A stretch of 61,186 nucleotides of DNA from Leptolyngbyaceae cyanobacterium C42_A2020_001 (GTDB lineage: Bacteria > Cyanobacteriota > Cyanobacteriia > Leptolyngbyales > Leptolyngbyaceae): contig JACYLN010000031.1 of the NCBI GenBank assembly GCA_015272515.1, positions 1 through 61,186 on the forward strand, read 5' to 3'. The position numbers and the translations under genes were made by a program. The notes below the pieces were generated by a model. The model was not told the origin of the DNA. It was given only the letters and a program-made list of their open reading frames with translations, and did no database searches. Shown one piece after another: positions 1 through 61,186 of this stretch; within the stretch, counting starts at the first letter, position 1, and the number at the start of each line of letters is the position of its first letter.

Positions 1-19
1 TGCCAGGTTAATATTGCTC

Positions 20-52
20 AAAAGCTCTTACTCTCACACAGTAGGAGCTTTT
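20..52 (+). terminator. Hairpin terminator of an upstream gene
   Basis: A 13-base arm beginning AAAAGCTC at 20-32 pairs with a matching arm ending GAGCTTTT at 40-52. The pairing has one T-G wobble and a 7-base loop. The stem ends in a short T run. It lies just upstream of the cyclophilin gene and probably ends transcription of a gene left of the window. The T run is only four bases, so efficiency is uncertain. Confidence 0.5.
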
Positions 53-119
53 GTAATGGGATTTAAGAATGATTGCGATCGCGCTATTCTGGGTAGGTGC
101 AATCGGAAAAGGATGCGTT

Positions 120-560
120 ATGACTCGTGCGATTATGGAAACCGACAAAGGCACTATCCATTTAGAACTCTTCGACCAGGATGCGCCGAATACGGTTAAG
201 AATTTTACTGACCTCTCCAAAAGCGGATTTTACGATGGGCTTGCCTTTCACCGGGTAATTCCAGACTTCATGATTCAAGGTGGGTGCCCCAATACTCGCC
301 CAGGAGAAACAGGTAGACCTGGTACAGGCGGACCTGGTTATCAAATTAAGTGTGAGATAAACCCTAATAAACATCTCGCTGGAACGCTTTCAATGGCACA
401 TGCTGGACGCAATACCGGAGGAAGTCAATTTTTCATCTGTCACTCACCACAACCGCATCTGGATGGAGTTCATACGGTGTTTGGCAAAACAGATGATATG
501 AGCGTGGTGAACGCGATTCAGCAAGGCGATCGCATTCTATCGGTCAAGATTGAAGAGTAG
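120..560 (+). CDS. Cyclophilin-type peptidyl-prolyl cis-trans isomerase
   Basis: A 146-residue single-domain cyclophilin that catalyses cis-trans isomerisation of Xaa-Pro bonds during protein folding. The core motif [13 protein letters not shown] supplies the catalytic Arg45, Phe50 and Gln53, and GSQFFI and HTVFG follow in the usual order. There is no signal peptide or membrane segment, so it should be cytosolic. An in-frame ATG at 69 would add 17 residues unlike the family. The ATG at 120 has an AAAAGGA ribosome site seven bases upstream and begins directly at the first beta strand. It converges on the dipeptidase gene with only five bases between the two stop codons. Confidence 0.95.
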
Positions 561-565
561 TTGAT

Positions 566-1273
566 TTAGACTACTCGACCATAGTAGGCAACGGCTGATG
601 AATTAGGATCTTCTTGATTTACCAGCCATGCCCATAACTGGTCACCATAGCAGAAATGCCACCATTCATGTTCATGACGCTTAAACCCTGCCTGTGTCAT
701 GATCTGATTCAGCAAAGTTCGGTTTTGATGAAACTTTCGTTCGTTAAAGTTGTGGCTATCTGCAAAATGATTTGGGTAGGAGCGAGGCGAGATTTCGTCA
801 ATTGCGGAACCCATATCTACTATTTGTCCTGCCGCATCTACTAGGGTTACGTCGATCGCTCCACCAGTGCTATGGGGAGGTGGGCAGGTGGGATTAGCAT
901 CGGGAAGCGCCCAAAACTTGTAGACCCACTCGTATAACGCTTGTCGATGGGTGTCGGTCAATTGCTCTGCTACCAATCCTTGCTGTTTCACCAGTTCTGC
1001 AAACGTGTAGTTCACCATAAACTGTTGCACAGCTAATGGACGAAAGGCATCAAAAATTTGAATTTTCCAGCCGGGATTCTGGACTTGCAATAGGTGTTGG
1101 GCGAGCAAAAGGCGATCGCATACACTCTGCCGCACGTAAAACGGTGATTTACCTTCATAAGGCGCACCCAAAGCCTCGTAGGGATGAGGTTGGACAAAGG
1201 CAAAGATCTCTCTCGGTAGAGCAACTAAGGCTTCTCCACACTCTTGAATCGGCACGGATCGATAGGGCTTCAT
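566..1273 (-). CDS. D-alanyl-D-alanine dipeptidase (VanX-like, peptidase M15D)
   Basis: A 235-residue zinc dipeptidase of the M15D family, expected to split D-Ala-D-Ala and so take part in peptidoglycan turnover or recycling. The VanX signature is complete: FRP with Arg78, then HSTGGAID with zinc ligands His134 and Asp141, then EWWH with catalytic Glu203 and zinc ligand His206. No clear signal peptide is seen, so a cytoplasmic site is likely, as for VanX. Its ATG shares one base with the stop codon of yidD (TAATG at 1271-1275), so the two are translationally coupled. There are no van resistance genes nearby, so a housekeeping role is more likely than glycopeptide resistance. Confidence 0.9.
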   Translation of the reverse strand: MKPYRSVPIQECGEALVALPREIFAFVQPHPYEALGAPYEGKSPFYVRQSVCDRLLLAQHLLQVQNPGWKIQIFDAFRPLAVQQFMVNYTFAELVKQQGLVAEQLTDTHRQALYEWVYKFWALPDANPTCPPPHSTGGAIDVTLVDAAGQIVDMGSAIDEISPRSYPNHFADSHNFNERKFHQNRTLLNQIMTQAGFKRHEHEWWHFCYGDQLWAWLVNQEDPNSSAVAYYGRVV

Positions 1274-1509
1274 TACGCTTTGTTCTCTTTTTGAGTTGCA
1301 GGTGGCACTGGATCATATCCACCGGGGTGAAACGGATGGCAGCGGCAAATACGCGATGTTGCTAGCCAACTTCCTTTCAAAATGCCATGATTTGCAATTG
1401 CCTCAATTGCGTATTGAGAACACGTTGGCTGAAACCGACACCGAGGTGGGGTAAGCGGTGAGATAAAAAGTTGATAACTACGAATGAGCCCAATCAAAAG
1501 TACCTTCAT
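1273..1509 (-). CDS. yidD: Membrane protein insertion efficiency factor YidD
   Basis: A 78-residue protein with the YidD signature: the amphipathic N-terminus [15 protein letters not shown], the conserved cysteines in [14 protein letters not shown] and the C-terminal [13 protein letters not shown]. YidD assists YidC/Sec-dependent insertion of membrane proteins at the inner face of the plasma membrane. It is often next to rnpA-yidC, but here it is first in a two-gene unit with the dipeptidase and is divergent from rpsD. The length matches the family. Confidence 0.93.
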
Positions 1510-1606
1510 GTCTTCATTTTACGAAAGCGTTATTGCACTACTTCAATCGTTAAAGCCAAATCATCACCACAATTGGTTGGTACAAAGCAAAAACTCAACA
1601 AAATCC

Positions 1607-1635
1607 TTTCTACTCATTCGGATAGCAGGTATACT
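1607..1635 (+). promoter_or_regulatory. Putative promoter of rpsD
   Basis: A TATACT hexamer at 1630-1635 fits a sigma-70 type -10 box and lies about 40 bases before the rpsD start. The expected -35 position holds only a weak TTTCTA. This rests on motif similarity alone. Confidence 0.35.
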
Positions 1636-1674
1636 AGAATGTCTGACTAGATTTTTGAATTTAGAGGAAGGTCA

Positions 1675-2283
1675 ATGTCGCGTTATCGAGGTCCGCGCCT
1701 CCGAATTGTACGTCGTCTGGGAGATCTCCCAGGTTTAACCCGTAAGCAGGCTCGTCGGGCTTATCCACCGGGTCAACATGGTCAAGCTCGCAAAAAACGT
1801 TCTGAGTACGCAGTCCGGCTTGAGGAAAAACAGAAACTTCGTTTTAACTACGGCTTAACCGAACGTCAACTTCTTCGCTATGTGCGAAAAGCCCGTCGTG
1901 CGGCAGGTTCAACGGGGCAGGTTCTTCTGCAACTGTTGGAAATGCGTCTAGATAATACCGTTTTTCGGTTAGGAATGGCTCCTACCATTCCCGCAGCTCG
2001 TCAACTTGTGAATCATGGACACGTGACTGTTAATGGTCGTGTGGTTGATATTCCAAGTTACAACTGCCGTCCCGGAGATGTGGTTAGTGTTCGAGATCAT
2101 GAACGCTCTCGTAAGCTGGTAGAGACGAATCTCCAGTATCCTGGTTTAGCTAACCTGCCTAGCCATTTGGAGTTTGATAAAACCAAGCTAACTGGCAAGG
2201 TTAACAGCATTGTTGATCGGGAGTGGGTTGCTCTTCAAATTAACGAACTGCTTGTGGTTGAGTACTATTCTCGGCAGGCGTAA
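1675..2283 (+). CDS. rpsD: 30S ribosomal protein S4
   Basis: A 202-residue ribosomal protein S4, a primary 16S rRNA-binding protein that starts assembly of the small subunit body. The start [16 protein letters not shown] is typical of cyanobacterial and plastid S4. The S4 RNA-binding domain (about residues 90-155) includes [11 protein letters not shown] and [19 protein letters not shown] ribosome site precedes the ATG. The gene stands alone, outside the main ribosomal protein operons, as is usual in cyanobacteria, and is closed by a strong hairpin terminator. Confidence 0.98.
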
Positions 2284-2334
2284 TTATTCAGAGGTTTTTC
2301 ATTACTTTCTTCCGCGGCATTTCATCATTCTTCT

Positions 2335-2365
2335 AACCTCCTGGTCCGTCAGCCTGGAGGTTTTT
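2335..2365 (+). terminator. Rho-independent terminator after rpsD
   Basis: AACCTCC (2335-2341) pairs perfectly with GGAGGTT (2356-2362) over a 14-base loop, followed by TTTTT. It lies 50 bases after the rpsD stop and just before smpB, so smpB needs its own promoter or read-through. Confidence 0.8.
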
Positions 2366-2387
2366 AGTTTAAAGCTAGAGTGAAAGC

Positions 2388-2855
2388 ATGAGCGAAAACA
2401 GTAACGGATACAAAATTGTTAGCGATAATCGTCAGGCTCGTTTTCAGTACGAAATTCTGGAAACTTACGAGGCTGGAATTCAGCTATTTGGCACTGAGGT
2501 GAAATCCATTCGGGCGGGTAAGGTGAATCTGAAAGACGGGTTCGCTCTGATTCGGAATGGGGAAGCTTTGTTGTTAAATGTTCACGTTTCTCCCCATCAT
2601 ACGACCAGTCAGGTATTCAACCACGATCCCCGGCGTACCCGTAAACTACTGCTGCATCGGGATGAGATTCGGCGATTGACTGGCAAGATTGAGCAGCAAG
2701 GATTAACGTTGGTGCCGTTGAAAATGTACCTGAAGCGGGGTTGGGTGAAAGTTGATATTGCCCTGGCGCGAGGCAAAAAGTTGCACGACAAACGGGAAGA
2801 CGTTCGCAAGCGCCAGGATCAACGGGATATGCAACGGGCTTTAAAGAATCGTTGA
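2388..2855 (+). CDS. smpB: SsrA-binding protein SmpB
   Basis: A 155-residue tmRNA partner protein needed to rescue stalled ribosomes by trans-translation. The hallmarks are YEILETYEAGIQLFGTEVKS near the N-terminus, PLKMYLKRGWVKVDIALARGKK in the centre, and the basic tail DKREDVRKRQDQRD, which mimics part of the missing tmRNA anticodon arm. Length and start match the family. Its stop lies 12 bases from the stop of the convergent glycosyltransferase gene. Confidence 0.97.
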   Translation: MSENSNGYKIVSDNRQARFQYEILETYEAGIQLFGTEVKSIRAGKVNLKDGFALIRNGEALLLNVHVSPHHTTSQVFNHDPRRTRKLLLHRDEIRRLTGKIEQQGLTLVPLKMYLKRGWVKVDIALARGKKLHDKREDVRKRQDQRDMQRALKNR

Positions 2856-2867
2856 ACAGGAACGTGG

Positions 2868-4124
2868 TTAAGCAGGTTGTGTAACAGATTCTGAGGACAG
2901 TTTGGTGCGGTTTAATCGGATGAGTTCTTGTGCCAGTATCTCTGCACTACGCTGGTGATAGAACTGAGTTGCAACTTTTTGGCGAGAGGCTCGACTGAGG
3001 CTCAGGGTAAATTCTGGGTCTTGCATGATTTTGGCGATCGCTGCGGCAAGCGCATTTGCCTGGTGGGAGGGAACAAGAATGCCATCTACGCCATCGTCGA
3101 TTAACTCTGACATCCCACCTACATCAGTCATGACGACGGGTACTTCCATTGCCATTGCTTCCATCACTGCAACAGAAATGCCCTCTTCTAGACTGCCTAA
3201 GGCAAAGATGTGAGCTTCTTCGTAGCCTTGTCGATTGCGATCTTCAGACACTGATCCCAATAATTCAACACAATCGGATAGCTCTTTTTGCTGGATCAGC
3301 TTCTCAATATCTTGGCGATAACCAGAACCGCCTTTTTCGTCTTCTCCAGCAATTTGAAGGTGAACGTCAAACCCCTGCTCCCGCAACAGCGCGATCGCTT
3401 CTAACAAATAAGCGTACCCCTTGGCTACATTTAGCCGCCCGCAAGCATAGATGCGGCATGTGCCCGTGCCGTTCCAGGGGATGTAGGGAGTTTGCCGTTT
3501 GTTCTTTTCAACATCGGCACCCATCGGCGCAATTCTAATGCTGGCAGGTAAATAGCCATCCAACTGTTTGGTAACCACCTTCAACAATTGGTTGGACATC
3601 ACCAACGCAAACGCTGCCCACTTCCATTTTTGCCGCTGGTTTGGTCCGAAATCTTCTAATGGCCCTAGTAAAGTTAGGCTGTAAGTGCAGCGACTCAAAA
3701 ATGCGGCGAACATCGCCAAATGAGCTGAGTCACTGCAATAGAGCGAGTGAATATGACTCCATCCTTGTGTCCGCGCCAGCCATGCCAGTTTGCCACTGAC
3801 AATGATTAATGCCAACAACCGCAGTCGTTGCTTGAAAGACATATCTTCAGCATTGAGGACGACACCTAAGCACTTCAGCCAGGCAGAAGGCCCAGCCAGA
3901 AAAATTTCTCGGAGTGAAAGGGCGAGATCCTTGCGGCTGAATGGGATAAGGTACTCTGTCTGGGACTGAGCTTCTTGCACCCAGGGATGGGGAGTAATTT
4001 TGGGCGGTTGTCGAGTTGCTGCGATCGCAGCGTCAATTCCCAGGGTTTTGAGAGTCTGGTATTCTCGCCATGCCCAGGTGTGGCTTTGTGCTGGAAATTC
4101 AGCAAGTAGATATCCAATACGCAT
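2868..4124 (-). CDS. Glycosyltransferase family 4 (GT-B fold)
   Basis: A 418-residue group 1 glycosyltransferase. The N-terminal half carries the acceptor-side Rossmann fold beginning MRIGYLLAEFPAQSHTW. The C-terminal half shows the nucleotide-sugar side: the ACGRLNVAKGYAYLLEA motif near residue 230, then EEGISVAVMEAMAMEVPVV with the two glutamates typical of GT4 enzymes. No membrane spans are evident, so it probably works at the inner membrane face on a polysaccharide or lipid-linked glycan. Donor and acceptor cannot be read from sequence. No other glycan gene adjoins it directly. Confidence 0.85.
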   Translation of the reverse strand: MRIGYLLAEFPAQSHTWAWREYQTLKTLGIDAAIAATRQPPKITPHPWVQEAQSQTEYLIPFSRKDLALSLREIFLAGPSAWLKCLGVVLNAEDMSFKQRLRLLALIIVSGKLAWLARTQGWSHIHSLYCSDSAHLAMFAAFLSRCTYSLTLLGPLEDFGPNQRQKWKWAAFALVMSNQLLKVVTKQLDGYLPASIRIAPMGADVEKNKRQTPYIPWNGTGTCRIYACGRLNVAKGYAYLLEAIALLREQGFDVHLQIAGEDEKGGSGYRQDIEKLIQQKELSDCVELLGSVSEDRNRQGYEEAHIFALGSLEEGISVAVMEAMAMEVPVVMTDVGGMSELIDDGVDGILVPSHQANALAAAIAKIMQDPEFTLSLSRASRQKVATQFYHQRSAEILAQELIRLNRTKLSSESVTQPA

Positions 4125-4365
4125 GTCGGTAGATCAATCTTGAGCCGATTCAATCAACTTAGCAGAAGCGAATTGGGCAAGAGCTGGTTTGATAATGACT
4201 TCACACTCTCAATGTCCTAAAAATACTGTTCTTTAAAATACAAAAAACGTAAATCATGCATTATCTTATTAGTTCCATAGTCAAGGTTCAACCACCATTC
4301 TGGACGGTAAAACTTTACTATCGCTATATGAGCCATGCTTGGGCAGCAGACGATGGTAAACAGTT

Positions 4366-5721
4366 GTGAACAATCCAATTGATATTTTGATTTTGTCCAA
4401 TGGGCCTGGAGAGTTAGCAACTTGGGTAAAGCCAGTTGTGATTGAGTTGCGACGGCAACTTGGGGATGATCGCGCTCAAGTCAGGATTTCAGTGGTATTG
4501 GCACCTTGCGCCAACGCGAGCGGTCAGGAAGTTGAGATCGCGCGTCGCTATCCAGAAGTCGATCGCATTCAAGGAGCCGACCATTTTTTGCCCTTTCTGC
4601 TGTTTGGCAAAACTCAAGCTGATTGGGATTGGCGCGATCGCGGCGTAGTCCTGTTCTTGGGCGGCGATCAGTTTTTCCCAGTTGTGATTGGCAAACGATT
4701 AGGCTATCGCACTGTAATTTACGCCGAATGGGAAGCTCGCTGGCATCAATGGGTGAATCGGTTTGGCGTAATGAAACCCGAAATTTTAACTCGTGTTGCT
4801 CCAAAATATGCTCACAAATTTGCCGTGGTAGGAGATTTGATGGCAGAAGCGGGGGGGAGTGTGGGAGATGAGGAAAGTAGGGGAGACATTCAAAATTCAA
4901 AATTCGGTTCGGCTGACTCACCGGAAGCCAAAATTCAAAATTTTTCAACTCCTCCATCTCCAACCCCGATTTCCAATTCTCCTATCATCGGTTTGCTCCC
5001 TGGTTCCAAGCCAATGAAGCTAATGTTGGGAGTTCCACTAACACTGGCGATCGCAGACCAGATCCACCAGCAACGACCGGATGTGCAATTTGTGATTCCA
5101 GTTGCGCCAACGTTGACGCTGGAAGATCTGGCAACTTATGCTCATCCTGACCATAATCCGGCGATTCTGCGGTTTGGTTGGGCAACAGGAGAGTTAGTGA
5201 TGCCAGAAGATGAGCGATCGCTCCCCTACTTGAAAACGCCCGCTGGAGTAAGGGTTACACTCTGGACGGAGTTTCCTGCCTACGATGTTTTAGCTCCGTG
5301 CAGTCTGTGTCTTACTACGGTTGGAGCGAACACGGCTGAGTTAGGAGCACTAGCCATTCCAATGATTGTATTAATCCCAACTCAACAACTAGACGTTATG
5401 CGCGCATGGGATGGAATTCCTGGACTTTTGGTTAATTTGCCAGGAATCGGTTCCAAGATTGCAAAGTTGATTAATTGGATGGCGCTCCAGCGAATTGGAT
5501 TGTTAGCGTGGCCCAATATTTGGGCACAGCGAGAAATCGTACCTGAAATGGTTGGCAAACTGGAGCCAGCAGCGATCGCTGCCAAAGTTTTGCATTATCT
5601 GGAAAACCCCACTCTGCTTGATCACATGCGATATGACTTGCAAAGCGTACGGGGGGAAACTGGAGCCGCCAAAAAACTGGTGCAATTAGTTTGTGAAGAA
5701 CTGCAAGTGCAACAGGGCTAG
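4366..5721 (+). CDS. LpxB-related glycosyltransferase-like protein with in-frame repeat insert
   Basis: A 451-residue protein related to lipid-A-disaccharide synthase (LpxB), of the cyanobacterial conserved type whose substrate is unproven. It starts at a GTG at 4366. The SNGPGE motif near residue 11 matches the LpxB sugar-binding start, and GLLPGSKP and LTTVGANTAELGALAIPMIV mark the C-terminal nucleotide-sugar half. Residues about 163-206 form a low-complexity segment rich in Ser, Pro, Asn and Gly. It is encoded by direct repeats of the CAAAATTC type that otherwise fill cyanobacterial intergenic gaps, so a repeat seems to have entered the gene without breaking its frame. The stop lies one base from the next, convergent gene. 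Confidence 0.8.
   Translation: MNNPIDILILSNGPGELATWVKPVVIELRRQLGDDRAQVRISVVLAPCANASGQEVEIARRYPEVDRIQGADHFLPFLLFGKTQADWDWRDRGVVLFLGGDQFFPVVIGKRLGYRTVIYAEWEARWHQWVNRFGVMKPEILTRVAPKYAHKFAVVGDLMAEAGGSVGDEESRGDIQNSKFGSADSPEAKIQNFSTPPSPTPISNSPIIGLLPGSKPMKLMLGVPLTLAIADQIHQQRPDVQFVIPVAPTLTLEDLATYAHPDHNPAILRFGWATGELVMPEDERSLPYLKTPAGVRVTLWTEFPAYDVLAPCSLCLTTVGANTAELGALAIPMIVLIPTQQLDVMRAWDGIPGLLVNLPGIGSKIAKLINWMALQRIGLLAWPNIWAQREIVPEMVGKLEPAAIAAKVLHYLENPTLLDHMRYDLQSVRGETGAAKKLVQLVCEELQVQQG
4852..4983 (+). repeat. Intergenic-type repeat embedded in the LpxB-like gene
   Basis: The stretch contains a G-rich run (GGGGGGGAGTGTGGGAGATG) followed by copies of CAAAATTC. The same kind of composition is seen in gaps such as 23403-23571. 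It is a multiple of three (132 bases) and encodes a linker between the two halves of the protein. It is probably a short dispersed repeat tolerated in a surface loop. Confidence 0.55.
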
Positions 5722-5722
5722 G

Positions 5723-6106
5723 TTAGGAAGATGCACCATCCCGCCGCCCCAATTCGTAGATACCGCAGCCAACACAGGCGACAATTCCCATACTGATTGC
5801 CCAACTGGAACCCAGCGCAAATTCAACACTGACATTACACAAAACGCCCACAGCCAGAAATGGAAAAATGCTCAGAAATGAGGCGTAGAAAGCATTTTGG
5901 GATTCCCGCATCTGGCGAGTTTGGTCAAACTTTTTCTGCGAAAAGTAAAGAGTGCGTTCAGCAAAGTTGAACCAGCGAATTAGTTGGTGAATTACCCAAT
6001 CGCTTGCGGGGGAAAAGCCCACATATAAGGCTAATGCCCACAAACTGGTTCCTGCGATCGCGGTGGGAGGTAGTGGAAAAGTGAATGGGAGGAACTCAAT
6101 TGGCAT
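5723..6106 (-). CDS. Conserved hypothetical membrane protein
   Basis: A 127-residue protein I cannot assign. Three hydrophobic stretches are visible: around residues 15-32 (TAIAGTSLWALALYVGF), 76-95 (SFLSIFPFLAVGVLCNVSVEF) and 98-117 (SSWAISMGIVACVGCGIYEL). A charged, helix-prone segment lies between the first and second (about 40-70, FSQKKFDQTRQMRESQ). It is thus a small integral membrane protein with a cytoplasmic or lumenal helical loop. It ends one base from the LpxB-like stop codon on the other strand. No function is proposed. Confidence 0.6.
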   Translation of the reverse strand: MPIEFLPFTFPLPPTAIAGTSLWALALYVGFSPASDWVIHQLIRWFNFAERTLYFSQKKFDQTRQMRESQNAFYASFLSIFPFLAVGVLCNVSVEFALGSSWAISMGIVACVGCGIYELGRRDGASS

Positions 6107-6313
6107 GATGACAAATGAAATATATCCGCCAAAGCGGAATTGTTAGAACTGGGTCTATCTTAACGAAAAGTAAACTGTTGGCAAAACAAAAGAGATGGCA
6201 GTTTGCGGAATGACTCTCCGCAGAAATGATGTTTTGAATAGAAAACCCTGACGCTACAGCGGTTTCCTGCTCCAGGTTGTTCCAATGTCTGTTTACCTGT
6301 AAGGAATCTTTCA

Positions 6314-6703
6314 ATGAAAAAGTCAGTTTTTGCGCTCCTGAGTGCAGGATTTGTTTTGACCTCTAGTTTGGCGACAGTTGCCTTAGCATGTGCAGAAGGA
6401 TCAGCTTTGCCTCGCCCAAACAGCCGAGGGGATTTTACCCCACGCAATGCCAATACTTATCAGAGCGAAACAAACGGGATGGTGACCTGGCCCTATTGGC
6501 GTGTTGTTTCTAGTGATGGAGAACTCAACTGTCGTACAGCTCCCAACGGCAGAATCACGAAGGTTTATCTGGCACGCCGCGATCGCATTCAGGCAGAAAC
6601 GCGAGGGGCAAACGCTATCACTTTCTCGAATGGCGCTCCCTGGATGCTGACTCGCGATCGCTGCTACGTGCGAGCAAATTCGCGCTATATTCAGCCGATC
6701 TAA
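6314..6703 (+). CDS. Secreted SH3-like domain protein
   Basis: A 129-residue protein with a clear signal peptide: MKK, a hydrophobic run to about residue 24, then ALACAEG. A Cys directly follows the likely cleavage site, although the box is not a perfect lipobox. The mature part resembles the small bacterial SH3-type folds common among cyanobacterial exported proteins: WRVVSSDGELNCRTAPNG, a short turn, then WMLTRDRCYVRANSRYI, with two cysteines that could form a disulphide. It is probably periplasmic. The binding partner is unknown. Confidence 0.65.
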   Translation: MKKSVFALLSAGFVLTSSLATVALACAEGSALPRPNSRGDFTPRNANTYQSETNGMVTWPYWRVVSSDGELNCRTAPNGRITKVYLARRDRIQAETRGANAITFSNGAPWMLTRDRCYVRANSRYIQPI

Positions 6704-6716
6704 TTAAGGCTAGACT

Positions 6717-6756
6717 AAACCTGTCATCCTATTTGAGTTACTGGAGTGACAGGTTT
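6717..6756 (+). terminator. Perfect 10-bp hairpin between the SH3 gene and the TPR gene
   Basis: AAACCTGTCA (6717-6726) is an exact inverted repeat of TGACAGGTTT (6747-6756), with a 20-base loop. There is no long T run, so it may act as a weak terminator, an mRNA end stabiliser or an attenuator-like element. It covers a GTG at 6746 that could be read as the start of the next gene, which argues for the ATG at 6785 instead. Confidence 0.55.
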
Positions 6757-6784
6757 GGAAAGTTCGCCTCTTAACTTGCCGTCA

Positions 6785-8326
6785 ATGAATCTTGCAGAAG
6801 CATTGCAAGTTGCAATTTCCCGGCATCAAGCGGGGCATCTGGTTCAGGCAGAGCAGATTTATCGCCAGATTTTGCAACAACAGCCTCAGAATGTGGATGC
6901 GTTATCGCTTTTGGGGGTGATTGCCTGTCAGCAGGGCAAATTAGAGGAAGGGATTGCGCTCTATCGACAGGCGCTGAGTATTCGCCCAGAGCATCGACAG
7001 GCGCGAGAAAATCTGAATTTGGCCCTGTGTCGGCAGGGTAAGCGATTGATTGATGAGGCGATCGCAAATTTCAACCTGATGATTAACTTCAGCTCGAATA
7101 ATGCCTCCACCCATCTCACGCTGGGCGGCATTTATCAAGAGCAGGGAATGCTGGAGCAGGCGTTATACCACTACCAGCAGGCGCTTGCCGTAAATCCTAC
7201 CGATCCCAATATCCTCAACCGCATGGGAGTGGTATTGCAAATTCAGAATAAGCCCAATTTAGCGATTCATTTTCATCAGCGGGTGCTGGCAATGCAACCT
7301 AACAATGTGGATGCGTTGATCAGTTTGGCGAAGGCAAGGCTAGATCAGGGTGATGTGGATGCTGCACTCAAGTATGCGGATCAGGCGTTGATGGTTAACC
7401 CAGACCATGCAGTGTCTCGCTACAACCGATCGCTGATGCTGTTAATCAAAGGGGATTTTCAGCAAGGGTTTCCGGAGTATGAGTGGCGCTTAAAAACGAC
7501 GGAATTTCCTCCCTGTCCTTTTACGCAGCCAAAGTGGGATGGCTCTGACTTGAATGGTAAAACGCTATTGCTTCATGCAGAGCAGGGGCTGGGCGATACG
7601 ATTCAATTTATTCGCTATGCGGCGATCGCAACGCAGAAAGGGGGACGGGTGATTTTAACCTGTCATCGACCGTTGATGCGTCTGCTATCAACCATTCCAG
7701 GGATTGAGCAAATTGTGCCGATGGGTTTGCCCTTGCCTGATTTTCATGTGTACATACCACTGCTTAGTCTGCCTGCTGTACTGGGCACCACGCTTGATAC
7801 TGTTCCAGCTCAAGTTCCTTACCTGACGTTACCAGACACTCAGTTTCAATTGCCACCTACCCGTGGGTCTGCTTCCCGCTTAAAGGTAGGGATTGTGTGG
7901 TCGGGCGGAAACCTTTATAAGCGTAATCAGACGCGATCATTTTCATTGGTGGAATATCAACCCCTATTAGAAGTTCCCGATGTGGCGTTCTACAGTTTGC
8001 AAAAGGGAGTTCCTCAACTGGAGATTACCGATTTGGGCTGGAAGGACAGGCTAGTGGATTTAAGCGAGCAGTTAACCGATATGACGGATACTGCCGCTGC
8101 GATCGCCCAGCTTGATCTTGTCATCACCGTGGATACCTCCGTTGCCCACTTAGCCGGGGCTTTAGGAAAACCTGTGTGGGTGCTCCTGTCTCATGTTCCC
8201 GATTGGCGCTGGATGGACAACCGGGACGATAGCCCCTGGTATCCCACCATGCGTTTATTTCGTCAGCAAAGTCCAGGTAACTGGCAGGAAGTGATGCAAC
8301 GAGTGATCACAGCGTTACAGGGTTAA
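6785..8326 (+). CDS. TPR-repeat protein with GT9/GT-B-like C-terminal domain
   Basis: A 513-residue two-part protein. The first 220 or so residues are tandem tetratricopeptide repeats with the usual W/Y-G-Y-A-P pattern (for example ALYHYQQALAVNPTDPNILN). The second half is a glycosyltransferase-like domain related to GT9: LLLHAEQGLGDTIQFIRYA, VGIVWSGG and the late ITVDTSVAHLAGALGKPVWVLL motif. Such fusions are common in cyanobacteria and are thought to glycosylate proteins or surface glycans. An in-frame GTG at 6746 lies inside a hairpin, so the ATG was preferred, although no good ribosome site is visible. The stop overlaps the kinase stop by four bases (TTAA). Confidence 0.8.
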   Translation: MNLAEALQVAISRHQAGHLVQAEQIYRQILQQQPQNVDALSLLGVIACQQGKLEEGIALYRQALSIRPEHRQARENLNLALCRQGKRLIDEAIANFNLMINFSSNNASTHLTLGGIYQEQGMLEQALYHYQQALAVNPTDPNILNRMGVVLQIQNKPNLAIHFHQRVLAMQPNNVDALISLAKARLDQGDVDAALKYADQALMVNPDHAVSRYNRSLMLLIKGDFQQGFPEYEWRLKTTEFPPCPFTQPKWDGSDLNGKTLLLHAEQGLGDTIQFIRYAAIATQKGGRVILTCHRPLMRLLSTIPGIEQIVPMGLPLPDFHVYIPLLSLPAVLGTTLDTVPAQVPYLTLPDTQFQLPPTRGSASRLKVGIVWSGGNLYKRNQTRSFSLVEYQPLLEVPDVAFYSLQKGVPQLEITDLGWKDRLVDLSEQLTDMTDTAAAIAQLDLVITVDTSVAHLAGALGKPVWVLLSHVPDWRWMDNRDDSPWYPTMRLFRQQSPGNWQEVMQRVITALQG

Positions 8327-9882
8327 CCATCCCAAGAGGGGTGCTCGTCTGTTCTTACAAGGTCTTCGACGATACGCTGTTTCAGTCTCTCAAATTCACT
8401 CTGAAGCATTGTTTTTGATAGAGAGGGTTGCCCAACGGAGGGGGTTGTTTGCGCTTGAATTGCCCATTGCTTTAGCCCTAAACATTGGGGATGGTGGATT
8501 TGCACTTTAATGACATGGGCGCATTCACGGGGATTTTCTAGAGCAAACAGAATAATATAAAACTCTTGGCGATCCGCTAATAGGTGAATCAGAGATTGCC
8601 CTTGAGGGGTTTTTAAGTCTAGGTAACACCGTAGCCAGCGAGGACCGGTTTCTTTACTATGAAAGCGGTTATAGAGTGCCGTAATCCACAGCACCATTGG
8701 ATGGGGAGACAGGGTGCAAAGGAAGTTTTTATAAATCTTGTTGTAAAGACGATTGAGTTGGAGGCTGCGGATCTCCTGCATGGGAAGCATTACCCAGATG
8801 GTGGCAACCGATTCTTTTGTGGCTGCAAAAACGTGGGGAAAAACGATTTGGGCAATCGGCATATTGGTGGGCCAGGTTGCCGATTGATAGATTTGCTCTA
8901 AGAGGGGAACGGGTAGTTGCTGAATTTGGCGTTCTTCAGGCAGGCTTCTGCGGGCAAGCACTTCGCCGATCCGGTTGCCAATTTGCCGACTGGCGCTGTA
9001 GCGTTCTTCTAGCGGAACTAAGGCTTTGAGCACTTCTGCGATCGATTGGGGGCGATCGCTGGCTTTCTTCTCCAAACATGCCATGACCAGTGTTTCTAAC
9101 GCTCTGGGTAACCTGAGTGCTGGGTTTACTGCATCAAAGGTGCGAGGAGTTTGAAAGTGGTGTGCCCGATACCAACCGCCAAAAGAGTGGGTTTCTGCCT
9201 GGAGCGGCATTCTACCTGTCAGCATCTCAAACATCATGACACCGAAGCTGTAAATGTCCGAGCGCGGATCGAGGTCTTGCCCTTCCATTTGTTCTGGAGA
9301 GGAGTAGGGCAACGTTCCCATAAAGGAACTGGTTTGTCCGCTGTCTTCTTGTAGCAGTTTGGCAATGCCGAAGTCGAGAATTTTAACCAGTTCGCCGAAC
9401 CCTGTATCGTGGCTGACGAGAATGTTGCTTGGCTTAATGTCTCGATGGATGATGGGACACAGTTGATTTTCGATTTGAATACCTTGATGGGCACATTGCA
9501 AGCCGAGGCAAATCTGCCGAGCAAGACTCAGGAAGCGTGGCAGGGGCAGTGTTTGCGAGGTGATGACTTCGCCCAGGCTTTCGCCCTGAAGATATTCCAT
9601 GACGTAAAAGGGAACATCGTCTCCGTCTACACCATAGTCAGTAACGCGCACGATGTGCAGGCTTCTTTGCCCTAACTGGGCGCAGGTGCGAGCTTCGGTT
9701 TTGAAGCGATCGCGCATTCTGGGGGTTAACAGGTTGTGGATGAGAAACTTGACTGCAATAACGCCGCCAAGCAACACATCCTCTGCGCGATAGACTCGCC
9801 CCATTGCTCCCCTACCTACCAGTTCAACAAGATGGTAGCGATTAGCAATTAAGCGTCCAATATTTGGGTCGTCTGTCGTCAT
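8323..9882 (-). CDS. Eukaryotic-type serine/threonine protein kinase
   Basis: A 519-residue soluble kinase. The N-terminal 270 residues form a Hanks-type kinase domain: glycine loop GRGAMG at 23-28, ATP-binding Lys45 in VIAVKF, catalytic loop HRDIKPSN at 146-153, DFG at 170-172 and the SPEQ form of the APE motif near 195. All catalytic residues are present. The remaining 240 or so residues match no domain I recognise and could sense a ligand or bind a partner. No transmembrane helix is seen. The ATG at 9882 was preferred over an upstream GTG at 9903. It follows the REC-histidine kinase gene on the same strand after 141 bases, suggesting crosstalk between the two kinds of phosphosignalling. 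Confidence 0.9.
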   Translation of the reverse strand: MTTDDPNIGRLIANRYHLVELVGRGAMGRVYRAEDVLLGGVIAVKFLIHNLLTPRMRDRFKTEARTCAQLGQRSLHIVRVTDYGVDGDDVPFYVMEYLQGESLGEVITSQTLPLPRFLSLARQICLGLQCAHQGIQIENQLCPIIHRDIKPSNILVSHDTGFGELVKILDFGIAKLLQEDSGQTSSFMGTLPYSSPEQMEGQDLDPRSDIYSFGVMMFEMLTGRMPLQAETHSFGGWYRAHHFQTPRTFDAVNPALRLPRALETLVMACLEKKASDRPQSIAEVLKALVPLEERYSASRQIGNRIGEVLARRSLPEERQIQQLPVPLLEQIYQSATWPTNMPIAQIVFPHVFAATKESVATIWVMLPMQEIRSLQLNRLYNKIYKNFLCTLSPHPMVLWITALYNRFHSKETGPRWLRCYLDLKTPQGQSLIHLLADRQEFYIILFALENPRECAHVIKVQIHHPQCLGLKQWAIQAQTTPSVGQPSLSKTMLQSEFERLKQRIVEDLVRTDEHPSWDG

Positions 9883-10023
9883 ACGAGAAGTTAACAAAGC
9901 CACCCTCGATACTACGGCGTTTTTTCTAGTAATCCCGCATCGCTATTCTAGCTATCTCTCTTTATTTAAATCCTTGAGGCTGAATAATTTCCGGAAAGAT
10001 CATAAATGTTGTGTTTTCGAGGG

Positions 10024-11172
10024 TTAGCAATTTGCGCGTTCTGGTTGTGCTGGAACCTGTTCTCGAACGGCGCTGAGGATAACAGTAAAGATACTGCCTT
10101 GCCCAACTTCACTTTCTACATGGATGGTACCACCATGACTGGCAACGCATTGCTGCACGATCGCCAATCCCAAGCCAGTTCCTGGAATTTGTTTGACGTT
10201 ACTGCCGCGATGGAAAGATTGAAACAAGCGGCTTTGGTCTACTTGGGAAATCCCAATGCCGCGATCTTGAATACGGAAGGTGAGCGTTTCGCGATCGCCA
10301 ATCAAATCGAACTGGATAGGGCTACCTGGAGGAGAGTATTTAATAGCGTTTGAAAGCAGATTTGTGAGAATGTGATGCAGCAGTTTAGCATCCAGGTGGT
10401 AAAAGGGTTCGGTAAGGGCGTTAATGCCGCTAACGTTGAACTGGATGAGAGGTGAAATCTCCTGGTATTGAATTTCTACAGCCTCAATTACCTCATGACA
10501 AAACCAGAGCAAGTTTAACGGTTCTGGATGACAATTCAATTTGCCTGATTCAGCTTCGCCAATCAGCATCACTTCTTGTAAGAGCTGAATCATGTGTTTA
10601 ATAGCGCTTCTGCCTCGCTGCAAACAGGCTTGCTTTTTTTCGGGAGCTACCATGATGCGATCGTAGGATTCCAGCAGATCAAAGGAGAATTGAATGGTGC
10701 TTAAAGGGTTGCGAAATTCATGGGAAACCATTGAAACAAATTGCATCTTGAAATCATGCAGTTCCTTCTCTTTTGCCAGGGCTTTTTTCATGACTAGTTC
10801 TGCCTGATGACGAGCTAGCGCAATTTCGATCGCCGTACTGAGATCTTGACTATCTATTGGTTTTACCAGGTAGCCAAACGGTTGGGTTGCTTTTGCTTGC
10901 TGAAGCGTTCTTTCATCGGCATGGGCGGTTAGAAAAATCACAGGAATGTTGTACTGGGGTTGCATTTGAGCTGCGATCGCAATGCCATCTAAAGACCCTG
11001 GAAGAACAATGTCTAGCAAAACCAGATCGGGGTGGTAGTGGGCAAGTGCGGCAAAAGCGGCGTTGGCATCACGAACGGTGGCTACTACTTCATAGCCTAA
11101 TTTCAGTAAACGGCGTTTAATATCCAGCGCAATCAGTTGTTCATCTTCTACCACTAAAATTTTTGAGGGCAT
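10024..11172 (-). CDS. Response regulator-histidine kinase hybrid (REC-HisKA-HATPase)
   Basis: A 382-residue cytoplasmic hybrid with an N-terminal receiver (residues 1-120, phospho-acceptor Asp54, Lys104) joined to a kinase. The HisKA box SHEFRNPL has His151. The ATPase domain has NLLSNAIKYSPPG, QDRGIGI and GTGLGLAIV. The receiver-first order means its kinase activity is probably set by phosphotransfer from another kinase. The neighbouring PAS/GAF kinase, which ends 37 bases upstream on the same strand, is the obvious donor. Its own output regulator is not in sight. Confidence 0.92.
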   Translation of the reverse strand: MPSKILVVEDEQLIALDIKRRLLKLGYEVVATVRDANAAFAALAHYHPDLVLLDIVLPGSLDGIAIAAQMQPQYNIPVIFLTAHADERTLQQAKATQPFGYLVKPIDSQDLSTAIEIALARHQAELVMKKALAKEKELHDFKMQFVSMVSHEFRNPLSTIQFSFDLLESYDRIMVAPEKKQACLQRGRSAIKHMIQLLQEVMLIGEAESGKLNCHPEPLNLLWFCHEVIEAVEIQYQEISPLIQFNVSGINALTEPFYHLDAKLLHHILTNLLSNAIKYSPPGSPIQFDLIGDRETLTFRIQDRGIGISQVDQSRLFQSFHRGSNVKQIPGTGLGLAIVQQCVASHGGTIHVESEVGQGSIFTVILSAVREQVPAQPERANC

Positions 11173-11209
11173 TGATGTTTTCCCATTTTTTATTTGTGTT
11201 AGATAAAAG

Positions 11210-11411
11210 TTAAGCAGCAGAACTTACGGGTGACGAAGGACTGTTAGGAAAAGTGATTTGAAAACAGGTGCCTGTATGTTGGGTCAGCTCTAATGTTCCC
11301 TGCAATTGTTCAACTAACTCACAGACGATTTGCAGCCCTAATGATTCGGTGCTGTGGATGTTTAGACCATCGGGAATGCCTACCCCATCATCGCAGACAC
11401 ATAATAAAAAC
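11210..11411 (-). pseudogene. Out-of-frame remainder of the PAS/GAF kinase ATPase domain
   Basis: Directly after the premature stop of the large kinase, the neighbouring reading frame encodes about 65 residues that complete its ATPase domain. CDDGVGIPDG is the G1 box, ESLGLQIVCELVEQL is the G2 region and GTCFQITFPN is the last strand, ending at a stop at 11210-11212. Adding a single T to the T5 run (A5 at 11406-11410 on the plus strand) joins both parts into one uninterrupted protein. This is either a natural disabling mutation, a phase-variable homopolymer or an assembly error. Confidence 0.8.
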
Positions 11412-14400
11412 GATTCGTTTCTTCATTGAATGTAAATAAAATCCGAATTTTTCCGGCGCGATCGCCCGGAAAGGCATGTTTGATCGCATTGGAGATCAGT
11501 TCGTTGATGATCAAGCCGCAGGGAATGACCACATCTAACCCCAACTCAACGCGGCTAACTGTGTGGTTTAGAGTAATTGGTTTCCCAATCGGGATGTAGG
11601 ACTGGAACAGGTCTGTCGTTAAACTCTGAATATACTGAGCGAAATCAACACGGGCGAGGTTATGGGAGCGATAAAGATGTTCATGGATCAGCGCCATGAC
11701 TTTGATGCGTTGCTGGCTTTCGCGGAAGGGTTGTAACAGTTGTGGGTCTTGCAGCGTACCTGCCTGGAGGTTGAGCAAGCTGGAGGCAATTTGGAGATTG
11801 TTTTTGACTCGGTGATGAACTTCTTTGAGTAATACCTCTTTTTCCCGGAGGGAGGCTCTTACCTGGTCTTCTGCTTGCTGGCGTTCCAGTTCGATGCGTT
11901 TGCGATCGCTCACATCCATACTGATGCCAAATAATTTAGTTGGTTGTCCCTGTTCATCGAGCATATACGCTCCCCGACTGTAGCACCAGCGAAAGTCACC
12001 GTCAGGCAACACAACTCGGTATTCAATCTCATAAATTTGTTTAGCCGTTATTGCCAACTGTTCTACCTGTTGCACGTAATGGCGATCATCAGGATGCAAG
12101 CGACTAAAAAATAACTCGTTAGTGGGAACTGGGCTAATCAGGTTTTCGGCTTGGTCTAGCACATGCCCCTGAGCGTTGGTGCGATATCCCAACAGAGCAT
12201 AGTTTTCTAGTGACCAGTGTTCTTCATTGGTGGCTGAATCCCACTCCCGGGTCGCCATCTTGGCAGCAGACAGCGCCAGTCGTAGTTGGTTGGTGCGTTG
12301 CTCAACCCGTTGTTCCAGCTTTTGATTGAGTTGTTGAATTTGCTGAAACAGCGTGGCTTGCTGGATCGCGATCGCCAGTTGATCGGCTACTGCTTGAGCC
12401 AGTTCTACCTGTTCGTTTGTCCAAGTGCGTGAACGTCGATAACTGATCAGGGAAATGCAACCCCAGCTTGCTCCGTTTACCACAATTGGCACCAACAACC
12501 AGGCTCCTGGGTTGAGTAGGGCAAATTCCTGATTGATGGTATCGGTAATCTTATTGGTGTCATTCACCCGAACAATTTCTAATCGCTTGAGTTGAGCGGC
12601 AAACGGATTGTCAATATCTGGAACTTCTGTGCCTACCAGCTCTGGGGTTGTGGGGGTGTGACGATGCTGCGCGATAATTAACCAGCAATTCCGAACTGGC
12701 AAATATTGAGCAATGAGTGTCTGATCGACGTGCAGCAGTTGGGTGATTTCAACCGTGGCGATGGTGAACATCAGATCTAACTCCAGGGACGATCGCACAG
12801 CTTGAACGACTCGATTCAACGCTTGCTCCCGTTCTGCTCGTTGGCGCAATTCTTCAACCAGTTGACTTTGGCACAGGGCAACATCTACCTGGTTTGCGAG
12901 CTGTTGCAGCAGGTCAACTTCGTAATCACTCCAGTTGTGCGGACCAGTGCACTGGTGAACAATCAACAAGCCCCAGAGAGTATGGTCTTGCGTCAGTGGT
13001 ACAACAAGATTTGCCCGAACTGAAAACTGTTGAAGAAATTCTTTATGACAGGTTTGAATGTCGGCTGTCAGCAGATCGGGAATGGTGCTGATCCGTCCTT
13101 GTTGGTAGCGATCGACATACAGTGCTCCGAGGCAAGGATCAACGATGCGTTGATGTAGAATCGCATATTCTGGTGAACTGACTGCTTCCGTGGTTACAAT
13201 GCCCGCCCAATCCGGCTCAATAAAGTGATAAACCAGCACTCGATCTGCCTGGAGTAATTTCTGGACTTCGTTTACCGTTGTTTGTAGAACGTCTTCCAGG
13301 TTGAGCGACTCGCGAATTTTGAGGGTGATTTCGGAGAGTAACTGAGATTTTTGCCGCTGGAGTTCCCGTTCGCGCTCCATTTCTACCCGTTCGGTTACAT
13401 TCAGGCAGCTACCAACGATGCGATAAATGCGTCCCTGGCGATCGCGCACAGGCGTAAGTGTTGTGATCCACCAGAGATCCTGGTTCTGAAAAGTAATTTG
13501 TTCGTCGTAGGTAATGCTGTCGCCTGCATCCACACAATCCTGGTAGTGTTGACGAACAGCCGCGGCAGCAGTTGGGGGCAAGATTTCTTCTGGTGTTTTG
13601 CCCTGTAATTGGTGCGTGGTAATTCCTGTGAATTTTTCGTGGGTGGGGTTTAGCCCAGCAAAGCGAAAGTTGCCATCGGGCAACACATCCACAATAAACA
13701 AAGATACCTGAGTGTTGTTGTAGAGACTCCACATGAAGTTATTACTTTCTGCCAGGGCAACTTCAGCCTGTTTAAGCTCAGTCAGATCATGATTAACGAC
13801 AATCGCGCCGCTGATGGTGCCATCGGGTTCGATGTAGGGGGCATAGCTCACGGCAATATAATGGGGCTTGTTATCTGCATTGGTAAACCAGGCTTCGTAT
13901 CGCACGGTTTCTCCAGCAAAGCAGCGATCGAGATAGGGCTTGACGGTAGACTCAAAAATTTCTTCACCCAAAAACTCGCTCACTGGACGACCCACAATTT
14001 CATCCCATTGCTTTTGCCCCCAGGTGAGATAACTCTGGCTCACCAGGCGGTAGGTGTAGTCTCGATCAACTAGCGATAGCCATTGAGGGCTGGCAGAAAC
14101 TAACTGCTCATACTGGCGCAACGTTGCTTCTGTGGCTTTGCGATCGCTAATGTCAATCAAAATGCCTTGCAGCTTCTGAACTTGCCCGTTTTCAACTACT
14201 ACATTAGTTTTGTCGTAGATCCACACAATCCGCCCATCGGCGGCAATCATGCGATATTCCGCGACGTGATATTGATGCTGTTCAATCTGCTGGGTACAGA
14301 AGGCAACCATGCGATCGCGATCGTCGGGATGCAAATGATCTGCCCAAAAATTAGGCTCAAACCATTGCACCAATGGATAGCCAAGAATACGCTCAGCCTG

Positions 14401-15024
14401 CTGACTGACGAAGGTGAAACCAAACTGCAAATCGGCTTCCCAAACGATCGCATCCACGGAGTTGACCAAGTTCTCGTATTGCTGCTGAGACTGGTGCAGA
14501 GCGGCTTCGGTAGCTTTGCGATCGCTAATATCGATCGCGGTACCAATAATTTGTTTTGGAGTGCCGTCTGTGGTGCGATTAAAGATGTTGTCTCGACTTT
14601 GTAACCAACGCCATTCCCCATCCGCGTGACGCATTCGGTACTCAATTTCAAAAACATCGTCGTCCTCTCCCTCAAGGCATTGCTCAATCTTTTCCAAGAT
14701 TCTGGGAAGGTCATCTGGATGAACCAGGTTGCCGAAGAGATGATTGCCCATTGCCTGAATTTCGGCAGGAGAATACCCCAACACTTCGGCAATTTGATGA
14801 TTCACATAAACATTATGGTGCTCCACCAGATCGTAAATGTAGAGGATGGCGGAGGTGGATTCGATAATCGATTGCGTGAACTGTTGATGCTCGGCTTCTA
14901 GTTGCTGAATGCGGGTGTGACATTGCTGCAACTGCTGCTCTAGTTCAGCATTACGGGCTTGTAGGCTCGCAATTTGACTTTCGGGCGATGGGGCAAAAGA
15001 CGCATGAATGGATGGATCAGACAT
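11380..15024 (-). CDS. Multi-PAS/GAF sensor histidine kinase, frameshifted in the ATPase domain
   Basis: A 1214-residue cytoplasmic sensor kinase. In order it has an N-terminal coiled coil (about 15-50), four PAS domains (about 50-560, each ending in an ISDRK/LTELK linker), two GAF domains (about 575-900), a coiled coil, a fifth PAS (about 930-1055) and a HisKA_2-type box HHRVKNNLQIASSLLNLQ near 1085. The ATPase N-box INELISNAIKHAF is present, but the frame then ends at MMG before the G boxes, which lie in another frame downstream. GAF1 has DPCL and, 28 residues later, a Cys-His pair (Cys659), a layout close to bilin-binding GAF domains. The ATG at 15024 was chosen over a start ten codons earlier. 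As read, the protein should not phosphorylate itself. Confidence 0.88.
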   Translation of the reverse strand: MSDPSIHASFAPSPESQIASLQARNAELEQQLQQCHTRIQQLEAEHQQFTQSIIESTSAILYIYDLVEHHNVYVNHQIAEVLGYSPAEIQAMGNHLFGNLVHPDDLPRILEKIEQCLEGEDDDVFEIEYRMRHADGEWRWLQSRDNIFNRTTDGTPKQIIGTAIDISDRKATEAALHQSQQQYENLVNSVDAIVWEADLQFGFTFVSQQAERILGYPLVQWFEPNFWADHLHPDDRDRMVAFCTQQIEQHQYHVAEYRMIAADGRIVWIYDKTNVVVENGQVQKLQGILIDISDRKATEATLRQYEQLVSASPQWLSLVDRDYTYRLVSQSYLTWGQKQWDEIVGRPVSEFLGEEIFESTVKPYLDRCFAGETVRYEAWFTNADNKPHYIAVSYAPYIEPDGTISGAIVVNHDLTELKQAEVALAESNNFMWSLYNNTQVSLFIVDVLPDGNFRFAGLNPTHEKFTGITTHQLQGKTPEEILPPTAAAAVRQHYQDCVDAGDSITYDEQITFQNQDLWWITTLTPVRDRQGRIYRIVGSCLNVTERVEMERERELQRQKSQLLSEITLKIRESLNLEDVLQTTVNEVQKLLQADRVLVYHFIEPDWAGIVTTEAVSSPEYAILHQRIVDPCLGALYVDRYQQGRISTIPDLLTADIQTCHKEFLQQFSVRANLVVPLTQDHTLWGLLIVHQCTGPHNWSDYEVDLLQQLANQVDVALCQSQLVEELRQRAEREQALNRVVQAVRSSLELDLMFTIATVEITQLLHVDQTLIAQYLPVRNCWLIIAQHRHTPTTPELVGTEVPDIDNPFAAQLKRLEIVRVNDTNKITDTINQEFALLNPGAWLLVPIVVNGASWGCISLISYRRSRTWTNEQVELAQAVADQLAIAIQQATLFQQIQQLNQKLEQRVEQRTNQLRLALSAAKMATREWDSATNEEHWSLENYALLGYRTNAQGHVLDQAENLISPVPTNELFFSRLHPDDRHYVQQVEQLAITAKQIYEIEYRVVLPDGDFRWCYSRGAYMLDEQGQPTKLFGISMDVSDRKRIELERQQAEDQVRASLREKEVLLKEVHHRVKNNLQIASSLLNLQAGTLQDPQLLQPFRESQQRIKVMALIHEHLYRSHNLARVDFAQYIQSLTTDLFQSYIPIGKPITLNHTVSRVELGLDVVIPCGLIINELISNAIKHAFPGDRAGKIRILFTFNEETNRFYYVSAMMG

Positions 15025-15151
15025 AGGGCAAGTAATGAAGCATGACGGGCGCAATCGGCTTCTATAGGTTAGCGGGAGATTTTATCAAACTCCAACCATC
15101 ATTTGACTAACTTACATGATGTGTAACTATCTCGCCCTCACCTCTCCAACC

Positions 15152-15177
15152 CTCCTCTCCCAAATTTAGGAGAGGAG
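15152..15177. repeat. CT/GA-rich inverted repeat
   Basis: CTCCTCTCC (15152-15160) and GGAGAGGAG (15169-15177) are exact inverted repeats around an eight-base AT loop, preceded by C/T-rich sequence (CCCTCACCTCTCCAACC). This is the form of a dispersed cyanobacterial intergenic repeat. It lies just downstream of the 148-residue gene and may end its transcript. Confidence 0.6.
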
Positions 15178-15189
15178 AGAGTTTATTTT

Positions 15190-15636
15190 CTACTCCAACT
15201 GCCGCTCTAGAGTGGCTTCCATTGTGCTGGTGAGGTAGTGCCCTGCCATGATGCCGCTAGAAAGATAGTAGGTGTTTTCATCCACCCGGTAGAGCGTTTC
15301 AAAGCCGCTGCGGCGCTGGCGATCGCCCAATACCCAATACCGCTGAACGACGGATTCTTGAGCGACCCACCCTTCGCCTTCCACTCGCCCCAACAGACTG
15401 TGCTGAAGCACAAAGGTATACTGCCGCTCTCCCAAATCCAGCCGCCCTCGATATTGTAATGAAATTTCTTCGCGATCGCTGCCCGGAAAAACGAGCTTTG
15501 TCACCATTGTGAACCAGTCATCCCGGCTCCAGGCTACCAGCGTTTTACCGATGACGGATACTGGCATTCCATTCCGCTCTAACCAGTGCCCCTGCATTGT
15601 CCAGCGTCCTGGCTGTATCAAAAAGGTGTGAGCCAC
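15190..15636 (-). CDS. Conserved hypothetical protein, predicted beta-rich
   Basis: A 148-residue soluble protein with no signal peptide or membrane span. Alternating hydrophobic patterns (WTMQGHWLERN, ISLQYRGRLDLGERQYTFVLQH, GWVAQESVVQRYWVL, FETLYRVDENTYYLSSGIM) suggest a small lipocalin-like beta barrel, but no catalytic motif is visible. It lies between the PAS/GAF kinase and anmK on the same strand, about 100 bases after anmK. I do not recognise its family and assign no function. Confidence 0.6.
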   Translation of the reverse strand: MAHTFLIQPGRWTMQGHWLERNGMPVSVIGKTLVAWSRDDWFTMVTKLVFPGSDREEISLQYRGRLDLGERQYTFVLQHSLLGRVEGEGWVAQESVVQRYWVLGDRQRRSGFETLYRVDENTYYLSSGIMAGHYLTSTMEATLERQLE

Positions 15637-15735
15637 AGCGTTAATCCCTTGCTTCGACGATGGATCGCCATGCTGGTCAATCGGTAACCCATGCTATCAC
15701 GCATTTATGGCGCTGGGCAGAAGAGAGAGAAAAAC

Positions 15736-16875
15736 TCACGAATCATAGACTTCGCCCATGAGCACTTCTCGTTTTGCGCCTGTAACGCTGGGTAGGTTGC
15801 CAGGAATATTGTGAATTCGCCAGTAGGCAAGCACGGCAAAGGCGATCGCTTCCTTAAAATCAGCATTTAGCCCTACTTCATCGGTGGTGAGGACGGGAGT
15901 AGCAAGTAAGTGATGCTGAATTCGCTGTTTGAGGTAAGCATTTTTGCTACCGCCGCCGCCCAAAAGCACGTAATCTGGCAGTTGCGGTAAAAAGGTTTGA
16001 TAGCTGTGGGCAATGGAGACTGCCGTAAGTTCGGTGAGGGTTGCCAGAATATCAGCAGGTCGGGTAATGCCGTTTGCCTCACAATCGCGCAAGCATTGCT
16101 GCATATAGTCTGCGCCAAACAGTTCCCGACCTGTGGATTTGGGTGGAACTTGCTGAAAGTATGGTTGCTGAAGCCATTGCTGAGTAAGCGCTGTGGCAGG
16201 TGTTCCAGTTGCTGCCCAACTCCCACTTTCATCGTAGATTTTTCTACCGTCAGAAAGATAATTAACTGCTAGATCCATTAAGCTGTTGCCCGGTCCTGTA
16301 TCCCAACCTAAGACTTGCTGCTCCCAGCGATCGCCCATGCGTGCAGGTAAATAGGTAACATTGCCAATGCCGCCAATATTTTGCATACAAACTGTTTTTT
16401 GGGGATGTCCCAGTAGATATGCGTCAATTTTGGGTACGAGGGGCGCGCCATGCCCTCCTGCGGCTATATCTGCTGCTCGAAAGTTACTGACGGTGCGAAT
16501 TCCAGTGAGTTGGGTGATCAGATCACCCCGTCCCAGTTGCAGGCTGTACCCCAGCGAGGCAGTAGCCGGAGGGCGATGAAATACGGTCTGTCCATGAGAG
16601 CCGATAAGTTCAATGTCGAGAAACTTTTGCTGAAGTGCGATCGCGGCATTGGCAAATTGGCGAGCAATGGCATCATCTAACTCTGCCAGGGCTGCTATCG
16701 AGAGCGGTGCCCCCCCACATACGGCTAAAATTTGTTGGCGTAAATCGGTTGGGTAAGGCATGGTTTGCCCGCTTAAAAGCTCAACCTGTAAATCCGCAGT
16801 GGAACCAGAAATTTCAACTAGCGCCGCGTCAATGCCATCGATGGAGGTGCCGCTGATTAACCCAATTACCCGCAT
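15736..16875 (-). CDS. anmK: Anhydro-N-acetylmuramic acid kinase
   Basis: A 379-residue sugar kinase that opens and phosphorylates 1,6-anhydro-MurNAc to MurNAc-6-phosphate in peptidoglycan recycling. The family start [19 protein letters not shown] is intact, followed by [11 protein letters not shown], the central [14 protein letters not shown] and [14 protein letters not shown], and [12 protein letters not shown] near the C-terminus, all typical of AnmK. Length is normal. It starts 38 bases after the stop of the hybrid kinase gene. With the VanX-like dipeptidase at 566-1273 it gives the window two cell-wall recycling activities. Confidence 0.95.
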
Positions 16876-16880
16876 TCACT

Positions 16881-16910
16881 GATACCCTACGCCCTACACC
16901 CAATACCCTA
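16881..16910. repeat. Dispersed CCCAATACCCTA-type repeat
   Basis: A short gap repeat reading ATACCCTACGCCC and then CCCAATACCCTA (16899-16910). The last 12 bases recur exactly at 27101-27112. Such tracts fill many cyanobacterial gaps. Here it separates the hybrid kinase from anmK. Confidence 0.55.
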
Positions 16911-16912
16911 TC

Positions 16913-19900
16913 TCAAGTTGGAAACGTAATGATAAAAGTAGTTTGGTTGGAGCCACTTTCTACCGCGATCGCGGCTCCCAGATGATCGACTAACTTTTTC
17001 ACTAATGCCAGCCCAATGCCAGTTCCCCCATATCGCCAGGGGTCATTATTGGGGATGCGGTAAAAGCGATCGAAGATGCGGGGAATTTCGGTATCAGGAA
17101 TTTCGACCCCGGTATTGGTTACGCCAATTTGCAATCCTTCTTCCCCGGCGTTGGCAAACACAATAATGGATTCACCAGCAGGTGTGTACTTACAAGCGTT
17201 GGTTAACAACTCGTTGAGAATCTGTCCCAGGTGCGCCAGATCCGTTACTAAGGGCGGCAACCCATCCGGTAGCTGGAGTTCCAGGGTTTGTTCCTGGTTG
17301 CGAATACGCTCTGAAAATGGCTCAACTGCGTAACTAATCCAGATTTTGGGCTGCACTGTGGAAAGCATCAAGGGTTCAGTTTCAGCATCTAATCGGGACA
17401 ACTTCAGGAGGTTATCGATTAATTCAATTTCGCGATCGCATTCCGTCTGCAAAATCTCAAAATACTGGCGGGCAGAGCCGGAAGAGGCATCCAATAGCCC
17501 CAACGGACGCAGCACAATCTCCAACATCTGAATTCCCATTTTGATACTTGCCATGGGGGTGCGAAGTTCGTGGGAGATGGTGCTGAGAAAATCGTCTTTA
17601 AGGCGGTTGAGCCGTTCTAACTCAGTAACCTGGGCTTGAGCTTCCTGATACAAACGGGATTGACGCAGAGCGATCGCGCATTGATTGGCAATTTGCTCTA
17701 CCAGCCGAATTTCTACATTGGTAAAGATGCTGGCAACGGGCTTGAATAACCACAAATCACCCAATACTCCTTGATCATCAAAAATGGGACACGCCAGAAT
17801 TGTGTGATCTTGTTCAGCTGGGCGGTGTGGGTTGGGCACTGCTAAGCAAAACTGACAGTACTGCGCCTGAAAAAGCTGTGTATAAACGTCGGCGGCAAGT
17901 TCTTGTGAAATCTGAAAGTGGGGATTTGTGGCCGCCAGGCTAGGAGAAACTGCGTATTCATGAGCAATCACACCTGACTGCAAATCAGAACTGTAGAGCG
18001 CCGCGCCGCAATATTGAACACCCAACTCCTTCCCTAACTCTGCAACAACGGTTTGCAAAATTTGGTTTTCATCTAAAGAGTCACGCACTTTATCGGTAAT
18101 TCGCTTCAGCAGTGCCTCATAGCTCAGGGCTTGTTGCAGTTGGGCGGTTCGCTCTAGCACTTGCCCTTCCAGGTTTGTATTAAGCCGTTGCACTTCGGTG
18201 TATAGCTGCGACTGATGGATGGCGATCGCCAGTTGATCGGCGATCGCGCTAATCAGGTCTATTTGCCAGTCTTGCCAAACAAACGGTTGCTCATGCCGGA
18301 TCAGGCTAATTTGCCCCCAAACGCGATCGTTGACTTGAAGCGGAACTTGCAACCAGGCTCCGGGGAAAGTTTCTGCCAAAATCTGGCTAAATTCATCCTC
18401 TAAAGCGCTGGCGTTATCAACCCGCAAAATTTCCCTGCGTTTAATCACCGCCGTTTGCGGATTCCCTTCGTCGGGAATTTCTAAACCCAGATAGGCAGCA
18501 GCTTGAGCTGGATTTTGGCAGTAAGTTGCCAGGTGCACCCAAACGCTCTGCTCTGGAAAGTATTGAAGGATGGTGGCTTGATCAACTTGTAAGAGTGTCC
18601 CAATTTCGGAAACAGCCGTATTGAAGATGGTGTTTAGGTCGAGCGAGTTGCGAACTGCCTGTATTACTCGGTTGAGAGACTGTTCTCGTTGGGCAAGTTG
18701 CTGCGTTTGTTGATAAAGCTGGCTTTGTTGAATGGCGAGTGAGAGCTTGGCAGAGAGCCGTGTCAGAAAGTCAACTTCCCAGGATTGCCAATCTCTAGGA
18801 GCGGCACATTGCTGCACTGCCATTAATCCCCAAAGCTGTTCTGCTTCCAGAATGGGAATTACTAAGTTTGCTTGAATTTGATACTCACGGAGTAAGGCAA
18901 CAAAGCAATCGGCTAAACCAGAAGTTTGAATGTTGCTGACAATACTCACTTTGCCGCGAGCAAAGGGTAGGATGCAGGCTTCAGTTGCGAGGCAGGGATC
19001 ATAAATTTGCTGCCCCAGCATGGAAGTCCAGCCAGGTTCCATCGACTCGACAATCACAAATCCGCTCCAGTTCGCCTCAAACCGATATAGGACTACGCGA
19101 TCGGCATGGAGAATTTGCCGCACCTCGTTTACGGCAGTGTGGAGAATGTCGTTGAGTTCCAGTGATTCGCGGATGCGTTGGGTGATGACTCCGAGTAATT
19201 GTTCTCGCTCTGCTTGCAGGCGTAGTTCTTCTTCTACTTGTTTGCGATCGGTGATGTCGCGGCTGATGCTGAGAATGGTGATGACGCTGCCATCTTGGGC
19301 AAACTCTGGCACGATGCGGGATTGGAAGTATCGCAGTCCGTTGAGCGTGACTGCGTCAAATTCAATGGTTTGCTCTTGTTGGGTGGTAAACACCTCGTAC
19401 AGTTTTTCCTCCCAAAATGCAACGAGGTTTTCTGGCATTCCCATTTCTCGATTGGTTTTACCGAGAAAGGCGGTGGCAGGAATTCCGGTGACTTCTTCGA
19501 TGGAGGAGTTGATGTAAAGGTGGCGCAGGTTGCGATCGAATCGGGCAATCACATCGGGTGAGTTTTCAACCAGGGCGCGAAATTCTTCTTCTTGTTGGTA
19601 GCGGAGTTCTTCGGCTCGTTTGCGTTCGGTGATGTCTTGAAATACCAGGACTCCTCCCAAAATTTCCCCTTGACGGTTGCGAATGGGGGTAGCGGAATCG
19701 CCGATCGCCCGCTCAATGCCATCTTTAGTTCGCAGGATGCATTGCTCTGGCAAATTCACCAGTGTTCCTTCTTGCATGGCACGCAGCAGGGGATTGGCGA
19801 TCGCTTCCTGCGTTTCCGAGTTCACCAGATCTAAAATTTGAGCCGCAGAAACGCCCAATGCTTCGGATTGCTGCCAACCTGTTAGCGCTTCTGCAACTGG

Positions 19901-20374
19901 ATTCATGAAGGTGACCCGTCCATCGCGATCGGTGATAATGGTGCCGTCGCCAATGCTGGTCAGGGTGGTGGTTAACCACTGCTCTGTTTGTTCTAGTTGT
20001 TTTTCTAAGCGATGTCGTTGCAGGGCAATTCTGATGGCGGTAATCAACTCAGTTTGGTTGAAGGGCTTGACCAGATACCCAAACGGTTCTGTGGCGATCG
20101 CTCGTTGCAGAATTGCATCTTCCGTATTTGCACTTAAGTAGATTACGGGAATCCCGAACTGTTGATGAATTTGTTCAGCCGCTGTAATCCCATCGATTTC
20201 CCCTCGTAAATAAATATCCATAAAGATTAGATCGGGGTGCAAATCATTGGCAAACTGAATGGCTTCCAAACCTGTTTCTGCGATCGCCAAAATCTCATGT
20301 TCCGACCGTTCTAAGAAATCCCGAATGCTTTGAGCGGCAACTAATTCATCTTCAACGAGTAGGATTCTTGCCAT
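16913..20374 (-). CDS. Hybrid sensor histidine kinase (REC-PAS-PAS-GAF3-HisKA-HATPase)
   Basis: A 1153-residue cytoplasmic hybrid. A receiver (1-120, with LIFMDIYLRGEIDG and LVKPF) precedes two PAS domains (about 130-250 and 260-390), then three GAF domains (about 400-550, 570-720 and 740-905), a coiled linker, HisKA with SHELRTPM, and a full HATPase domain (LLTNACKYTPAG, TNTGVEIPD, GTGIGLALV). All catalytic boxes are intact, unlike the neighbouring kinase. GAF1 holds DPCL and a later Cys-Phe but not the Cys-His of bilin lyase-type sites, so chromophore binding is doubtful. The ATG at 20374 was preferred over a TTG at 20398. It leads a minus-strand run with anmK. Confidence 0.92.
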   Translation of the reverse strand: MARILLVEDELVAAQSIRDFLERSEHEILAIAETGLEAIQFANDLHPDLIFMDIYLRGEIDGITAAEQIHQQFGIPVIYLSANTEDAILQRAIATEPFGYLVKPFNQTELITAIRIALQRHRLEKQLEQTEQWLTTTLTSIGDGTIITDRDGRVTFMNPVAEALTGWQQSEALGVSAAQILDLVNSETQEAIANPLLRAMQEGTLVNLPEQCILRTKDGIERAIGDSATPIRNRQGEILGGVLVFQDITERKRAEELRYQQEEEFRALVENSPDVIARFDRNLRHLYINSSIEEVTGIPATAFLGKTNREMGMPENLVAFWEEKLYEVFTTQQEQTIEFDAVTLNGLRYFQSRIVPEFAQDGSVITILSISRDITDRKQVEEELRLQAEREQLLGVITQRIRESLELNDILHTAVNEVRQILHADRVVLYRFEANWSGFVIVESMEPGWTSMLGQQIYDPCLATEACILPFARGKVSIVSNIQTSGLADCFVALLREYQIQANLVIPILEAEQLWGLMAVQQCAAPRDWQSWEVDFLTRLSAKLSLAIQQSQLYQQTQQLAQREQSLNRVIQAVRNSLDLNTIFNTAVSEIGTLLQVDQATILQYFPEQSVWVHLATYCQNPAQAAAYLGLEIPDEGNPQTAVIKRREILRVDNASALEDEFSQILAETFPGAWLQVPLQVNDRVWGQISLIRHEQPFVWQDWQIDLISAIADQLAIAIHQSQLYTEVQRLNTNLEGQVLERTAQLQQALSYEALLKRITDKVRDSLDENQILQTVVAELGKELGVQYCGAALYSSDLQSGVIAHEYAVSPSLAATNPHFQISQELAADVYTQLFQAQYCQFCLAVPNPHRPAEQDHTILACPIFDDQGVLGDLWLFKPVASIFTNVEIRLVEQIANQCAIALRQSRLYQEAQAQVTELERLNRLKDDFLSTISHELRTPMASIKMGIQMLEIVLRPLGLLDASSGSARQYFEILQTECDREIELIDNLLKLSRLDAETEPLMLSTVQPKIWISYAVEPFSERIRNQEQTLELQLPDGLPPLVTDLAHLGQILNELLTNACKYTPAGESIIVFANAGEEGLQIGVTNTGVEIPDTEIPRIFDRFYRIPNNDPWRYGGTGIGLALVKKLVDHLGAAIAVESGSNQTTFIITFPT

Positions 20375-20689
20375 AAAAGTAAGGTTCCACTGACTCAAAT
20401 CAGCAGTTCTAAAAATACTATTGTTGCTAGATTGAGCGAATACTGTACAGAGAGTAATTCAGGAACTTTGTTTTAGTGGCGAATACGTGACACAAACTAT
20501 TAGTTCCCTGAAAACCCTTGAAACATTCAGTTCCCAAGAAGCTGGGGGGCAGGTCACAAGTGTGGATGCACGTTGAGCAAAACCTGACTTATTCACTGGC
20601 TCAATTCAACAGAAGCGCTGAACTAAAACGCTGTTCACCAGCCAAGCCGATTTGAAAATACGAATATACCAGAATTGGCAGGAGTTCCG

Positions 20690-22120
20690 TCAAGCAGCTT
20701 TCCAGGTGCCATGAAAACTGATGGGCACGATCGCAGGAAGTGCCAGACGACACATTGGCTCATCCTCTAAACGGCGACTGTCAAAAATCCACAACTCGCT
20801 ACGATTCTGGCGGCTGTTATACAACACAACCAAAATCCATCCCTGCGCTGGGTTGGTGGCATCGGGTGCGTAAATTGGTTCGTTGACGTAGCTGCGATCG
20901 CCTAAATTTGCCTGGGTGAGGGTGCCAGTGTGATGATCGAACCGGGCGATCGCGTCATACACCTCTGTCTGAATATCGGTTGTGGTTCTGTGAACTGTGA
21001 GGTAGGTGTAGCGGGAGGGTTGTCCTACTTCGTGGGGATGGCTAATCGGAAACTCGCAACTTTGGCTGAGGATTTCTTGCATTTCCAGAACTTTGCCACT
21101 CTGGGGAGCGAGGCGTAACTGCCAGAGTGTGGCTTTGGCAAACGTTTGGATTGTTCCTGTGGCAACTTCTTTGAGGCGCTGATTGGTTTGGAAATCGGGA
21201 TAGCGAGCCATTGTGATCGAGATCGAACCATCCGGCAACTCATATCCGTTGCCAAAATGCCATTGATACCAGGGGACTGTTGTGGTGCGGCTTACCGCTT
21301 CTAGCGTGTCTCGATCAATCACTAAAATTTCAGTTCCTAGTTCTGGTTGCCATTCCATTGCATCGCTGAAGCTCTTAAGCCGCGCCAATACTGGAAGCAC
21401 CTGAATCCGCACGGGAGGGATACAAAAGACCAGATACCGACCCGCGATCGCGCAATCGTGAATCAGCGGTAACCCATTGATAGGAATTGAATTTTGCTGT
21501 CGCAGAGTGCCAGTAGCATCGCTGCGATAAAGATTTAGCGTTGTTTGCCGACCGATGACTACTCCAAAATTGTAAATGTCCCCGGTTTGAGAGTCGCATT
21601 TGGGATGAGCGGAGAAATTACGTCCTTGTAAGCCATTGAGATCTTCTAGTCCAATAGTTTCGAGTGTTTTTAGATCCAGTGCATGAGGCATTCCGCCTTC
21701 CCACAACGCCAAAAGCTTATCGGGCAAGGCTAATACGGAGGTATTTGCCACATTTTTCACGTCTTTGTTGAAACGCGTCCATAGTGGACCAGGTGGCAGC
21801 ATCCCGTAGTTGGCAAAGATGTAATGTCCGGCTTTTGCTTCTTCCTGAAATCCCTGTGTTTGAATGTAGCGATACAGCCCAACTGCGCCGACATCAGTGA
21901 AATGAACGCCTAAGATTCCACCATCGCCATCAAACCAGTGCCCAACTCGCAAACCACTGCGCTCTAGCTGAGCTGGACCGTTGCGATAAAGGGAGCCTCG
22001 CAACCCAGACGGAATTTCTCCTGAGAGAGCTTCTAATGAAACTGGACCAAATTCCTGGGCTGGAGTCAGGACTCCGCTTGCCCAGGCTGGAGTTTGAGTA
22101 GGTTGTAAGGTGTTGATCAT
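20690..22120 (-). CDS. Carotenoid oxygenase (RPE65/apocarotenoid-15,15'-oxygenase family)
   Basis: A 476-residue non-haem iron dioxygenase that cleaves carotenoids or apocarotenals. The four iron-binding histidines of the seven-bladed propeller are all found: His172 in SAHPK, His221 in LIHDC, His288 in WHFGN and His470 in FHGTW close to the C-terminus. The N-terminal GSLYRNGPA and HWFDGDG motifs also match the family. No signal peptide is seen. The product may be retinal or another apocarotenoid; substrate cannot be told from sequence. It lies 160 bases downstream of the small barrel gene on the same strand. Confidence 0.92.
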   Translation of the reverse strand: MINTLQPTQTPAWASGVLTPAQEFGPVSLEALSGEIPSGLRGSLYRNGPAQLERSGLRVGHWFDGDGGILGVHFTDVGAVGLYRYIQTQGFQEEAKAGHYIFANYGMLPPGPLWTRFNKDVKNVANTSVLALPDKLLALWEGGMPHALDLKTLETIGLEDLNGLQGRNFSAHPKCDSQTGDIYNFGVVIGRQTTLNLYRSDATGTLRQQNSIPINGLPLIHDCAIAGRYLVFCIPPVRIQVLPVLARLKSFSDAMEWQPELGTEILVIDRDTLEAVSRTTTVPWYQWHFGNGYELPDGSISITMARYPDFQTNQRLKEVATGTIQTFAKATLWQLRLAPQSGKVLEMQEILSQSCEFPISHPHEVGQPSRYTYLTVHRTTTDIQTEVYDAIARFDHHTGTLTQANLGDRSYVNEPIYAPDATNPAQGWILVVLYNSRQNRSELWIFDSRRLEDEPMCRLALPAIVPISFHGTWKAA

Positions 22121-22280
22121 CGGAACGCTTGAAATGGGTCGCTGATTTCAGTATTGCGTTTATTCGCGATCGCGCCATCTAACTCATCTGAAAAAAGCCC
22201 GTTTATCTCTGTAGCCTTAGAGCGACCCAGGGTTAAAGCCAGTATTTTGATTCAGTTCAACAATTTCATCCTCCTGGCTT

Positions 22281-22676
22281 TCAGCAGTCCAAAATGATCC
22301 CCGCTGCATGGTTGGCAGAGGGATGTTGAACAGGTGCGAGTCGCCCTTCTGCTAACATTCGCCGGGTGGCTTCCTCCCAACTCGGTGGTTCTATTCCTTC
22401 CTGATGCCAGTGAACCGTCGAAGCCTCATCACACCACTCCGCTAACTTGGGCATGGCTTCGCGATGAGCACCGGATCGCATATAGTTCCGCATGGAGGTT
22501 TCATCCTGCCAAACTGTGAGCGTCCAGAAAACAGAAAAGCGTTGCTGCCGGGTGAAGGTCTTTAAATTACCGGGAGCGGCCATTGATTGTTGAGAACTTG
22601 GAATTGCATGTCTAAGAAACAACGGCAGATAGAGCCAAGAACGGAGCCGTAAACGTGTTACAGAAACGAATGCCAT
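22281..22676 (-). CDS. Small dimeric alpha/beta-barrel-like protein (DUF3291/antibiotic-monooxygenase-like)
   Basis: A 131-residue protein. SVFWTLTVWQDETSMRNYMR and GAHREAMPKLAEWCDEASTV resemble the central strand-helix of the DUF3291/ABM dimeric alpha-beta barrel families, whose members are often haem- or quinone-related oxygenases or stress proteins. No catalytic residue can be named. The start at 22676 is supported by an AGGAGG ribosome site seven bases away. A start 27 codons earlier would run into the operator region. It diverges from the padR gene over a palindrome-rich gap and is the likely target of that repressor. Confidence 0.7.
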   Translation of the reverse strand: MAFVSVTRLRLRSWLYLPLFLRHAIPSSQQSMAAPGNLKTFTRQQRFSVFWTLTVWQDETSMRNYMRSGAHREAMPKLAEWCDEASTVHWHQEGIEPPSWEEATRRMLAEGRLAPVQHPSANHAAGIILDC

Positions 22677-22749
22677 AAGGGTGCCTCCTGAATGGTGAAG
22701 GTAAAGCGATCGCGCTATAGAACGAGGAAAATCGTCGGCTAGAGAAGAG

Positions 22750-22820
22750 ATATGCATCTAGTTGCATATACTGCTAAACTGATTATATGCAATCAGTTTT
22801 ATATGTCAATAGTTGCATAT
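22750..22820. promoter_or_regulatory. Palindromic operator cluster for the PadR regulator
   Basis: Three inverted repeats lie between the divergent genes. ATATGCA/TGCATAT is at 22750-22756 and 22763-22769. AAACTGATT/AATCAGTTT is at 22776-22784 and 22791-22799. ATATGCAA/TTGCATAT is at 22785-22792 and 22813-22820. The TGCATAT core recurs and fits the A/T-rich dyads bound by PadR-type repressors. Control of both genes is inferred. Confidence 0.65.
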
Positions 22821-22856
22821 GAAGCTTTTGCCACTTTCAAATAAAGGTTCCTGTTT

Positions 22857-23402
22857 ATGTCGTTGTCCTATGCGTTGCTGGCACTGCTGACTGATTGCCC
22901 TAGTAGTGGATATGAATTGAATCGAGCGTTTGAAAAGTCAATCGGCTGTTTTTGGAAAGCCAGCCATCAGCAGATTTATCGCGAGCTAGGAAAATTAGAA
23001 GAGCTTGATTGGGTCAACGCTGAACTCGTTCCGCAACAGGGCAAACCTGACAAAAAGATTTACAGCATCACAGATCTGGGGCGACAGGAACTTACAGTCT
23101 GGATTACGCAGCCCTGCACTATTTCGCCAGTAAAAGAAGAAATCTTGGTCAAACTATTTGTGGGTAATTTGGTTGAGCCAGAGGTATTACGAACCCATCT
23201 AAAAAACCATCGTCAACGCTACGAAGAACGGTTGGCGCTGTATCGCATGATTGAAGCAAAGGGATTTTCGGATGTGCAGCGTCTTTCAGTCGAAGATCAT
23301 TTTCGCTATCTCACATTACGTTGCGGCATTCGAGATGCAACCAGTTGGATTGCTTGGTGTGATGAGGTGCTGGAGTATCTGGGAACGTTGGGTCATGGGT
23401 AA
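22857..23402 (+). CDS. PadR-family transcriptional regulator
   Basis: A 181-residue PadR/Vir-like regulator. The N-terminal winged helix (about 1-85) starts MSLSYALLALLTDCPSSGYEL and carries KASHQQIYRELGKLEELDWV and the wing PDKKIYSITDLGRQEL. The C-terminal half (90-181) is the helical dimerisation/effector part. PadR proteins usually repress phenolic-stress or multidrug genes and are released by small ligands. The adjoining palindromes suggest autoregulation and control of the divergent 131-residue gene, and perhaps of the carotenoid oxygenase beyond it. Confidence 0.88.
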   Translation: MSLSYALLALLTDCPSSGYELNRAFEKSIGCFWKASHQQIYRELGKLEELDWVNAELVPQQGKPDKKIYSITDLGRQELTVWITQPCTISPVKEEILVKLFVGNLVEPEVLRTHLKNHRQRYEERLALYRMIEAKGFSDVQRLSVEDHFRYLTLRCGIRDATSWIAWCDEVLEYLGTLGHG

Positions 23403-23571
23403 TGGAATGGGTGATGGGGATGGGGTGTAGGGAGTATGAGGATGAGGAGGTAGGCATTGGAGATTAAAGATTGAGGAGTTGGAGAATTTTGCATTTTGCA
23501 TTTCTCTCTTATCTCCTCTGCCTTCCTTCTCCCTCTAGAATCTAAAATCATCAATCTAAAAGCGTCCTGTT
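23403..23571. repeat. Low-complexity intergenic repeat
   Basis: This gap holds G/A-rich sequence with GGGTGATGGGG and GGGGTGTAGGG, then ATTTTGCATTTTGCATTT and a C/T-rich tract (CTGCCTTCCTTCTCCCTC). It is a patchwork of short simple repeats common between cyanobacterial genes. No gene or clear promoter is seen. Confidence 0.5.
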
Positions 23572-24483
23572 ATGACGAGTTTGAATTTTTGCATTGTGGA
23601 TGTGTTTGCTGAAACGAAGTATGCAGGCAACCAGTTAGCGGTGTTTACGGATGCTGGACACTTATCGACGGAGCAAATGCAGGCGATCGCGAAGGAAGTG
23701 AATTTTTCAGAGACAACCTTTATCCTGTCGCCAGAATTGTGTGAGGGTGGCTACAATGTGCGAATTTTCACGCCTGCGAAGGAGTTGCCGTTTGCCGGAC
23801 ACCCCACGTTAGGAACGGCATTTGTGTTGCAGCAGGTAGTGGTTCGGCAACCTGTAGAGCAGGTGAATTTGAATTTGCAAGTGGGGCAAATTCCGGTGAC
23901 GATCGCCTACCAAGATGCGGTTCCGGATGTGCTCTGGATGCGACCCAACCCACCGATGTTTGGGAAAACCATTGCTGCAGACGCGATCGCGCCTGTCCTG
24001 ACTTTAGATTCTCAAGAAATTGACTCGCGCTTTCCCATTCAGGAGGTTTCGACAGGGGTACCTTTTTTGATTGTGCCGCTCAAGTCTTTAGAGGCATTGC
24101 AGCGGATTCAAGTCAACACCGAACGCCTGAAGACACTAGTGGAACATCTACACGCCAAAGAGGTGTTTGTTTTTTGCCCAGAAACGCGCGATCCCGCCAA
24201 CCACTTTAGCGCTCGCATGTTTGCACCCCTACTGGGAATTCCTGAAGACCCGGCAACGGGGTCTGCCAATAGCTGTTTTGCGGGCTATTTGGTGGAACAT
24301 GGGGTGCTGGGCAGTGGGGCTACCCTTGCGGTATCTGCAAAGCAGTGCGCGGTGCGGGTTGAGCAGGGCTATGAAATGGGTAGACCGTCGCTGCTGTTGC
24401 TAAAGGCAGAAAAAACCAATGGGCAAATTGTCGTATCAGTGGGTGGCAAGGTGGTGTTGGTAGCGAGAGGTGAGTTTGTTTAG
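23572..24483 (+). CDS. PhzF-family epimerase/isomerase
   Basis: A 303-residue protein of the PhzF fold (diaminopimelate epimerase-like double hot-dog barrel). The catalytic glutamate is Glu47 in NFSETTF. PFAGHPTLGTAFVL and DPATGSANSCFAGYLVEHG are the two phosphate/carboxylate-binding loops. Members catalyse isomerisation, most famously in phenazine synthesis, but no other phenazine gene is present, so a metabolite-repair or unknown isomerase role is more likely. The stop codon directly abuts the stop of the MBOAT gene on the opposite strand. Confidence 0.9.
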   Translation: MTSLNFCIVDVFAETKYAGNQLAVFTDAGHLSTEQMQAIAKEVNFSETTFILSPELCEGGYNVRIFTPAKELPFAGHPTLGTAFVLQQVVVRQPVEQVNLNLQVGQIPVTIAYQDAVPDVLWMRPNPPMFGKTIAADAIAPVLTLDSQEIDSRFPIQEVSTGVPFLIVPLKSLEALQRIQVNTERLKTLVEHLHAKEVFVFCPETRDPANHFSARMFAPLLGIPEDPATGSANSCFAGYLVEHGVLGSGATLAVSAKQCAVRVEQGYEMGRPSLLLLKAEKTNGQIVVSVGGKVVLVARGEFV

Positions 24484-25974
24484 TTAGAAATCAAAGTAGA
24501 TGTAGGGTAAAGCGCCTTGTGGAGCTAGTAGCCAAACTGCAAATAGGCAGGCAGGCACCAGCATTAACTTCACGTTCCAGTTGAGTTGGAGTTTGAGGAT
24601 GCGATCGAAACTGTAGGCGATAAACATCACGGCGACAATCAGTCCTAGCAATAGCCAAACCTGCAATGGTTGTAAGCCGATCGCTTCCAGGTAAACTTTT
24701 TGGGAAAACTGGGCATCGGCGGGATGTCCAATTAACCGAGTGAAGACTAACCAGGAATCTTTTAAGTTGGGTAATCGAAAGAAAATCCACGTAGTGAAAA
24801 CCATTAGTTGGGTAAGTACCCAGGCAATTAAAATCCCAGATGGCTTTTGCCAAAACGACTTTAGGCGTTCAACCCGGTTAGAAATCGCATCAGTTAAGCG
24901 ATGAATCACTAACGCCACGCCATGCAGTAAGCCCCAGACGACAAACCCCCAGGCGGCTCCATGCCAGATACCCGCGATCGCCATGACAATTAGCAAATTC
25001 CAACAAGTACGGAACAAACCCCGCCGCGAGCCACCCAACGGAAAATACAGGTAGTTCCGCAGCCAGTCGCCCAGAGTCATGTGCCAGCGCCGCCAAAAAT
25101 CGGCAATGCTAGTTGTGAGATACGGAAAGTTGAAATTTTGTGGCAAGTGGAAACCCAGCAACACTGCAACCCCGCGCGCCATGTCTACGTAGCCGCTAAA
25201 GTCCAGGTAAAGCTGAAGTCCATAGGCAAAGGTTGCTAGCCAGAGGTCACCACTGCCTGCCCGCTGCATATTTTGAAAGCTCAGGTCTACTAAAATGCCA
25301 ATGTTGTCTGCCAGTAACCCTTTTTTGATAGCACCACAGGCAATCAGCCATAATCCTTCGGCAATGCGATCAATTGTGGGGCACTTCTGCGTTTGCATCT
25401 GAGCCGCGATCGCATGGTAGCGCGTGATAGGACCCGACAATAGCTTGGCGAAAAAGAGTTTGTATGCCGAAAACTTGAGGAACTGGGGAGCGGCAGGTGC
25501 CCCCCGGTACACATCCACCAGATAGGCAATGCATTCAAAACAGAAGAAACTGAGGCCGATCGGGGCAATTAAATTTTCGCTAGTCCACCCTGCGATCGCT
25601 TCTGCTGGTGCCCAGCCAAACGCCTGTCCCACCGTATTTAGCGTAAATGGCACATATTTAAAGCTAAACAGCAGCAGCACATTTAGCCCAATCCCAAACC
25701 ACAGCAACCGCAGCCGTCGCCGATTCCAATCTTCCTGGGCAAATTGCCAGTCATCTACGCGCCAATCGGGTGGTAGAGCCAGCGATCGCCCAATGTGGTA
25801 ATTAATCCAGGTGCCCGCCAACAGCAACGGCACATATTGCACCTGAAACGAGGCATAAAACACCAGGCTGGCAATCACCAACAGCCCCATCTTCCGCTGG
25901 GGGTCGTCTACCGACCAGTAGAGAGTGATGACGCACAACAGGAACAACGCAAATGGAATAGAAATAAAATTCAT
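24484..25974 (-). CDS. MBOAT-family membrane O-acyltransferase (AlgI-like)
   Basis: A 496-residue polytopic membrane protein of the AlgI/DltB branch. Around ten hydrophobic spans are visible from LFLLCVITLYW at the N-terminus to VPACLFAVWLL at the end. The family signatures are DFSGYVDMARGVAVLLGF, WRRWHMTLGDWLRNYLYFPL and the catalytic histidine in IAGIWHGAAWGFVVWGLLHG. AlgI-type proteins pass acetyl groups across the membrane to exported polysaccharide, usually with an SGNH/AlgX-like partner. None is encoded beside it here. The likely substrate is a cell-surface glycan. Confidence 0.92.
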   Translation of the reverse strand: MNFISIPFALFLLCVITLYWSVDDPQRKMGLLVIASLVFYASFQVQYVPLLLAGTWINYHIGRSLALPPDWRVDDWQFAQEDWNRRRLRLLWFGIGLNVLLLFSFKYVPFTLNTVGQAFGWAPAEAIAGWTSENLIAPIGLSFFCFECIAYLVDVYRGAPAAPQFLKFSAYKLFFAKLLSGPITRYHAIAAQMQTQKCPTIDRIAEGLWLIACGAIKKGLLADNIGILVDLSFQNMQRAGSGDLWLATFAYGLQLYLDFSGYVDMARGVAVLLGFHLPQNFNFPYLTTSIADFWRRWHMTLGDWLRNYLYFPLGGSRRGLFRTCWNLLIVMAIAGIWHGAAWGFVVWGLLHGVALVIHRLTDAISNRVERLKSFWQKPSGILIAWVLTQLMVFTTWIFFRLPNLKDSWLVFTRLIGHPADAQFSQKVYLEAIGLQPLQVWLLLGLIVAVMFIAYSFDRILKLQLNWNVKLMLVPACLFAVWLLAPQGALPYIYFDF

Positions 25975-26168
25975 GGGACGGTTATCTCAGATAGCCCGAT
26001 CTCAAATGGCAGCTTAAACGGGAAGATTATAGTGAAAGTCTACGGATTGAGCACAAATTTTCCCTTAATTATTTGCAACGTTCTGTAAATCATTCATCCG
26101 GAAGATTCACGTCATAATCTGGTTCCTCTTCCCACTGCGTTGATACACTAAACACTGTATTCCACCCA

Positions 26169-26660
26169 ATGGTGCTGCCCGTGTTAGATGAACAAGCCAA
26201 GAAAGTGATGCTGCGTAAGATTCCTCACGGACTTTACATCTGTGGGGTAAAAGATGGCGACGAGGTCAACGGCTTTACTGCAAGTTGGGTGATGCAAGCC
26301 TCTTTTGTGCCGCCGCTCATCGTGAACTGCGTCAAAAACGACTCGAAATCTCACGCGATGATCAAATCCAGTGGTGTATTTGCCCTCAGTTTTCTAGAAG
26401 CGGGGCAGAAGGAGATGGCGCAAACCTTCTTCAAACCACAGCGACGAGTCGGTAACAAGTTTGAAGACGTGGAGTTTTACACGGGTGAAACTGGTTGCCC
26501 AATTATCTCCGATTCCCTCGGTTATGTGGAATGTCGCGTTGTGGGGGCGGTTGAGCATGGGGACCACACTGTGTTTGTGGGTGAAGTGATCGCTTCAGGT
26601 ATTCACCGCGAGGGCGACCCACTGTTGCTGGAAAGTACAGGCTGGCAGTACGGAGGTTAG
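26169..26660 (+). CDS. Flavin reductase-like FMN-binding protein
   Basis: A 163-residue split-barrel flavoprotein of the flavin reductase-like family. The FMN-binding core is GLYICGVKDGDEVNGFTASW (residues about 21-40), followed by SFVPPLIVNCVKNDSKSHAMI and GVFALSFLEAGQ. Cyanobacterial flavodiiron proteins carry such a domain at the C-terminus, but here it stands alone and may reduce free flavin or bind FMN for another oxidoreductase. It forms a tight pair with the MIF-like gene, which starts two bases after its stop. Confidence 0.85.
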   Translation: MVLPVLDEQAKKVMLRKIPHGLYICGVKDGDEVNGFTASWVMQASFVPPLIVNCVKNDSKSHAMIKSSGVFALSFLEAGQKEMAQTFFKPQRRVGNKFEDVEFYTGETGCPIISDSLGYVECRVVGAVEHGDHTVFVGEVIASGIHREGDPLLLESTGWQYGG

Positions 26661-26662
26661 CA

Positions 26663-27016
26663 ATGCCATTCATTAAAGTGCAAACCTCTGTCTCTGCCGT
26701 GCAAAAGGCTGAAGTTGAGACGCTGCTCAAAACTCTGTCAGCTAGTTTGGCAAAGCATATAGGTAAGCCAGAATCTTATGTGATGACGGCGTTTGAACCG
26801 AATGTGTCCATGACCTTTGGCGGCACCACTGACCCAGTTTGCTACGTTGAGGTGAAAAGCGTGGGAACGATGAGCGCTGCCCAAACGAAAGCCATGAGTC
26901 AGGATTTTTGCCAGACAGTGAGCGCCGCGATCGCTGTTCCTCCCAACCGCATCTACATCGAGTTTGCCGATGCCAAAGGCTATATGTGGGGCTGGAACGG
27001 TTCAACCTTTGGTTAA
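26663..27016 (+). CDS. MIF/tautomerase superfamily protein
   Basis: A 117-residue homologue of macrophage migration inhibitory factor and phenylpyruvate tautomerase. Pro2, the catalytic base after Met removal, is present in MPFIKVQTS. The strand pattern and the NRIYIEFADAKGYMWGWNGSTF C-terminus match the MIF trimer subunit. The ribosome site GGAGG (26653-26657) lies inside the end of the flavin reductase gene, so the two are translationally coupled. Its physiological substrate in cyanobacteria is unknown. Confidence 0.9.
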   Translation: MPFIKVQTSVSAVQKAEVETLLKTLSASLAKHIGKPESYVMTAFEPNVSMTFGGTTDPVCYVEVKSVGTMSAAQTKAMSQDFCQTVSAAIAVPPNRIYIEFADAKGYMWGWNGSTFG

Positions 27017-27493
27017 ACAGGAATGAGGAATCCGGGAATGGGGTATAGGGTAAAGAGGAGCGTGAGGCAAAGGGGATAGGCGGTTAGGCAAAGCTTCGCA
27101 CCCAATACCCTAAACCCTTGCTCAACATCCAAGAATTGCTTGTTGCATAAAATTCGTACAATCCTCCGTAAAGATAGGAAGAGTGCTTCGTCAGAGCTAT
27201 TAAAAGTAGCATTTATCCGGAACAGACTCCGTACCCGATGTTGTGACTGATAGTTGTTGATGAACTGAAAATCGCGGATGCACTGTATTACTCCGTTGAT
27301 GTTTTGAGGATGACCCCTGAAGGAAACTGTGAAACCCTCACCTCATTCTGAACAATGCCATTTTCCCAATCGTGTGAAATGGTCAAACTCTGGGAATTCT
27401 GAGTTCAAGCGCTTGCAGAGTTAATGCATCGGGTGCCGAGTTGTTCAACCCCACAACGAAATTTCATTCAATCTAATTCTGAGGAAATCAAGA
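27017..27493. repeat. Gap with inverted G/T-rich repeat
   Basis: GGGTATAGGGT (27041-27051) and ACCCAATACCC (27100-27110) are inverted repeats with 10 of 11 positions matching. They frame G/A-rich sequence and may fold into a stem after the MIF gene. The 12-mer at 27101-27112 also occurs at 16899-16910. The rest, to 27493, has no gene I can support and should hold the promoter of the DUF3352 gene. Confidence 0.5.
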
Positions 27494-29107
27494 ATGTCTG
27501 GAAAGAAACTGCTTCTTCCTGCTGTTGGTGCTGCGGTATTGGTTGCAGGCGGTGCCGCCGCCTATCTACATTTCAAAGGTCCTGCCAAAGATGGCACTAC
27601 GCCACTTGCGATCGCCAAAACAATCCCCGATGAAGCTTATCTGACCGCGTTTATCTCCAGTGATCTGCAAACCTGGGCAAAGCTAGACCAGTTTGGTACT
27701 CCAGAAGCTAAGCAGCTTGTATCCAAAGGGTTGCAAAACATGGAGAAAGATCTGCTGGCGAAAAATAACATCAACTTTGATAAAGATATTAAGCCCTGGA
27801 TTGGTAACGGCATGGTGGCGCTGCTGCCTAATGATGGCAAACCTGACGAACCCAGCACCCTGATTGTGGTTAACATTCGCGACAAAATTGCGGCTATGCA
27901 GTTTGCTGGTAAATTAGCAAGCCAAGGCGGCAAGAGCAAGGAAACTGACTACAAAGGCAACAAAATTTTGATCAGCGAGAATAACTCCACCTATGCCACG
28001 GTGATGAAAGATTTTCTCATGGTTGCCTCGGATCAAAAGACGATTGAAGCAGCAGTTGATACGGCTCAAGGTGCGCCTTCCCTTGCTTCCAAGCCCGGTG
28101 CAGAAGGTGTGTTGAGCAAGGGTGTGGATATTCCCAACGCGATCGCCCAAGTGTACCTGCTCGATTACTCCGAAGCAGCACAAAAGCTGATGAACATTTC
28201 TGACCAGGAAGCCACACCCCCCGTTAACTTAAAAGAGCTGAAAAAAGTGCAGTCAATGGTGGCTGGCATTGGGGTGGATAATGAAGGACTGCGGATGAAA
28301 GCTTCGGTAGTCATGAGTCCCGATGCTCCTAAGTTTGAATACCAACCTGTTCCCGGCAAAGTGGTGGCTCAGTTCCCGGCAGAAACCATCGCCATGATTA
28401 GCGGTGGTAACATCAGCCGCATCTGGGCCCAAGCAACTCAACAGGCAAAGTCTGATCCCACGACCGAACAAGCCCTTAACACGGCGCGCGAATCGGTCAA
28501 ATCGGCAAACTTTGATCTCGACAAAGACATTTTTGGCTGGATGGATGGCGAATTTGGACTTGCTATTGTTCCGTCTGATCGCGGCATTCTGGCACAGGTC
28601 GGTGTGGGTGGCGTGATGGTATTTGACACCAGCGATCGCAAAACCGCCGAAGCCACCTTCGCCAAACTAGATGAATATGCCAAATCCAATGCCATGCTGG
28701 TTCAACAGCGGGATGTACAAGGCAAGAAGGTCACCGAATGGAGCAGCCCAATGGTGCCCGGAGCGTTGTTAGGGCATGGCTGGTTGGATAACGATTCCCT
28801 GTTCGTGGCGCTGGGTGGACCGATGGTAGAAGTTGCCACCGCCAAACCCAGCCAAGCCCTCGACAGCAGCAACAACTTTAAAGCCTCCGTTGGCTCTCTC
28901 CCCAAACAAAACCTGGGCTACTTCTACCTGGATATGGATAAAACTATGACCCTGGTGAATCGGTTTGCTGCCATGAGCCAATCCTCCATTCCACCCGAAT
29001 CGGCGGCGGTGCTCAATTCCATCAAGGGCATCGGCATGACTTCCACCCAGATCAATGCTTCTACAGGCGAGGTGGATATGTTGCTGGCGCTGAAGAAGAC
29101 GAAGTAA
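27494..29107 (+). CDS. DUF3352-domain protein, membrane-anchored
   Basis: A 537-residue protein with one N-terminal membrane segment (about 5-23, LLLPAVGAAVLVAGGAAAYL) and a long extracytoplasmic part. The rest matches DUF3352 proteins of cyanobacteria: AKTIPDEAYLTAFISSDLQ, PWIGNGMVALLP, a repeat of the same module in the second half (DLDKDIFGWMDGEFGLAIVP) and GYFYLDMDKTMTLV. Two alike halves suggest internal duplication. The function is unknown. It ends in a hairpin terminator 160 bases downstream, with an opposite-strand Tat ORF between. Confidence 0.82.
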   Translation: MSGKKLLLPAVGAAVLVAGGAAAYLHFKGPAKDGTTPLAIAKTIPDEAYLTAFISSDLQTWAKLDQFGTPEAKQLVSKGLQNMEKDLLAKNNINFDKDIKPWIGNGMVALLPNDGKPDEPSTLIVVNIRDKIAAMQFAGKLASQGGKSKETDYKGNKILISENNSTYATVMKDFLMVASDQKTIEAAVDTAQGAPSLASKPGAEGVLSKGVDIPNAIAQVYLLDYSEAAQKLMNISDQEATPPVNLKELKKVQSMVAGIGVDNEGLRMKASVVMSPDAPKFEYQPVPGKVVAQFPAETIAMISGGNISRIWAQATQQAKSDPTTEQALNTARESVKSANFDLDKDIFGWMDGEFGLAIVPSDRGILAQVGVGGVMVFDTSDRKTAEATFAKLDEYAKSNAMLVQQRDVQGKKVTEWSSPMVPGALLGHGWLDNDSLFVALGGPMVEVATAKPSQALDSSNNFKASVGSLPKQNLGYFYLDMDKTMTLVNRFAAMSQSSIPPESAAVLNSIKGIGMTSTQINASTGEVDMLLALKKTK

Positions 29108-29216
29108 CAGAGGTTGCTGCATGAGCGCTGGGAGCTAATACTTTAAGCAACACACTGCTACCCAGCGCAAACGAGGCATCTAATAAAAATTCTCGGCGGG
29201 TGTATCGTCTTGCCAT
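29061..29216 (-). pseudogene. Orphan Tat signal peptide fragment
   Basis: A 51-residue reading frame starting MARRYTRREFLLDASFALGS, with the twin-arginine motif TRREFLL, a hydrophobic core and an AHA-A type cleavage site, and then only about 17 mature residues. An AGGAG ribosome site lies nine bases before the ATG, so this was a real gene start. It stops inside the 3' end of the DUF3352 gene on the other strand. Similar leaders occur on ABC-type amino acid/urea binding proteins. It is most likely the stump of such a gene after deletion. A functional small exported peptide is the alternative. Confidence 0.5.
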
Positions 29217-29268
29217 TAAAATCCACTCCTGAACGAAAGCTGCAAGCTTATTGTACGGGTTATTCACG

Positions 29269-29292
29269 GCTCTCATCTGGAGAGCTTTTTTT
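29269..29292 (+). terminator. Rho-independent terminator of the DUF3352 transcript
   Basis: GCTCTC (29269-29274) pairs with GAGAGC (29280-29285) across a five-base loop and is followed by seven Ts. The orientation is plus strand, so it ends the DUF3352 mRNA, whose 3' tail would run antisense to the Tat fragment. Confidence 0.85.
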
Positions 29293-29459
29293 GTTGGCTG
29301 ATTTTTTTAAGCGTTCTTCAAGCGTTCTTTAAGCCTGCTTCAAATTGAAGATGTTGTCCGGATGCTTAAAACACACCCTGTTTAGTGAAGCAGGTTGGCT
29401 GATTAGGCATAGAAAATTTTTGACCCGTTGATGAATTACACGCTTTGGAGTTGATGATT

Positions 29460-30899
29460 ATGGCAAGTCATTGGGCGATCGCAGTTGGAATCAATCACTA
29501 TCTCCAGATGGAGTCGCTGCCGTATGCAAAACAAGATGCCAATGCAGTGCGGAATGCACTCCTTCAAAGTTCAACGGTTCAGCAAGTTTGCTATTTTGCA
29601 GATGATTCCCAAAATATGACTTTGGATGAAGGAATCACCATTCTCACACACCCTACCTTCTCAAACCTGAAGCAGTTTTTACAAGTTCGATTTGCAAATC
29701 CATTTTTAAGTCCAGAGGATACCCTCTGGTTCTTTTTTAGCGGGCATGGGTTGCACTACGCTAACCGAGATTACTTGCTGCCAAGTGATGCCGATCCAGA
29801 AAATCCAGAAAATACCGCGATCGCCGTTGAAAATCTGGTGGAATGTTTGCGTCGTTGCGGCACTAGCAAGATTGTTTTACTAATCGATGCCTGCCACACA
29901 AAAACTCAAAAGTTTGGGCAGGGATTTGGCACCGACCCGGAGGGAGTGATCACCCTTTTTGCCTCGGACTACAATCAACTGTCGCAGTCAATTCCAGCAT
30001 TGCAGCAAGGTGCGTTTACTGTTGCCCTGTTAGAAGGATTTCAATCGCTGAGTCGTTACAAGAATGCTAACTTGGAGCATTTGTATCTCTATTTACGCGA
30101 TCGCCTACCCAAACTCAGCCTCCAGCATGGACAACCGATTCAAATACCGCGCTTGCGGCAAGATTTAGCCCTATCGCCAGAAACAATTTCTATTCCGCGA
30201 GTGGCAACTAAACGCGCTGGAGTGTTTGACTGGCTACTCAACTGGAAACATATCAGTGCCGCCAATATGGGTTCTGTGGTACTGTCACCTGAAACAGCTC
30301 AGTCACCTTTCTGGAAGGTGGCGGCTGGTTTGGGGGTTGCCAGTATGTTGCTGGGCGTGACGGGCTACGGTGCATTCCAGGAGGCGAGCCGCTTAACACC
30401 TTTCAATCAATCCAAGCCTGAAAAGACGACGAACCAATCCTCCTCAAAAGCCGCCTCAGCAAAACTCAACTCTCAAGCGGCTGCCAATGCCGACGCATCC
30501 AGTCTGCCGGATTTACTCAGTTCTAGCGATTTAGATTTCAAAAACAACCCAATTCTGCGAGTTCCAAAACCGGGAATTTATTATACCGATGAGCCACAAT
30601 TTAGCGCCTCGCGGCGTGAGATTGGCAAACGAGGAAATCGACTGTGCATTAAGTTGATTAATGGCTCTAGAGATCCCGCGACGCGATCGCAGGTGATTGT
30701 CAGCAGTATTTCGCCTCGTCAGGATGGGTTTTATATTGATGCCACTCGCGAAAAGCTACGGATGAACAATGTTTACACCGAGTTTGGCGATCGCAAGAGC
30801 GTTTGGCAGCGGTTAGAGCGAGAGGTGGATGAAACAGGTTTGATGGGCGATTGTCTTGCAGCGCAATCAAGCTTTGTGCGGCAGGCAAAGGGCGAATAG
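29460..30899 (+). CDS. Orthocaspase (caspase-like peptidase C14), membrane-anchored
   Basis: A 479-residue cysteine protease of the cyanobacterial metacaspase/orthocaspase type. The p20-like domain (1-250) starts SHWAIAVGINHYL and has the His96-Cys145 dyad in FFFSGHGLHY and LLIDACHT. A transmembrane helix (about 286-305, FWKVAAGLGVASMLLGVTGY) links it to a Ser/Ala-rich stretch and a 120-residue C-terminal domain (VPKPGIYYTDEPQF, RLCIKLINGS, DGFYIDATREKLRM) that should lie outside the cytoplasm. Target sites cannot be read. The ATG at 29460 was preferred over two Met codons just upstream. A shorter paralogue is encoded at 49456-50286. Confidence 0.9.
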   Translation: MASHWAIAVGINHYLQMESLPYAKQDANAVRNALLQSSTVQQVCYFADDSQNMTLDEGITILTHPTFSNLKQFLQVRFANPFLSPEDTLWFFFSGHGLHYANRDYLLPSDADPENPENTAIAVENLVECLRRCGTSKIVLLIDACHTKTQKFGQGFGTDPEGVITLFASDYNQLSQSIPALQQGAFTVALLEGFQSLSRYKNANLEHLYLYLRDRLPKLSLQHGQPIQIPRLRQDLALSPETISIPRVATKRAGVFDWLLNWKHISAANMGSVVLSPETAQSPFWKVAAGLGVASMLLGVTGYGAFQEASRLTPFNQSKPEKTTNQSSSKAASAKLNSQAAANADASSLPDLLSSSDLDFKNNPILRVPKPGIYYTDEPQFSASRREIGKRGNRLCIKLINGSRDPATRSQVIVSSISPRQDGFYIDATREKLRMNNVYTEFGDRKSVWQRLEREVDETGLMGDCLAAQSSFVRQAKGE

Positions 30900-30997
30900 C
30901 GCAACTAGACGGCTAGAGTTAAGAAGTTTTGGGCAGGCAAGCCCCTGTCCTACCCTATACTGTTTGGGAATTCTTAACTTGCGCGATCTACGGATGC

Positions 30998-32491
30998 ATG
31001 GGTGCCGATTCCTCTAAAATTGCCGATTCTGCGAAAACGGTTGCTTCTGGAAGCCGCATGGCAACAGGAACAATTCAAGTGTTTCTAGCAGAGTCGCTGT
31101 TGCTACCAACGGGATTGGTAACGGCGGCGTTTTTAACTCGGCAACTGGGTCCAGAGGGGTACGGTGTATTGATGCTGGCGACCACCATCATCTCCTGGAT
31201 TGGATGGAGTATTACGTCTGCCTTCACACGTACCACGATCAAGTTCATTGGTGAAGCGGAGGATTGGCAAGCGATCGCCTCCACGGTTTTACAACTGCAT
31301 TTGTTGTTGGGCATGGCCGCCGCCGCTGTTGTGGGGGTGTTTGCCCAAGTGATTGCCAATGCCCTGGGAGAACCCGGCATGGCAGCCTACTTGCGACTCT
31401 TTGCCCTGGAAGTGCCAATTTTCTGCCTTACCTATGCCCATCGCAGTGTGTTGGTAGGGCTGGGAAAGTTTTCGCAGCGGGCGATCGCGACGGCTGTCCG
31501 CTGGGTGGCGCGGATGGTGCTGATTGTGGCATTTGTGGGTGCAGGGTTGTCTCTATGGGGGGCGATTTTAGGAAGTGTGGCATCGGCGATCGTTGAACTG
31601 GGCGTTTGCCGGATGTATGTGCATCCCCCATTGATGCATTCGTCTCGTTTTCCCATGCGAAAGCTGTGGGGCTACGCGGTGCCGTTGTTTCTGCTGGCGC
31701 TTAGTTTGCGGCTATACGACAAACTTGATCTGTTCATGCTGAAACTGTTGGGGGGTACAGCCGCCGAAGCCGGATTTTACGCCACTGCCCAAAATTTGTC
31801 GTTGATGCCAAGCCTTTTTACTCTGGCATTTGTGCCCCTGCTGCTGTCTACCCTGACGCGCATTCTGAGTACGGGTGACCAGTCTAAGGCGCAACATCTC
31901 AGCCGCGATGCCATGCGTTTAGTGCTGTTGCTATTGCCGTTTGCGGCACTGGGATCGGGGTCTGCGGCGGAAATTATGGCGCTGCTGTTTAGCTCCACGT
32001 TTTTACCTGCTGCACCGCTGTTTGCGCTGCTGATTTTTAGCGCGGTGGCAATGGCAATGATTGCTGTGACCACGGCGATTCTCACAGCTGCCAGTAAACC
32101 CACCTGGACGATCGCTCTAGCGGGACCAATGGTGCCTGGAGCGATCGCCGCGAATGGGTGGATCATTCCCCGTTTTGGCTCCATCGGCGCGGCAACAGTA
32201 ACTACTACAGTGGCGACGCTCGCGGCGATCGCCACAATTGGGGCGGTGCATCGCATTTGGAAGATTGTTCCACCAATGGCTTCCTTGATCCGTAGCCTGG
32301 TTATGAGTGGGTTGGTATACGGGCTTGCCAGCCTTTGGACAACGATTGGATGGTGGCTGGTCGTTAAACTTGTGTTGTTGAGCAGTTTGATTCCAGTAGG
32401 GTTGGTGCTACTGGGCGAACTGAGCGATCGCGAACTAGGGCTGTTGCGATCGGCAGTTGACTCGGTGTTCAAAAAATGTCGTCCGCATTAG
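30998..32491 (+). CDS. Oligosaccharide flippase / polysaccharide biosynthesis protein (Wzx-like)
   Basis: A 497-residue polytopic protein of the MATE/MOP flippase superfamily, about 12-14 membrane spans. It has the early FLTRQLGPEGYGVLMLATT motif and RLYDKLDLFMLKLLGGTAAEAGFYATAQ in the centre, both characteristic of Wzx/RfbX proteins. It should move lipid-linked oligosaccharide units across the plasma membrane. Starts upstream (30929) and downstream (31058) are possible; the ATG at 30998 was chosen because the preceding residues are not conserved-looking. It overlaps the following GT2 gene by 16 bases, so the two form an operon for surface glycan assembly. Confidence 0.85.
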   Translation: MGADSSKIADSAKTVASGSRMATGTIQVFLAESLLLPTGLVTAAFLTRQLGPEGYGVLMLATTIISWIGWSITSAFTRTTIKFIGEAEDWQAIASTVLQLHLLLGMAAAAVVGVFAQVIANALGEPGMAAYLRLFALEVPIFCLTYAHRSVLVGLGKFSQRAIATAVRWVARMVLIVAFVGAGLSLWGAILGSVASAIVELGVCRMYVHPPLMHSSRFPMRKLWGYAVPLFLLALSLRLYDKLDLFMLKLLGGTAAEAGFYATAQNLSLMPSLFTLAFVPLLLSTLTRILSTGDQSKAQHLSRDAMRLVLLLLPFAALGSGSAAEIMALLFSSTFLPAAPLFALLIFSAVAMAMIAVTTAILTAASKPTWTIALAGPMVPGAIAANGWIIPRFGSIGAATVTTTVATLAAIATIGAVHRIWKIVPPMASLIRSLVMSGLVYGLASLWTTIGWWLVVKLVLLSSLIPVGLVLLGELSDRELGLLRSAVDSVFKKCRPH

Positions 32492-33420
32492 TCAGTATGG
32501 ATTTAACTGATCTGCCGTTTGTTTCAGTGATTGTTCCAGTGTTCAATGACGCGATCGGGCTAAAGCGCTGCCTGCAAGCATTAGAGCAGCAAACCTATCC
32601 CCAGCATTTGTATGAAGTGGTAGTGGTGGATAATGGCTCGGACGTGGATCAAGGCATTGCTGAGGTGGTGGCTGCCTTTCAGCAAGCGACACTGATGTAT
32701 GAGAGCCAGCCTGGTTCCTACGCTGCTCGCAATCGAGGCATTTCAGTAGCGAAAGGTGAAATCTTGGCATTCACCGATGCCGACTGCATTCCCGCTCAAA
32801 ACTGGTTAGAACAAGGGGTGAAAACGCTGTTACAGCATCCTGAATCTGGTTTTGTTGCGGGCAGAATCGACATTTCGTTTCAAAAACCTGATCATCCCAC
32901 GTCAATTGAGCTTTACGAGAGTTTGTGGTATGCACTGCCACAACAGGAATTTGTAGAGAATCATCACTTTGGCGCAACCGCAAATGTGCTGACCTTTGCC
33001 AGTGTAATGCAACAGGTTGGGGGGTTTGATGCGTCGTTGAAATCGAACGGCGATCGCGAATGGGGGCAACGAGCGTATCAAGCTGGTTATCGTCCGGTTT
33101 ATGCCGAAACCGCTTGCATTACCCATCCAGCCCGGCATACCTTATCCCAACTTCACTCCAGGGCGCGGCGTATTGCTGGGGGGCGCTACGACTTACAGCA
33201 ATGCTATCCCCTTCTCAAGCGAAACAGTTTGTTTGTAGTAGGTATTGTGAAGTATTGCTTTGCCCCATTTTTGATGATGGGATTTAATCTCTTCTGCGAT
33301 CGCCGCCTCAAAACCACGCAGCAAAGAATCCAGATCTCGCAGCTCATGTTTTTTGTCTCCTGTGTTTACATTCGCGAGATGCTCCGCCTTAAATCTGGCA
33401 AACCATCGCATCGAGGTTAA
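32476..33420 (+). CDS. Glycosyltransferase family 2
   Basis: A 314-residue GT-A enzyme. FVSVIVPVFNDAIGLKRCL starts the nucleotide-binding fold, VVVDNGS is the first acidic motif, ILAFTDADCIP holds the DxD metal-binding site and GGFDASLKSNGDREWGQRA is the acceptor-side catalytic region. A hydrophobic C-terminal patch (KYCFAPFLMMGFNLF) may touch the membrane. It overlaps the flippase gene by 16 bases and probably builds the oligosaccharide that the flippase exports. An internal ATG at 32497 is an alternative start. Confidence 0.88.
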   Translation: MSSALVSMDLTDLPFVSVIVPVFNDAIGLKRCLQALEQQTYPQHLYEVVVVDNGSDVDQGIAEVVAAFQQATLMYESQPGSYAARNRGISVAKGEILAFTDADCIPAQNWLEQGVKTLLQHPESGFVAGRIDISFQKPDHPTSIELYESLWYALPQQEFVENHHFGATANVLTFASVMQQVGGFDASLKSNGDREWGQRAYQAGYRPVYAETACITHPARHTLSQLHSRARRIAGGRYDLQQCYPLLKRNSLFVVGIVKYCFAPFLMMGFNLFCDRRLKTTQQRIQISQLMFFVSCVYIREMLRLKSGKPSHRG

Positions 33421-33490
33421 TGGAGAATAGGGAGGGGAGGTAATGGATAATCGGAAATTGCTGCCTTCTGTCTTCTGCCTTTCTCCTTCG
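33421..33490. repeat. Simple-sequence gap repeat
   Basis: A short gap between convergent genes with GGGAGGGGAGG and then CCTTCTGTCTTCTGCC, a CTTCTGCC-type tract common between cyanobacterial genes. No hairpin with a T run is evident. Confidence 0.45.
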
Positions 33491-34639
33491 TCAGGCAACT
33501 AGTGGATGACACAAATCATCCTGAAGTGCCAATTCTTGCAGTTCTGCCTGCCGAATTGCTTCCTGCATCACGATGCGAACATCTTGCTCATGGGTGTAAT
33601 GCTTCAGCCAACGCTGTGCCTCATTCCCTTCCCGCAGAATTTTCTTCAAAGGCAGCAGAAAACAGCTAAAGCCATGTTGCTTTGCGGTGCTCCAAACCTC
33701 CTGATAAAGCGACTCAATCCAGTCGTGGGCTAAGATAGGTTGACCATCTTTCCAATGGCGCAAAGTTGCATCCAGGCTGAGTTTTGCCGCTGCCATTTCG
33801 TTTTCATCCGTGAGGGCAACTAAATCCTGCGATCGCGTTGTGGCTGGTAATTCACTCAGCAACAAGGGATCAAGTGCCGGATTTTCCAACATTTGTAGCA
33901 GTCGAGCTTCTAAGAGAGCCGTAATTGCCAACAGCGCCACTGGATCGATCACTAAGTCACAAATCCGCAGTTCCAAACGGTTGAGGTTATAGGGACGGCG
34001 ATCACCATTTGGCCGCACCGAACTCCACAAATGCCGGACATTCTGCATGGTTCCAGCGGCTAATTGCTCCTCCGTCCAACGAATAAAATGGGCATGGCTT
34101 TCAAACAGTGGCACAGACTGAGGAGTTTTCGGAAATAATTGCCACCGAGTTGAGTGATAACCCGTCGCCTTGCCATCTAAGAAAGGTGATGCAGCGCTTA
34201 AAGCGAGGTAAAGCGGTGCCTCCAAGCGAATTAACCGACAGGCTTGCAGTAATTGTTCAGGGTTATAAATTCCTATATTGATGTGGATGCTGGCAGTCAC
34301 AACTCGCGTGCCGTAGGTTTGTTCGATATAAGAATGATAGGGGTTACCCGGATCAGAACGGTGAAACTGCTGCGAACCGCCCAGAGACAAAGTGCTACCG
34401 GGGATTAATGTGTAGTTGCCAAGTTGCTTGAGGTATTGCCGCAAGCGAAATCGAGGACGCACCAAATCACAGAGAAGCCTTTCATACCGATGACAGGGGG
34501 GAGTGGTGTATTCCACGTTGCGACTGTCAGGTTCTCGAACAAACCCGTCTAGTTCTGACACAATCTTGTCGGAAAGACCAACAATATCGCCTTCAGGGGT
34601 GCTGGTGTAGATTTCAACTTCAAACCCTTTGGATAGCAC
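33491..34639 (-). CDS. gshA: Glutamate-cysteine ligase, cyanobacterial type
   Basis: A 382-residue enzyme that joins Glu and Cys, the first step of glutathione synthesis, in the cytosol. It starts MLSKGFEVEIYTSTPEGDIV and shows the cyanobacterial GshA pattern: SRNVEYTTPPCHRYERLLCDL, ASIHINIGI for metal and substrate binding, and the HSTRW and RRPYNLNRLELRICDLV segments that carry active-site arginines and glutamates. Length is normal. It converges on the GT2 gene with a short repeat between and has a 350-base gap upstream. Confidence 0.93.
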   Translation of the reverse strand: MLSKGFEVEIYTSTPEGDIVGLSDKIVSELDGFVREPDSRNVEYTTPPCHRYERLLCDLVRPRFRLRQYLKQLGNYTLIPGSTLSLGGSQQFHRSDPGNPYHSYIEQTYGTRVVTASIHINIGIYNPEQLLQACRLIRLEAPLYLALSAASPFLDGKATGYHSTRWQLFPKTPQSVPLFESHAHFIRWTEEQLAAGTMQNVRHLWSSVRPNGDRRPYNLNRLELRICDLVIDPVALLAITALLEARLLQMLENPALDPLLLSELPATTRSQDLVALTDENEMAAAKLSLDATLRHWKDGQPILAHDWIESLYQEVWSTAKQHGFSCFLLPLKKILREGNEAQRWLKHYTHEQDVRIVMQEAIRQAELQELALQDDLCHPLVA

Positions 34640-34989
34640 TGCCGTTCCTCCCGTAGATACGAGCTTCCTTTAACAGTATCGAGGAAACAGGAGCCAAGCG
34701 ATTCAACCTGAAGGTTAAAGACAGATGAAGGAAATGGCACTTATCTAATGCTAGCCAGCCAGAGTAACCGCCGCTGCTATATCTTTTTTGGCGATCAAGA
34801 GTGATTTCTGCATCCGACTTTAGGAGTAGAGAAGGGATTTAAAAGAGTGACTTTTAGGGAAGTCAAGACATAAATGTTAAAGCCGCATTGATTTGTTGAA
34901 ATATTGGCATCATGGAGCATTTTTAGGGTAGTCAATTGATGCGTTTTTATGGTTCAACAGTAATAGGGCATGGTTGAAGGTATCTAGTA
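34640..34989. other. Gap upstream of gshA and the 46-residue ORF
   Basis: This stretch of 350 bases has no convincing gene on either strand. It should hold the divergent promoters of gshA and of the small ORF at 34990. No hairpin, palindrome or repeat stood out. Confidence 0.4.
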
Positions 34990-35130
34990 ATGAAAACACC
35001 GATTGAAAGAAAACAAGGTAAATCTGGTAAGGAAGCAAATTCAGAACAGTCTGAGTTTGACTTTGAGCTTTGGGCAAAGCAGGTGCGTCCTCAGTTGCTT
35101 GCTTCCTTGCAAAAACGTGGGATGAGATAG
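34990..35130 (+). CDS. Small protein of 46 residues
   Basis: A short frame encoding 46 residues, MKTPIERKQGKSGKEANSEQ and on to FDFELWAKQVRPQLLASLQ, ending KRGMR. A GAAGG ribosome site lies nine bases before the ATG. The N-terminal half is polar and probably disordered, while the C-terminal half is a compact amphipathic helix. The codon pattern and clear ribosome site suggest a real gene, and the ELWAxxVRPQLL segment looks like one preserved by selection. No function can be given. Confidence 0.6.
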   Translation: MKTPIERKQGKSGKEANSEQSEFDFELWAKQVRPQLLASLQKRGMR

Positions 35131-35183
35131 CTTCACGCCAGGCATTTCTTCACCACTCAACTCAAAAAATCTTTAAGCTATAG

Positions 35184-35236
35184 CCTCCTGCGATCGCATT
35201 AGAGTTCACCTTGAGCTCACTATTCAGCGCAGGAGG
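35184..35236 (+). other. Inverted repeat before the [2Fe-2S] gene
   Basis: CCTCCTGCG (35184-35192) and CGCAGGAGG (35228-35236) are exact inverted repeats with 35 bases between, followed by TTTC. It could end transcription of the small ORF upstream or act in the leader of the downstream gene. The downstream arm contains an AGGAGG-like ribosome site but is 30 bases from the ATG, too far to serve it. Confidence 0.5.
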
Positions 35237-35266
35237 TTTCATAATCGCCATCCTTTTGTAGGTTCC

Positions 35267-35563
35267 ATGTCTGACTTCAGTTCCCCTGGAAACTGCGTGT
35301 GGGTATGCCAGAACCGCACTTGTAAAAAGCAAGGTGCTTTAGCCGTGTTTCACGCGTTTGAAGCGCTCCAGTTGCCAGGGTGGGCAATTCTTAAGAGCCA
35401 GTGCATGGGGCAGTGCGGGAATGGTCCGATGGTGCGAGTATTACCTGGTGATATTTGGTACTGGCGGGTGCAGCCGAAGGAGGTTGCCGCGATTGGTGAG
35501 CGCCATCTGCTGCACGGTAACCCTATACAGGCAATGATGTACCCGCCTTTTGTCCGTGGATGA
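35267..35563 (+). CDS. Thioredoxin-like [2Fe-2S] ferredoxin
   Basis: A 98-residue protein with the thioredoxin-like ferredoxin pattern: VWVCQNRTCKKQG (Cys14 and Cys19) and LKSQCMGQCGNGPMVRVLP (Cys46 and Cys50), which together bind a [2Fe-2S] cluster as in the NuoE/HoxE fold. The short C-terminal part (YWRVQPKEVAAIGERHL) matches small cyanobacterial members of the family. It is a soluble electron carrier of unknown partner. The neighbouring ygfZ gene, also tied to iron-sulfur proteins, is convergent and 32 bases away. Confidence 0.85.
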   Translation: MSDFSSPGNCVWVCQNRTCKKQGALAVFHAFEALQLPGWAILKSQCMGQCGNGPMVRVLPGDIWYWRVQPKEVAAIGERHLLHGNPIQAMMYPPFVRG

Positions 35564-35595
35564 TGAGGTCCAAAAACTCAGGCAGATAGTTAACT

Positions 35596-36648
35596 TTATT
35601 CCAAGCGTTCCCTTCGTAGAAAAGGAACATCTACCAGTGTGGCGGTTTGCTCACCAACCTGAACCTCTAAGCCTGCGCCGCCTGCTTTGGTGCGAACATA
35701 GCCCAACCCAAACAAGCCTGTCTCGCTGTTGGTCACGCTGGTTAACACGCCAATTTTTTCTTCTTTCAAGGTAATAGGGGTGCCGGGTGTTGCCTGTGCT
35801 GTTAACTGCATTCCCCAAATTTGCTGCTTTACGCCTTTGTAAGTATCGAGGCGAGCGATGGTTTCCTGCCCGATGTAGCAGCCTTTGTTGATGGAAATTG
35901 CTTGCCACAGACAAGCTTCTACAGCGTTGTAGTCGTCCGTGAGTTCGTGATCAGGACGGGGTCGCCCTTGCTGAACTCGTAGTTGCTCCCAAACACGATC
36001 GCCCATTGGTACTGCCCCACCTGCCAATAATGCGTCCCAAACATTTGCTGCCTTTTCTACATTCATCAAGAGCGTGTAGCCCTCGGTTACCAAGCCACTG
36101 CCTACGGCGACCCGAACTGGTTGCCCTGCTAGCATTACTACTTGATGACTGGCATAGGGGCGATCGCGTAGGGGTACAACCCCTAATGTTTCCAACAATG
36201 AGTGACTTTCTGGTCCAATCAGGTTGAACATCACGGTTTGCTTGGTAATATCCTGAAGTTTGACCTTGTCTCCAAAGAAAATATAGCGATCGAGCCATTT
36301 CATCAGATAGTCGCGTCGATTCGGTGAAACGACGACAATCACTGCATCTTCCAAGACATAAGCGGTTGCCAGATCAATTGTGCGAGCGGTAGATGTGACA
36401 AAGATTGTGTCGCAGCCCTCTCCGGGTTGGCGCGTGTTGAAGTCGTTGGTGCTCTGGTTATGCAGGAAGGTTTTGCGATCAGCATCGGTGAGTTGAAGCC
36501 GTCCCCAGTGGGAGCGATCGCATACAGCAACTCCGGTTTGGACTGCTTTCAGCGCGATCGCATCATTACCAAAACTGATTGGGATTGCCGCATTTTCCTC
36601 AAACACGGCACCTGCCTGTAATTGACTGTCTTGTAGCGGTTGAGTCAT
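35596..36648 (-). CDS. ygfZ: Folate-dependent Fe-S cluster protein YgfZ (GcvT-like)
   Basis: A 350-residue aminomethyltransferase-like protein. The YgfZ fingerprint KGCYIGQETIARLDTYKG is clear near residue 254 and the GcvT-type folate-binding N-terminal domain (DRSHWGRLQLTDADRKTFLHNQSTND) is intact. YgfZ uses tetrahydrofolate to support assembly or repair of certain Fe-S enzymes such as MiaB. The start at 36648 was taken (second of two adjacent Met codons). It converges on the [2Fe-2S] gene. Confidence 0.92.
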   Translation of the reverse strand: MTQPLQDSQLQAGAVFEENAAIPISFGNDAIALKAVQTGVAVCDRSHWGRLQLTDADRKTFLHNQSTNDFNTRQPGEGCDTIFVTSTARTIDLATAYVLEDAVIVVVSPNRRDYLMKWLDRYIFFGDKVKLQDITKQTVMFNLIGPESHSLLETLGVVPLRDRPYASHQVVMLAGQPVRVAVGSGLVTEGYTLLMNVEKAANVWDALLAGGAVPMGDRVWEQLRVQQGRPRPDHELTDDYNAVEACLWQAISINKGCYIGQETIARLDTYKGVKQQIWGMQLTAQATPGTPITLKEEKIGVLTSVTNSETGLFGLGYVRTKAGGAGLEVQVGEQTATLVDVPFLRRERLE

Positions 36649-36651
36649 CAC

Positions 36652-36983
36652 GGATTTGCAATTGCACTGTCTTACCAGGCTCTAGCTTATCGTGATTGGG
36701 TAGACCTCTCCCTCCCAACCTCCCTCTCCGACGCGGAAAGGGAGGAGCCACGAAAATCTTGAATTTGAAGTTCTTCTCCTTGAGAAGAGGGATTTAGGGA
36801 TAGGTCAAAATCAGCATTCATCGAAGTCACATTAGCTTCTCGTGATTGGGGCATGAACTTGGTTCTCATCCCCCCTGCCCCCAGCCTTAATAATTGATAG
36901 GCACTATAAGATAAGCGGGTAAGGGTGTTGTAAAGATGATTGCTCTCTTTTTTACATTTCCTAGATGAAATCAGGTGCTTGCT
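36652..36983. repeat. Gap with C/T-rich element flanked by 18-bp direct repeats
   Basis: TAGCTT-TCGTGATTGGG occurs at 36683-36700 and again at 36833-36850 with one mismatch. The 132 bases between hold CCTCCCAACCTCCCTCTCC, a matching GGGAGG tract and the small hairpin CTTCTC/GAGAAG. It looks like a dispersed gap repeat that is flanked by, or has duplicated, its target. The remaining bases to 36983 should carry the promoter of the haemagglutinin-like gene. Confidence 0.5.
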
Positions 36984-39900
36984 ATGCTGCGATCGCTCAC
37001 TCTACTCACGATTGCAACTCCCCTCCTCCTGAGCGGTTTGCTGGTGTCTCCGGCTTTGGGGCAAATTGCTGGCGATGGCAGTTTAGGTACGCAGGTCAAC
37101 GGTTCGCTGACAAACCCCTGTAATGGCGGCATTTGCTTCATTACCAATGGCTCTCCACGAGGCAGCAACCTGTTCCATAGCTTTCGCCAATTCTCGTTAC
37201 GTAATCCGGCTGACTTTGCCGCGTTTCTGACGGCTCCAACCATTCAAAACGTGATTGTGCGAGTTACTGGAACGGGAGATCCCTTCGTTTCTACGATTAA
37301 CGGCACCATCATTACCAGTAATCCCGCCAACTTTTTTCTGCTCAACCCCAACGGCATTGTATTCGGTCCGGGAGCCAGCTTGAATGTCGGTGGTTCGTTT
37401 CTGGCAACGACTGCCGATCGCTTGCTGTTTCAAAACGGGATTGAGTTTCGTACTACCGATTCGGCTCCCCTGCTGACGGTGAATGTTCCAATTGGGTTGG
37501 GCTTTACGGGAACACCAAAATCGATTCAAACGCGATCGTCCCTGCTGTCAACCGCTATCGACAATGACTTTAATAGTTTCACATTGGTCGGCGGCAACAT
37601 TCAGCTAGATAACACGCTGATTCAATCTCCCGGACAACGGGTTGAACTGGGCAGCGTTGGAGCACCTGGTACTGTGGGGCTAACTCTGCAAAACAATCGG
37701 TTGCAACTGGCGTTTCCTACTACGCTTGCCCGTGCAGATATTGCACTAACCAATAGCTCAAGTATTGATGTGCTAGCAACTGGCGGTGGTGAAATTGCCC
37801 TTACAGGGCGCAACATTACTATGAGCGGCAACAGCTCTTTGAATGCAGGTATTGCCTTTAGTTCCGACTTCACTCCACTGAGATCGGGCGATATAACACT
37901 GGATGCCACTGGCGCGATCGCAATTACGGGTGGTGGCGTGTTCAACCAAATTCTTCAGGCGTTTGGCGTGTCAGGCAATATCCAAATCAACGCCCGCTCG
38001 CTGACGTTGCAGCAGGGGGGGCAAATCAACACATCTAATGTCCTCGGCTTGGGCAAAGGCGGGAACATTACGATTCGCATTCAGGATGGGATTGTGGCGG
38101 ATGGGGTGAGTGAACGTGACCCCGCAACCGGACTCATCAACACATCGGGGATCGGAAGTGTGGTGTTTGGGTTAGGAGTCGGGGGAGACATCAATGTTTC
38201 CGCTGCTTCTCTGCGATTTACCAACACCGCCCAAATCAATACCTCGGTGGTGGGCATTGGTACGGCTGGCAATGTCACGATTCAGGCGCGAGATGGGATT
38301 TTCTTTGATGGCAATAATCGTACTCCAGCGATCGCTGGAGCAAATGCCTTTGCGGGAATTGGCAGTGTGGTGGTTGGGTCGGGGCAAGGCGGCAATATTC
38401 AAGTTTCAACTGGGTCGTTGAGCTTTGTGGGAGGTGCCCAAATCAATGCCTCGGCGGGGGGACTCGGCGGCATTGCCGGAAATGTCACGATTCAGGCACG
38501 CGATACCGTTTTGTTTGACGGCATTCGCACCAGCGAAGGAGCCGAGGGAGGTATCTTCAGTGCGCTGCAAGCCTTCTCTGGTCGAGGGGGTGATGTGCAG
38601 ATTGAGGCAACCCGATTAACCGTTGCCAATGGTGCTCAGGTCAACACCTCAACCAGAGGAATAGATGGAGACGGGGGAAACATTTTCATTCGGGTGGATA
38701 CGTTGAATGTGTTGAATGGAGGGTTACTGGGTAGCATTACAACCAGCAACGGCAAGGCTGGCGATGTCACGGTTCAAGCGCGGGGAACGGCGCTGTTTCG
38801 GGGAGCCGATACCGGAATTGTGACAACGAGTGGGAGTGATGGGCGGGGTGGAGACGTGAGCGTAACGGCGAACTCCCTGGTGCTTGGGGATGGAGCGATT
38901 CTTTTCAGTGGGGCGGCAGGTGCAGGTAACTCTGGCGCGATCGCAATTCAGGCTCAAAACAATGTTTTGGTTGAGACAGGCTCCAGCATTTTGACAACGA
39001 CGTTAGGAAACGGTCGGGGCGGAGATTTGTTGATTCAAGCCGATGCGTTCACCCTGAGAGATGCAGGCATGATCACTGGAACGCTAGGTTCTGGAGATTC
39101 GGGTAATCTTACTCTGCGTGTCAACGGGCAACTGGAGTTGGCGAATGGCACTATATCGAGCGGTAGTTTTTTCTTTCGAGACCTTTTGGTTGTGCTTCAG
39201 CGTACTGGAACGATTAATCAACTGAATCCGGTTGAGGTCAGCCAGGCGATCGAATTTATCAACACTCTGGGGCAAAACGCAGGCACTTCGGGAGACATTA
39301 ACATTGAGGCACGGTCAATTCGGCTCAATCGCGGCAGTTCCATTGCTGCCTCAGCCGTGTCTGGTAAGGGTGGAAATATTCAACTGAAAGCTCAAGAGTT
39401 ACTGCTGCTGCGGCGGAATTCAACCATCACGACGCAATCTGGAATCCTCTCTAACACGGCAACTGGGATCGGGTTTGGCGGCAGTGGCGGCAATATCACC
39501 ATTAACGCGCCGTTTGTGGTGGCCGCTCCCCTGGAAAACTCGGACATCATTGCCAATGCTTTTGGTGGCGCAGGGGGACGGCTCACGATTAACGCTCAAG
39601 GCATCTACTGGCTCACGCCACGATCGCGGGCTGATTTAGAGCGATTACTGCGAACGCGGAATCCTTTTGAACTAGATCCGCAACGATTACCAACGAATGA
39701 CATTACCTCGTTTTCCCAATCCAACCCCGCGATCGCCGATCAGGTATTTATCAACACGCCTGATGTAGATCCCAGTCGAGGGCTACAGCAACTTCCCTCA
39801 TCTTTGATCGATCCCGCTCAACAGGTTGCCCAAACCTGTAATTCTAGAAACACGCAACGGGCTGGTTCTTTCACCTTAACTGGACGGGGTGGCTTACCTA

Positions 39901-40184
39901 GCAGCCCAACAGAGCCACTATCCGATGAGATGGGCCTGGCTGAATGGGTGGCAATCTCAGGCCGCACTGAGCCAACAGCCCAGACTGAACAACCTACCCA
40001 GAACGTGAATGTATCCAAACGCCAGCAGAATAGGGTGAAGACTGAGCCAGTGTCACTTGCCAATCGCTCCATTGTTGAGGCGAATGGTTGGATTCTAGAC
40101 AGCCAAGGAAATGTGACCTTGATAGCAGCAAACCCAACGGCTAGCCCTGCAACTCCCGGTCTTCTCCCTGTCACTTGTAACTAA
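36984..40184 (+). CDS. Filamentous haemagglutinin N-terminal domain protein (TpsA-like, secreted)
   Basis: A 1066-residue exported protein. A signal peptide (MLRSLTLLTIATPLLLSG to about LGQ) leads into the TPS/FhaB secretion domain (about 30-165) with NPANFFLLNPNGIVFGPGAS and GGSFLATTADRL. Then come many beta-helix coils with the pattern GGNIxIxA/GNVTIQARD (about 200-880), and a C-terminal region with QVAQTCNSRN and a low-complexity linker. It should leave the cell by a TpsB outer-membrane partner, which is not in the window. The ATG at 36984 was chosen over a GTG three codons earlier. Likely roles are adhesion or aggregation. Confidence 0.88.
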   Translation: MLRSLTLLTIATPLLLSGLLVSPALGQIAGDGSLGTQVNGSLTNPCNGGICFITNGSPRGSNLFHSFRQFSLRNPADFAAFLTAPTIQNVIVRVTGTGDPFVSTINGTIITSNPANFFLLNPNGIVFGPGASLNVGGSFLATTADRLLFQNGIEFRTTDSAPLLTVNVPIGLGFTGTPKSIQTRSSLLSTAIDNDFNSFTLVGGNIQLDNTLIQSPGQRVELGSVGAPGTVGLTLQNNRLQLAFPTTLARADIALTNSSSIDVLATGGGEIALTGRNITMSGNSSLNAGIAFSSDFTPLRSGDITLDATGAIAITGGGVFNQILQAFGVSGNIQINARSLTLQQGGQINTSNVLGLGKGGNITIRIQDGIVADGVSERDPATGLINTSGIGSVVFGLGVGGDINVSAASLRFTNTAQINTSVVGIGTAGNVTIQARDGIFFDGNNRTPAIAGANAFAGIGSVVVGSGQGGNIQVSTGSLSFVGGAQINASAGGLGGIAGNVTIQARDTVLFDGIRTSEGAEGGIFSALQAFSGRGGDVQIEATRLTVANGAQVNTSTRGIDGDGGNIFIRVDTLNVLNGGLLGSITTSNGKAGDVTVQARGTALFRGADTGIVTTSGSDGRGGDVSVTANSLVLGDGAILFSGAAGAGNSGAIAIQAQNNVLVETGSSILTTTLGNGRGGDLLIQADAFTLRDAGMITGTLGSGDSGNLTLRVNGQLELANGTISSGSFFFRDLLVVLQRTGTINQLNPVEVSQAIEFINTLGQNAGTSGDINIEARSIRLNRGSSIAASAVSGKGGNIQLKAQELLLLRRNSTITTQSGILSNTATGIGFGGSGGNITINAPFVVAAPLENSDIIANAFGGAGGRLTINAQGIYWLTPRSRADLERLLRTRNPFELDPQRLPTNDITSFSQSNPAIADQVFINTPDVDPSRGLQQLPSSLIDPAQQVAQTCNSRNTQRAGSFTLTGRGGLPSSPTEPLSDEMGLAEWVAISGRTEPTAQTEQPTQNVNVSKRQQNRVKTEPVSLANRSIVEANGWILDSQGNVTLIAANPTASPATPGLLPVTCN

Positions 40185-40195
40185 ACGGGAGTATT

Positions 40196-40741
40196 TCAGG
40201 CAGGTAGGTTTGTGAAAATTTGATCAACCAGGCTTTTCGTTTTATCGTCTAGGCGATTCCAGTCAACTTCGCCCGTTTCATCAAACAAGGTTCTGTCTAC
40301 TTCTACGCTTTGGCTTGGCGGTTGACCAAATCCTCGGTTCCTGGAAGTTCCCGACTCTGCGTCATAATCCCGAAAGCAGATGCGATAGCATAGTTCCCAC
40401 AAATCCACACGCACCTGTTGAGAATTCTGGGTTAGACACAGTTGATAGCCAGGGTAAGGCGAAGGCAATGTTGCCAATGTGCGCTCAATTTCATCAACCT
40501 CAGTGGATGGATTGGAATCTGTAGAAGCATTTGAGGCTTGTTCTAAGTCACTCCGAAGCTGTAAGACTTTTGCCTTTGTGGCATCATCGATGCCTTCTGC
40601 CCATACCAGCACGTCTTCGTATTGTCCCTTCCATGTGGACTGTTCAAGCTGCTTCCCAATGTTTGCCACTAATCGGATGAAGGCAGGCTGCATCAGTGCT
40701 TCGGCTTGTCGCCATACAGTCATATCTTGAAACTTTGGCAT
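40196..40741 (-). CDS. Conserved hypothetical protein, helical
   Basis: A 181-residue soluble protein I do not recognise. The N-terminal 110 residues are mainly helical (MTVWRQAEALMQPAFIRLVANI, KVLQLRSDLEQAS) with an acidic, Ser/Thr-rich linker. A more ordered part includes YQLCLTQNSQQVRVDLWEL and YRICFRDYDAESG. The C-terminus ends in a helix (LDDKTKSLVDQIFTNL). It converges on the haemagglutinin-like gene with 11 bases between stops. No function is assigned. Confidence 0.6.
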   Translation of the reverse strand: MPKFQDMTVWRQAEALMQPAFIRLVANIGKQLEQSTWKGQYEDVLVWAEGIDDATKAKVLQLRSDLEQASNASTDSNPSTEVDEIERTLATLPSPYPGYQLCLTQNSQQVRVDLWELCYRICFRDYDAESGTSRNRGFGQPPSQSVEVDRTLFDETGEVDWNRLDDKTKSLVDQIFTNLPA

Positions 40742-41301
40742 CCCTGCTGCCTCTAGTACGTCTTGCGAATTCAGTTTTCAGATTATCGAGGCTGGAAATT
40801 ATACGAGTGATTGCTCAAGGTTTTGTAACAAACACGAAAAATGTAAAGGAATATAAAGCGATCGCTCTCCAATAATCTATGGGCTGAATCCTTTGGTATA
40901 TATAGATCTGGGTCAATGAATAGTAATTTTCCTGGGAAAACCAACAAAAGTTTCTATTACAAGACAGTTATATTCCTCGCGAATTAGTTCAATTATCTTT
41001 ACAAATTGGGGTAACCTAGTCGTAGGTAATAATTCTCATTCGATTTACCACCTGACGTTGGCTTAGTCTGTCGATGGCATATTCAGGGTTTACAAAATGT
41101 CGCTCTCGTTTTGCAAACGTTTTGCAGAGCCAATCAGCGACTACCCCGACTAGCTCAGTTACCAATTTCAAGCGCGTCTGGCATTGCCAGTCCTCCACTT
41201 GGGTAAGTGGGCTTCTCTGCGGATTAAGCGCCGGTTGTAGTGAAGTTTTATTAAGCAGCCTCAACGCCAATATCCCACGATCCCTTGTGTAGCTTCTTAA
41301 A
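40742..41301. promoter_or_regulatory. Long upstream region of ndhD
   Basis: The 560-base gap is AT-rich in its first half, with a TATATATAG run near 40900, and should hold the ndhD promoter and that of the convergent-side hypothetical gene. A minus-strand frame across 41016-41432 overlaps the start of ndhD and has no ribosome site or recognisable domain; it is treated as chance. No riboswitch or tRNA was found. Confidence 0.4.
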
Positions 41302-42933
41302 ATGAGTACGCAATTCCCCTGGTTAACGACTGTCACTTTGCTGCCCCTGGTAGCATCTCTCCTGATTCCCGTACTGCCCGACAAACAGGGAAAGACAGTA
41401 CGCTGGTACGCTCTCACGGTTGGTCTGCCCAATTTTGCTTTGATGATTTACGTCTTCTGGCAAAACTACGACTTTTCCAGCCCTGACTTTCAAATGAATG
41501 AGTCCTTCAGTTGGATTCCTCAACTTGGCTTGAATTGGTCTCTGGCAGTGGATGGTCTTTCCATGCCGCTGGTTGTGCTTTCTGGTCTCGTAACAACGCT
41601 TTCGATTCTGGCATCGTGGAAGGTTACGAAAAAACCGCGATTGTTCTATTTCTTGATACTGGTGCTCTACAGCGCTCAAATCGGCGTGTTCTGTGCTCAA
41701 GATCTCCTGCTATTTTTCTTCATGTGGGAACTGGAACTGGTTCCGGTCTACGTTCTAATCTCCGTTTGGGGTGGTCCCAAGCGCTTGTACGCCGCAACGA
41801 AGTTTATCCTTTACACCGCGATCGGTTCTATCTTCATTCTGGTTGCTGCTCTGGCGATGGCATTTTACGGCGATAATGTGACCTTTGATATGCGTGAACT
41901 GGCACTCAAAGATTACTCGCTGACATTTGAACTGCTAATGTATGCAGCTCTTTTGATTGCCTACGGTGTCAAGCTTCCGATTTTCCCACTACATACCTGG
42001 CTCCCTGACGCTCATGGTGAAGCATCGGCTCCAGTGTCGATGATTTTAGCGGGTGTTTTGCTAAAGATGGGCGGTTACGCATTGATCCGCATGAATGTGG
42101 AAATGTTGCCTGATGCCAACTTTTACTTCGCACCCATGCTTGCAGTATTAGGGGTAGTCAATATTGTATATGGTGCTCTGGTTTCGTTTGCCCAGCGCAA
42201 TCTCAAGCGACGCTTGGCTTATTCCTCCATTTCTCACATGGGGTTTGTTTTGCTAGGAGTTGCCTCTTACACAGAGGTAGGTTTCAGCGGTGCAGTTCTG
42301 CAAATGGTTTCTCACGGACTGATTGCGGCAGCTCTCTTCTTCTTGGCGGGTGTTACCTACGATCGCACCCATACCCTGGCAATGGATAAAATGGGTGGTC
42401 TGGCAAAGTCGATGCCAGTGGTGTTCGCCCTGTTTACCGCTGGTTCAATGGCATCATTGGCCCTGCCTGGAATGAGTGGGTTTGCTAGTGAAATTATGGT
42501 CTTCCTGGGCATGACCTCTAGCGATTCTTACACCTCAACTTTCAAAGTAGTCACGGTGCTGCTATCGGCGATTGGGGTAATTTTGACTCCGATCTATCTT
42601 CTTTCGATGCTACGTGAAGTGTTTTATGGCAAGCAAAACCCAGCCTTGGCGGAGGAGCTAGCTGAAGAATATGGTCAGACAGGTGATTTTTGGGATGCTA
42701 AACCTCGCGAAGTGTTTATCACAGCCTGTCTGTTGATTCCAGTAATCGGCGTAGGTTTGTATCCCAAACTGCTGACTCAAACCTACGATGTTAAAACGGT
42801 ACAGGTTGCAACTCGCGCCCGCACAGTTGTTTCAACGATCGCTCAGCAACCTCTGCAATCATTACCGCAGGTCTCTGTTGCTCCTCAACTTCCCAGAGCC
42901 TCCGCAAGTGAACTACTGGGTATTGTCAAATAG
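41302..42933 (+). CDS. ndhD: NAD(P)H-quinone oxidoreductase subunit 4 (NdhD)
   Basis: A 543-residue antiporter-like membrane subunit of the photosynthetic NDH-1 complex in the thylakoid membrane, which moves protons in respiration and cyclic electron flow. About 14 hydrophobic helices are present. [20 protein letters not shown], the glutamate of [13 protein letters not shown], the lysine-bearing [20 protein letters not shown] and the loop [17 protein letters not shown] are typical of NdhD1 (respiratory/cyclic type) rather than the CO2-uptake NdhD3/4. NdhF1 is often next door in cyanobacteria but not here. It is closed by a strong terminator. Confidence 0.95.
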
Positions 42934-42960
42934 GGTGTAATTTTCCTACGGTTACTTCAG

Positions 42961-42991
42961 AAAAGCCCGGATGCAATTCGGGCTTTTTTTT
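42961..42991 (+). terminator. Rho-independent terminator of ndhD
   Basis: AAAAGCCCG (42961-42969) pairs exactly with CGGGCTTTT (42979-42987) over a nine-base loop. The T run from 42984 to 42991 completes a textbook terminator 28 bases after the ndhD stop. Confidence 0.92.
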
Positions 42992-43143
42992 AGGACTGGT
43001 CATAAACAAATATCGAACTTATTTAATGCTCTAAAAACTGCCGTCACACAAGATGGAAAAGGGGGAGGCAATCAGTCCTAGAAGGCAAATTTGCAAGGTC
43101 AGCACTTCTAAAAGCAATCTGATTGGTTGGCAGTTGGAATTCA

Positions 43144-43344
43144 TTATTCAACAACTTTGAGCAGTCCTAAACGGAGGCGATCGAATAAGCGGTTAACCAT
43201 CGCTCGTTGTTGAGTGGTGAGATTGTGGGGACTCAATAAAAGCTGTTGGTCAGCACGAGTGATTTGGCGAGACGATAGAATGCGGTCAACAACTTGTTCA
43301 AAAGATTGTTCAAAAGACAGCGGACGGGGGGCTTGAGTCAACAT
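43144..43344 (-). CDS. Small conserved hypothetical protein (66 residues)
   Basis: A 66-residue soluble protein beginning MLTQAPRPLSFEQSFEQVVD. It is rich in helix-forming residues throughout (ILSSRQITRADQQLLLSPHN, TTQQRAMVNRLFDRLRLGLL) and looks like a small helical bundle. Short cyanobacterial proteins of this shape are widespread but uncharacterised. The ATG at 43344 was preferred over one eight codons upstream, as the extra residues look unstructured. No function is proposed. Confidence 0.6.
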   Translation of the reverse strand: MLTQAPRPLSFEQSFEQVVDRILSSRQITRADQQLLLSPHNLTTQQRAMVNRLFDRLRLGLLKVVE

Positions 43345-43888
43345 AGGTAGTGCAGGGCAACTCGACACCTTTAGTATCCTGCTCTTACCTTAAATACCTC
43401 GTGATTGAACAGCTCGAAGAAAGTGATTTTTCTTGCCAACTCGTGTGATTTCGATCACCCCAGCAATCTTTATCATTTCCTAGCGAATTCGAGTTTTTCC
43501 TTATCAAGATTTTACTCAGACCCTTTGTGAAACCGATTAGGTTAAATACAGATGCAAATGGTGTTGTTCGTCCGGAGATTCTTGCCAAATCGCAGTAAAT
43601 CTACGATAGGTAGAATTCCTTCACCGGACTTTGTCTTTTGCATCCACGGTTGTGGTCCTCAAAGGATGTAGTGAGACCTAACTCCGCTCTACCTCATTGA
43701 CGCAGGGTGCTTCCGCGTTGCGCGAAATTTCTAACTTCTTTAGAGTTTCGCAGCACCGCCAAAGAAATTGCTCATTCGATAGAAATTTTGCTTCCCAACA
43801 AGGGCTCTCGTTTTCACGCGAACGATGAGCGAGTTGGGCAAATTTTGGGGTTTGAAATGCACACTGCCAAATCAGCTAGGAGAATCCA
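43345..43888. other. Gap before the invertase gene
   Basis: Some 540 bases without a supported gene. A minus-strand frame at 43385-43588 has no ribosome site and odd composition. The gap must contain the invertase promoter and the promoter of the 66-residue gene. No hairpin terminator, tRNA or repeat was recognised. Confidence 0.4.
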
Positions 43889-45307
43889 TTGAATATTCAT
43901 GCAACAAGCCATCTGATTCAAGAGGCATGGGAGCTGTTAGAGAAATCGATTGTGTATTTTCAAGGTCGCCCTGTAGGAACGGTGGCTGCCCGCGACCCTT
44001 ATGTGGAGGCGCTGAATTATGATCAGTGTTTCATGCGCGATTTTGTGCCTTGTGCGTTGTTGTTTTTGATGAATGGGCAACACGAAATTGTTCGCAATTT
44101 TTTGATTGAGACTTTGGCGTTACAAAGTAGCGATAAGCAAATGGACTGCTTCAATGCGGGGCAGGGATTGATGCCAGCTAGTTTTAAGGTGGAGACGCGA
44201 GACACATTTGACCAGTACTTGGTGGCAGATTTTGGGGAACACGCGATCGGTCGGGTTACGCCCGTTGATTCTTGTCTGTGGTGGCTGATCTTGTTGAGAG
44301 CGTATGTGCAAGCAACGGGAGATTTTGATTTAGCGCATCGGTATGAATTTCAGCATGGGATCGTTCTCATTCTGAAACTGTGTTTGGCGGATCGGTTTGA
44401 TATGTATCCTACGATGTTGGTGCCGGACGGGGCGTTTATGATCGATCGCCGCCTGGGAGTATCTGGACATCCGCTGGAAATTCAGGCGTTGTTTTATGCA
44501 GCGCTAAGATCGGCGCGGGAACTTTTGGCACCGAATCGACGGGGAGAAATTTTTCGGCAAATTGTCAATCAACGGTTGAGTGTTTTGAGTTTTCACATTC
44601 GGGAGTATTACTGGATTGATCTGAAACGGTTGAACAATATTTATCGCTATCGAGGGGAAGAGTTTGGTGAAGCTGCGATTAACAAGTTCAATATTTATCC
44701 TGATTCAATTCCCGATTGGTTAACAGAATGGATTCCAGAGACGGGCGGCTATTTGGCAGGCAATCTGGGTCCAGCGCAGATGGATTTTCGGTTTTTCACG
44801 TTGGGTAATTTGATTGCGGTGTTTTCATCATTGGCGAGCGATCGCGAGTCTCAGTCCATCATGCATTTGGTGGATCAGCGCTGGCAGGATTTGATCGGCT
44901 ATATGCCGATGAAAATTTGCTTTCCAGCAGTAGAAGATTTGGAATGGAAAATTCTTACCGGATGTGATCCCAAAAATGTGCCCTGGTCTTACCACAATGG
45001 TGGTAATTGGCCCGTTTTGCTGTGGGCGTTTGCGGCAGCGGCGCAAAAAACGGGGCGTACTGATCTGGCTTGGCGAGCGATCGAATTAGCAGAGCGGCGC
45101 TTGGGTGAAGACGAGTGGGCAGAATATTACGATGGCAGAAACGGCAGATTAGTTGGCAAAGCCTGTCGCAAGTTCCAAACCTGGACGATCGCGGGTTACC
45201 TGCTTGCCCGTCAACTGTTAGAGCATCCTGAACATCTCAAACTGCTGAGTTTTGATGATGATCCGGAGATTTTGGAGTGGGTTTGTCAGATTCAGGAAAT
45301 GTACTAA
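43889..45307 (+). CDS. Neutral/alkaline invertase (GH100)
   Basis: A 472-residue cytosolic enzyme of glycoside hydrolase family 100, which splits sucrose into glucose and fructose and so links the sucrose pool to central carbon use. [20 protein letters not shown] near residue 35 and the [31 protein letters not shown] and [17 protein letters not shown] motifs are the family's catalytic core. It starts at a TTG at 43889, supported by an AGGAGA ribosome site five bases upstream and by the N-terminal homology. It converges on the TetR gene over a possible two-way terminator. Confidence 0.93.
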
Positions 45308-45314
45308 ACCTTGT

Positions 45315-45373
45315 CCACGTCTAAATTCATAGTTTTTTCTTAAAAGAATTTCTGGTTTTCGAGTTGGACGTGG
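45315..45373. terminator. Possible bidirectional terminator between invertase and TetR genes
   Basis: CCACGTC (45315-45321) and GACGTGG (45367-45373) are inverted repeats, with TTTTTTCTT and AAAAGAA between them that could fold further. It lies between two stop codons, so it may serve both transcripts. The loop is long, so strength is uncertain. Confidence 0.5.
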
Positions 45374-45390
45374 TTTAGTCTATCGTCGAG

Positions 45391-46641
45391 CTAAACTTTT
45401 TGATCAAGTCTCAGCGCTTCTTCTAGAGCAGCTTTTTTTTGTGCGCGATCAGCGTAGGCTTGCAGTTTGGCGGGATCGCACCCAGCCAAAATGGACAGAT
45501 TCTCCAAACTTATCCCTTTCATCAACATCTCAACGTACCAAGTCTGTTGGGCTTGCTCAATGGTTAGGGGTTGTCCGTCTGGAGCCGTTAATCCTTCTGT
45601 CCAGCCTTGCCAATAGTGCTGAAGTTCATTTTCAGACAGGGGAGCACCTGTTTTATCTAAAAATAGGGCAGGATCATTGTCTTTTCGACTTTTCAGCCAT
45701 TGGGTTAAGGGATTGCGAGTGTAGGAACCGTAGCGTTTTCCCATAATCCACTGATTGATGGGAACTTGACGATGCTGCTGATCAACCAATTGCAGAAATT
45801 GTTGATGGGCATCATGAACGTACTGCGATCGCGTTAGCTGAATTATTTCAGCAAGACTTAACCCCGCACCAAACAAAACATACGCCAGGGCATAATCTTG
45901 AAGTCCAGTTTTTTTAGCCTTCTGTAAAATTAAATGAACTAAATTGGCAGATAAATCTGCAACACTGGGTTTCTCTGGGTCAGTTTCCTTAATAGAGCCA
46001 GTAGCTACGGTTGCTGGTGATGTAGGCAGAAGCAACTCTGCTGACGGAGTAACCGCACCGAACAGAAATAGCGTCACCAAATTTTCCAGAAAATCATTGC
46101 GGTCTTGCCAGAGGGTATGAAATTCACTTGTAAACTCAATCACGGCATAGCCCAGCAGCATTCCATTCAGCAAACTGGCAAGTTTTTCAGCCGGAAGATG
46201 GGTGTATAACTGACCGCGTTCAATCACAGTTTGAAAGTATTGAGCTACGTAGTGATTTGCTTGACTGAAGCCACGCCCCAGCGCTGCGCGATTTTCAGCC
46301 GGAAAGTTCCCCGCTTCTCCGACAACCGATCGCACCACTTCAGGGATACGATCAAGTGCCTGAAGGCAGGCGGTGGCGTAATCCTTTAAAGCCTGGTAGA
46401 TATTTCCAGTTTGGTTTGCTTGCTGAACTAACGTTTGCCCTAGTTGGGTAAAGACGGCTGCTTCTTCAATCACTGCCAAAAGCAAGCCATGCTTGCTACC
46501 AAAATGACGAAATAACGTGACTTCGTTGACCCCAGCAGAATCGGCAATTTGTCGAGTCGTGGTAGCCGTTACGCCGTGGGATGCGAACAGTTCCAGCGCG
46601 GTGTGAATCAGTTTTTGTCGGGTAGGATTTTGTGGAGGCAT
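45391..46641 (-). CDS. TetR-family regulator with degenerate tyrosine-recombinase-like C-terminal domain
   Basis: A 416-residue protein, twice the usual TetR length. Residues 8-60 are a TetR helix-turn-helix (LELFASHGVTATTTRQIADS and then VNEVTLFRHFGSKHGLLLAV). Residues 60-200 fit the ligand-binding helical part. Residues about 235-416 resemble the catalytic fold of tyrosine recombinases: FGAGLSLAEIIQLTRSQYV aligns with the box I region and MLMKGISLENLSILAGCDPA with the box II region. The catalytic Arg and the His-x-x-Arg are replaced, so it should not cut DNA. It diverges from desC across two operator-like sites and probably controls itself and desC. Confidence 0.8.
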   Translation of the reverse strand: MPPQNPTRQKLIHTALELFASHGVTATTTRQIADSAGVNEVTLFRHFGSKHGLLLAVIEEAAVFTQLGQTLVQQANQTGNIYQALKDYATACLQALDRIPEVVRSVVGEAGNFPAENRAALGRGFSQANHYVAQYFQTVIERGQLYTHLPAEKLASLLNGMLLGYAVIEFTSEFHTLWQDRNDFLENLVTLFLFGAVTPSAELLLPTSPATVATGSIKETDPEKPSVADLSANLVHLILQKAKKTGLQDYALAYVLFGAGLSLAEIIQLTRSQYVHDAHQQFLQLVDQQHRQVPINQWIMGKRYGSYTRNPLTQWLKSRKDNDPALFLDKTGAPLSENELQHYWQGWTEGLTAPDGQPLTIEQAQQTWYVEMLMKGISLENLSILAGCDPAKLQAYADRAQKKAALEEALRLDQKV

Positions 46642-46649
46642 GAGTAAAA

Positions 46650-46712
46650 TGCAAGTACTACTTGCAGAAGAAATCGAAAGTTGCTATCTTGAAAATGTAA
46701 GTAACGCTTGCA
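46650..46712. promoter_or_regulatory. Two operator copies between tetR and desC
   Basis: TGCAAGTACTACTTGCA (46650-46666) is a perfect 17-bp palindrome nine bases before the TetR start codon. TGTAAGTAACGCTTGCA (46696-46712) is a second, weaker copy 46 bases away. Both keep TG-AAGTA and CTTGCA. This is the expected shape of TetR binding sites and suggests autorepression plus control of the divergent desaturase. Confidence 0.75.
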
Positions 46713-46856
46713 TACTCTTCTACTGTAATTGGTTTCTTTCTCAAACGACGACTCGTTAGTTTGCCCACTGACCAAAGCCATACCTTACACCAGGAGAGTT
46801 TACCAGTGCTGCATAGTTCGGTACTGGTTCCATATCGATGACTCAAAAGGATTTTC

Positions 46857-47702
46857 ATGACCTCTAATACGATTACGACTGACTCTCAAACCGGGCAGTC
46901 TTTCGCTTTGAATTGGACCAATGTGTTGTTCTTCGCCGCATTTCACAGTATTGCTCTGCTAGCACCCTGGTTCTTCTCCTGGTCTGCGCTGGGAGTCACT
47001 GTTTTGTTGCACTGGTTGTTTGGCAGTATTGGGATTTGTCTGGGCTATCACCGCTTGTTAACGCATCGAAGTTTACAGGTGCCGAAACCATTGGAGTATG
47101 CGATCGCCATCGTTGGGGCGTTGGCATTACAAGGTGGTCCGATTTTTTGGGTGGCTGGGCACCGCAAACATCACCTTTATACAGAAGATATTGATAAAGA
47201 TCCTTACTCAGCTCGTAGGGGATTCTGGTGGAGCCATATGTTGTGGCTATTGTATAAACGTGCAGATATTTTCGACCATGATGCCTATCGGCAATATGCG
47301 CCAGACCTGGATCGGGATGGGTTTTACCGCTGGCTCGATCGCTACTTTTTGTTGCTGCAAATTCCACTGGGAATCGTGTTGTATCTAGTGGGTGGGTGGT
47401 CGTTCGTGATTTATGGGCTATTTGTACGCTCGGTCTTCCTTTGGCACAGTACCTGGTTGATCAATTCAGCAACTCACATGACTGGCTACCGCACCCACGA
47501 GTCAGATGACAATTCTCGTAATCTCTGGTGGGCCGCGCTGCTCACCTACGGCGAAGGCTGGCATAACAACCACCATGCTCACCCAAATGTGGCAAAAGCT
47601 GGATGGAAATGGTGGGAAATCGATATGACTTGGTGGGTGATTCTGGGCTTAAAGCGCTTGGGATTAGCTCGCAAGGTTGTGCTGCCGCCCGTTCAGGGGT
47701 AA
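46857..47702 (+). CDS. desC: Acyl-lipid delta-9 fatty acid desaturase
   Basis: A 281-residue membrane desaturase that introduces the first double bond into acyl chains of membrane lipids. The three histidine boxes are complete: HRLLTH at 65-70, HRKHH at 102-106 and HNNHH near 240. Hydrophobic spans around 20-60, 80-100 and 165-195 fit the known topology. Length and the GYHRLLTHRS start of box 1 match the DesC group in cyanobacteria. Desaturases of this type respond to cold. Here the divergent TetR protein and its palindromes give a further, possibly lipid-related control. A strong hairpin follows. Confidence 0.93.
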   Translation: MTSNTITTDSQTGQSFALNWTNVLFFAAFHSIALLAPWFFSWSALGVTVLLHWLFGSIGICLGYHRLLTHRSLQVPKPLEYAIAIVGALALQGGPIFWVAGHRKHHLYTEDIDKDPYSARRGFWWSHMLWLLYKRADIFDHDAYRQYAPDLDRDGFYRWLDRYFLLLQIPLGIVLYLVGGWSFVIYGLFVRSVFLWHSTWLINSATHMTGYRTHESDDNSRNLWWAALLTYGEGWHNNHHAHPNVAKAGWKWWEIDMTWWVILGLKRLGLARKVVLPPVQG

Positions 47703-47764
47703 GGGGCGATCGCCAAACTGAACAACTCTCTTGACCAGTTTTGAGGAGATGTTTAGTGAAGGAG

Positions 47765-47830
47765 AGAAGGGCAAAAGGTAGAGGTAAAAGGCATTTAAGC
47801 TGAATAACCTCTCCTTCTGCCCTTCTTTTT
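47765..47830 (+). terminator. Long hairpin terminator after desC
   Basis: AGAAGGGCA (47765-47773) pairs with TGCCCTTCT (47818-47826), and inside them the AGAGGT and ACCTCT segments extend the stem. A TTTTT run follows. It lies 62 bases after the desC stop. Confidence 0.8.
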
Positions 47831-48377
47831 GAGTTAGAGGATGGCTGAGAAGTTGAGAACGATGCTAGCCGTCTGAGCATGAGACGAATCATTGCGACAT
47901 ATAGCCGTAGCCATCTGTAACGTGGCTATGGCGAGTCAGAACGCCTACCCAGCATTGGCTTTGCCACTTTTTCCTGTCCTAAGCGTTCTGACCAAAGCTA
48001 TACATAAAGGTTTCCGAGGTTTCTGGTGAAAGTTCGTAGTCTTAGAATAAGCGGCGTGGACAATTGAGCTAACCCAAGCGGATGCGACCAGCCAACGTTT
48101 ATGGAGCAGGACAAATCCTTTGTTATCAGTTAGACTTTGCCACTTTTAATTTGATAGTTTGAGTTATGCATTGCGTTAACGAAAACTTAACTGGACTTTG
48201 TTAAATCTTAGAAACCCGATGGAAGAAAAACTATCTTAAGTCAGATATTTCACAACTGATTAATTCTGCTAAATTAATCATTTTTAATGGAGATTGTATT
48301 TCATCTATCAAATGGAAGATGAAGTTAACCCCTGCTATTCGCCAAGCTAGTCTATAGCTGTGAGCAAATATATTATT
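47831..48377. other. Gap before the lone response regulator
   Basis: About 550 bases with no supported gene. It becomes AT-rich towards the regulator (48120-48370), with runs such as TTAAATCTTAG and AATTAATCATTTTT, and should contain that gene's promoter. No repeat, tRNA or clear operator was recognised. Confidence 0.4.
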
Positions 48378-48821
48378 ATGTATCGGATTGCTATCATCGA
48401 TGATAACGATAATTGGTGCTTTGTGATGGGACATTTACTGCGTCAGCATCACTACAAAGTCTCCACATTTACAGATGGACATTCCTTTATTCGTGAAGCA
48501 AACAAATTTGATTTGGCGCTCATTGACTTTTCGATGCCGCCTCGACGTTATCAGGTAGAAATGGACGGACCAGAACTGATTCAGCAGTTAAAGCGGCAGG
48601 TACCAGATCCGCCATTAACCATCTTGATATCTTCTTTTTTTGTGGATGACATTTTGAAGCAAGCGCCAGACTTGTGCCCAGATGCTGATGCCATTTTGAG
48701 CAAGAACGTGGAGTCAGCCGAACTACTGCACACGATTCAGCAGCTACTCGCAAGCAGAGAAGCATCCCCCGAAAGTTCAAATACCTTGAATCAATCTTCT
48801 TATACTTCACAGTTTCGTTAA
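48378..48821 (+). CDS. Single-domain response regulator
   Basis: A 147-residue receiver. It has the acidic pair in IAIIDDNDNW, the phospho-acceptor Asp in LALIDFSMPP, and the switch Ser/Thr and Lys in ILISSFF and ILSKN. There is no output domain, only a short Ser-rich tail, so it works by binding or phosphotransfer. The beta3-alpha3 loop (RRYQVEMDGPEL) is a little longer than in CheY. No kinase gene lies beside it. The ATG at 48378 was preferred over a GTG six codons upstream. It ends in a terminator shared with grpB. Confidence 0.85.
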   Translation: MYRIAIIDDNDNWCFVMGHLLRQHHYKVSTFTDGHSFIREANKFDLALIDFSMPPRRYQVEMDGPELIQQLKRQVPDPPLTILISSFFVDDILKQAPDLCPDADAILSKNVESAELLHTIQQLLASREASPESSNTLNQSSYTSQFR

Positions 48822-48837
48822 TTACGAAGAACCTAAT

Positions 48838-48866
48838 TTAAGCGCTTTTAAGTTAAGCGCTTTTAA
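48838..48866. terminator. Bidirectional hairpin formed by tandem TTAAGCGCTTTTAA repeats
   Basis: Two copies of TTAAGCGCTTTTAA (48838-48851 and 48853-48866) lie in tandem. Because AAGCGCTT is itself a palindrome, they fold into an eight-base stem with a short loop and T/A tails on both sides. It sits between the response regulator and grpB and covers the last codons of grpB. Confidence 0.65.
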
Positions 48867-49401
48867 CTGTGTTACTTAAACCTTTGGGAGTTACGCCATT
48901 GTGTGCGACTTTACAATCGATATCTCGAATAAAAGCATCTTTACCATCCATGTATTGATCAATGTCTTGAGGATACTTTTTCGCCAAGAGGCGCTTCAGG
49001 TTACTGTATTGCTGGGCATCTACGGGATGGGCAATCATGTAATCCCGGAATGCTAAGTGACGTGTAATTTCCTCTGATCCAGTTTGAAATGCGTGAATGT
49101 GATGAGTTCTAATACCAGCCGAATTGTGTTTGCGAAAGTATCGACGACCGGGAATCCCAAACTCGCCCATGGCCTCGTAGCCTAATTGTTCTAATACTGT
49201 TTTTTGAACATCCACGTCCATAATGTTTTTCACTTCTACCAACATATCAATAATCGGTTTTGCGTAAATGGTAGGAATGGATGTGCTGTCAATGTGGTGA
49301 ATCGCAACACAATTATCACCCATTGCGGCTGCAATTTTTGCGGACTCTTCCTGGAAGACTGTTTGCCAGAGGGGATTATGAGGAACAACTTCTACATTCA
49401 T
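48853..49401 (-). CDS. GrpB family protein (nucleotidyltransferase-like fold)
   Basis: A 182-residue soluble protein of the GrpB/UPF0157 family. The core HHIDSTSIPTIYAKPIIDMLVEV (residues 35-57) is its signature and resembles the acidic-active-site region of nucleotidyltransferases. HHIHAFQTGSEEITRHLAFRDYM and YSNLKRLLAKKYPQDIDQYMDGKDAFI also match. The molecular function is not established. It ends inside a hairpin and follows the second orthocaspase on the same strand with a 54-base gap. Confidence 0.88.
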   Translation of the reverse strand: MNVEVVPHNPLWQTVFQEESAKIAAAMGDNCVAIHHIDSTSIPTIYAKPIIDMLVEVKNIMDVDVQKTVLEQLGYEAMGEFGIPGRRYFRKHNSAGIRTHHIHAFQTGSEEITRHLAFRDYMIAHPVDAQQYSNLKRLLAKKYPQDIDQYMDGKDAFIRDIDCKVAHNGVTPKGLSNTVKSA

Positions 49402-49455
49402 TCTTTCGCTGGGGCGATCGCAATATTTATTTCGTCAGATTAGTGTCTCAAGTTT

Positions 49456-50286
49456 TTACCAGAGCGGCAAGTTTCCCATTGCAGCTTCTTGAAGATGTTG
49501 TTGTACCAGAATGGATGTGAGGAGTTCTTCGTCACGATCGCTGACAGGCGGAATTGGAATGGCATGGCTGAGAGTTGGAGCATCATCTCGCAAACGCGGT
49601 GACTGTGATGGTTTTGCATATTGACGATTAAGTTGGGGAATGCGATCGCATAGATATTGATACAGTTGCTGCAAGTTGGGATGGTCTTTTTCACTCAGCG
49701 ATCGTAAGCCTTCTAACAAAACATAGGTAAATGAACCATGATGTAGTTCATCAATGCTTTGAGCTGTTTGATTAAAATCTGATGCAAACACTGTCACAAC
49801 ATCAACAGGATCAGTTCCAAATCCCTGTCCAAACTGTTGATACTCTGTTCGACACGCATCTAGCAATAAAACAATATTGTTTGTTCCGCTGCGCCGTAAG
49901 CATTCAACCAAGTCTTCTAGCGCAATGGCTGTGTGCTCTGGAGCATCTGGTTTTGAATCACTTAGCATCAAGTAATCTCGGTTAGCAAAATGTAAACCAT
50001 GACCACTAAAGAAAAACCAAAGCACATCGCCTGGATTGAGAAATGGAGTGATGAATCGAAGCTGAAGAAATTCTTTGAGATTTGCAAATGTGGGCTGACT
50101 TGAGATTGCAATGCCTTCATCTAAAACATTATCTAAGTCAATGTTTGCAAAGCAATAGATTTGGTTGTAGCTCTGTTCTGAGAGGAGCAATGCCCGAAAC
50201 ATCACTGCATCTTGTCTGGCAGTTGGTAAATAATCTAGCCAGAGGTATGCCTCAATACCAATTGCGATCGCCCAATGTCTGGTCAT
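49456..50286 (-). CDS. Orthocaspase (peptidase C14), short form
   Basis: A 276-residue caspase-like protease with the same catalytic layout as the protein at 29460-30899: His96 in FFFSGHGLHF and Cys145 in LLLDACRTE, at identical positions. FGQGFGTDP and VVTVFASDFNQ are shared too. It ends soon after the p20-like domain, in a helix-prone tail (DEELLTSILVQQHLQEAAMG), with no membrane helix or C-terminal domain. It should be cytoplasmic. Two paralogues 20 kb apart may differ mainly in location. Confidence 0.9.
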   Translation of the reverse strand: MTRHWAIAIGIEAYLWLDYLPTARQDAVMFRALLLSEQSYNQIYCFANIDLDNVLDEGIAISSQPTFANLKEFLQLRFITPFLNPGDVLWFFFSGHGLHFANRDYLMLSDSKPDAPEHTAIALEDLVECLRRSGTNNIVLLLDACRTEYQQFGQGFGTDPVDVVTVFASDFNQTAQSIDELHHGSFTYVLLEGLRSLSEKDHPNLQQLYQYLCDRIPQLNRQYAKPSQSPRLRDDAPTLSHAIPIPPVSDRDEELLTSILVQQHLQEAAMGNLPLW

Positions 50287-51408
50287 TCCCTTTTCCTATG
50301 TAGAAATAGATTGATACTGTTAAACGGCTGCCAAAATTAATTGAATTATCTAGTGTTGCAATCATAATCCGGATGATTTGATGAAAATTGTTCGGATTCT
50401 CGATTAAAGTAACCCTGCTTCCTACTTAGAACCTTGATTCGCTGATATTCTGAATATTCTAAGAATGCCTGAAGAAGGTATGTAATCAGTATTTAAATAA
50501 TTAGAAGAATCAAATGGATGAATTCAAAAAATCAAAATCGAAATTTATTGGCTGATAAAACTCCGAAGTCTAAATCTTATACAGGTTGGTTGAGTAATGG
50601 TGTAAATCGATGAAATTGTTGTGGCGCTTGAGTTTAAGCTATCCAACCCAATCCGCAAAAAAGATTTATTAGTTGACTAGGGGTGAAATTGAAAAAGATT
50701 ATTCCGATTAGATTTTGATGGATTTTTGGTGTTTAATTGCAATATTTCTATAATAAATAGTTCTATAAATTTCAGATATTACTATCAGTAAAATAATGGC
50801 TTCAGTTTGATTTATAACTGCTATTTTGTGGAAGTTTAATATCCCCCCGGAGGGCATTCGTGATTTTTATATTTACTTTGAAAGCTAAAAGATGGGGTGA
50901 GATCATTGTTGAATTTTCCTAAATGTAGCTTTCCTTACTTTGTCATAGTTTACAAAATCTTTATCAAACATCCTTGCATAACTGGTACCTGGAAGTGTTA
51001 AAAAGTAAGTAATTCGACGTAACAAGTATCTACCACTTGGCTGATTGACTAACTGCCGCCTGTGTATTTGGATTGGAGAGAGTAAATCTTGCCCCAGTTT
51101 CAGGCTTGCTGAAGTACGCAAATGCAACTAAAAATGCTAGGGTCTCAAGACATTTGTTGACGAATTGGTCTTTTGACCATCATGAATGCAGCTATATCGC
51201 TACAGGATTCATGTTTGAGTGAAACATATCCAGTAGGATAGGACTTTGATTATTTAAAAGTTGGTGAAAATCAACTTCAGGGTATTGTACTTTGGCGAGT
51301 TTGAAATTGCTGTATCTAGCAATTTATTTTGAGTCTGTGGTGTGTTTTGCTCGAACTTTATAACAGTTTTTCGTTTGGTTTGATGAACCTATGCAGGTAG
51401 CGATATAG
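50287..51408. promoter_or_regulatory. Long AT-rich region between orthocaspase and taxis operon
   Basis: 1.1 kb with no convincing gene. It is clearly richer in A and T than the flanking genes, with one GC island (ATCCCCCCGGAGGGC, near 50842) that could fold. A minus-strand frame at 50903-51127 has no ribosome site or known motif. The length and position suggest a complex promoter or a long leader for the taxis operon, or an undetected small RNA. Confidence 0.45.
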
Positions 51409-52491
51409 ATGAATCGGGCTTGCTATGACCTTTTGCAATCAAATTCTATGAATACTGCATCAATGATCAGTTACGGCTCCTCTCAAATGCCTCAACGATT
51501 GCATCCTCTCAGTCTTTTTGCTCAAGTAACAAGCCAGCAAGTTAGTGGATGCTTGCGTGTTACGAGTGGAGCAGTCATTTGGTTTATTTTTTTAGAAAAG
51601 GGCAAGTTGTCGTTTGCCTCAAATTCGATTAATCCATTTGAACGCCTCGATCGCCATCTGAATCACTTAAGTCTGCAAGTTCCAGCCCTGGTGAGCGCAG
51701 TTCGAGCACAGGCGCGATCGCTGTTTGAGCGGAGCAAGGATGGACAGTCTCTTACTCCGCCAGATTACCTGGCGGTTCGCTGGCTGGTTGATCAGCATTA
51801 CCTGAGCGCGACTCAAGCGGCTCATTTAGTCGGTGAGTTGGCAAAGGAAGTGTTTGAGTCACTTTTACGAGTGAGTGAAGGTAGTTATGAGTTAATTGAA
51901 AGTCAAGTTGCTCCTGATTTTTCTACGTTGTGCCAACTTGAATTGCGTCCTCTTGTGGAATATTGCCAAGCCCAATTACGACGACAATCAGTGGCGCGGT
52001 CTTCTACGTTCTCGTTTCAAGAAGCCCCATCGCAGGAGGCGCTTGAAGCATCTTACGGTACTGGTTCAGATCCAACACTTGGAACGGAAGGACCCTTTAC
52101 AACGCCTGAATCCAATGCCTTAAAGGGTGGATACACGATCGCGTGTATTGACGATAGCCCTACTGTTCTCCAGGCTATTAACTCATTTCTGGAAGACAGT
52201 AATCTCTCAATTGTCATGATTAATGACCCACTTAAGGCATTGATTCAAATCATTCGCTGTAAACCAGACTTGATACTGCTGGATGTAGGAATGCCTAATC
52301 TGGACGGGTATGAGCTTTGCTCAATGTTGCGAAGACATCCCAATTTCAAAACCACGCCGATTGTGATGGTCACTGGAAATACTGGTTTTATTGATCGTGC
52401 AAAGGCAAAGCTAGTTGGTGCATCAGGTTATTTGACGAAACCGTTTACTCGTCCAGAGTTAATGAAGATGGTGTTTAAGCATTTAACATAA
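51409..52491 (+). CDS. PatA-type response regulator (PATAN/DUF4388-REC)
   Basis: A 360-residue regulator, PixG/PilG-like. The N-terminal PATAN domain (about 25-175) shows LSLFAQVTSQQVSGCLRV, FIFLEKGKLSFA and AKEVFESLLRVSEGSYEL. A flexible linker leads to a receiver (about 243-360) with ACIDDSPTV, the phospho-acceptor in LILLDVGMPNLDGYEL and YLTKPF. In known systems such proteins drive type IV pilus motors or assembly at the cell pole. It opens the five-gene operon. The next gene follows after 18 bases. An internal Met at 51448 is an alternative start. Confidence 0.9.
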   Translation: MNRACYDLLQSNSMNTASMISYGSSQMPQRLHPLSLFAQVTSQQVSGCLRVTSGAVIWFIFLEKGKLSFASNSINPFERLDRHLNHLSLQVPALVSAVRAQARSLFERSKDGQSLTPPDYLAVRWLVDQHYLSATQAAHLVGELAKEVFESLLRVSEGSYELIESQVAPDFSTLCQLELRPLVEYCQAQLRRQSVARSSTFSFQEAPSQEALEASYGTGSDPTLGTEGPFTTPESNALKGGYTIACIDDSPTVLQAINSFLEDSNLSIVMINDPLKALIQIIRCKPDLILLDVGMPNLDGYELCSMLRRHPNFKTTPIVMVTGNTGFIDRAKAKLVGASGYLTKPFTRPELMKMVFKHLT

Positions 52492-52509
52492 TGCGGAGGA
52501 TAAAGAGGT

Positions 52510-52887
52510 ATGGCTGCAACGCTCGTGCACACAATTTTGATTGTTGATGATACTCCATCGGAAATGGAGTTGATTAGCCACTATTTACAGGAAGGTGGAT
52601 ATAGCGTCATTGGTGTAGTAAATGCAAATACAGCGCTTAATCAAGCAATTGAACATCAGCCTGATGTGGTGATTACAGATGTGGTAATGCCTGGACTGAG
52701 CGGATTTGAGCTATGCCGCAGTTTAAGAAAACATCCTGCAACTGAGAAAGTTCCCATCATTATTTGCACGTCTAAATCTCAAGAAATCGATCGCTTGTGG
52801 GGAATGAAACAGGGAGCTGATTTTTACCTGACTAAACCCTTTACGCGGGAGCAATTATTGCGTGCCGTTCAAACTGTTGTGAATTAA
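52510..52887 (+). CDS. CheY-like response regulator (PixH/PilH-like)
   Basis: A 125-residue single receiver with ILIVDDTPSEM, phospho-acceptor Asp in VVITDVVMPGLSGFEL, the Thr switch in IIICTSK and Lys in YLTKPFT. Cyanobacterial operons of this kind place a PilH/PixH-type regulator second, where it drains phosphate from the kinase or sets pilus retraction. AAAGAGGT precedes the ATG. It is 18 bases after the PatA-type gene and 11 before cheW. Confidence 0.92.
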   Translation: MAATLVHTILIVDDTPSEMELISHYLQEGGYSVIGVVNANTALNQAIEHQPDVVITDVVMPGLSGFELCRSLRKHPATEKVPIIICTSKSQEIDRLWGMKQGADFYLTKPFTREQLLRAVQTVVN

Positions 52888-52898
52888 CCGGAATTACT

Positions 52899-53408
52899 AT
52901 GTCAATCCTGACTTTAGCAACTAGTGCGATCGCATCCAACCGACCGGAGCGCCCTGTTGGAGACCCGTTTCTTCGCTTGCAACTGGCGGAAGGAGTGAAT
53001 GCTGTGTTTGCGATGCAGCAGGTGCAAGAAGTGCATACGCTACCTGCCGATCGCCTCACGCCATTGCCCAACCTACCAGCCTGTGTATTAGGGCTAATGA
53101 ATCGTCGCAACTGCGTCTTATGGGTGGTGGATTTAGCCTTTCTCCTGGGTATTGCCAATCTGGGTGCCAATCATCAGCAGTACAACCTGGTGATTGTGCG
53201 GGTTGGTGAACTGGCATTGGCATTGGCAGTGCAACACATTAGTGGATTTTTCTGGATGCCAGCGGAGGTGATTCAGCCGCCTCACAGCCAGTTTTCGCCC
53301 CTCCTGCAAACTCATTTGCAAGGATGTGCAGTTCACGAACAGGATATTCTGCTAGTTCTAAGCGCTGAAGCGATTCTGCATTCCTCGCTGCTGCACACGT
53401 CTTCTTAA
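52899..53408 (+). CDS. CheW-like coupling protein
   Basis: A 169-residue CheW domain protein (PixI/PilI-like) that links the chemoreceptor to the kinase. FLRLQLAEGVNAVFAMQQVQ, NLPACVLGLMNRRNCVLWVV and LGIANLGANHQQYNLVIV show the paired SH3-like barrels. A 20-residue N-terminal extension (LATSAIASNRPERPVG) is unstructured. It is 11 bases after the CheY-like gene and 36 before the receptor. Confidence 0.9.
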   Translation: MSILTLATSAIASNRPERPVGDPFLRLQLAEGVNAVFAMQQVQEVHTLPADRLTPLPNLPACVLGLMNRRNCVLWVVDLAFLLGIANLGANHQQYNLVIVRVGELALALAVQHISGFFWMPAEVIQPPHSQFSPLLQTHLQGCAVHEQDILLVLSAEAILHSSLLHTSS

Positions 53409-53444
53409 TTTCTGTTGTCGCCACTCACTTGATAGGAAGTTTGC

Positions 53445-56400
53445 ATGATGGAACGTTCAGATGCCGTGAATTTTAACGAAACTCAGCCTGAATTAACACT
53501 GACAGATGGGGCGCTATTCGATGAATTGAGCGATCGCCCAAATGGTAGTTCTTCCGCCTATACTCCCTCTACTTCAAGGGCTGTCAATTCCCCACACCCT
53601 GGGTTTGTAGGGTTGCCAAAGTACACCCTAAAACCGACTGTTTCGCAATCTGAATTGTTTCCATCCTACTCTTTAAATCCCAAGTCATCTTTGCGGCGCG
53701 AGTTAGTGTTTAACATTCTGCCGTGGGTGCTGGCTCCTGCTGGAACCGCTGCCTTAGCTGCCTACGGAATTGCCGCTTCTCAGGATATGAAGCAGGTGGA
53801 GCAAGAGTTACAAGACCAGGTGATTGCTGTGAGTCAATCCACTCGTGATCGCCTCAACACGGCCCGCCGAGTTCCCCAATTGCTGGCTCCTGACCCAGCC
53901 GTGGTGGAGTTCTCGCAACAGATGAGCGCTGAACTGGAGCAAATGCGGCTGGCTCATGCTTCTAACAAAGAGGTAGACTCCAGAGATCGGAGTTATTTGC
54001 GATCGCAGGCGGCGCAAATCACGGGCAACCTCAAGCGAATTGCTCAAGCCTCTGGCTTTATGGAATTGTCTCTGACTGATAAAAACGGTGTTTACATTGC
54101 CGCAACTCACTCCACCCCAGAACTAATCCAACGAGACAAAGCCTGGTGGAAGCAAACCAAGCAGGATGGCGAACTGACGCGTTTGGTAACCGATGGGGCG
54201 GGCGCAGTGGCAGGCGTGGATGTGGCACGAGCGATCGCAGATCCCAACAGCGCCAAATTCGTGGGAACGGTACGCGGTCGGTTCACGGTGAATGAAATTA
54301 ATCGTGCCCTGAGCGTCATTCCGCTGACTCGACTGGCAAGCACTCAGCAAGTGCAAATTGTAGCGCTTGAGGGTAACCAGTTACAGCCCGTAGGCACTCT
54401 TACCGCAGAAGGATTTACCCGGACAGCTCAAGTGTTGGGGGGGAGCGATATTGCTCAAGACTTGACGAAGTTACTCACTCAGCCCCCCTCCCCTAAAGAA
54501 ATTTCAGATCCACAATCTCCGATTAAATGGGTGAACTATCGGGAGGATGGCAGTAGTACGGCTGAAAATCGAGGATTACTCACGAGCTTTTCCCGCAACG
54601 GCAAGTTTTACACCCTGGCAACGATTCCGGGCAGTAACTGGGCAACGGTGTCCAGCGTGGATCTGGCAGAAGTGAGCCTGAATCCCAATTGGGCATGGGC
54701 GATCGCGGCAGTGGTCTTTACGCTGGCTGCTGTTGCTGCCTACGGCATATCGCGGATGTCACGGCGTTGGGCAAAAGTGCTGACTGAACTAAGCTATGCC
54801 TGTGACAATGCAGCGGCAGGTAATTTGAATGTGCAACTCGCACCGACCGGTTCTGGTGAATTACAGCGGCTCACTCGTAGCTTCAACGAATTTGTTACAG
54901 CGGTGAAAGCGCAGATGCAAAACCAGGCGGAGGCGATTCAGCAATCCCAGTTTTACGCAGAACTGTCACAGGCAGCGGGTAGGGGCGATACCCAAACTGT
55001 ATTCGACTTAACTGTGCAGCTTGCGAGACACCAAATGGCGGCTGACCGAGTAGTGATCTATTGCTTTGAGCCTGATTGGAGCGGCAGAATTGTGGCAGAG
55101 GCGGTTGATGGTAACTTTCCCAGGGCACTCAACGATAAGATTACCGACGCTTGCATTCCTCGTGCCACGTTAGAAGAGTATCGTAAAGGTCGCTATGTGC
55201 CTACCAGTGACGTGTTTGCGACCAATTACTCAGCGGCGCATTTGCAACTGCTGGAGCGGCTACAGGTAAAAGCAAACCTGGTGGTGCCTGTGGTATCGGG
55301 CGATCGCTTGCTGGGCTTGCTCGTGGCACATCAATGCTCCACTACTCGCATCTGGACGCAAGACGACATCACGTTTTTGCGAGAATTGGCGGCGCAGGTT
55401 GGCTTGGCACTTACTGGCACCACCCTGGCAGCGGAAAAAGCCGAAGAAGCGGAACGGGCACGGCAACTCAACAAAATCACTTTCCGGATGCGGGAAGTGT
55501 TAGAGCCAGAACAAATCTACACAACCACGCTGGAAGAAACGCGAGATGTGCTGAAGTGCGATCGCACAGTTGTCTACTTGTTTGACCAAAATTGGCAAGG
55601 CTCTGTAGTTGCCGAGTCGGTTGAAAGCCCGTGGACACCCGCCCTCGGTGCCCGCATTGTTGATCCTTGCTTTGCAGCTTCCTACGTTGAGAAATACCGA
55701 CGGGGAAGGGTGCAAGTTCTATCTAATATTTACGAAGCGGGGTTAGATCCTTGCTATATGGGGCAGTTAGAGCCGTTTGAAGTCAAAGCAAATATGGTGG
55801 CTCCTATCCTCGTCGGCGAAGACCTCAAAGGCTTGTTAGTAGCGCATCAGTGTTCAGCTGCACGGGTATGGCAAGAGTCAGAAATTAACTTCTTTCGGCA
55901 AGTTGCAATTCAGCTTGGATTTGCTCTAGACCAGGCAAATTTGCTAAAACAGCAGCAAGAAAGCACAAAACGAGCACAGCAATTGAATGAGATCACGTTC
56001 CGAATTCGCCAATCTTTAAGATGGGATGATATTCTCAGCGCCACTGTTCGAGAGCTTCGTCAAGCACTCAATCTTGATCGAACGGTGATTTACAAATTCA
56101 ATGCAGACTGGAGTGGCAAAGTCATTGCTGAATCGATTACTGGAAATTGGCGAGAGATTTTAGGTGAAACTGTTCAGGAGTCGATGCGAGAAGGTTTAAT
56201 TGAAATGTATCGCAACGGCAATGTTGCCACGATCGCGGATGTTCATGCGGGAGACTCTACAGACTATTGTCACAAGATTCTGGACGGGTTTCAAATTCGA
56301 GCCAGCATGACAGCACCGATTATGAAAGGCAATCACCTGATTGGGCTACTCTGTGCCCATGTGTGTTCTAGCCCACGACAATGGCAGGCAACTGAAATTG

Positions 56401-58031
56401 ACCTGTTCAACCAATTAGCAGTCCAAACCAGCTACGCCCTAGAACAAGCAACGCTCTTGAAGCAACAGGAAGATACTGCTCGGTATGCCAGCTTGCTGAA
56501 CGACATCACCTTCCGTATGCGGGAAGTGCTGGATCGCCAGCAGGTGTTTGGGGTGGCAGTGCAAGGGACACGCGAAGCGCTGAAGTGCGATCGCGTTTTA
56601 GTCTATCTCTTCGACAAAACCTGGAAAGGTTCCATTGTTGCCGAATCGGTTGGGCGTGGTTTTCCAGTGGCGTTAGGAGCCAACATCGCCGATCCCTGTT
56701 TTGCCGAAGAGTATGTTGAAAAGTACCGCCGAGGTCGGGTTCATGCCCTCACTGATATTGCGAAAGCGGGACTCGATCCCTGCTATCTGAAGCAATTAGA
56801 ACCGTTTGAAGTTAAAGCTAACATCGTAGCTCCCATTTTGATGGCAGGTAATCTACTCGGTTTACTGTGTGCCCATCAGTGCAATGCTCCACGGGAATGG
56901 CAGGATAATGAAGTCAACTTTTTGCGGCAAACTGCGATTCAGCTTGGATTTGCGGTAGAGCAAGCCAACCTATTTGCAGAGAAAGAGCAGGCTCGATTGC
57001 AGGCAGAAAGCATTTCTCAGGAACAACGCCAGCAAAAGGAAACGTTGCAAGAACAACTGTTAGAACTATTGAAAGATGTAGAAGGGGCTGCTAGTGGCGA
57101 CCTTACCGTTCGAGCCGATGTCACAGCCGGAGAAATTGGCACGGTTGCTGACTTTTTCAACTCAATTGTGGAGAACTTACGCCAGATTGTTGTGCAGGTG
57201 AAGCAGTCTGCGAAGAAGGTAGGCACCTCTCTCGGTGAAAATGAGGGCGCAATGCAGCAACTCGCGCAAGAAGCGATGACGCAGGCAGATGAAACGATTC
57301 AAACGCTGAAATCAGTTGAGCAAATGAAACAACTCATTCTGACGGCGGCAGATAGCGCTCGGCAGGCGGCAGAGGTGGCTCACACGGCTTCTAGCACGGC
57401 TGAAATGGGAGGGGCGGCAATGGATTCGACTGTGCAGAACATTCTGCATTTACGAGAAACCATTGGCGAAACTGCAAAAAAAGTGAAACGTTTGGGTGAA
57501 GCATCGCAGCAAATTTCTAAAGTGGTGTCGCTGATTAACCAAATTGCGATGCAAACAAATCTGCTGGCAATCAACGCTGGAATTGAAGCGGCAAGAGCCG
57601 GAGAGGAAGGGCAGGGATTTGCGGTGGTTGCGGAAGAAGTGGGTGAACTGGCAGCACGATCAACGGTTGCAACTCAAGAAATTGAGCAAATTGTCAACGC
57701 GATTCAGCGAGAAACTAGCGAAGTGGTGGCGGCGATGGAGAAAGGAACTACTCAGGTGGTTGAAGGAACGCATTTAGTAACAGATGCAAAACAAAGTCTT
57801 GAAAAAATCTTGCAAGTTTCTCAACAAATTGACGGATTAGCCCAATCCATTTCGACATCGGCTGCCTCTCAAGTACAAACTTCACAGGCGATCGCGGGCT
57901 TAATGGAAAAAGTTGCCAAAACGGCTGGGCAAACTTCCAAATCATCACGCAAAGTGTCTGATTCGTTGCGGCAAACCGTTCAAGTTGCCAAAGAACTTCA
58001 AACGTCCGTTGAAACCTTCAAAGTTAACTGA
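53445..58031 (+). CDS. Methyl-accepting chemoreceptor with four GAF domains, PixJ-like candidate photoreceptor
   Basis: A 1528-residue membrane receptor. The order is a Ser-rich N-terminus, TM1 (about 88-112), a Cache-like periplasmic part, TM2 (about 415-437), HAMP, GAF1 (510-660), GAF2 (690-835), GAF3 (860-1005), GAF4 (1035-1180), a second HAMP and the MCP signalling hairpin with [23 protein letters not shown]2 has DPCF with Cys742 and a second Cys, Cys770 (PCYMG). GAF4 has DPCF with Cys1085 and Cys1113 (PCYLK). Both pairs are 28 residues apart, as in DXCF cyanobacteriochromes. GAF3 has only Cys942-His943. GAF1 lacks the canonical Cys. Bilin binding is thus likely in GAF2 and GAF4 and possible in GAF3, which would make this a phototaxis receptor. 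Confidence 0.92.
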
Positions 58032-58056
58032 GCACTCCTCACCCCTCTACCCAACT

Positions 58057-61000
58057 ATGTCAAAGGAACTCGAAATTCGCCGTCAGTTTCTCGATGAGGC
58101 GCAGGAATATTTAGATGCACTAGATACTGCTGTTATAGGGCTTTCTGGTGGACGTGTGGATATTCAAAAAGTCAATGCGGCCCTCCGGGCGGCTCACTCC
58201 ATCAAAGGTGGCGCTGGCCTGATGGGCTTCCAATTGCTCAGTCAACTTGCCCATCGGTTAGAAGATTCGTTCAAAATCTTAAAAACTCAAAATCAGTCTG
58301 TTGAGGTGGATGCAGCGTTAGAGAATTTGCTGTTAAGCGGAATTGATTGTCTACGAACTACGATTCATCAGCATCAACAGGATCAATTGATTGATCTAAC
58401 CTGGACTGAACAGCAGGTTGAACCTGTATTTCAGCAACTCCACGATCGCTTGGGTGAGCCACCTGATGAAGATGCAGTATCTGTTCTCGCAACCGATAGT
58501 GGGCAAGATGTGATTGCACTGTTGTTTGAGACGGAGGTGGAAGGCTGTTTGCAACGGTTAGAAGCGGTGCTTGCTGATCCTACGCAGCCCTGCCTCCAGG
58601 AGGAACTCACCATTCTGGCGCAGGAAATGGGCGGGTTAGGTGAAATGCTGCAATTGAAAACGTTCACCCAACTTTGTAGCGCGATCGAGCAGCTTGCGGG
58701 TTCCACTCCTGAACAAATTGAACACATTGCCCAATCAGCATTGAACGCGTGGCGGCGATCGCAAACCTTAATTCTCAGCGGTCAACTAGATCTACTACCC
58801 AGCATCCTTGAAGCAGACTTCCTGGAAATTCCTGAGTCGGTCAGTTCAGGGATTGAAGTAGCTGCTATTGAAACAGCGATCGCAGAGATTGAAGTGACTG
58901 CTCCAAGCATCACCGAAGCAATACCAGATGACCTGATGACAGCAGGAGAGAACTTTAGTCAAGCCACAACTATTGAGGCCGAGACACAGGAATGCAAATC
59001 ATTGGATGAGCTTGTTCAAACAGATAACGTAACATTTGAGTCAAGTGCTGCTAAAGACATTGATGCTGATCCGTTGCGATCGCCCAATGCTTCAGAAGCG
59101 CCATCCGTTGATTTCAGGTTTGAAGTCAAGTCTGATGCGACAGCCGCAACACCAGAAGCAGACCAGAACGCCACGGTTCGTGTTTCTGTTCGGCAGCTCA
59201 ATCAGTTGAATGACCTGTTTGCTGAGTTGACCATTGAACGAAATGGACTGAGCTTATATCTCAAACGTTTGCGAAACTTATCTCGTCTTCTGATGCAACG
59301 AGTGCGTTTACTGGAACAATCCAATACGCAACTGCAAACTGCCTATGATCGCATCATTCCCCATACAGTGGGACTCTCTAAACTTCCCTTGTTACTGCCA
59401 CCAGCCGAGCATTCTAGTTCTTCCTCGGTTGCATTGAATTCAGCTTCGTTTCAGGCTGCTCATGGCTCTTTTTCATCTTCTTTTGCCAATGAATTTGATA
59501 TTTTAGAACTGGAGCAATATAACGATTTGCACTTGCTTTCACAACAGGTGATGGAGACAATTGTGCAAATTCAAGAAGTGAGTACAGACATTGATTTAAG
59601 CCTGGATGATGCGGAGCAAACAGCGCGAGAACTAAACAAAACTGCTAAGCAACTGCAAACAAACTTGACTCAGATTCGGATGCGTCCGTTATCTGATATT
59701 GTCAGTCGGTTTCCTCGGGCTTTACGGGAATGGGGATTGCAATACGGTAAGCAAGCAAAATTAGTGGTGAAGGGTGGAAATACTCTGATCGAGCGCACCA
59801 TTTTGGAAGCTCTCAATGATCCCTTAATGCACTTACTGCGAAATGCGTTTGATCACGGAATTGAAACGCCGGAAGAACGGCGATCGCAGGGTAAGCCAAA
59901 CGAAGGCACGATTGAAATTCAAGCGGTTCATCGTGGAAATCGCACTGTCATCACGATCAATGATGATGGTAGGGGGATCTCGCTAGACAAAATTCGGACG
60001 AAAGCAGAGCAAATGGGCTTAGATCCAACATTGCTGGCGGCGGCAGATGAAAGAGATTTGCTGTCGTTGATCTTTGAACCTGGATTTAGCACCCGCGATC
60101 GCGTCACCGATTTATCAGGTCGAGGAGTTGGCTTAGATGTGGTGCGCGACAGTTTACGCCAAATTCGCGGCGAAATTAGCGTCAATACTCGTGCTGGTCT
60201 GGGAACTACGTTCACGCTATCTGTTCCGTTTACGCTCTCGATTGTGCGCGTGTTGTTGGCCCAAAGCAACGGCATTCTCCTGGCATTTCCAACCGATGCC
60301 ATCAAAGAAACGCTGTTGTTGGCAAACATGATCCCATCGCAAGATGGTGAAAACCTGATTTGGCAGGAACAACCGCTCAAACGCATTCAGTTGTTTCGCT
60401 GGCTTCAGTTCAACTGCCCCTGCCAACCAGCGACTCTTGAAACCGCTCCCAGCATTGACGCGCCCACCGTTTTAGTAGCAAGTCAGGGTAATCAACTGGT
60501 AGCAATTCAAGTGGAACGAACCTGGGGCGAACAAGAAGTGGCAATTCGTCGGGCAGAGGGGAATTTGGCGATGCCAGAAGGCTTTGCAGGTTGCGCGATC
60601 GTGGCGGATGGGCGCGTGGTGCCTCTGGTCAACATCACCGAAATGCTCGATTGGATCGTAAGCTGTGAACGAGATTCTAGCCGCACTGCAAAACTCACGC
60701 CATTCAATATTCCCAAAGGCTTGCTAAAACTGGATCGTGGGCTTCTACCAGCGATGACCGTAGCGAATGCTGCGATCGCTCCATCCACAATTTTGATCGT
60801 GGATGATTCCATCAACATCCGCCGCTTTTTAGCGTTGACTTTAGAAAAAGCAGGTTTTCGGGTGGAGCAAGCAAAAGATGGACTGGACGCGATGGATAAA
60901 CTTCAACGCGGCTCAACCGTGCAAGCGGTAATCTGTGACATTGAAATGCCACGGATGGATGGATTTGGCTTTTTAGCCAAGTTCAAATCTAATCCGCAGT

Positions 61001-61167
61001 TTGAGCAAATTCCCGTTGCTATGTTGACTTCCCGAACAGGTGAAAAACACCGTCAACTTGCTATGAGTTTGGGTGCGTCAGCTTACTTCGCCAAGCCCTA
61101 TAACGAGCAAGAACTCCTGCAAACTCTGGAATCCATGATTCAGACGAATGCTTCAGTGTGCTCCTGA
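58057..61167 (+). CDS. CheA-type histidine kinase with C-terminal receiver (PixL/PilL-like)
   Basis: A 1036-residue CheA hybrid. The N-terminal HPt domain carries the phospho-histidine His47 in AAHSIKGGAGL. A long acidic linker follows (about 240-370), then a dimerisation region, a HATPase domain (NDPLMHLLRNAFDHGIETPE, DDGRGISL, LSGRGVGLDVV), a CheW-like domain, and a receiver with ILIVDDSINIR, phospho-acceptor Asp in VICDIEMPRMDGFGF and YFAKPYN. The start at 58057 was chosen because earlier Met codons lie inside the receptor gene. It follows the receptor by 25 bases and completes the signalling chain from receptor to the PatA- and CheY-type regulators. The window ends 19 bases after its stop. 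Confidence 0.94.
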   Translation: MSKELEIRRQFLDEAQEYLDALDTAVIGLSGGRVDIQKVNAALRAAHSIKGGAGLMGFQLLSQLAHRLEDSFKILKTQNQSVEVDAALENLLLSGIDCLRTTIHQHQQDQLIDLTWTEQQVEPVFQQLHDRLGEPPDEDAVSVLATDSGQDVIALLFETEVEGCLQRLEAVLADPTQPCLQEELTILAQEMGGLGEMLQLKTFTQLCSAIEQLAGSTPEQIEHIAQSALNAWRRSQTLILSGQLDLLPSILEADFLEIPESVSSGIEVAAIETAIAEIEVTAPSITEAIPDDLMTAGENFSQATTIEAETQECKSLDELVQTDNVTFESSAAKDIDADPLRSPNASEAPSVDFRFEVKSDATAATPEADQNATVRVSVRQLNQLNDLFAELTIERNGLSLYLKRLRNLSRLLMQRVRLLEQSNTQLQTAYDRIIPHTVGLSKLPLLLPPAEHSSSSSVALNSASFQAAHGSFSSSFANEFDILELEQYNDLHLLSQQVMETIVQIQEVSTDIDLSLDDAEQTARELNKTAKQLQTNLTQIRMRPLSDIVSRFPRALREWGLQYGKQAKLVVKGGNTLIERTILEALNDPLMHLLRNAFDHGIETPEERRSQGKPNEGTIEIQAVHRGNRTVITINDDGRGISLDKIRTKAEQMGLDPTLLAAADERDLLSLIFEPGFSTRDRVTDLSGRGVGLDVVRDSLRQIRGEISVNTRAGLGTTFTLSVPFTLSIVRVLLAQSNGILLAFPTDAIKETLLLANMIPSQDGENLIWQEQPLKRIQLFRWLQFNCPCQPATLETAPSIDAPTVLVASQGNQLVAIQVERTWGEQEVAIRRAEGNLAMPEGFAGCAIVADGRVVPLVNITEMLDWIVSCERDSSRTAKLTPFNIPKGLLKLDRGLLPAMTVANAAIAPSTILIVDDSINIRRFLALTLEKAGFRVEQAKDGLDAMDKLQRGSTVQAVICDIEMPRMDGFGFLAKFKSNPQFEQIPVAMLTSRTGEKHRQLAMSLGASAYFAKPYNEQELLQTLESMIQTNASVCS

Positions 61168-61186
61168 ACCTCATTCAACTCGAAAC

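What the first reader, a model, noticed from the sequence alone, without database searches (positions are those of the whole stretch)
53445..58031. Chemoreceptor with two DXCF-type cyanobacteriochrome GAF domains
Seen: GAF2 and GAF4 each contain DPCF followed by a second Cys exactly 28 residues later (Cys742/Cys770 and Cys1085/Cys1113). Known: in DXCF cyanobacteriochromes such as TePixJ, both cysteines hold the bilin and their spacing is 28. Inferred: this receptor senses blue/green or related light and feeds a Pix-type phototaxis chain. In both, the second Cys is followed by Tyr rather than the usual His, which may alter the photocycle. Two such modules plus a third candidate in one receptor is unusual and suggests dual-colour sensing.
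Basis: partly seen in the sequence, partly recalled or inferred. Interest (0 to 1): 0.75.

Follow-up and report, generated by a model that had tools for sequence, protein, structure and literature searches.

The report
PixJ-type light receptor, two DXCF sensors
The gene encodes a known kind of cyanobacterial light receptor for movement, with two of its four sensor modules fit to bind a light-absorbing pigment; the tyrosine beside the pigment-binding cysteine looks like a common, repeatedly evolved variant rather than a rarity.

Summary
The 1528-aa ORF has DPCF/Cys pairs 742/770 and 1085/1113, 28 apart, each second Cys followed by Tyr; 3 of 20,000 shuffles gave one such pair, none two. GAF2 and GAF4 each find TePixJ first among solved structures, ungapped across the motifs. 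The receptor sits in a Pix-type operon; the genome has PcyA, heme oxygenase and PilT-family genes.

Three inferences weaken. No third DXCF module: GAF1 kept the DXC cysteine but has Ala at the attachment site; GAF3 lacks the DXCF cysteine and its Cys-His pair is one residue nearer the helix core, leaving it only an uncertain single-Cys candidate. Tandem DXCF modules are not unusual: 19 of 48 sampled MCP receptors have two or more. Dual-colour sensing has no support: GAF2 and GAF4 agree at all eight TePixJ pocket positions checked.

Cys-Tyr is frequent in the sample: 49 of 197 dual-Cys modules, with 13 tree-independent His/Tyr contrasts. It is the only GAF in five other chemoreceptors, so it is probably photoactive. 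Ordinary family, mildly interesting variant.

The parts
51409..52491 (+). pixG-like response regulator: DUF4388 + receiver, 360 aa
   Evidence: Pfam PF14332 49.3 bits and PF00072 89.5 bits. That DUF4388 is the PATAN domain of PixG is recalled, not from a call.
52510..52887 (+). pixH-like single-domain response regulator, 125 aa
   Evidence: PF00072 98.6 bits
52899..53408 (+). pixI-like CheW, 169 aa
   Evidence: PF01584 71.5 bits
53445..58031 (+). pixJ-type chemoreceptor, 1528 aa: N-terminal region with a weak dCache match, HAMP, four GAF modules, MCP signalling domain
   Evidence: GAF four stretches, HAMP 438-487, MCPsignal 1309-1492
54945..55460 (+). GAF1 (residues 501-672): DXC cysteine kept (DACI, Cys570), attachment Cys replaced by Ala (AAH)
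   Evidence: ungapped alignment to TePixJ; clade with the same loss
55461..55976 (+). GAF2 (residues 673-844): DXCF cyanobacteriochrome module, Cys742/Cys770, Cys-Tyr
55977..56489 (+). GAF3 (residues 845-1015): no DXCF Cys (one-residue gap), motif Asp to Glu, Cys-His pair one residue nearer the helix core
   Evidence: HMMER instead keeps Cys under Cys by opening two one-residue gaps
56490..57005 (+). GAF4 (residues 1016-1187): DXCF cyanobacteriochrome module, Cys1085/Cys1113, Cys-Tyr
58057..61167 (+). pixL-like hybrid CheA: Hpt, HATPase_c, CheW, receiver (ATG start inferred from the reading frame)
   Evidence: scanned from 58051; NCBIfam CheA models 325.9 and 232.8 bits, both below their equivalog cut-offs of 950 and 793

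Best explanation
It is a PixJ-type photoreceptor-chemoreceptor of a Leptolyngbya-like cyanobacterium. GAF2 and GAF4 each take up phycocyanobilin through Cys770/Cys1113. The DXCF cysteines Cys742/Cys1085 help isomerise it to phycoviolobilin and reversibly attack C10, giving a blue-absorbing dark state and a longer-wavelength photoproduct. The two modules most likely have the same or nearly the same colour response. GAF1, and with less certainty GAF3, are most likely spacers or modules that do not bind bilin in the usual way. Photoconversion is passed through the linkers to the MCP domain, which with CheW tunes the CheA (PixL). Phosphate then goes to PixG/PixH, which bias type IV pilus motility. 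Tyr771/Tyr1114 in place of His probably tune stability, kinetics or wavelength without abolishing photoswitching. Shown here: sequence, motif, predicted fold of GAF2, operon, and genes for bilin synthesis. Inferred: bilin binding, colour, signalling direction, effect of Tyr, role in movement.
For: TePixJ is the best solved-structure match for GAF2 (3vv4, E=1.9e-41) and GAF4 (E=8.4e-44), with both cysteines aligned. GAF2 model pLDDT 88.1, pTM 0.86; it matches TePixJ entries with rmsd 1.1-2.2 A (4glq: TM by target 0.92, 1.2 A, 44% identity), the first hit by E-value being 6oap. At TePixJ D492, C494, F495, C522, Q526, L527 and N535 both modules have the TePixJ residue; at H523 both have Tyr (numbering from passages). 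Gene order RR-RR-CheW-MCP-CheA; a gene with a CheA signature stands beside the receptor in 10 of 20 fetched regions. PcyA equivalog 341.9 bits against a cut-off of 206, heme oxygenase, four PilT-family matches over cut-off. Five other chemoreceptors, picked because they looked single-GAF, have a Cys-Tyr DXCF module as their only GAF.
Against: No spectroscopy of this protein was found or done here. In red/green relatives Cys-Tyr goes with strong fluorescence and, in NpF2164g5 and miRFP670nano, no detectable photoconversion (PMC9378818 passages); in phytochrome Cph1 changes at His260 (the equivalent His, by recall) can abolish chromophore binding, though H260Q is nearly normal (PMC12420706 passages). 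So both modules could be poor switches. Of the five single-GAF Cys-Tyr receptors only two show a CheA signature next door (L073, L075). The stretch after the DXCF Cys has low model confidence (block mean 62). Pocket distances could not be measured because no coordinates are given out. GAF4 was not modelled.
Confidence: 0.82

Rival explanations
1. GAF2 and GAF4 bind bilin but the Cys-Tyr change locks them in the dark state, so the receptor is a fluorescent, light-insensitive scaffold or a very slow, power-type sensor.
For: NpF2164g5 (natural CY) and miRFP670nano (H87Y) show no detectable photoconversion; CH-to-CY in SPI1085g3 C448S goes with slow dark reversion and blue-shifts absorption by about 14 nm (PMC9378818 passages). 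H523 moves during TePixJ photoconversion (PMC6955287 passages).
Against: Those cases are red/green modules, and the passages describe a photoproduct state for the SPI1085g3 variant, so it still converts. Five chemoreceptors have a Cys-Tyr DXCF module as their only GAF. Thirteen independent His/Tyr contrasts are hard to square with loss of function each time.
Confidence: 0.15
2. A dual- or triple-colour receptor: GAF2, GAF4 and GAF3 (or GAF1) sense different colours.
For: GAF2 and GAF4 are only 61% identical, so tuning positions outside those checked may differ. GAF3 belongs to a clade whose members outside the window's genus carry a normal Cys-His pair, and HMMER aligns its Cys-His under that of 6oap by opening two one-residue gaps.
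Against: GAF2 and GAF4 are in one clade (9 rows, support 100/97) and agree at the checked pocket positions. GAF1 lacks the attachment Cys, as do all 17 distinct members of its clade. In GAF3 the Cys is one residue closer to the conserved helix Leu than in its relatives and the motif Asp is Glu.
Confidence: 0.12
3. The GAF modules are not photosensory; the receptor is a chemoreceptor with degenerate GAF domains.
For: An N-terminal dCache-like stretch (below Pfam's cut-off) could bind a small ligand; two of four GAFs lack a defining cysteine.
Against: Two intact dual-Cys motifs kept in the same-genus relative G002 at 93% and 92% identity; PcyA and heme oxygenase in the genome; the 50 listed of 1218 structural matches are bilin photoreceptors or fluorescent proteins made from them.
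Confidence: 0.04

Closest known systems
TePixJ (Thermosynechococcus) DXCF cyanobacteriochrome GAF, PDB 3vv4/4fof/4glq
   Same: Both cysteines, spacing 28, Asp, Phe, Gln, Leu and Asn of the pocket, fold, MCP output
   Different: The His after the attachment Cys is Tyr in both modules; two such modules in an array of four GAFs
PixJ1/TaxD1 of Synechocystis PCC 6803 and its tax1 (pix) operon
   Same: Two response regulators, CheW, GAF-MCP receptor and CheA; there too the first GAF does not carry the chromophore (PMC5812497 passages)
   Different: PixJ1 has two GAF domains; this one has four, two of them dual-Cys
Multi-GAF PixJ of filamentous cyanobacteria and of S. elongatus (1-5 GAF domains)
   Same: Tandem GAF array and MCP; P. 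lacuna's closest PixJ homologue has four GAFs (PMC8794177 passages; PMC13383048 passages)
   Different: I had no sequences of these to compare motif by motif
Cys-Tyr cyanobacteriochromes: NpF2164g5, miRFP670nano (H87Y), SPI1085g3 C448S_CY
   Same: Tyr directly after the attachment Cys (PMC9378818 passages)
   Different: Those are red/green-type modules; here it is in dual-Cys DXCF modules

Membership tests
DXCF cyanobacteriochrome (GAF2, GAF4) | Bilin-type GAF fold | tested here: met
   GAF2 model pLDDT 88.1; TePixJ 4glq TM 0.92, rmsd 1.2 A. GAF4 by sequence only.
DXCF cyanobacteriochrome (GAF2, GAF4) | Second Cys in an Asp-Xaa-Cys-Phe motif | tested here: met
   DPCF at 740 and 1083
DXCF cyanobacteriochrome (GAF2, GAF4) | Attachment Cys at the start of helix alpha-4, 28 residues on | tested here: met
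   Cys770 and Cys1113; in the GAF2 model the Cys is residue 98 of helix 97-106
DXCF cyanobacteriochrome (GAF2, GAF4) | Covalent bilin, PCB-to-PVB isomerisation, reversible C10 adduct, photoconversion | not testable with these tools
   needs protein and spectroscopy
DXCF cyanobacteriochrome (GAF1) | Both cysteines | tested here: not met
   DXC Cys570 present, attachment position is Ala
DXCF cyanobacteriochrome (GAF3) | DXCF cysteine | tested here: not met
   One-residue gap at the DXC Cys
Single-Cys cyanobacteriochrome (GAF3) | Attachment Cys-His in register with helix alpha-4 | tested here: inconclusive
   MAFFT puts the pair one column late; HMMER keeps it in place with two one-residue gaps
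PixJ / Pix phototaxis operon | GAF-MCP receptor encoded with CheW, CheA and two CheY-type regulators | tested here: met
PixJ / Pix phototaxis operon | PATAN domain on one regulator | tested here: inconclusive
   DUF4388 found; its identity with PATAN is recalled
PixJ / Pix phototaxis operon | Light-dependent control of type IV pilus motility | not testable with these tools
   PilT-family genes exist in the genome; function untested

The most novel reading that the evidence does not exclude
The residue after the attachment cysteine is a natural two-state tuning site of DXCF light sensors: His and Tyr, one base change apart, have switched many times (13 independent contrasts) and occur mixed inside 11 single reading frames, setting photocycle speed or wavelength module by module. 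Alongside it runs a PixJ first-GAF lineage, not found described in searches, that dropped the attachment cysteine but mostly kept the DXC cysteine and the His, and which could hold a bilin by C10 alone or act as a redox or apo module.
Probability: 0.25. Interest if true: 0.55.

Novelty: new member of a known kind. Interest (0 to 1): 0.3.

Why it matters
The receptor itself adds one more PixJ to a known family. What could matter is the Tyr: in the passages I read, Cys-Tyr is described as nearly confined to one red/green module and is linked to fluorescence and loss of switching, whereas in this sample it is frequent in DXCF modules and is the only GAF in some chemoreceptors. Testing His/Tyr swaps in matched pairs would show whether nature uses this one residue to set the speed or colour of light sensing.

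Tried and rejected
Dual-colour reading: set aside as unsupported because GAF2 and GAF4 group together and share the checked pocket residues. Third DXCF module: rejected. Rarity of tandem DXCF: rejected. GAF3 as clearly non-binding: softened, where HMMER keeps the Cys-His pair aligned; I raised the multi-colour rival from 0.10 to 0.12 for that. Search for a residue that co-varies with His/Tyr: 11 columns were tested with tree-independent pairs, but the printed output was cut in the middle, so I saw only part; the best of those seen was position 773 (Gly, median p 0.0625), which does not survive testing several columns. Predicting the photoproduct colour from Phe positions: dropped, since I could not map the positions of PMC5240096 securely.

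Papers not held: Fushimi 2020, Hasegawa 2018, Rockwell and Lagarias 2023, Rockwell 2022, Rockwell 2015, Fushimi and Narikawa 2021, a 2019 JBC paper and Narikawa 2013 (asked for by identifiers recalled or seen in reference lists). A Cys-Tyr DXCF module may be characterised there. My searches of the held library that bear on it were made; on GAFs without the attachment Cys.

Sampling limits: the modules come from loci fetched by similarity to the window's modules and to alignment A1, in which 11 of 22 rows are Cys-Tyr, so 49 of 197 is not an unbiased rate. Rows dropped: 487 aligned stretches became 313 after removing identical ones and those under 140 aa; 2 of the 313 are contained in others. 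Of 201 dual-Cys modules, 3 with Q, F or P after the Cys and 1 contained copy were left out to reach 197. One search lists 50 MCP receptors by a sequence signature; it has the window twice (L003, L004) and G045 twice (L060, L070), and I removed L003 and L070. The signature misses some MCPs (for example L074, L076, L081, which Pfam finds), and shared identical modules are counted once.
Full report
What is there. The + strand ORF 53445-58031 encodes 1528 aa. Pfam finds HAMP at 438-487, four GAF stretches and MCPsignal at 1309-1492; a dCache_1 match at 117-290 stays below its cut-off. The GAF array is four modules of 171-172 aa laid end to end: 501-672, 673-844, 845-1015 and 1016-1187. Upstream are a DUF4388-receiver protein, a single receiver and a CheW, and downstream a hybrid CheA: the gene set of the Synechocystis tax1 operon as described in PMC5812497 (passages).

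The cysteine motif. DPCF starts at 740 and 1083; cysteines 742/770 and 1085/1113 are 28 apart and the second is followed by Tyr. In 20,000 shuffles of the protein, 3 gave at least one such pair and none gave two. Against solved structures GAF2 finds TePixJ first (3vv4, E=1.9e-41) and so does GAF4 (E=8.4e-44), with both cysteines under C494 and C522 and no gap between (TePixJ numbering from passages of PMC6955287, and PMC7504144). The GAF2 model (22 rows, pLDDT 88.1, pTM 0.86) matches TePixJ entries with rmsd 1.1-2.2 A, for example 4glq with TM 0.92 by target and 1.2 A; the first hit by E-value is 6oap, a dual-sensor histidine kinase. The block just after the DXCF Cys is the weakest part (mean 62). 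No coordinates are released, so pocket distances were not measured. GAF4 was not modelled.

The other two GAFs. GAF1 aligns to TePixJ without gaps, with DACI under DPCF and AAH under ECH: DXC cysteine kept, attachment cysteine replaced by Ala, His kept. On a FastTree tree of 313 modules built without the motif columns, GAF1 falls in an 18-row clade (support 97) that holds the window's GAF1 twice. Of its 17 distinct modules, 0 have the attachment Cys, 14 have the DXC Cys and 15 have the His. Three further DXC-only modules lie outside that clade. This agrees with the report that in Synechocystis PixJ1 only the second GAF carries the chromophore (PMC5812497 passages), but I could not test whether PixJ1's first GAF belongs here. 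GAF3 belongs to a clade in which one residue is missing at the DXCF Cys (DP-F, DP-L, DP-M) and, outside the window's genus, a normal Cys-His follows. In the window and its same-genus relative G002 the motif Asp is Glu, and in the MAFFT alignment the Cys-His pair lies one column late (YCH and HCH against CH). HMMER, aligning GAF3 to 6oap, instead keeps Cys under Cys by opening a one-residue gap on each side. Either way the Cys is one residue closer to the conserved helix Leu than in its relatives. The GAF3 model keeps the fold (pLDDT 86.9). I read GAF3 as more likely unable to bind bilin in the usual way, with low confidence.

Is the tandem unusual? No. Among MCP receptors recognised by a sequence signature in the fetched loci, 48 after removing two duplicates, the number of dual-Cys modules was 0 in 1, 1 in 28, 2 in 14, 4 in 1, 5 in 3 and 6 in 1. 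The signature misses some MCPs and some loci are cut by contig ends, so the counts are rough. PixJ with one to five GAFs is in print (PMC13383048 passages), as are a four-GAF PixJ homologue in Phormidium lacuna and a five-GAF one in S. elongatus (PMC8794177 passages).

Is the tyrosine unusual? Of 201 dual-Cys modules in the sample, the next residue is His in 149, Tyr in 49, and Q, F or P in one each. After removing the last three and one contained copy it is 148 His and 49 Tyr, in 102 loci, 34 of them with Tyr, in six named orders among those loci that have an order. On a FastTree tree without the motif columns the state changes 21 times, and 13 pairs are independent on starred branches; treekit's own notes say stars of FastTree deserve less trust. 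Eleven single reading frames hold both states. The sample was drawn by similarity to the window and to an alignment half of whose rows are Cys-Tyr, so this is not a census. In red/green cyanobacteriochromes, by contrast, PMC9378818 (abstract and passages) says nearly all have CH, NpF2164g5 being the exception. There CH-to-CY raised biliverdin binding and fluorescence, blue-shifted absorption by about 14 nm and went with slow dark reversion, and photoconversion of NpF2164g5 and miRFP670nano (H87Y) was not detected. Five chemoreceptors that I scanned because they looked single-GAF each have one PF01590 stretch, an MCP domain and a Cys-Tyr DXCF motif (motifs); two of the five show a CheA signature next door. 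If those are light receptors, Cys-Tyr in this lineage does not mean blind. That step is inference.

One colour or two? GAF2 and GAF4 are 61% identical, group in one 9-row all-Tyr clade (100/97) and agree at the eight positions checked: those matching D492, C494, F495, C522, H523 (Tyr in both), Q526, L527 and N535. Nothing supports two colours, although other positions may differ. Typical DXCF modules convert PCB to PVB and switch between blue and green (PMC11284453, parts 1-2 of 6 and passages). I do not predict the photoproduct colour.

Can the cell make the pigment and move? The genome has one bilin reductase, a PcyA equivalog (341.9 bits, cut-off 206), one heme oxygenase and four PilT-family matches over cut-off. 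The GAF2 query has 34 matches in the genome, among them this receptor's own four modules and some split pieces, so other light-sensor candidates exist.

Verdict. A PixJ-type receptor with two DXCF modules, correctly spotted; ordinary for its family in architecture. The recurrent His/Tyr variation and the DXC-only first GAF are the parts worth a specialist's look.

Noticed in passing
window 54945-55460 (GAF1) and its clade: A GAF lineage without the attachment cysteine (0 of 17 distinct modules) but with the DXC cysteine (14 of 17) and the His (15 of 17); in those 14 the lost Cys is Ala, Asp or Glu.
   Followed up: partly
window 55977-56489 (GAF3) and clade: Single-Cys GAF modules that lack one residue at the DXCF cysteine (DP-F / DP-L / DP-M); in this genus the Cys-His pair is also one residue nearer the helix core.
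   Followed up: partly
window 11380-15054 (-): PAS/GAF sensor with HisKA_2; one GAF has DPCL and a Cys-His 28 residues on, another candidate cyanobacteriochrome.
   Followed up: no
window 16913-20398 (-): Receiver-PAS-GAF histidine kinase; one GAF is dual-Cys with Phe after the attachment Cys.
   Followed up: no
L070 6839-11650 (-) (genome G045): PixJ-like receptor with six DXCF modules at an exact 172-residue period; three group together at 99/98, two of them on very short branches, which suggests recent expansion or gene conversion.
   Followed up: no
window 49456-50286 (-): Caspase-domain protein (Peptidase_C14), about 1.1 kb upstream of the pix genes.
   Followed up: no
window 20690-22120 (-): RPE65-family carotenoid oxygenase, 0.3 kb beyond the 16913-20398 sensor kinase gene.
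   Followed up: no
window 36975-40184 (+): Large protein with an N-terminal TPS (two-partner secretion) domain.
   Followed up: no
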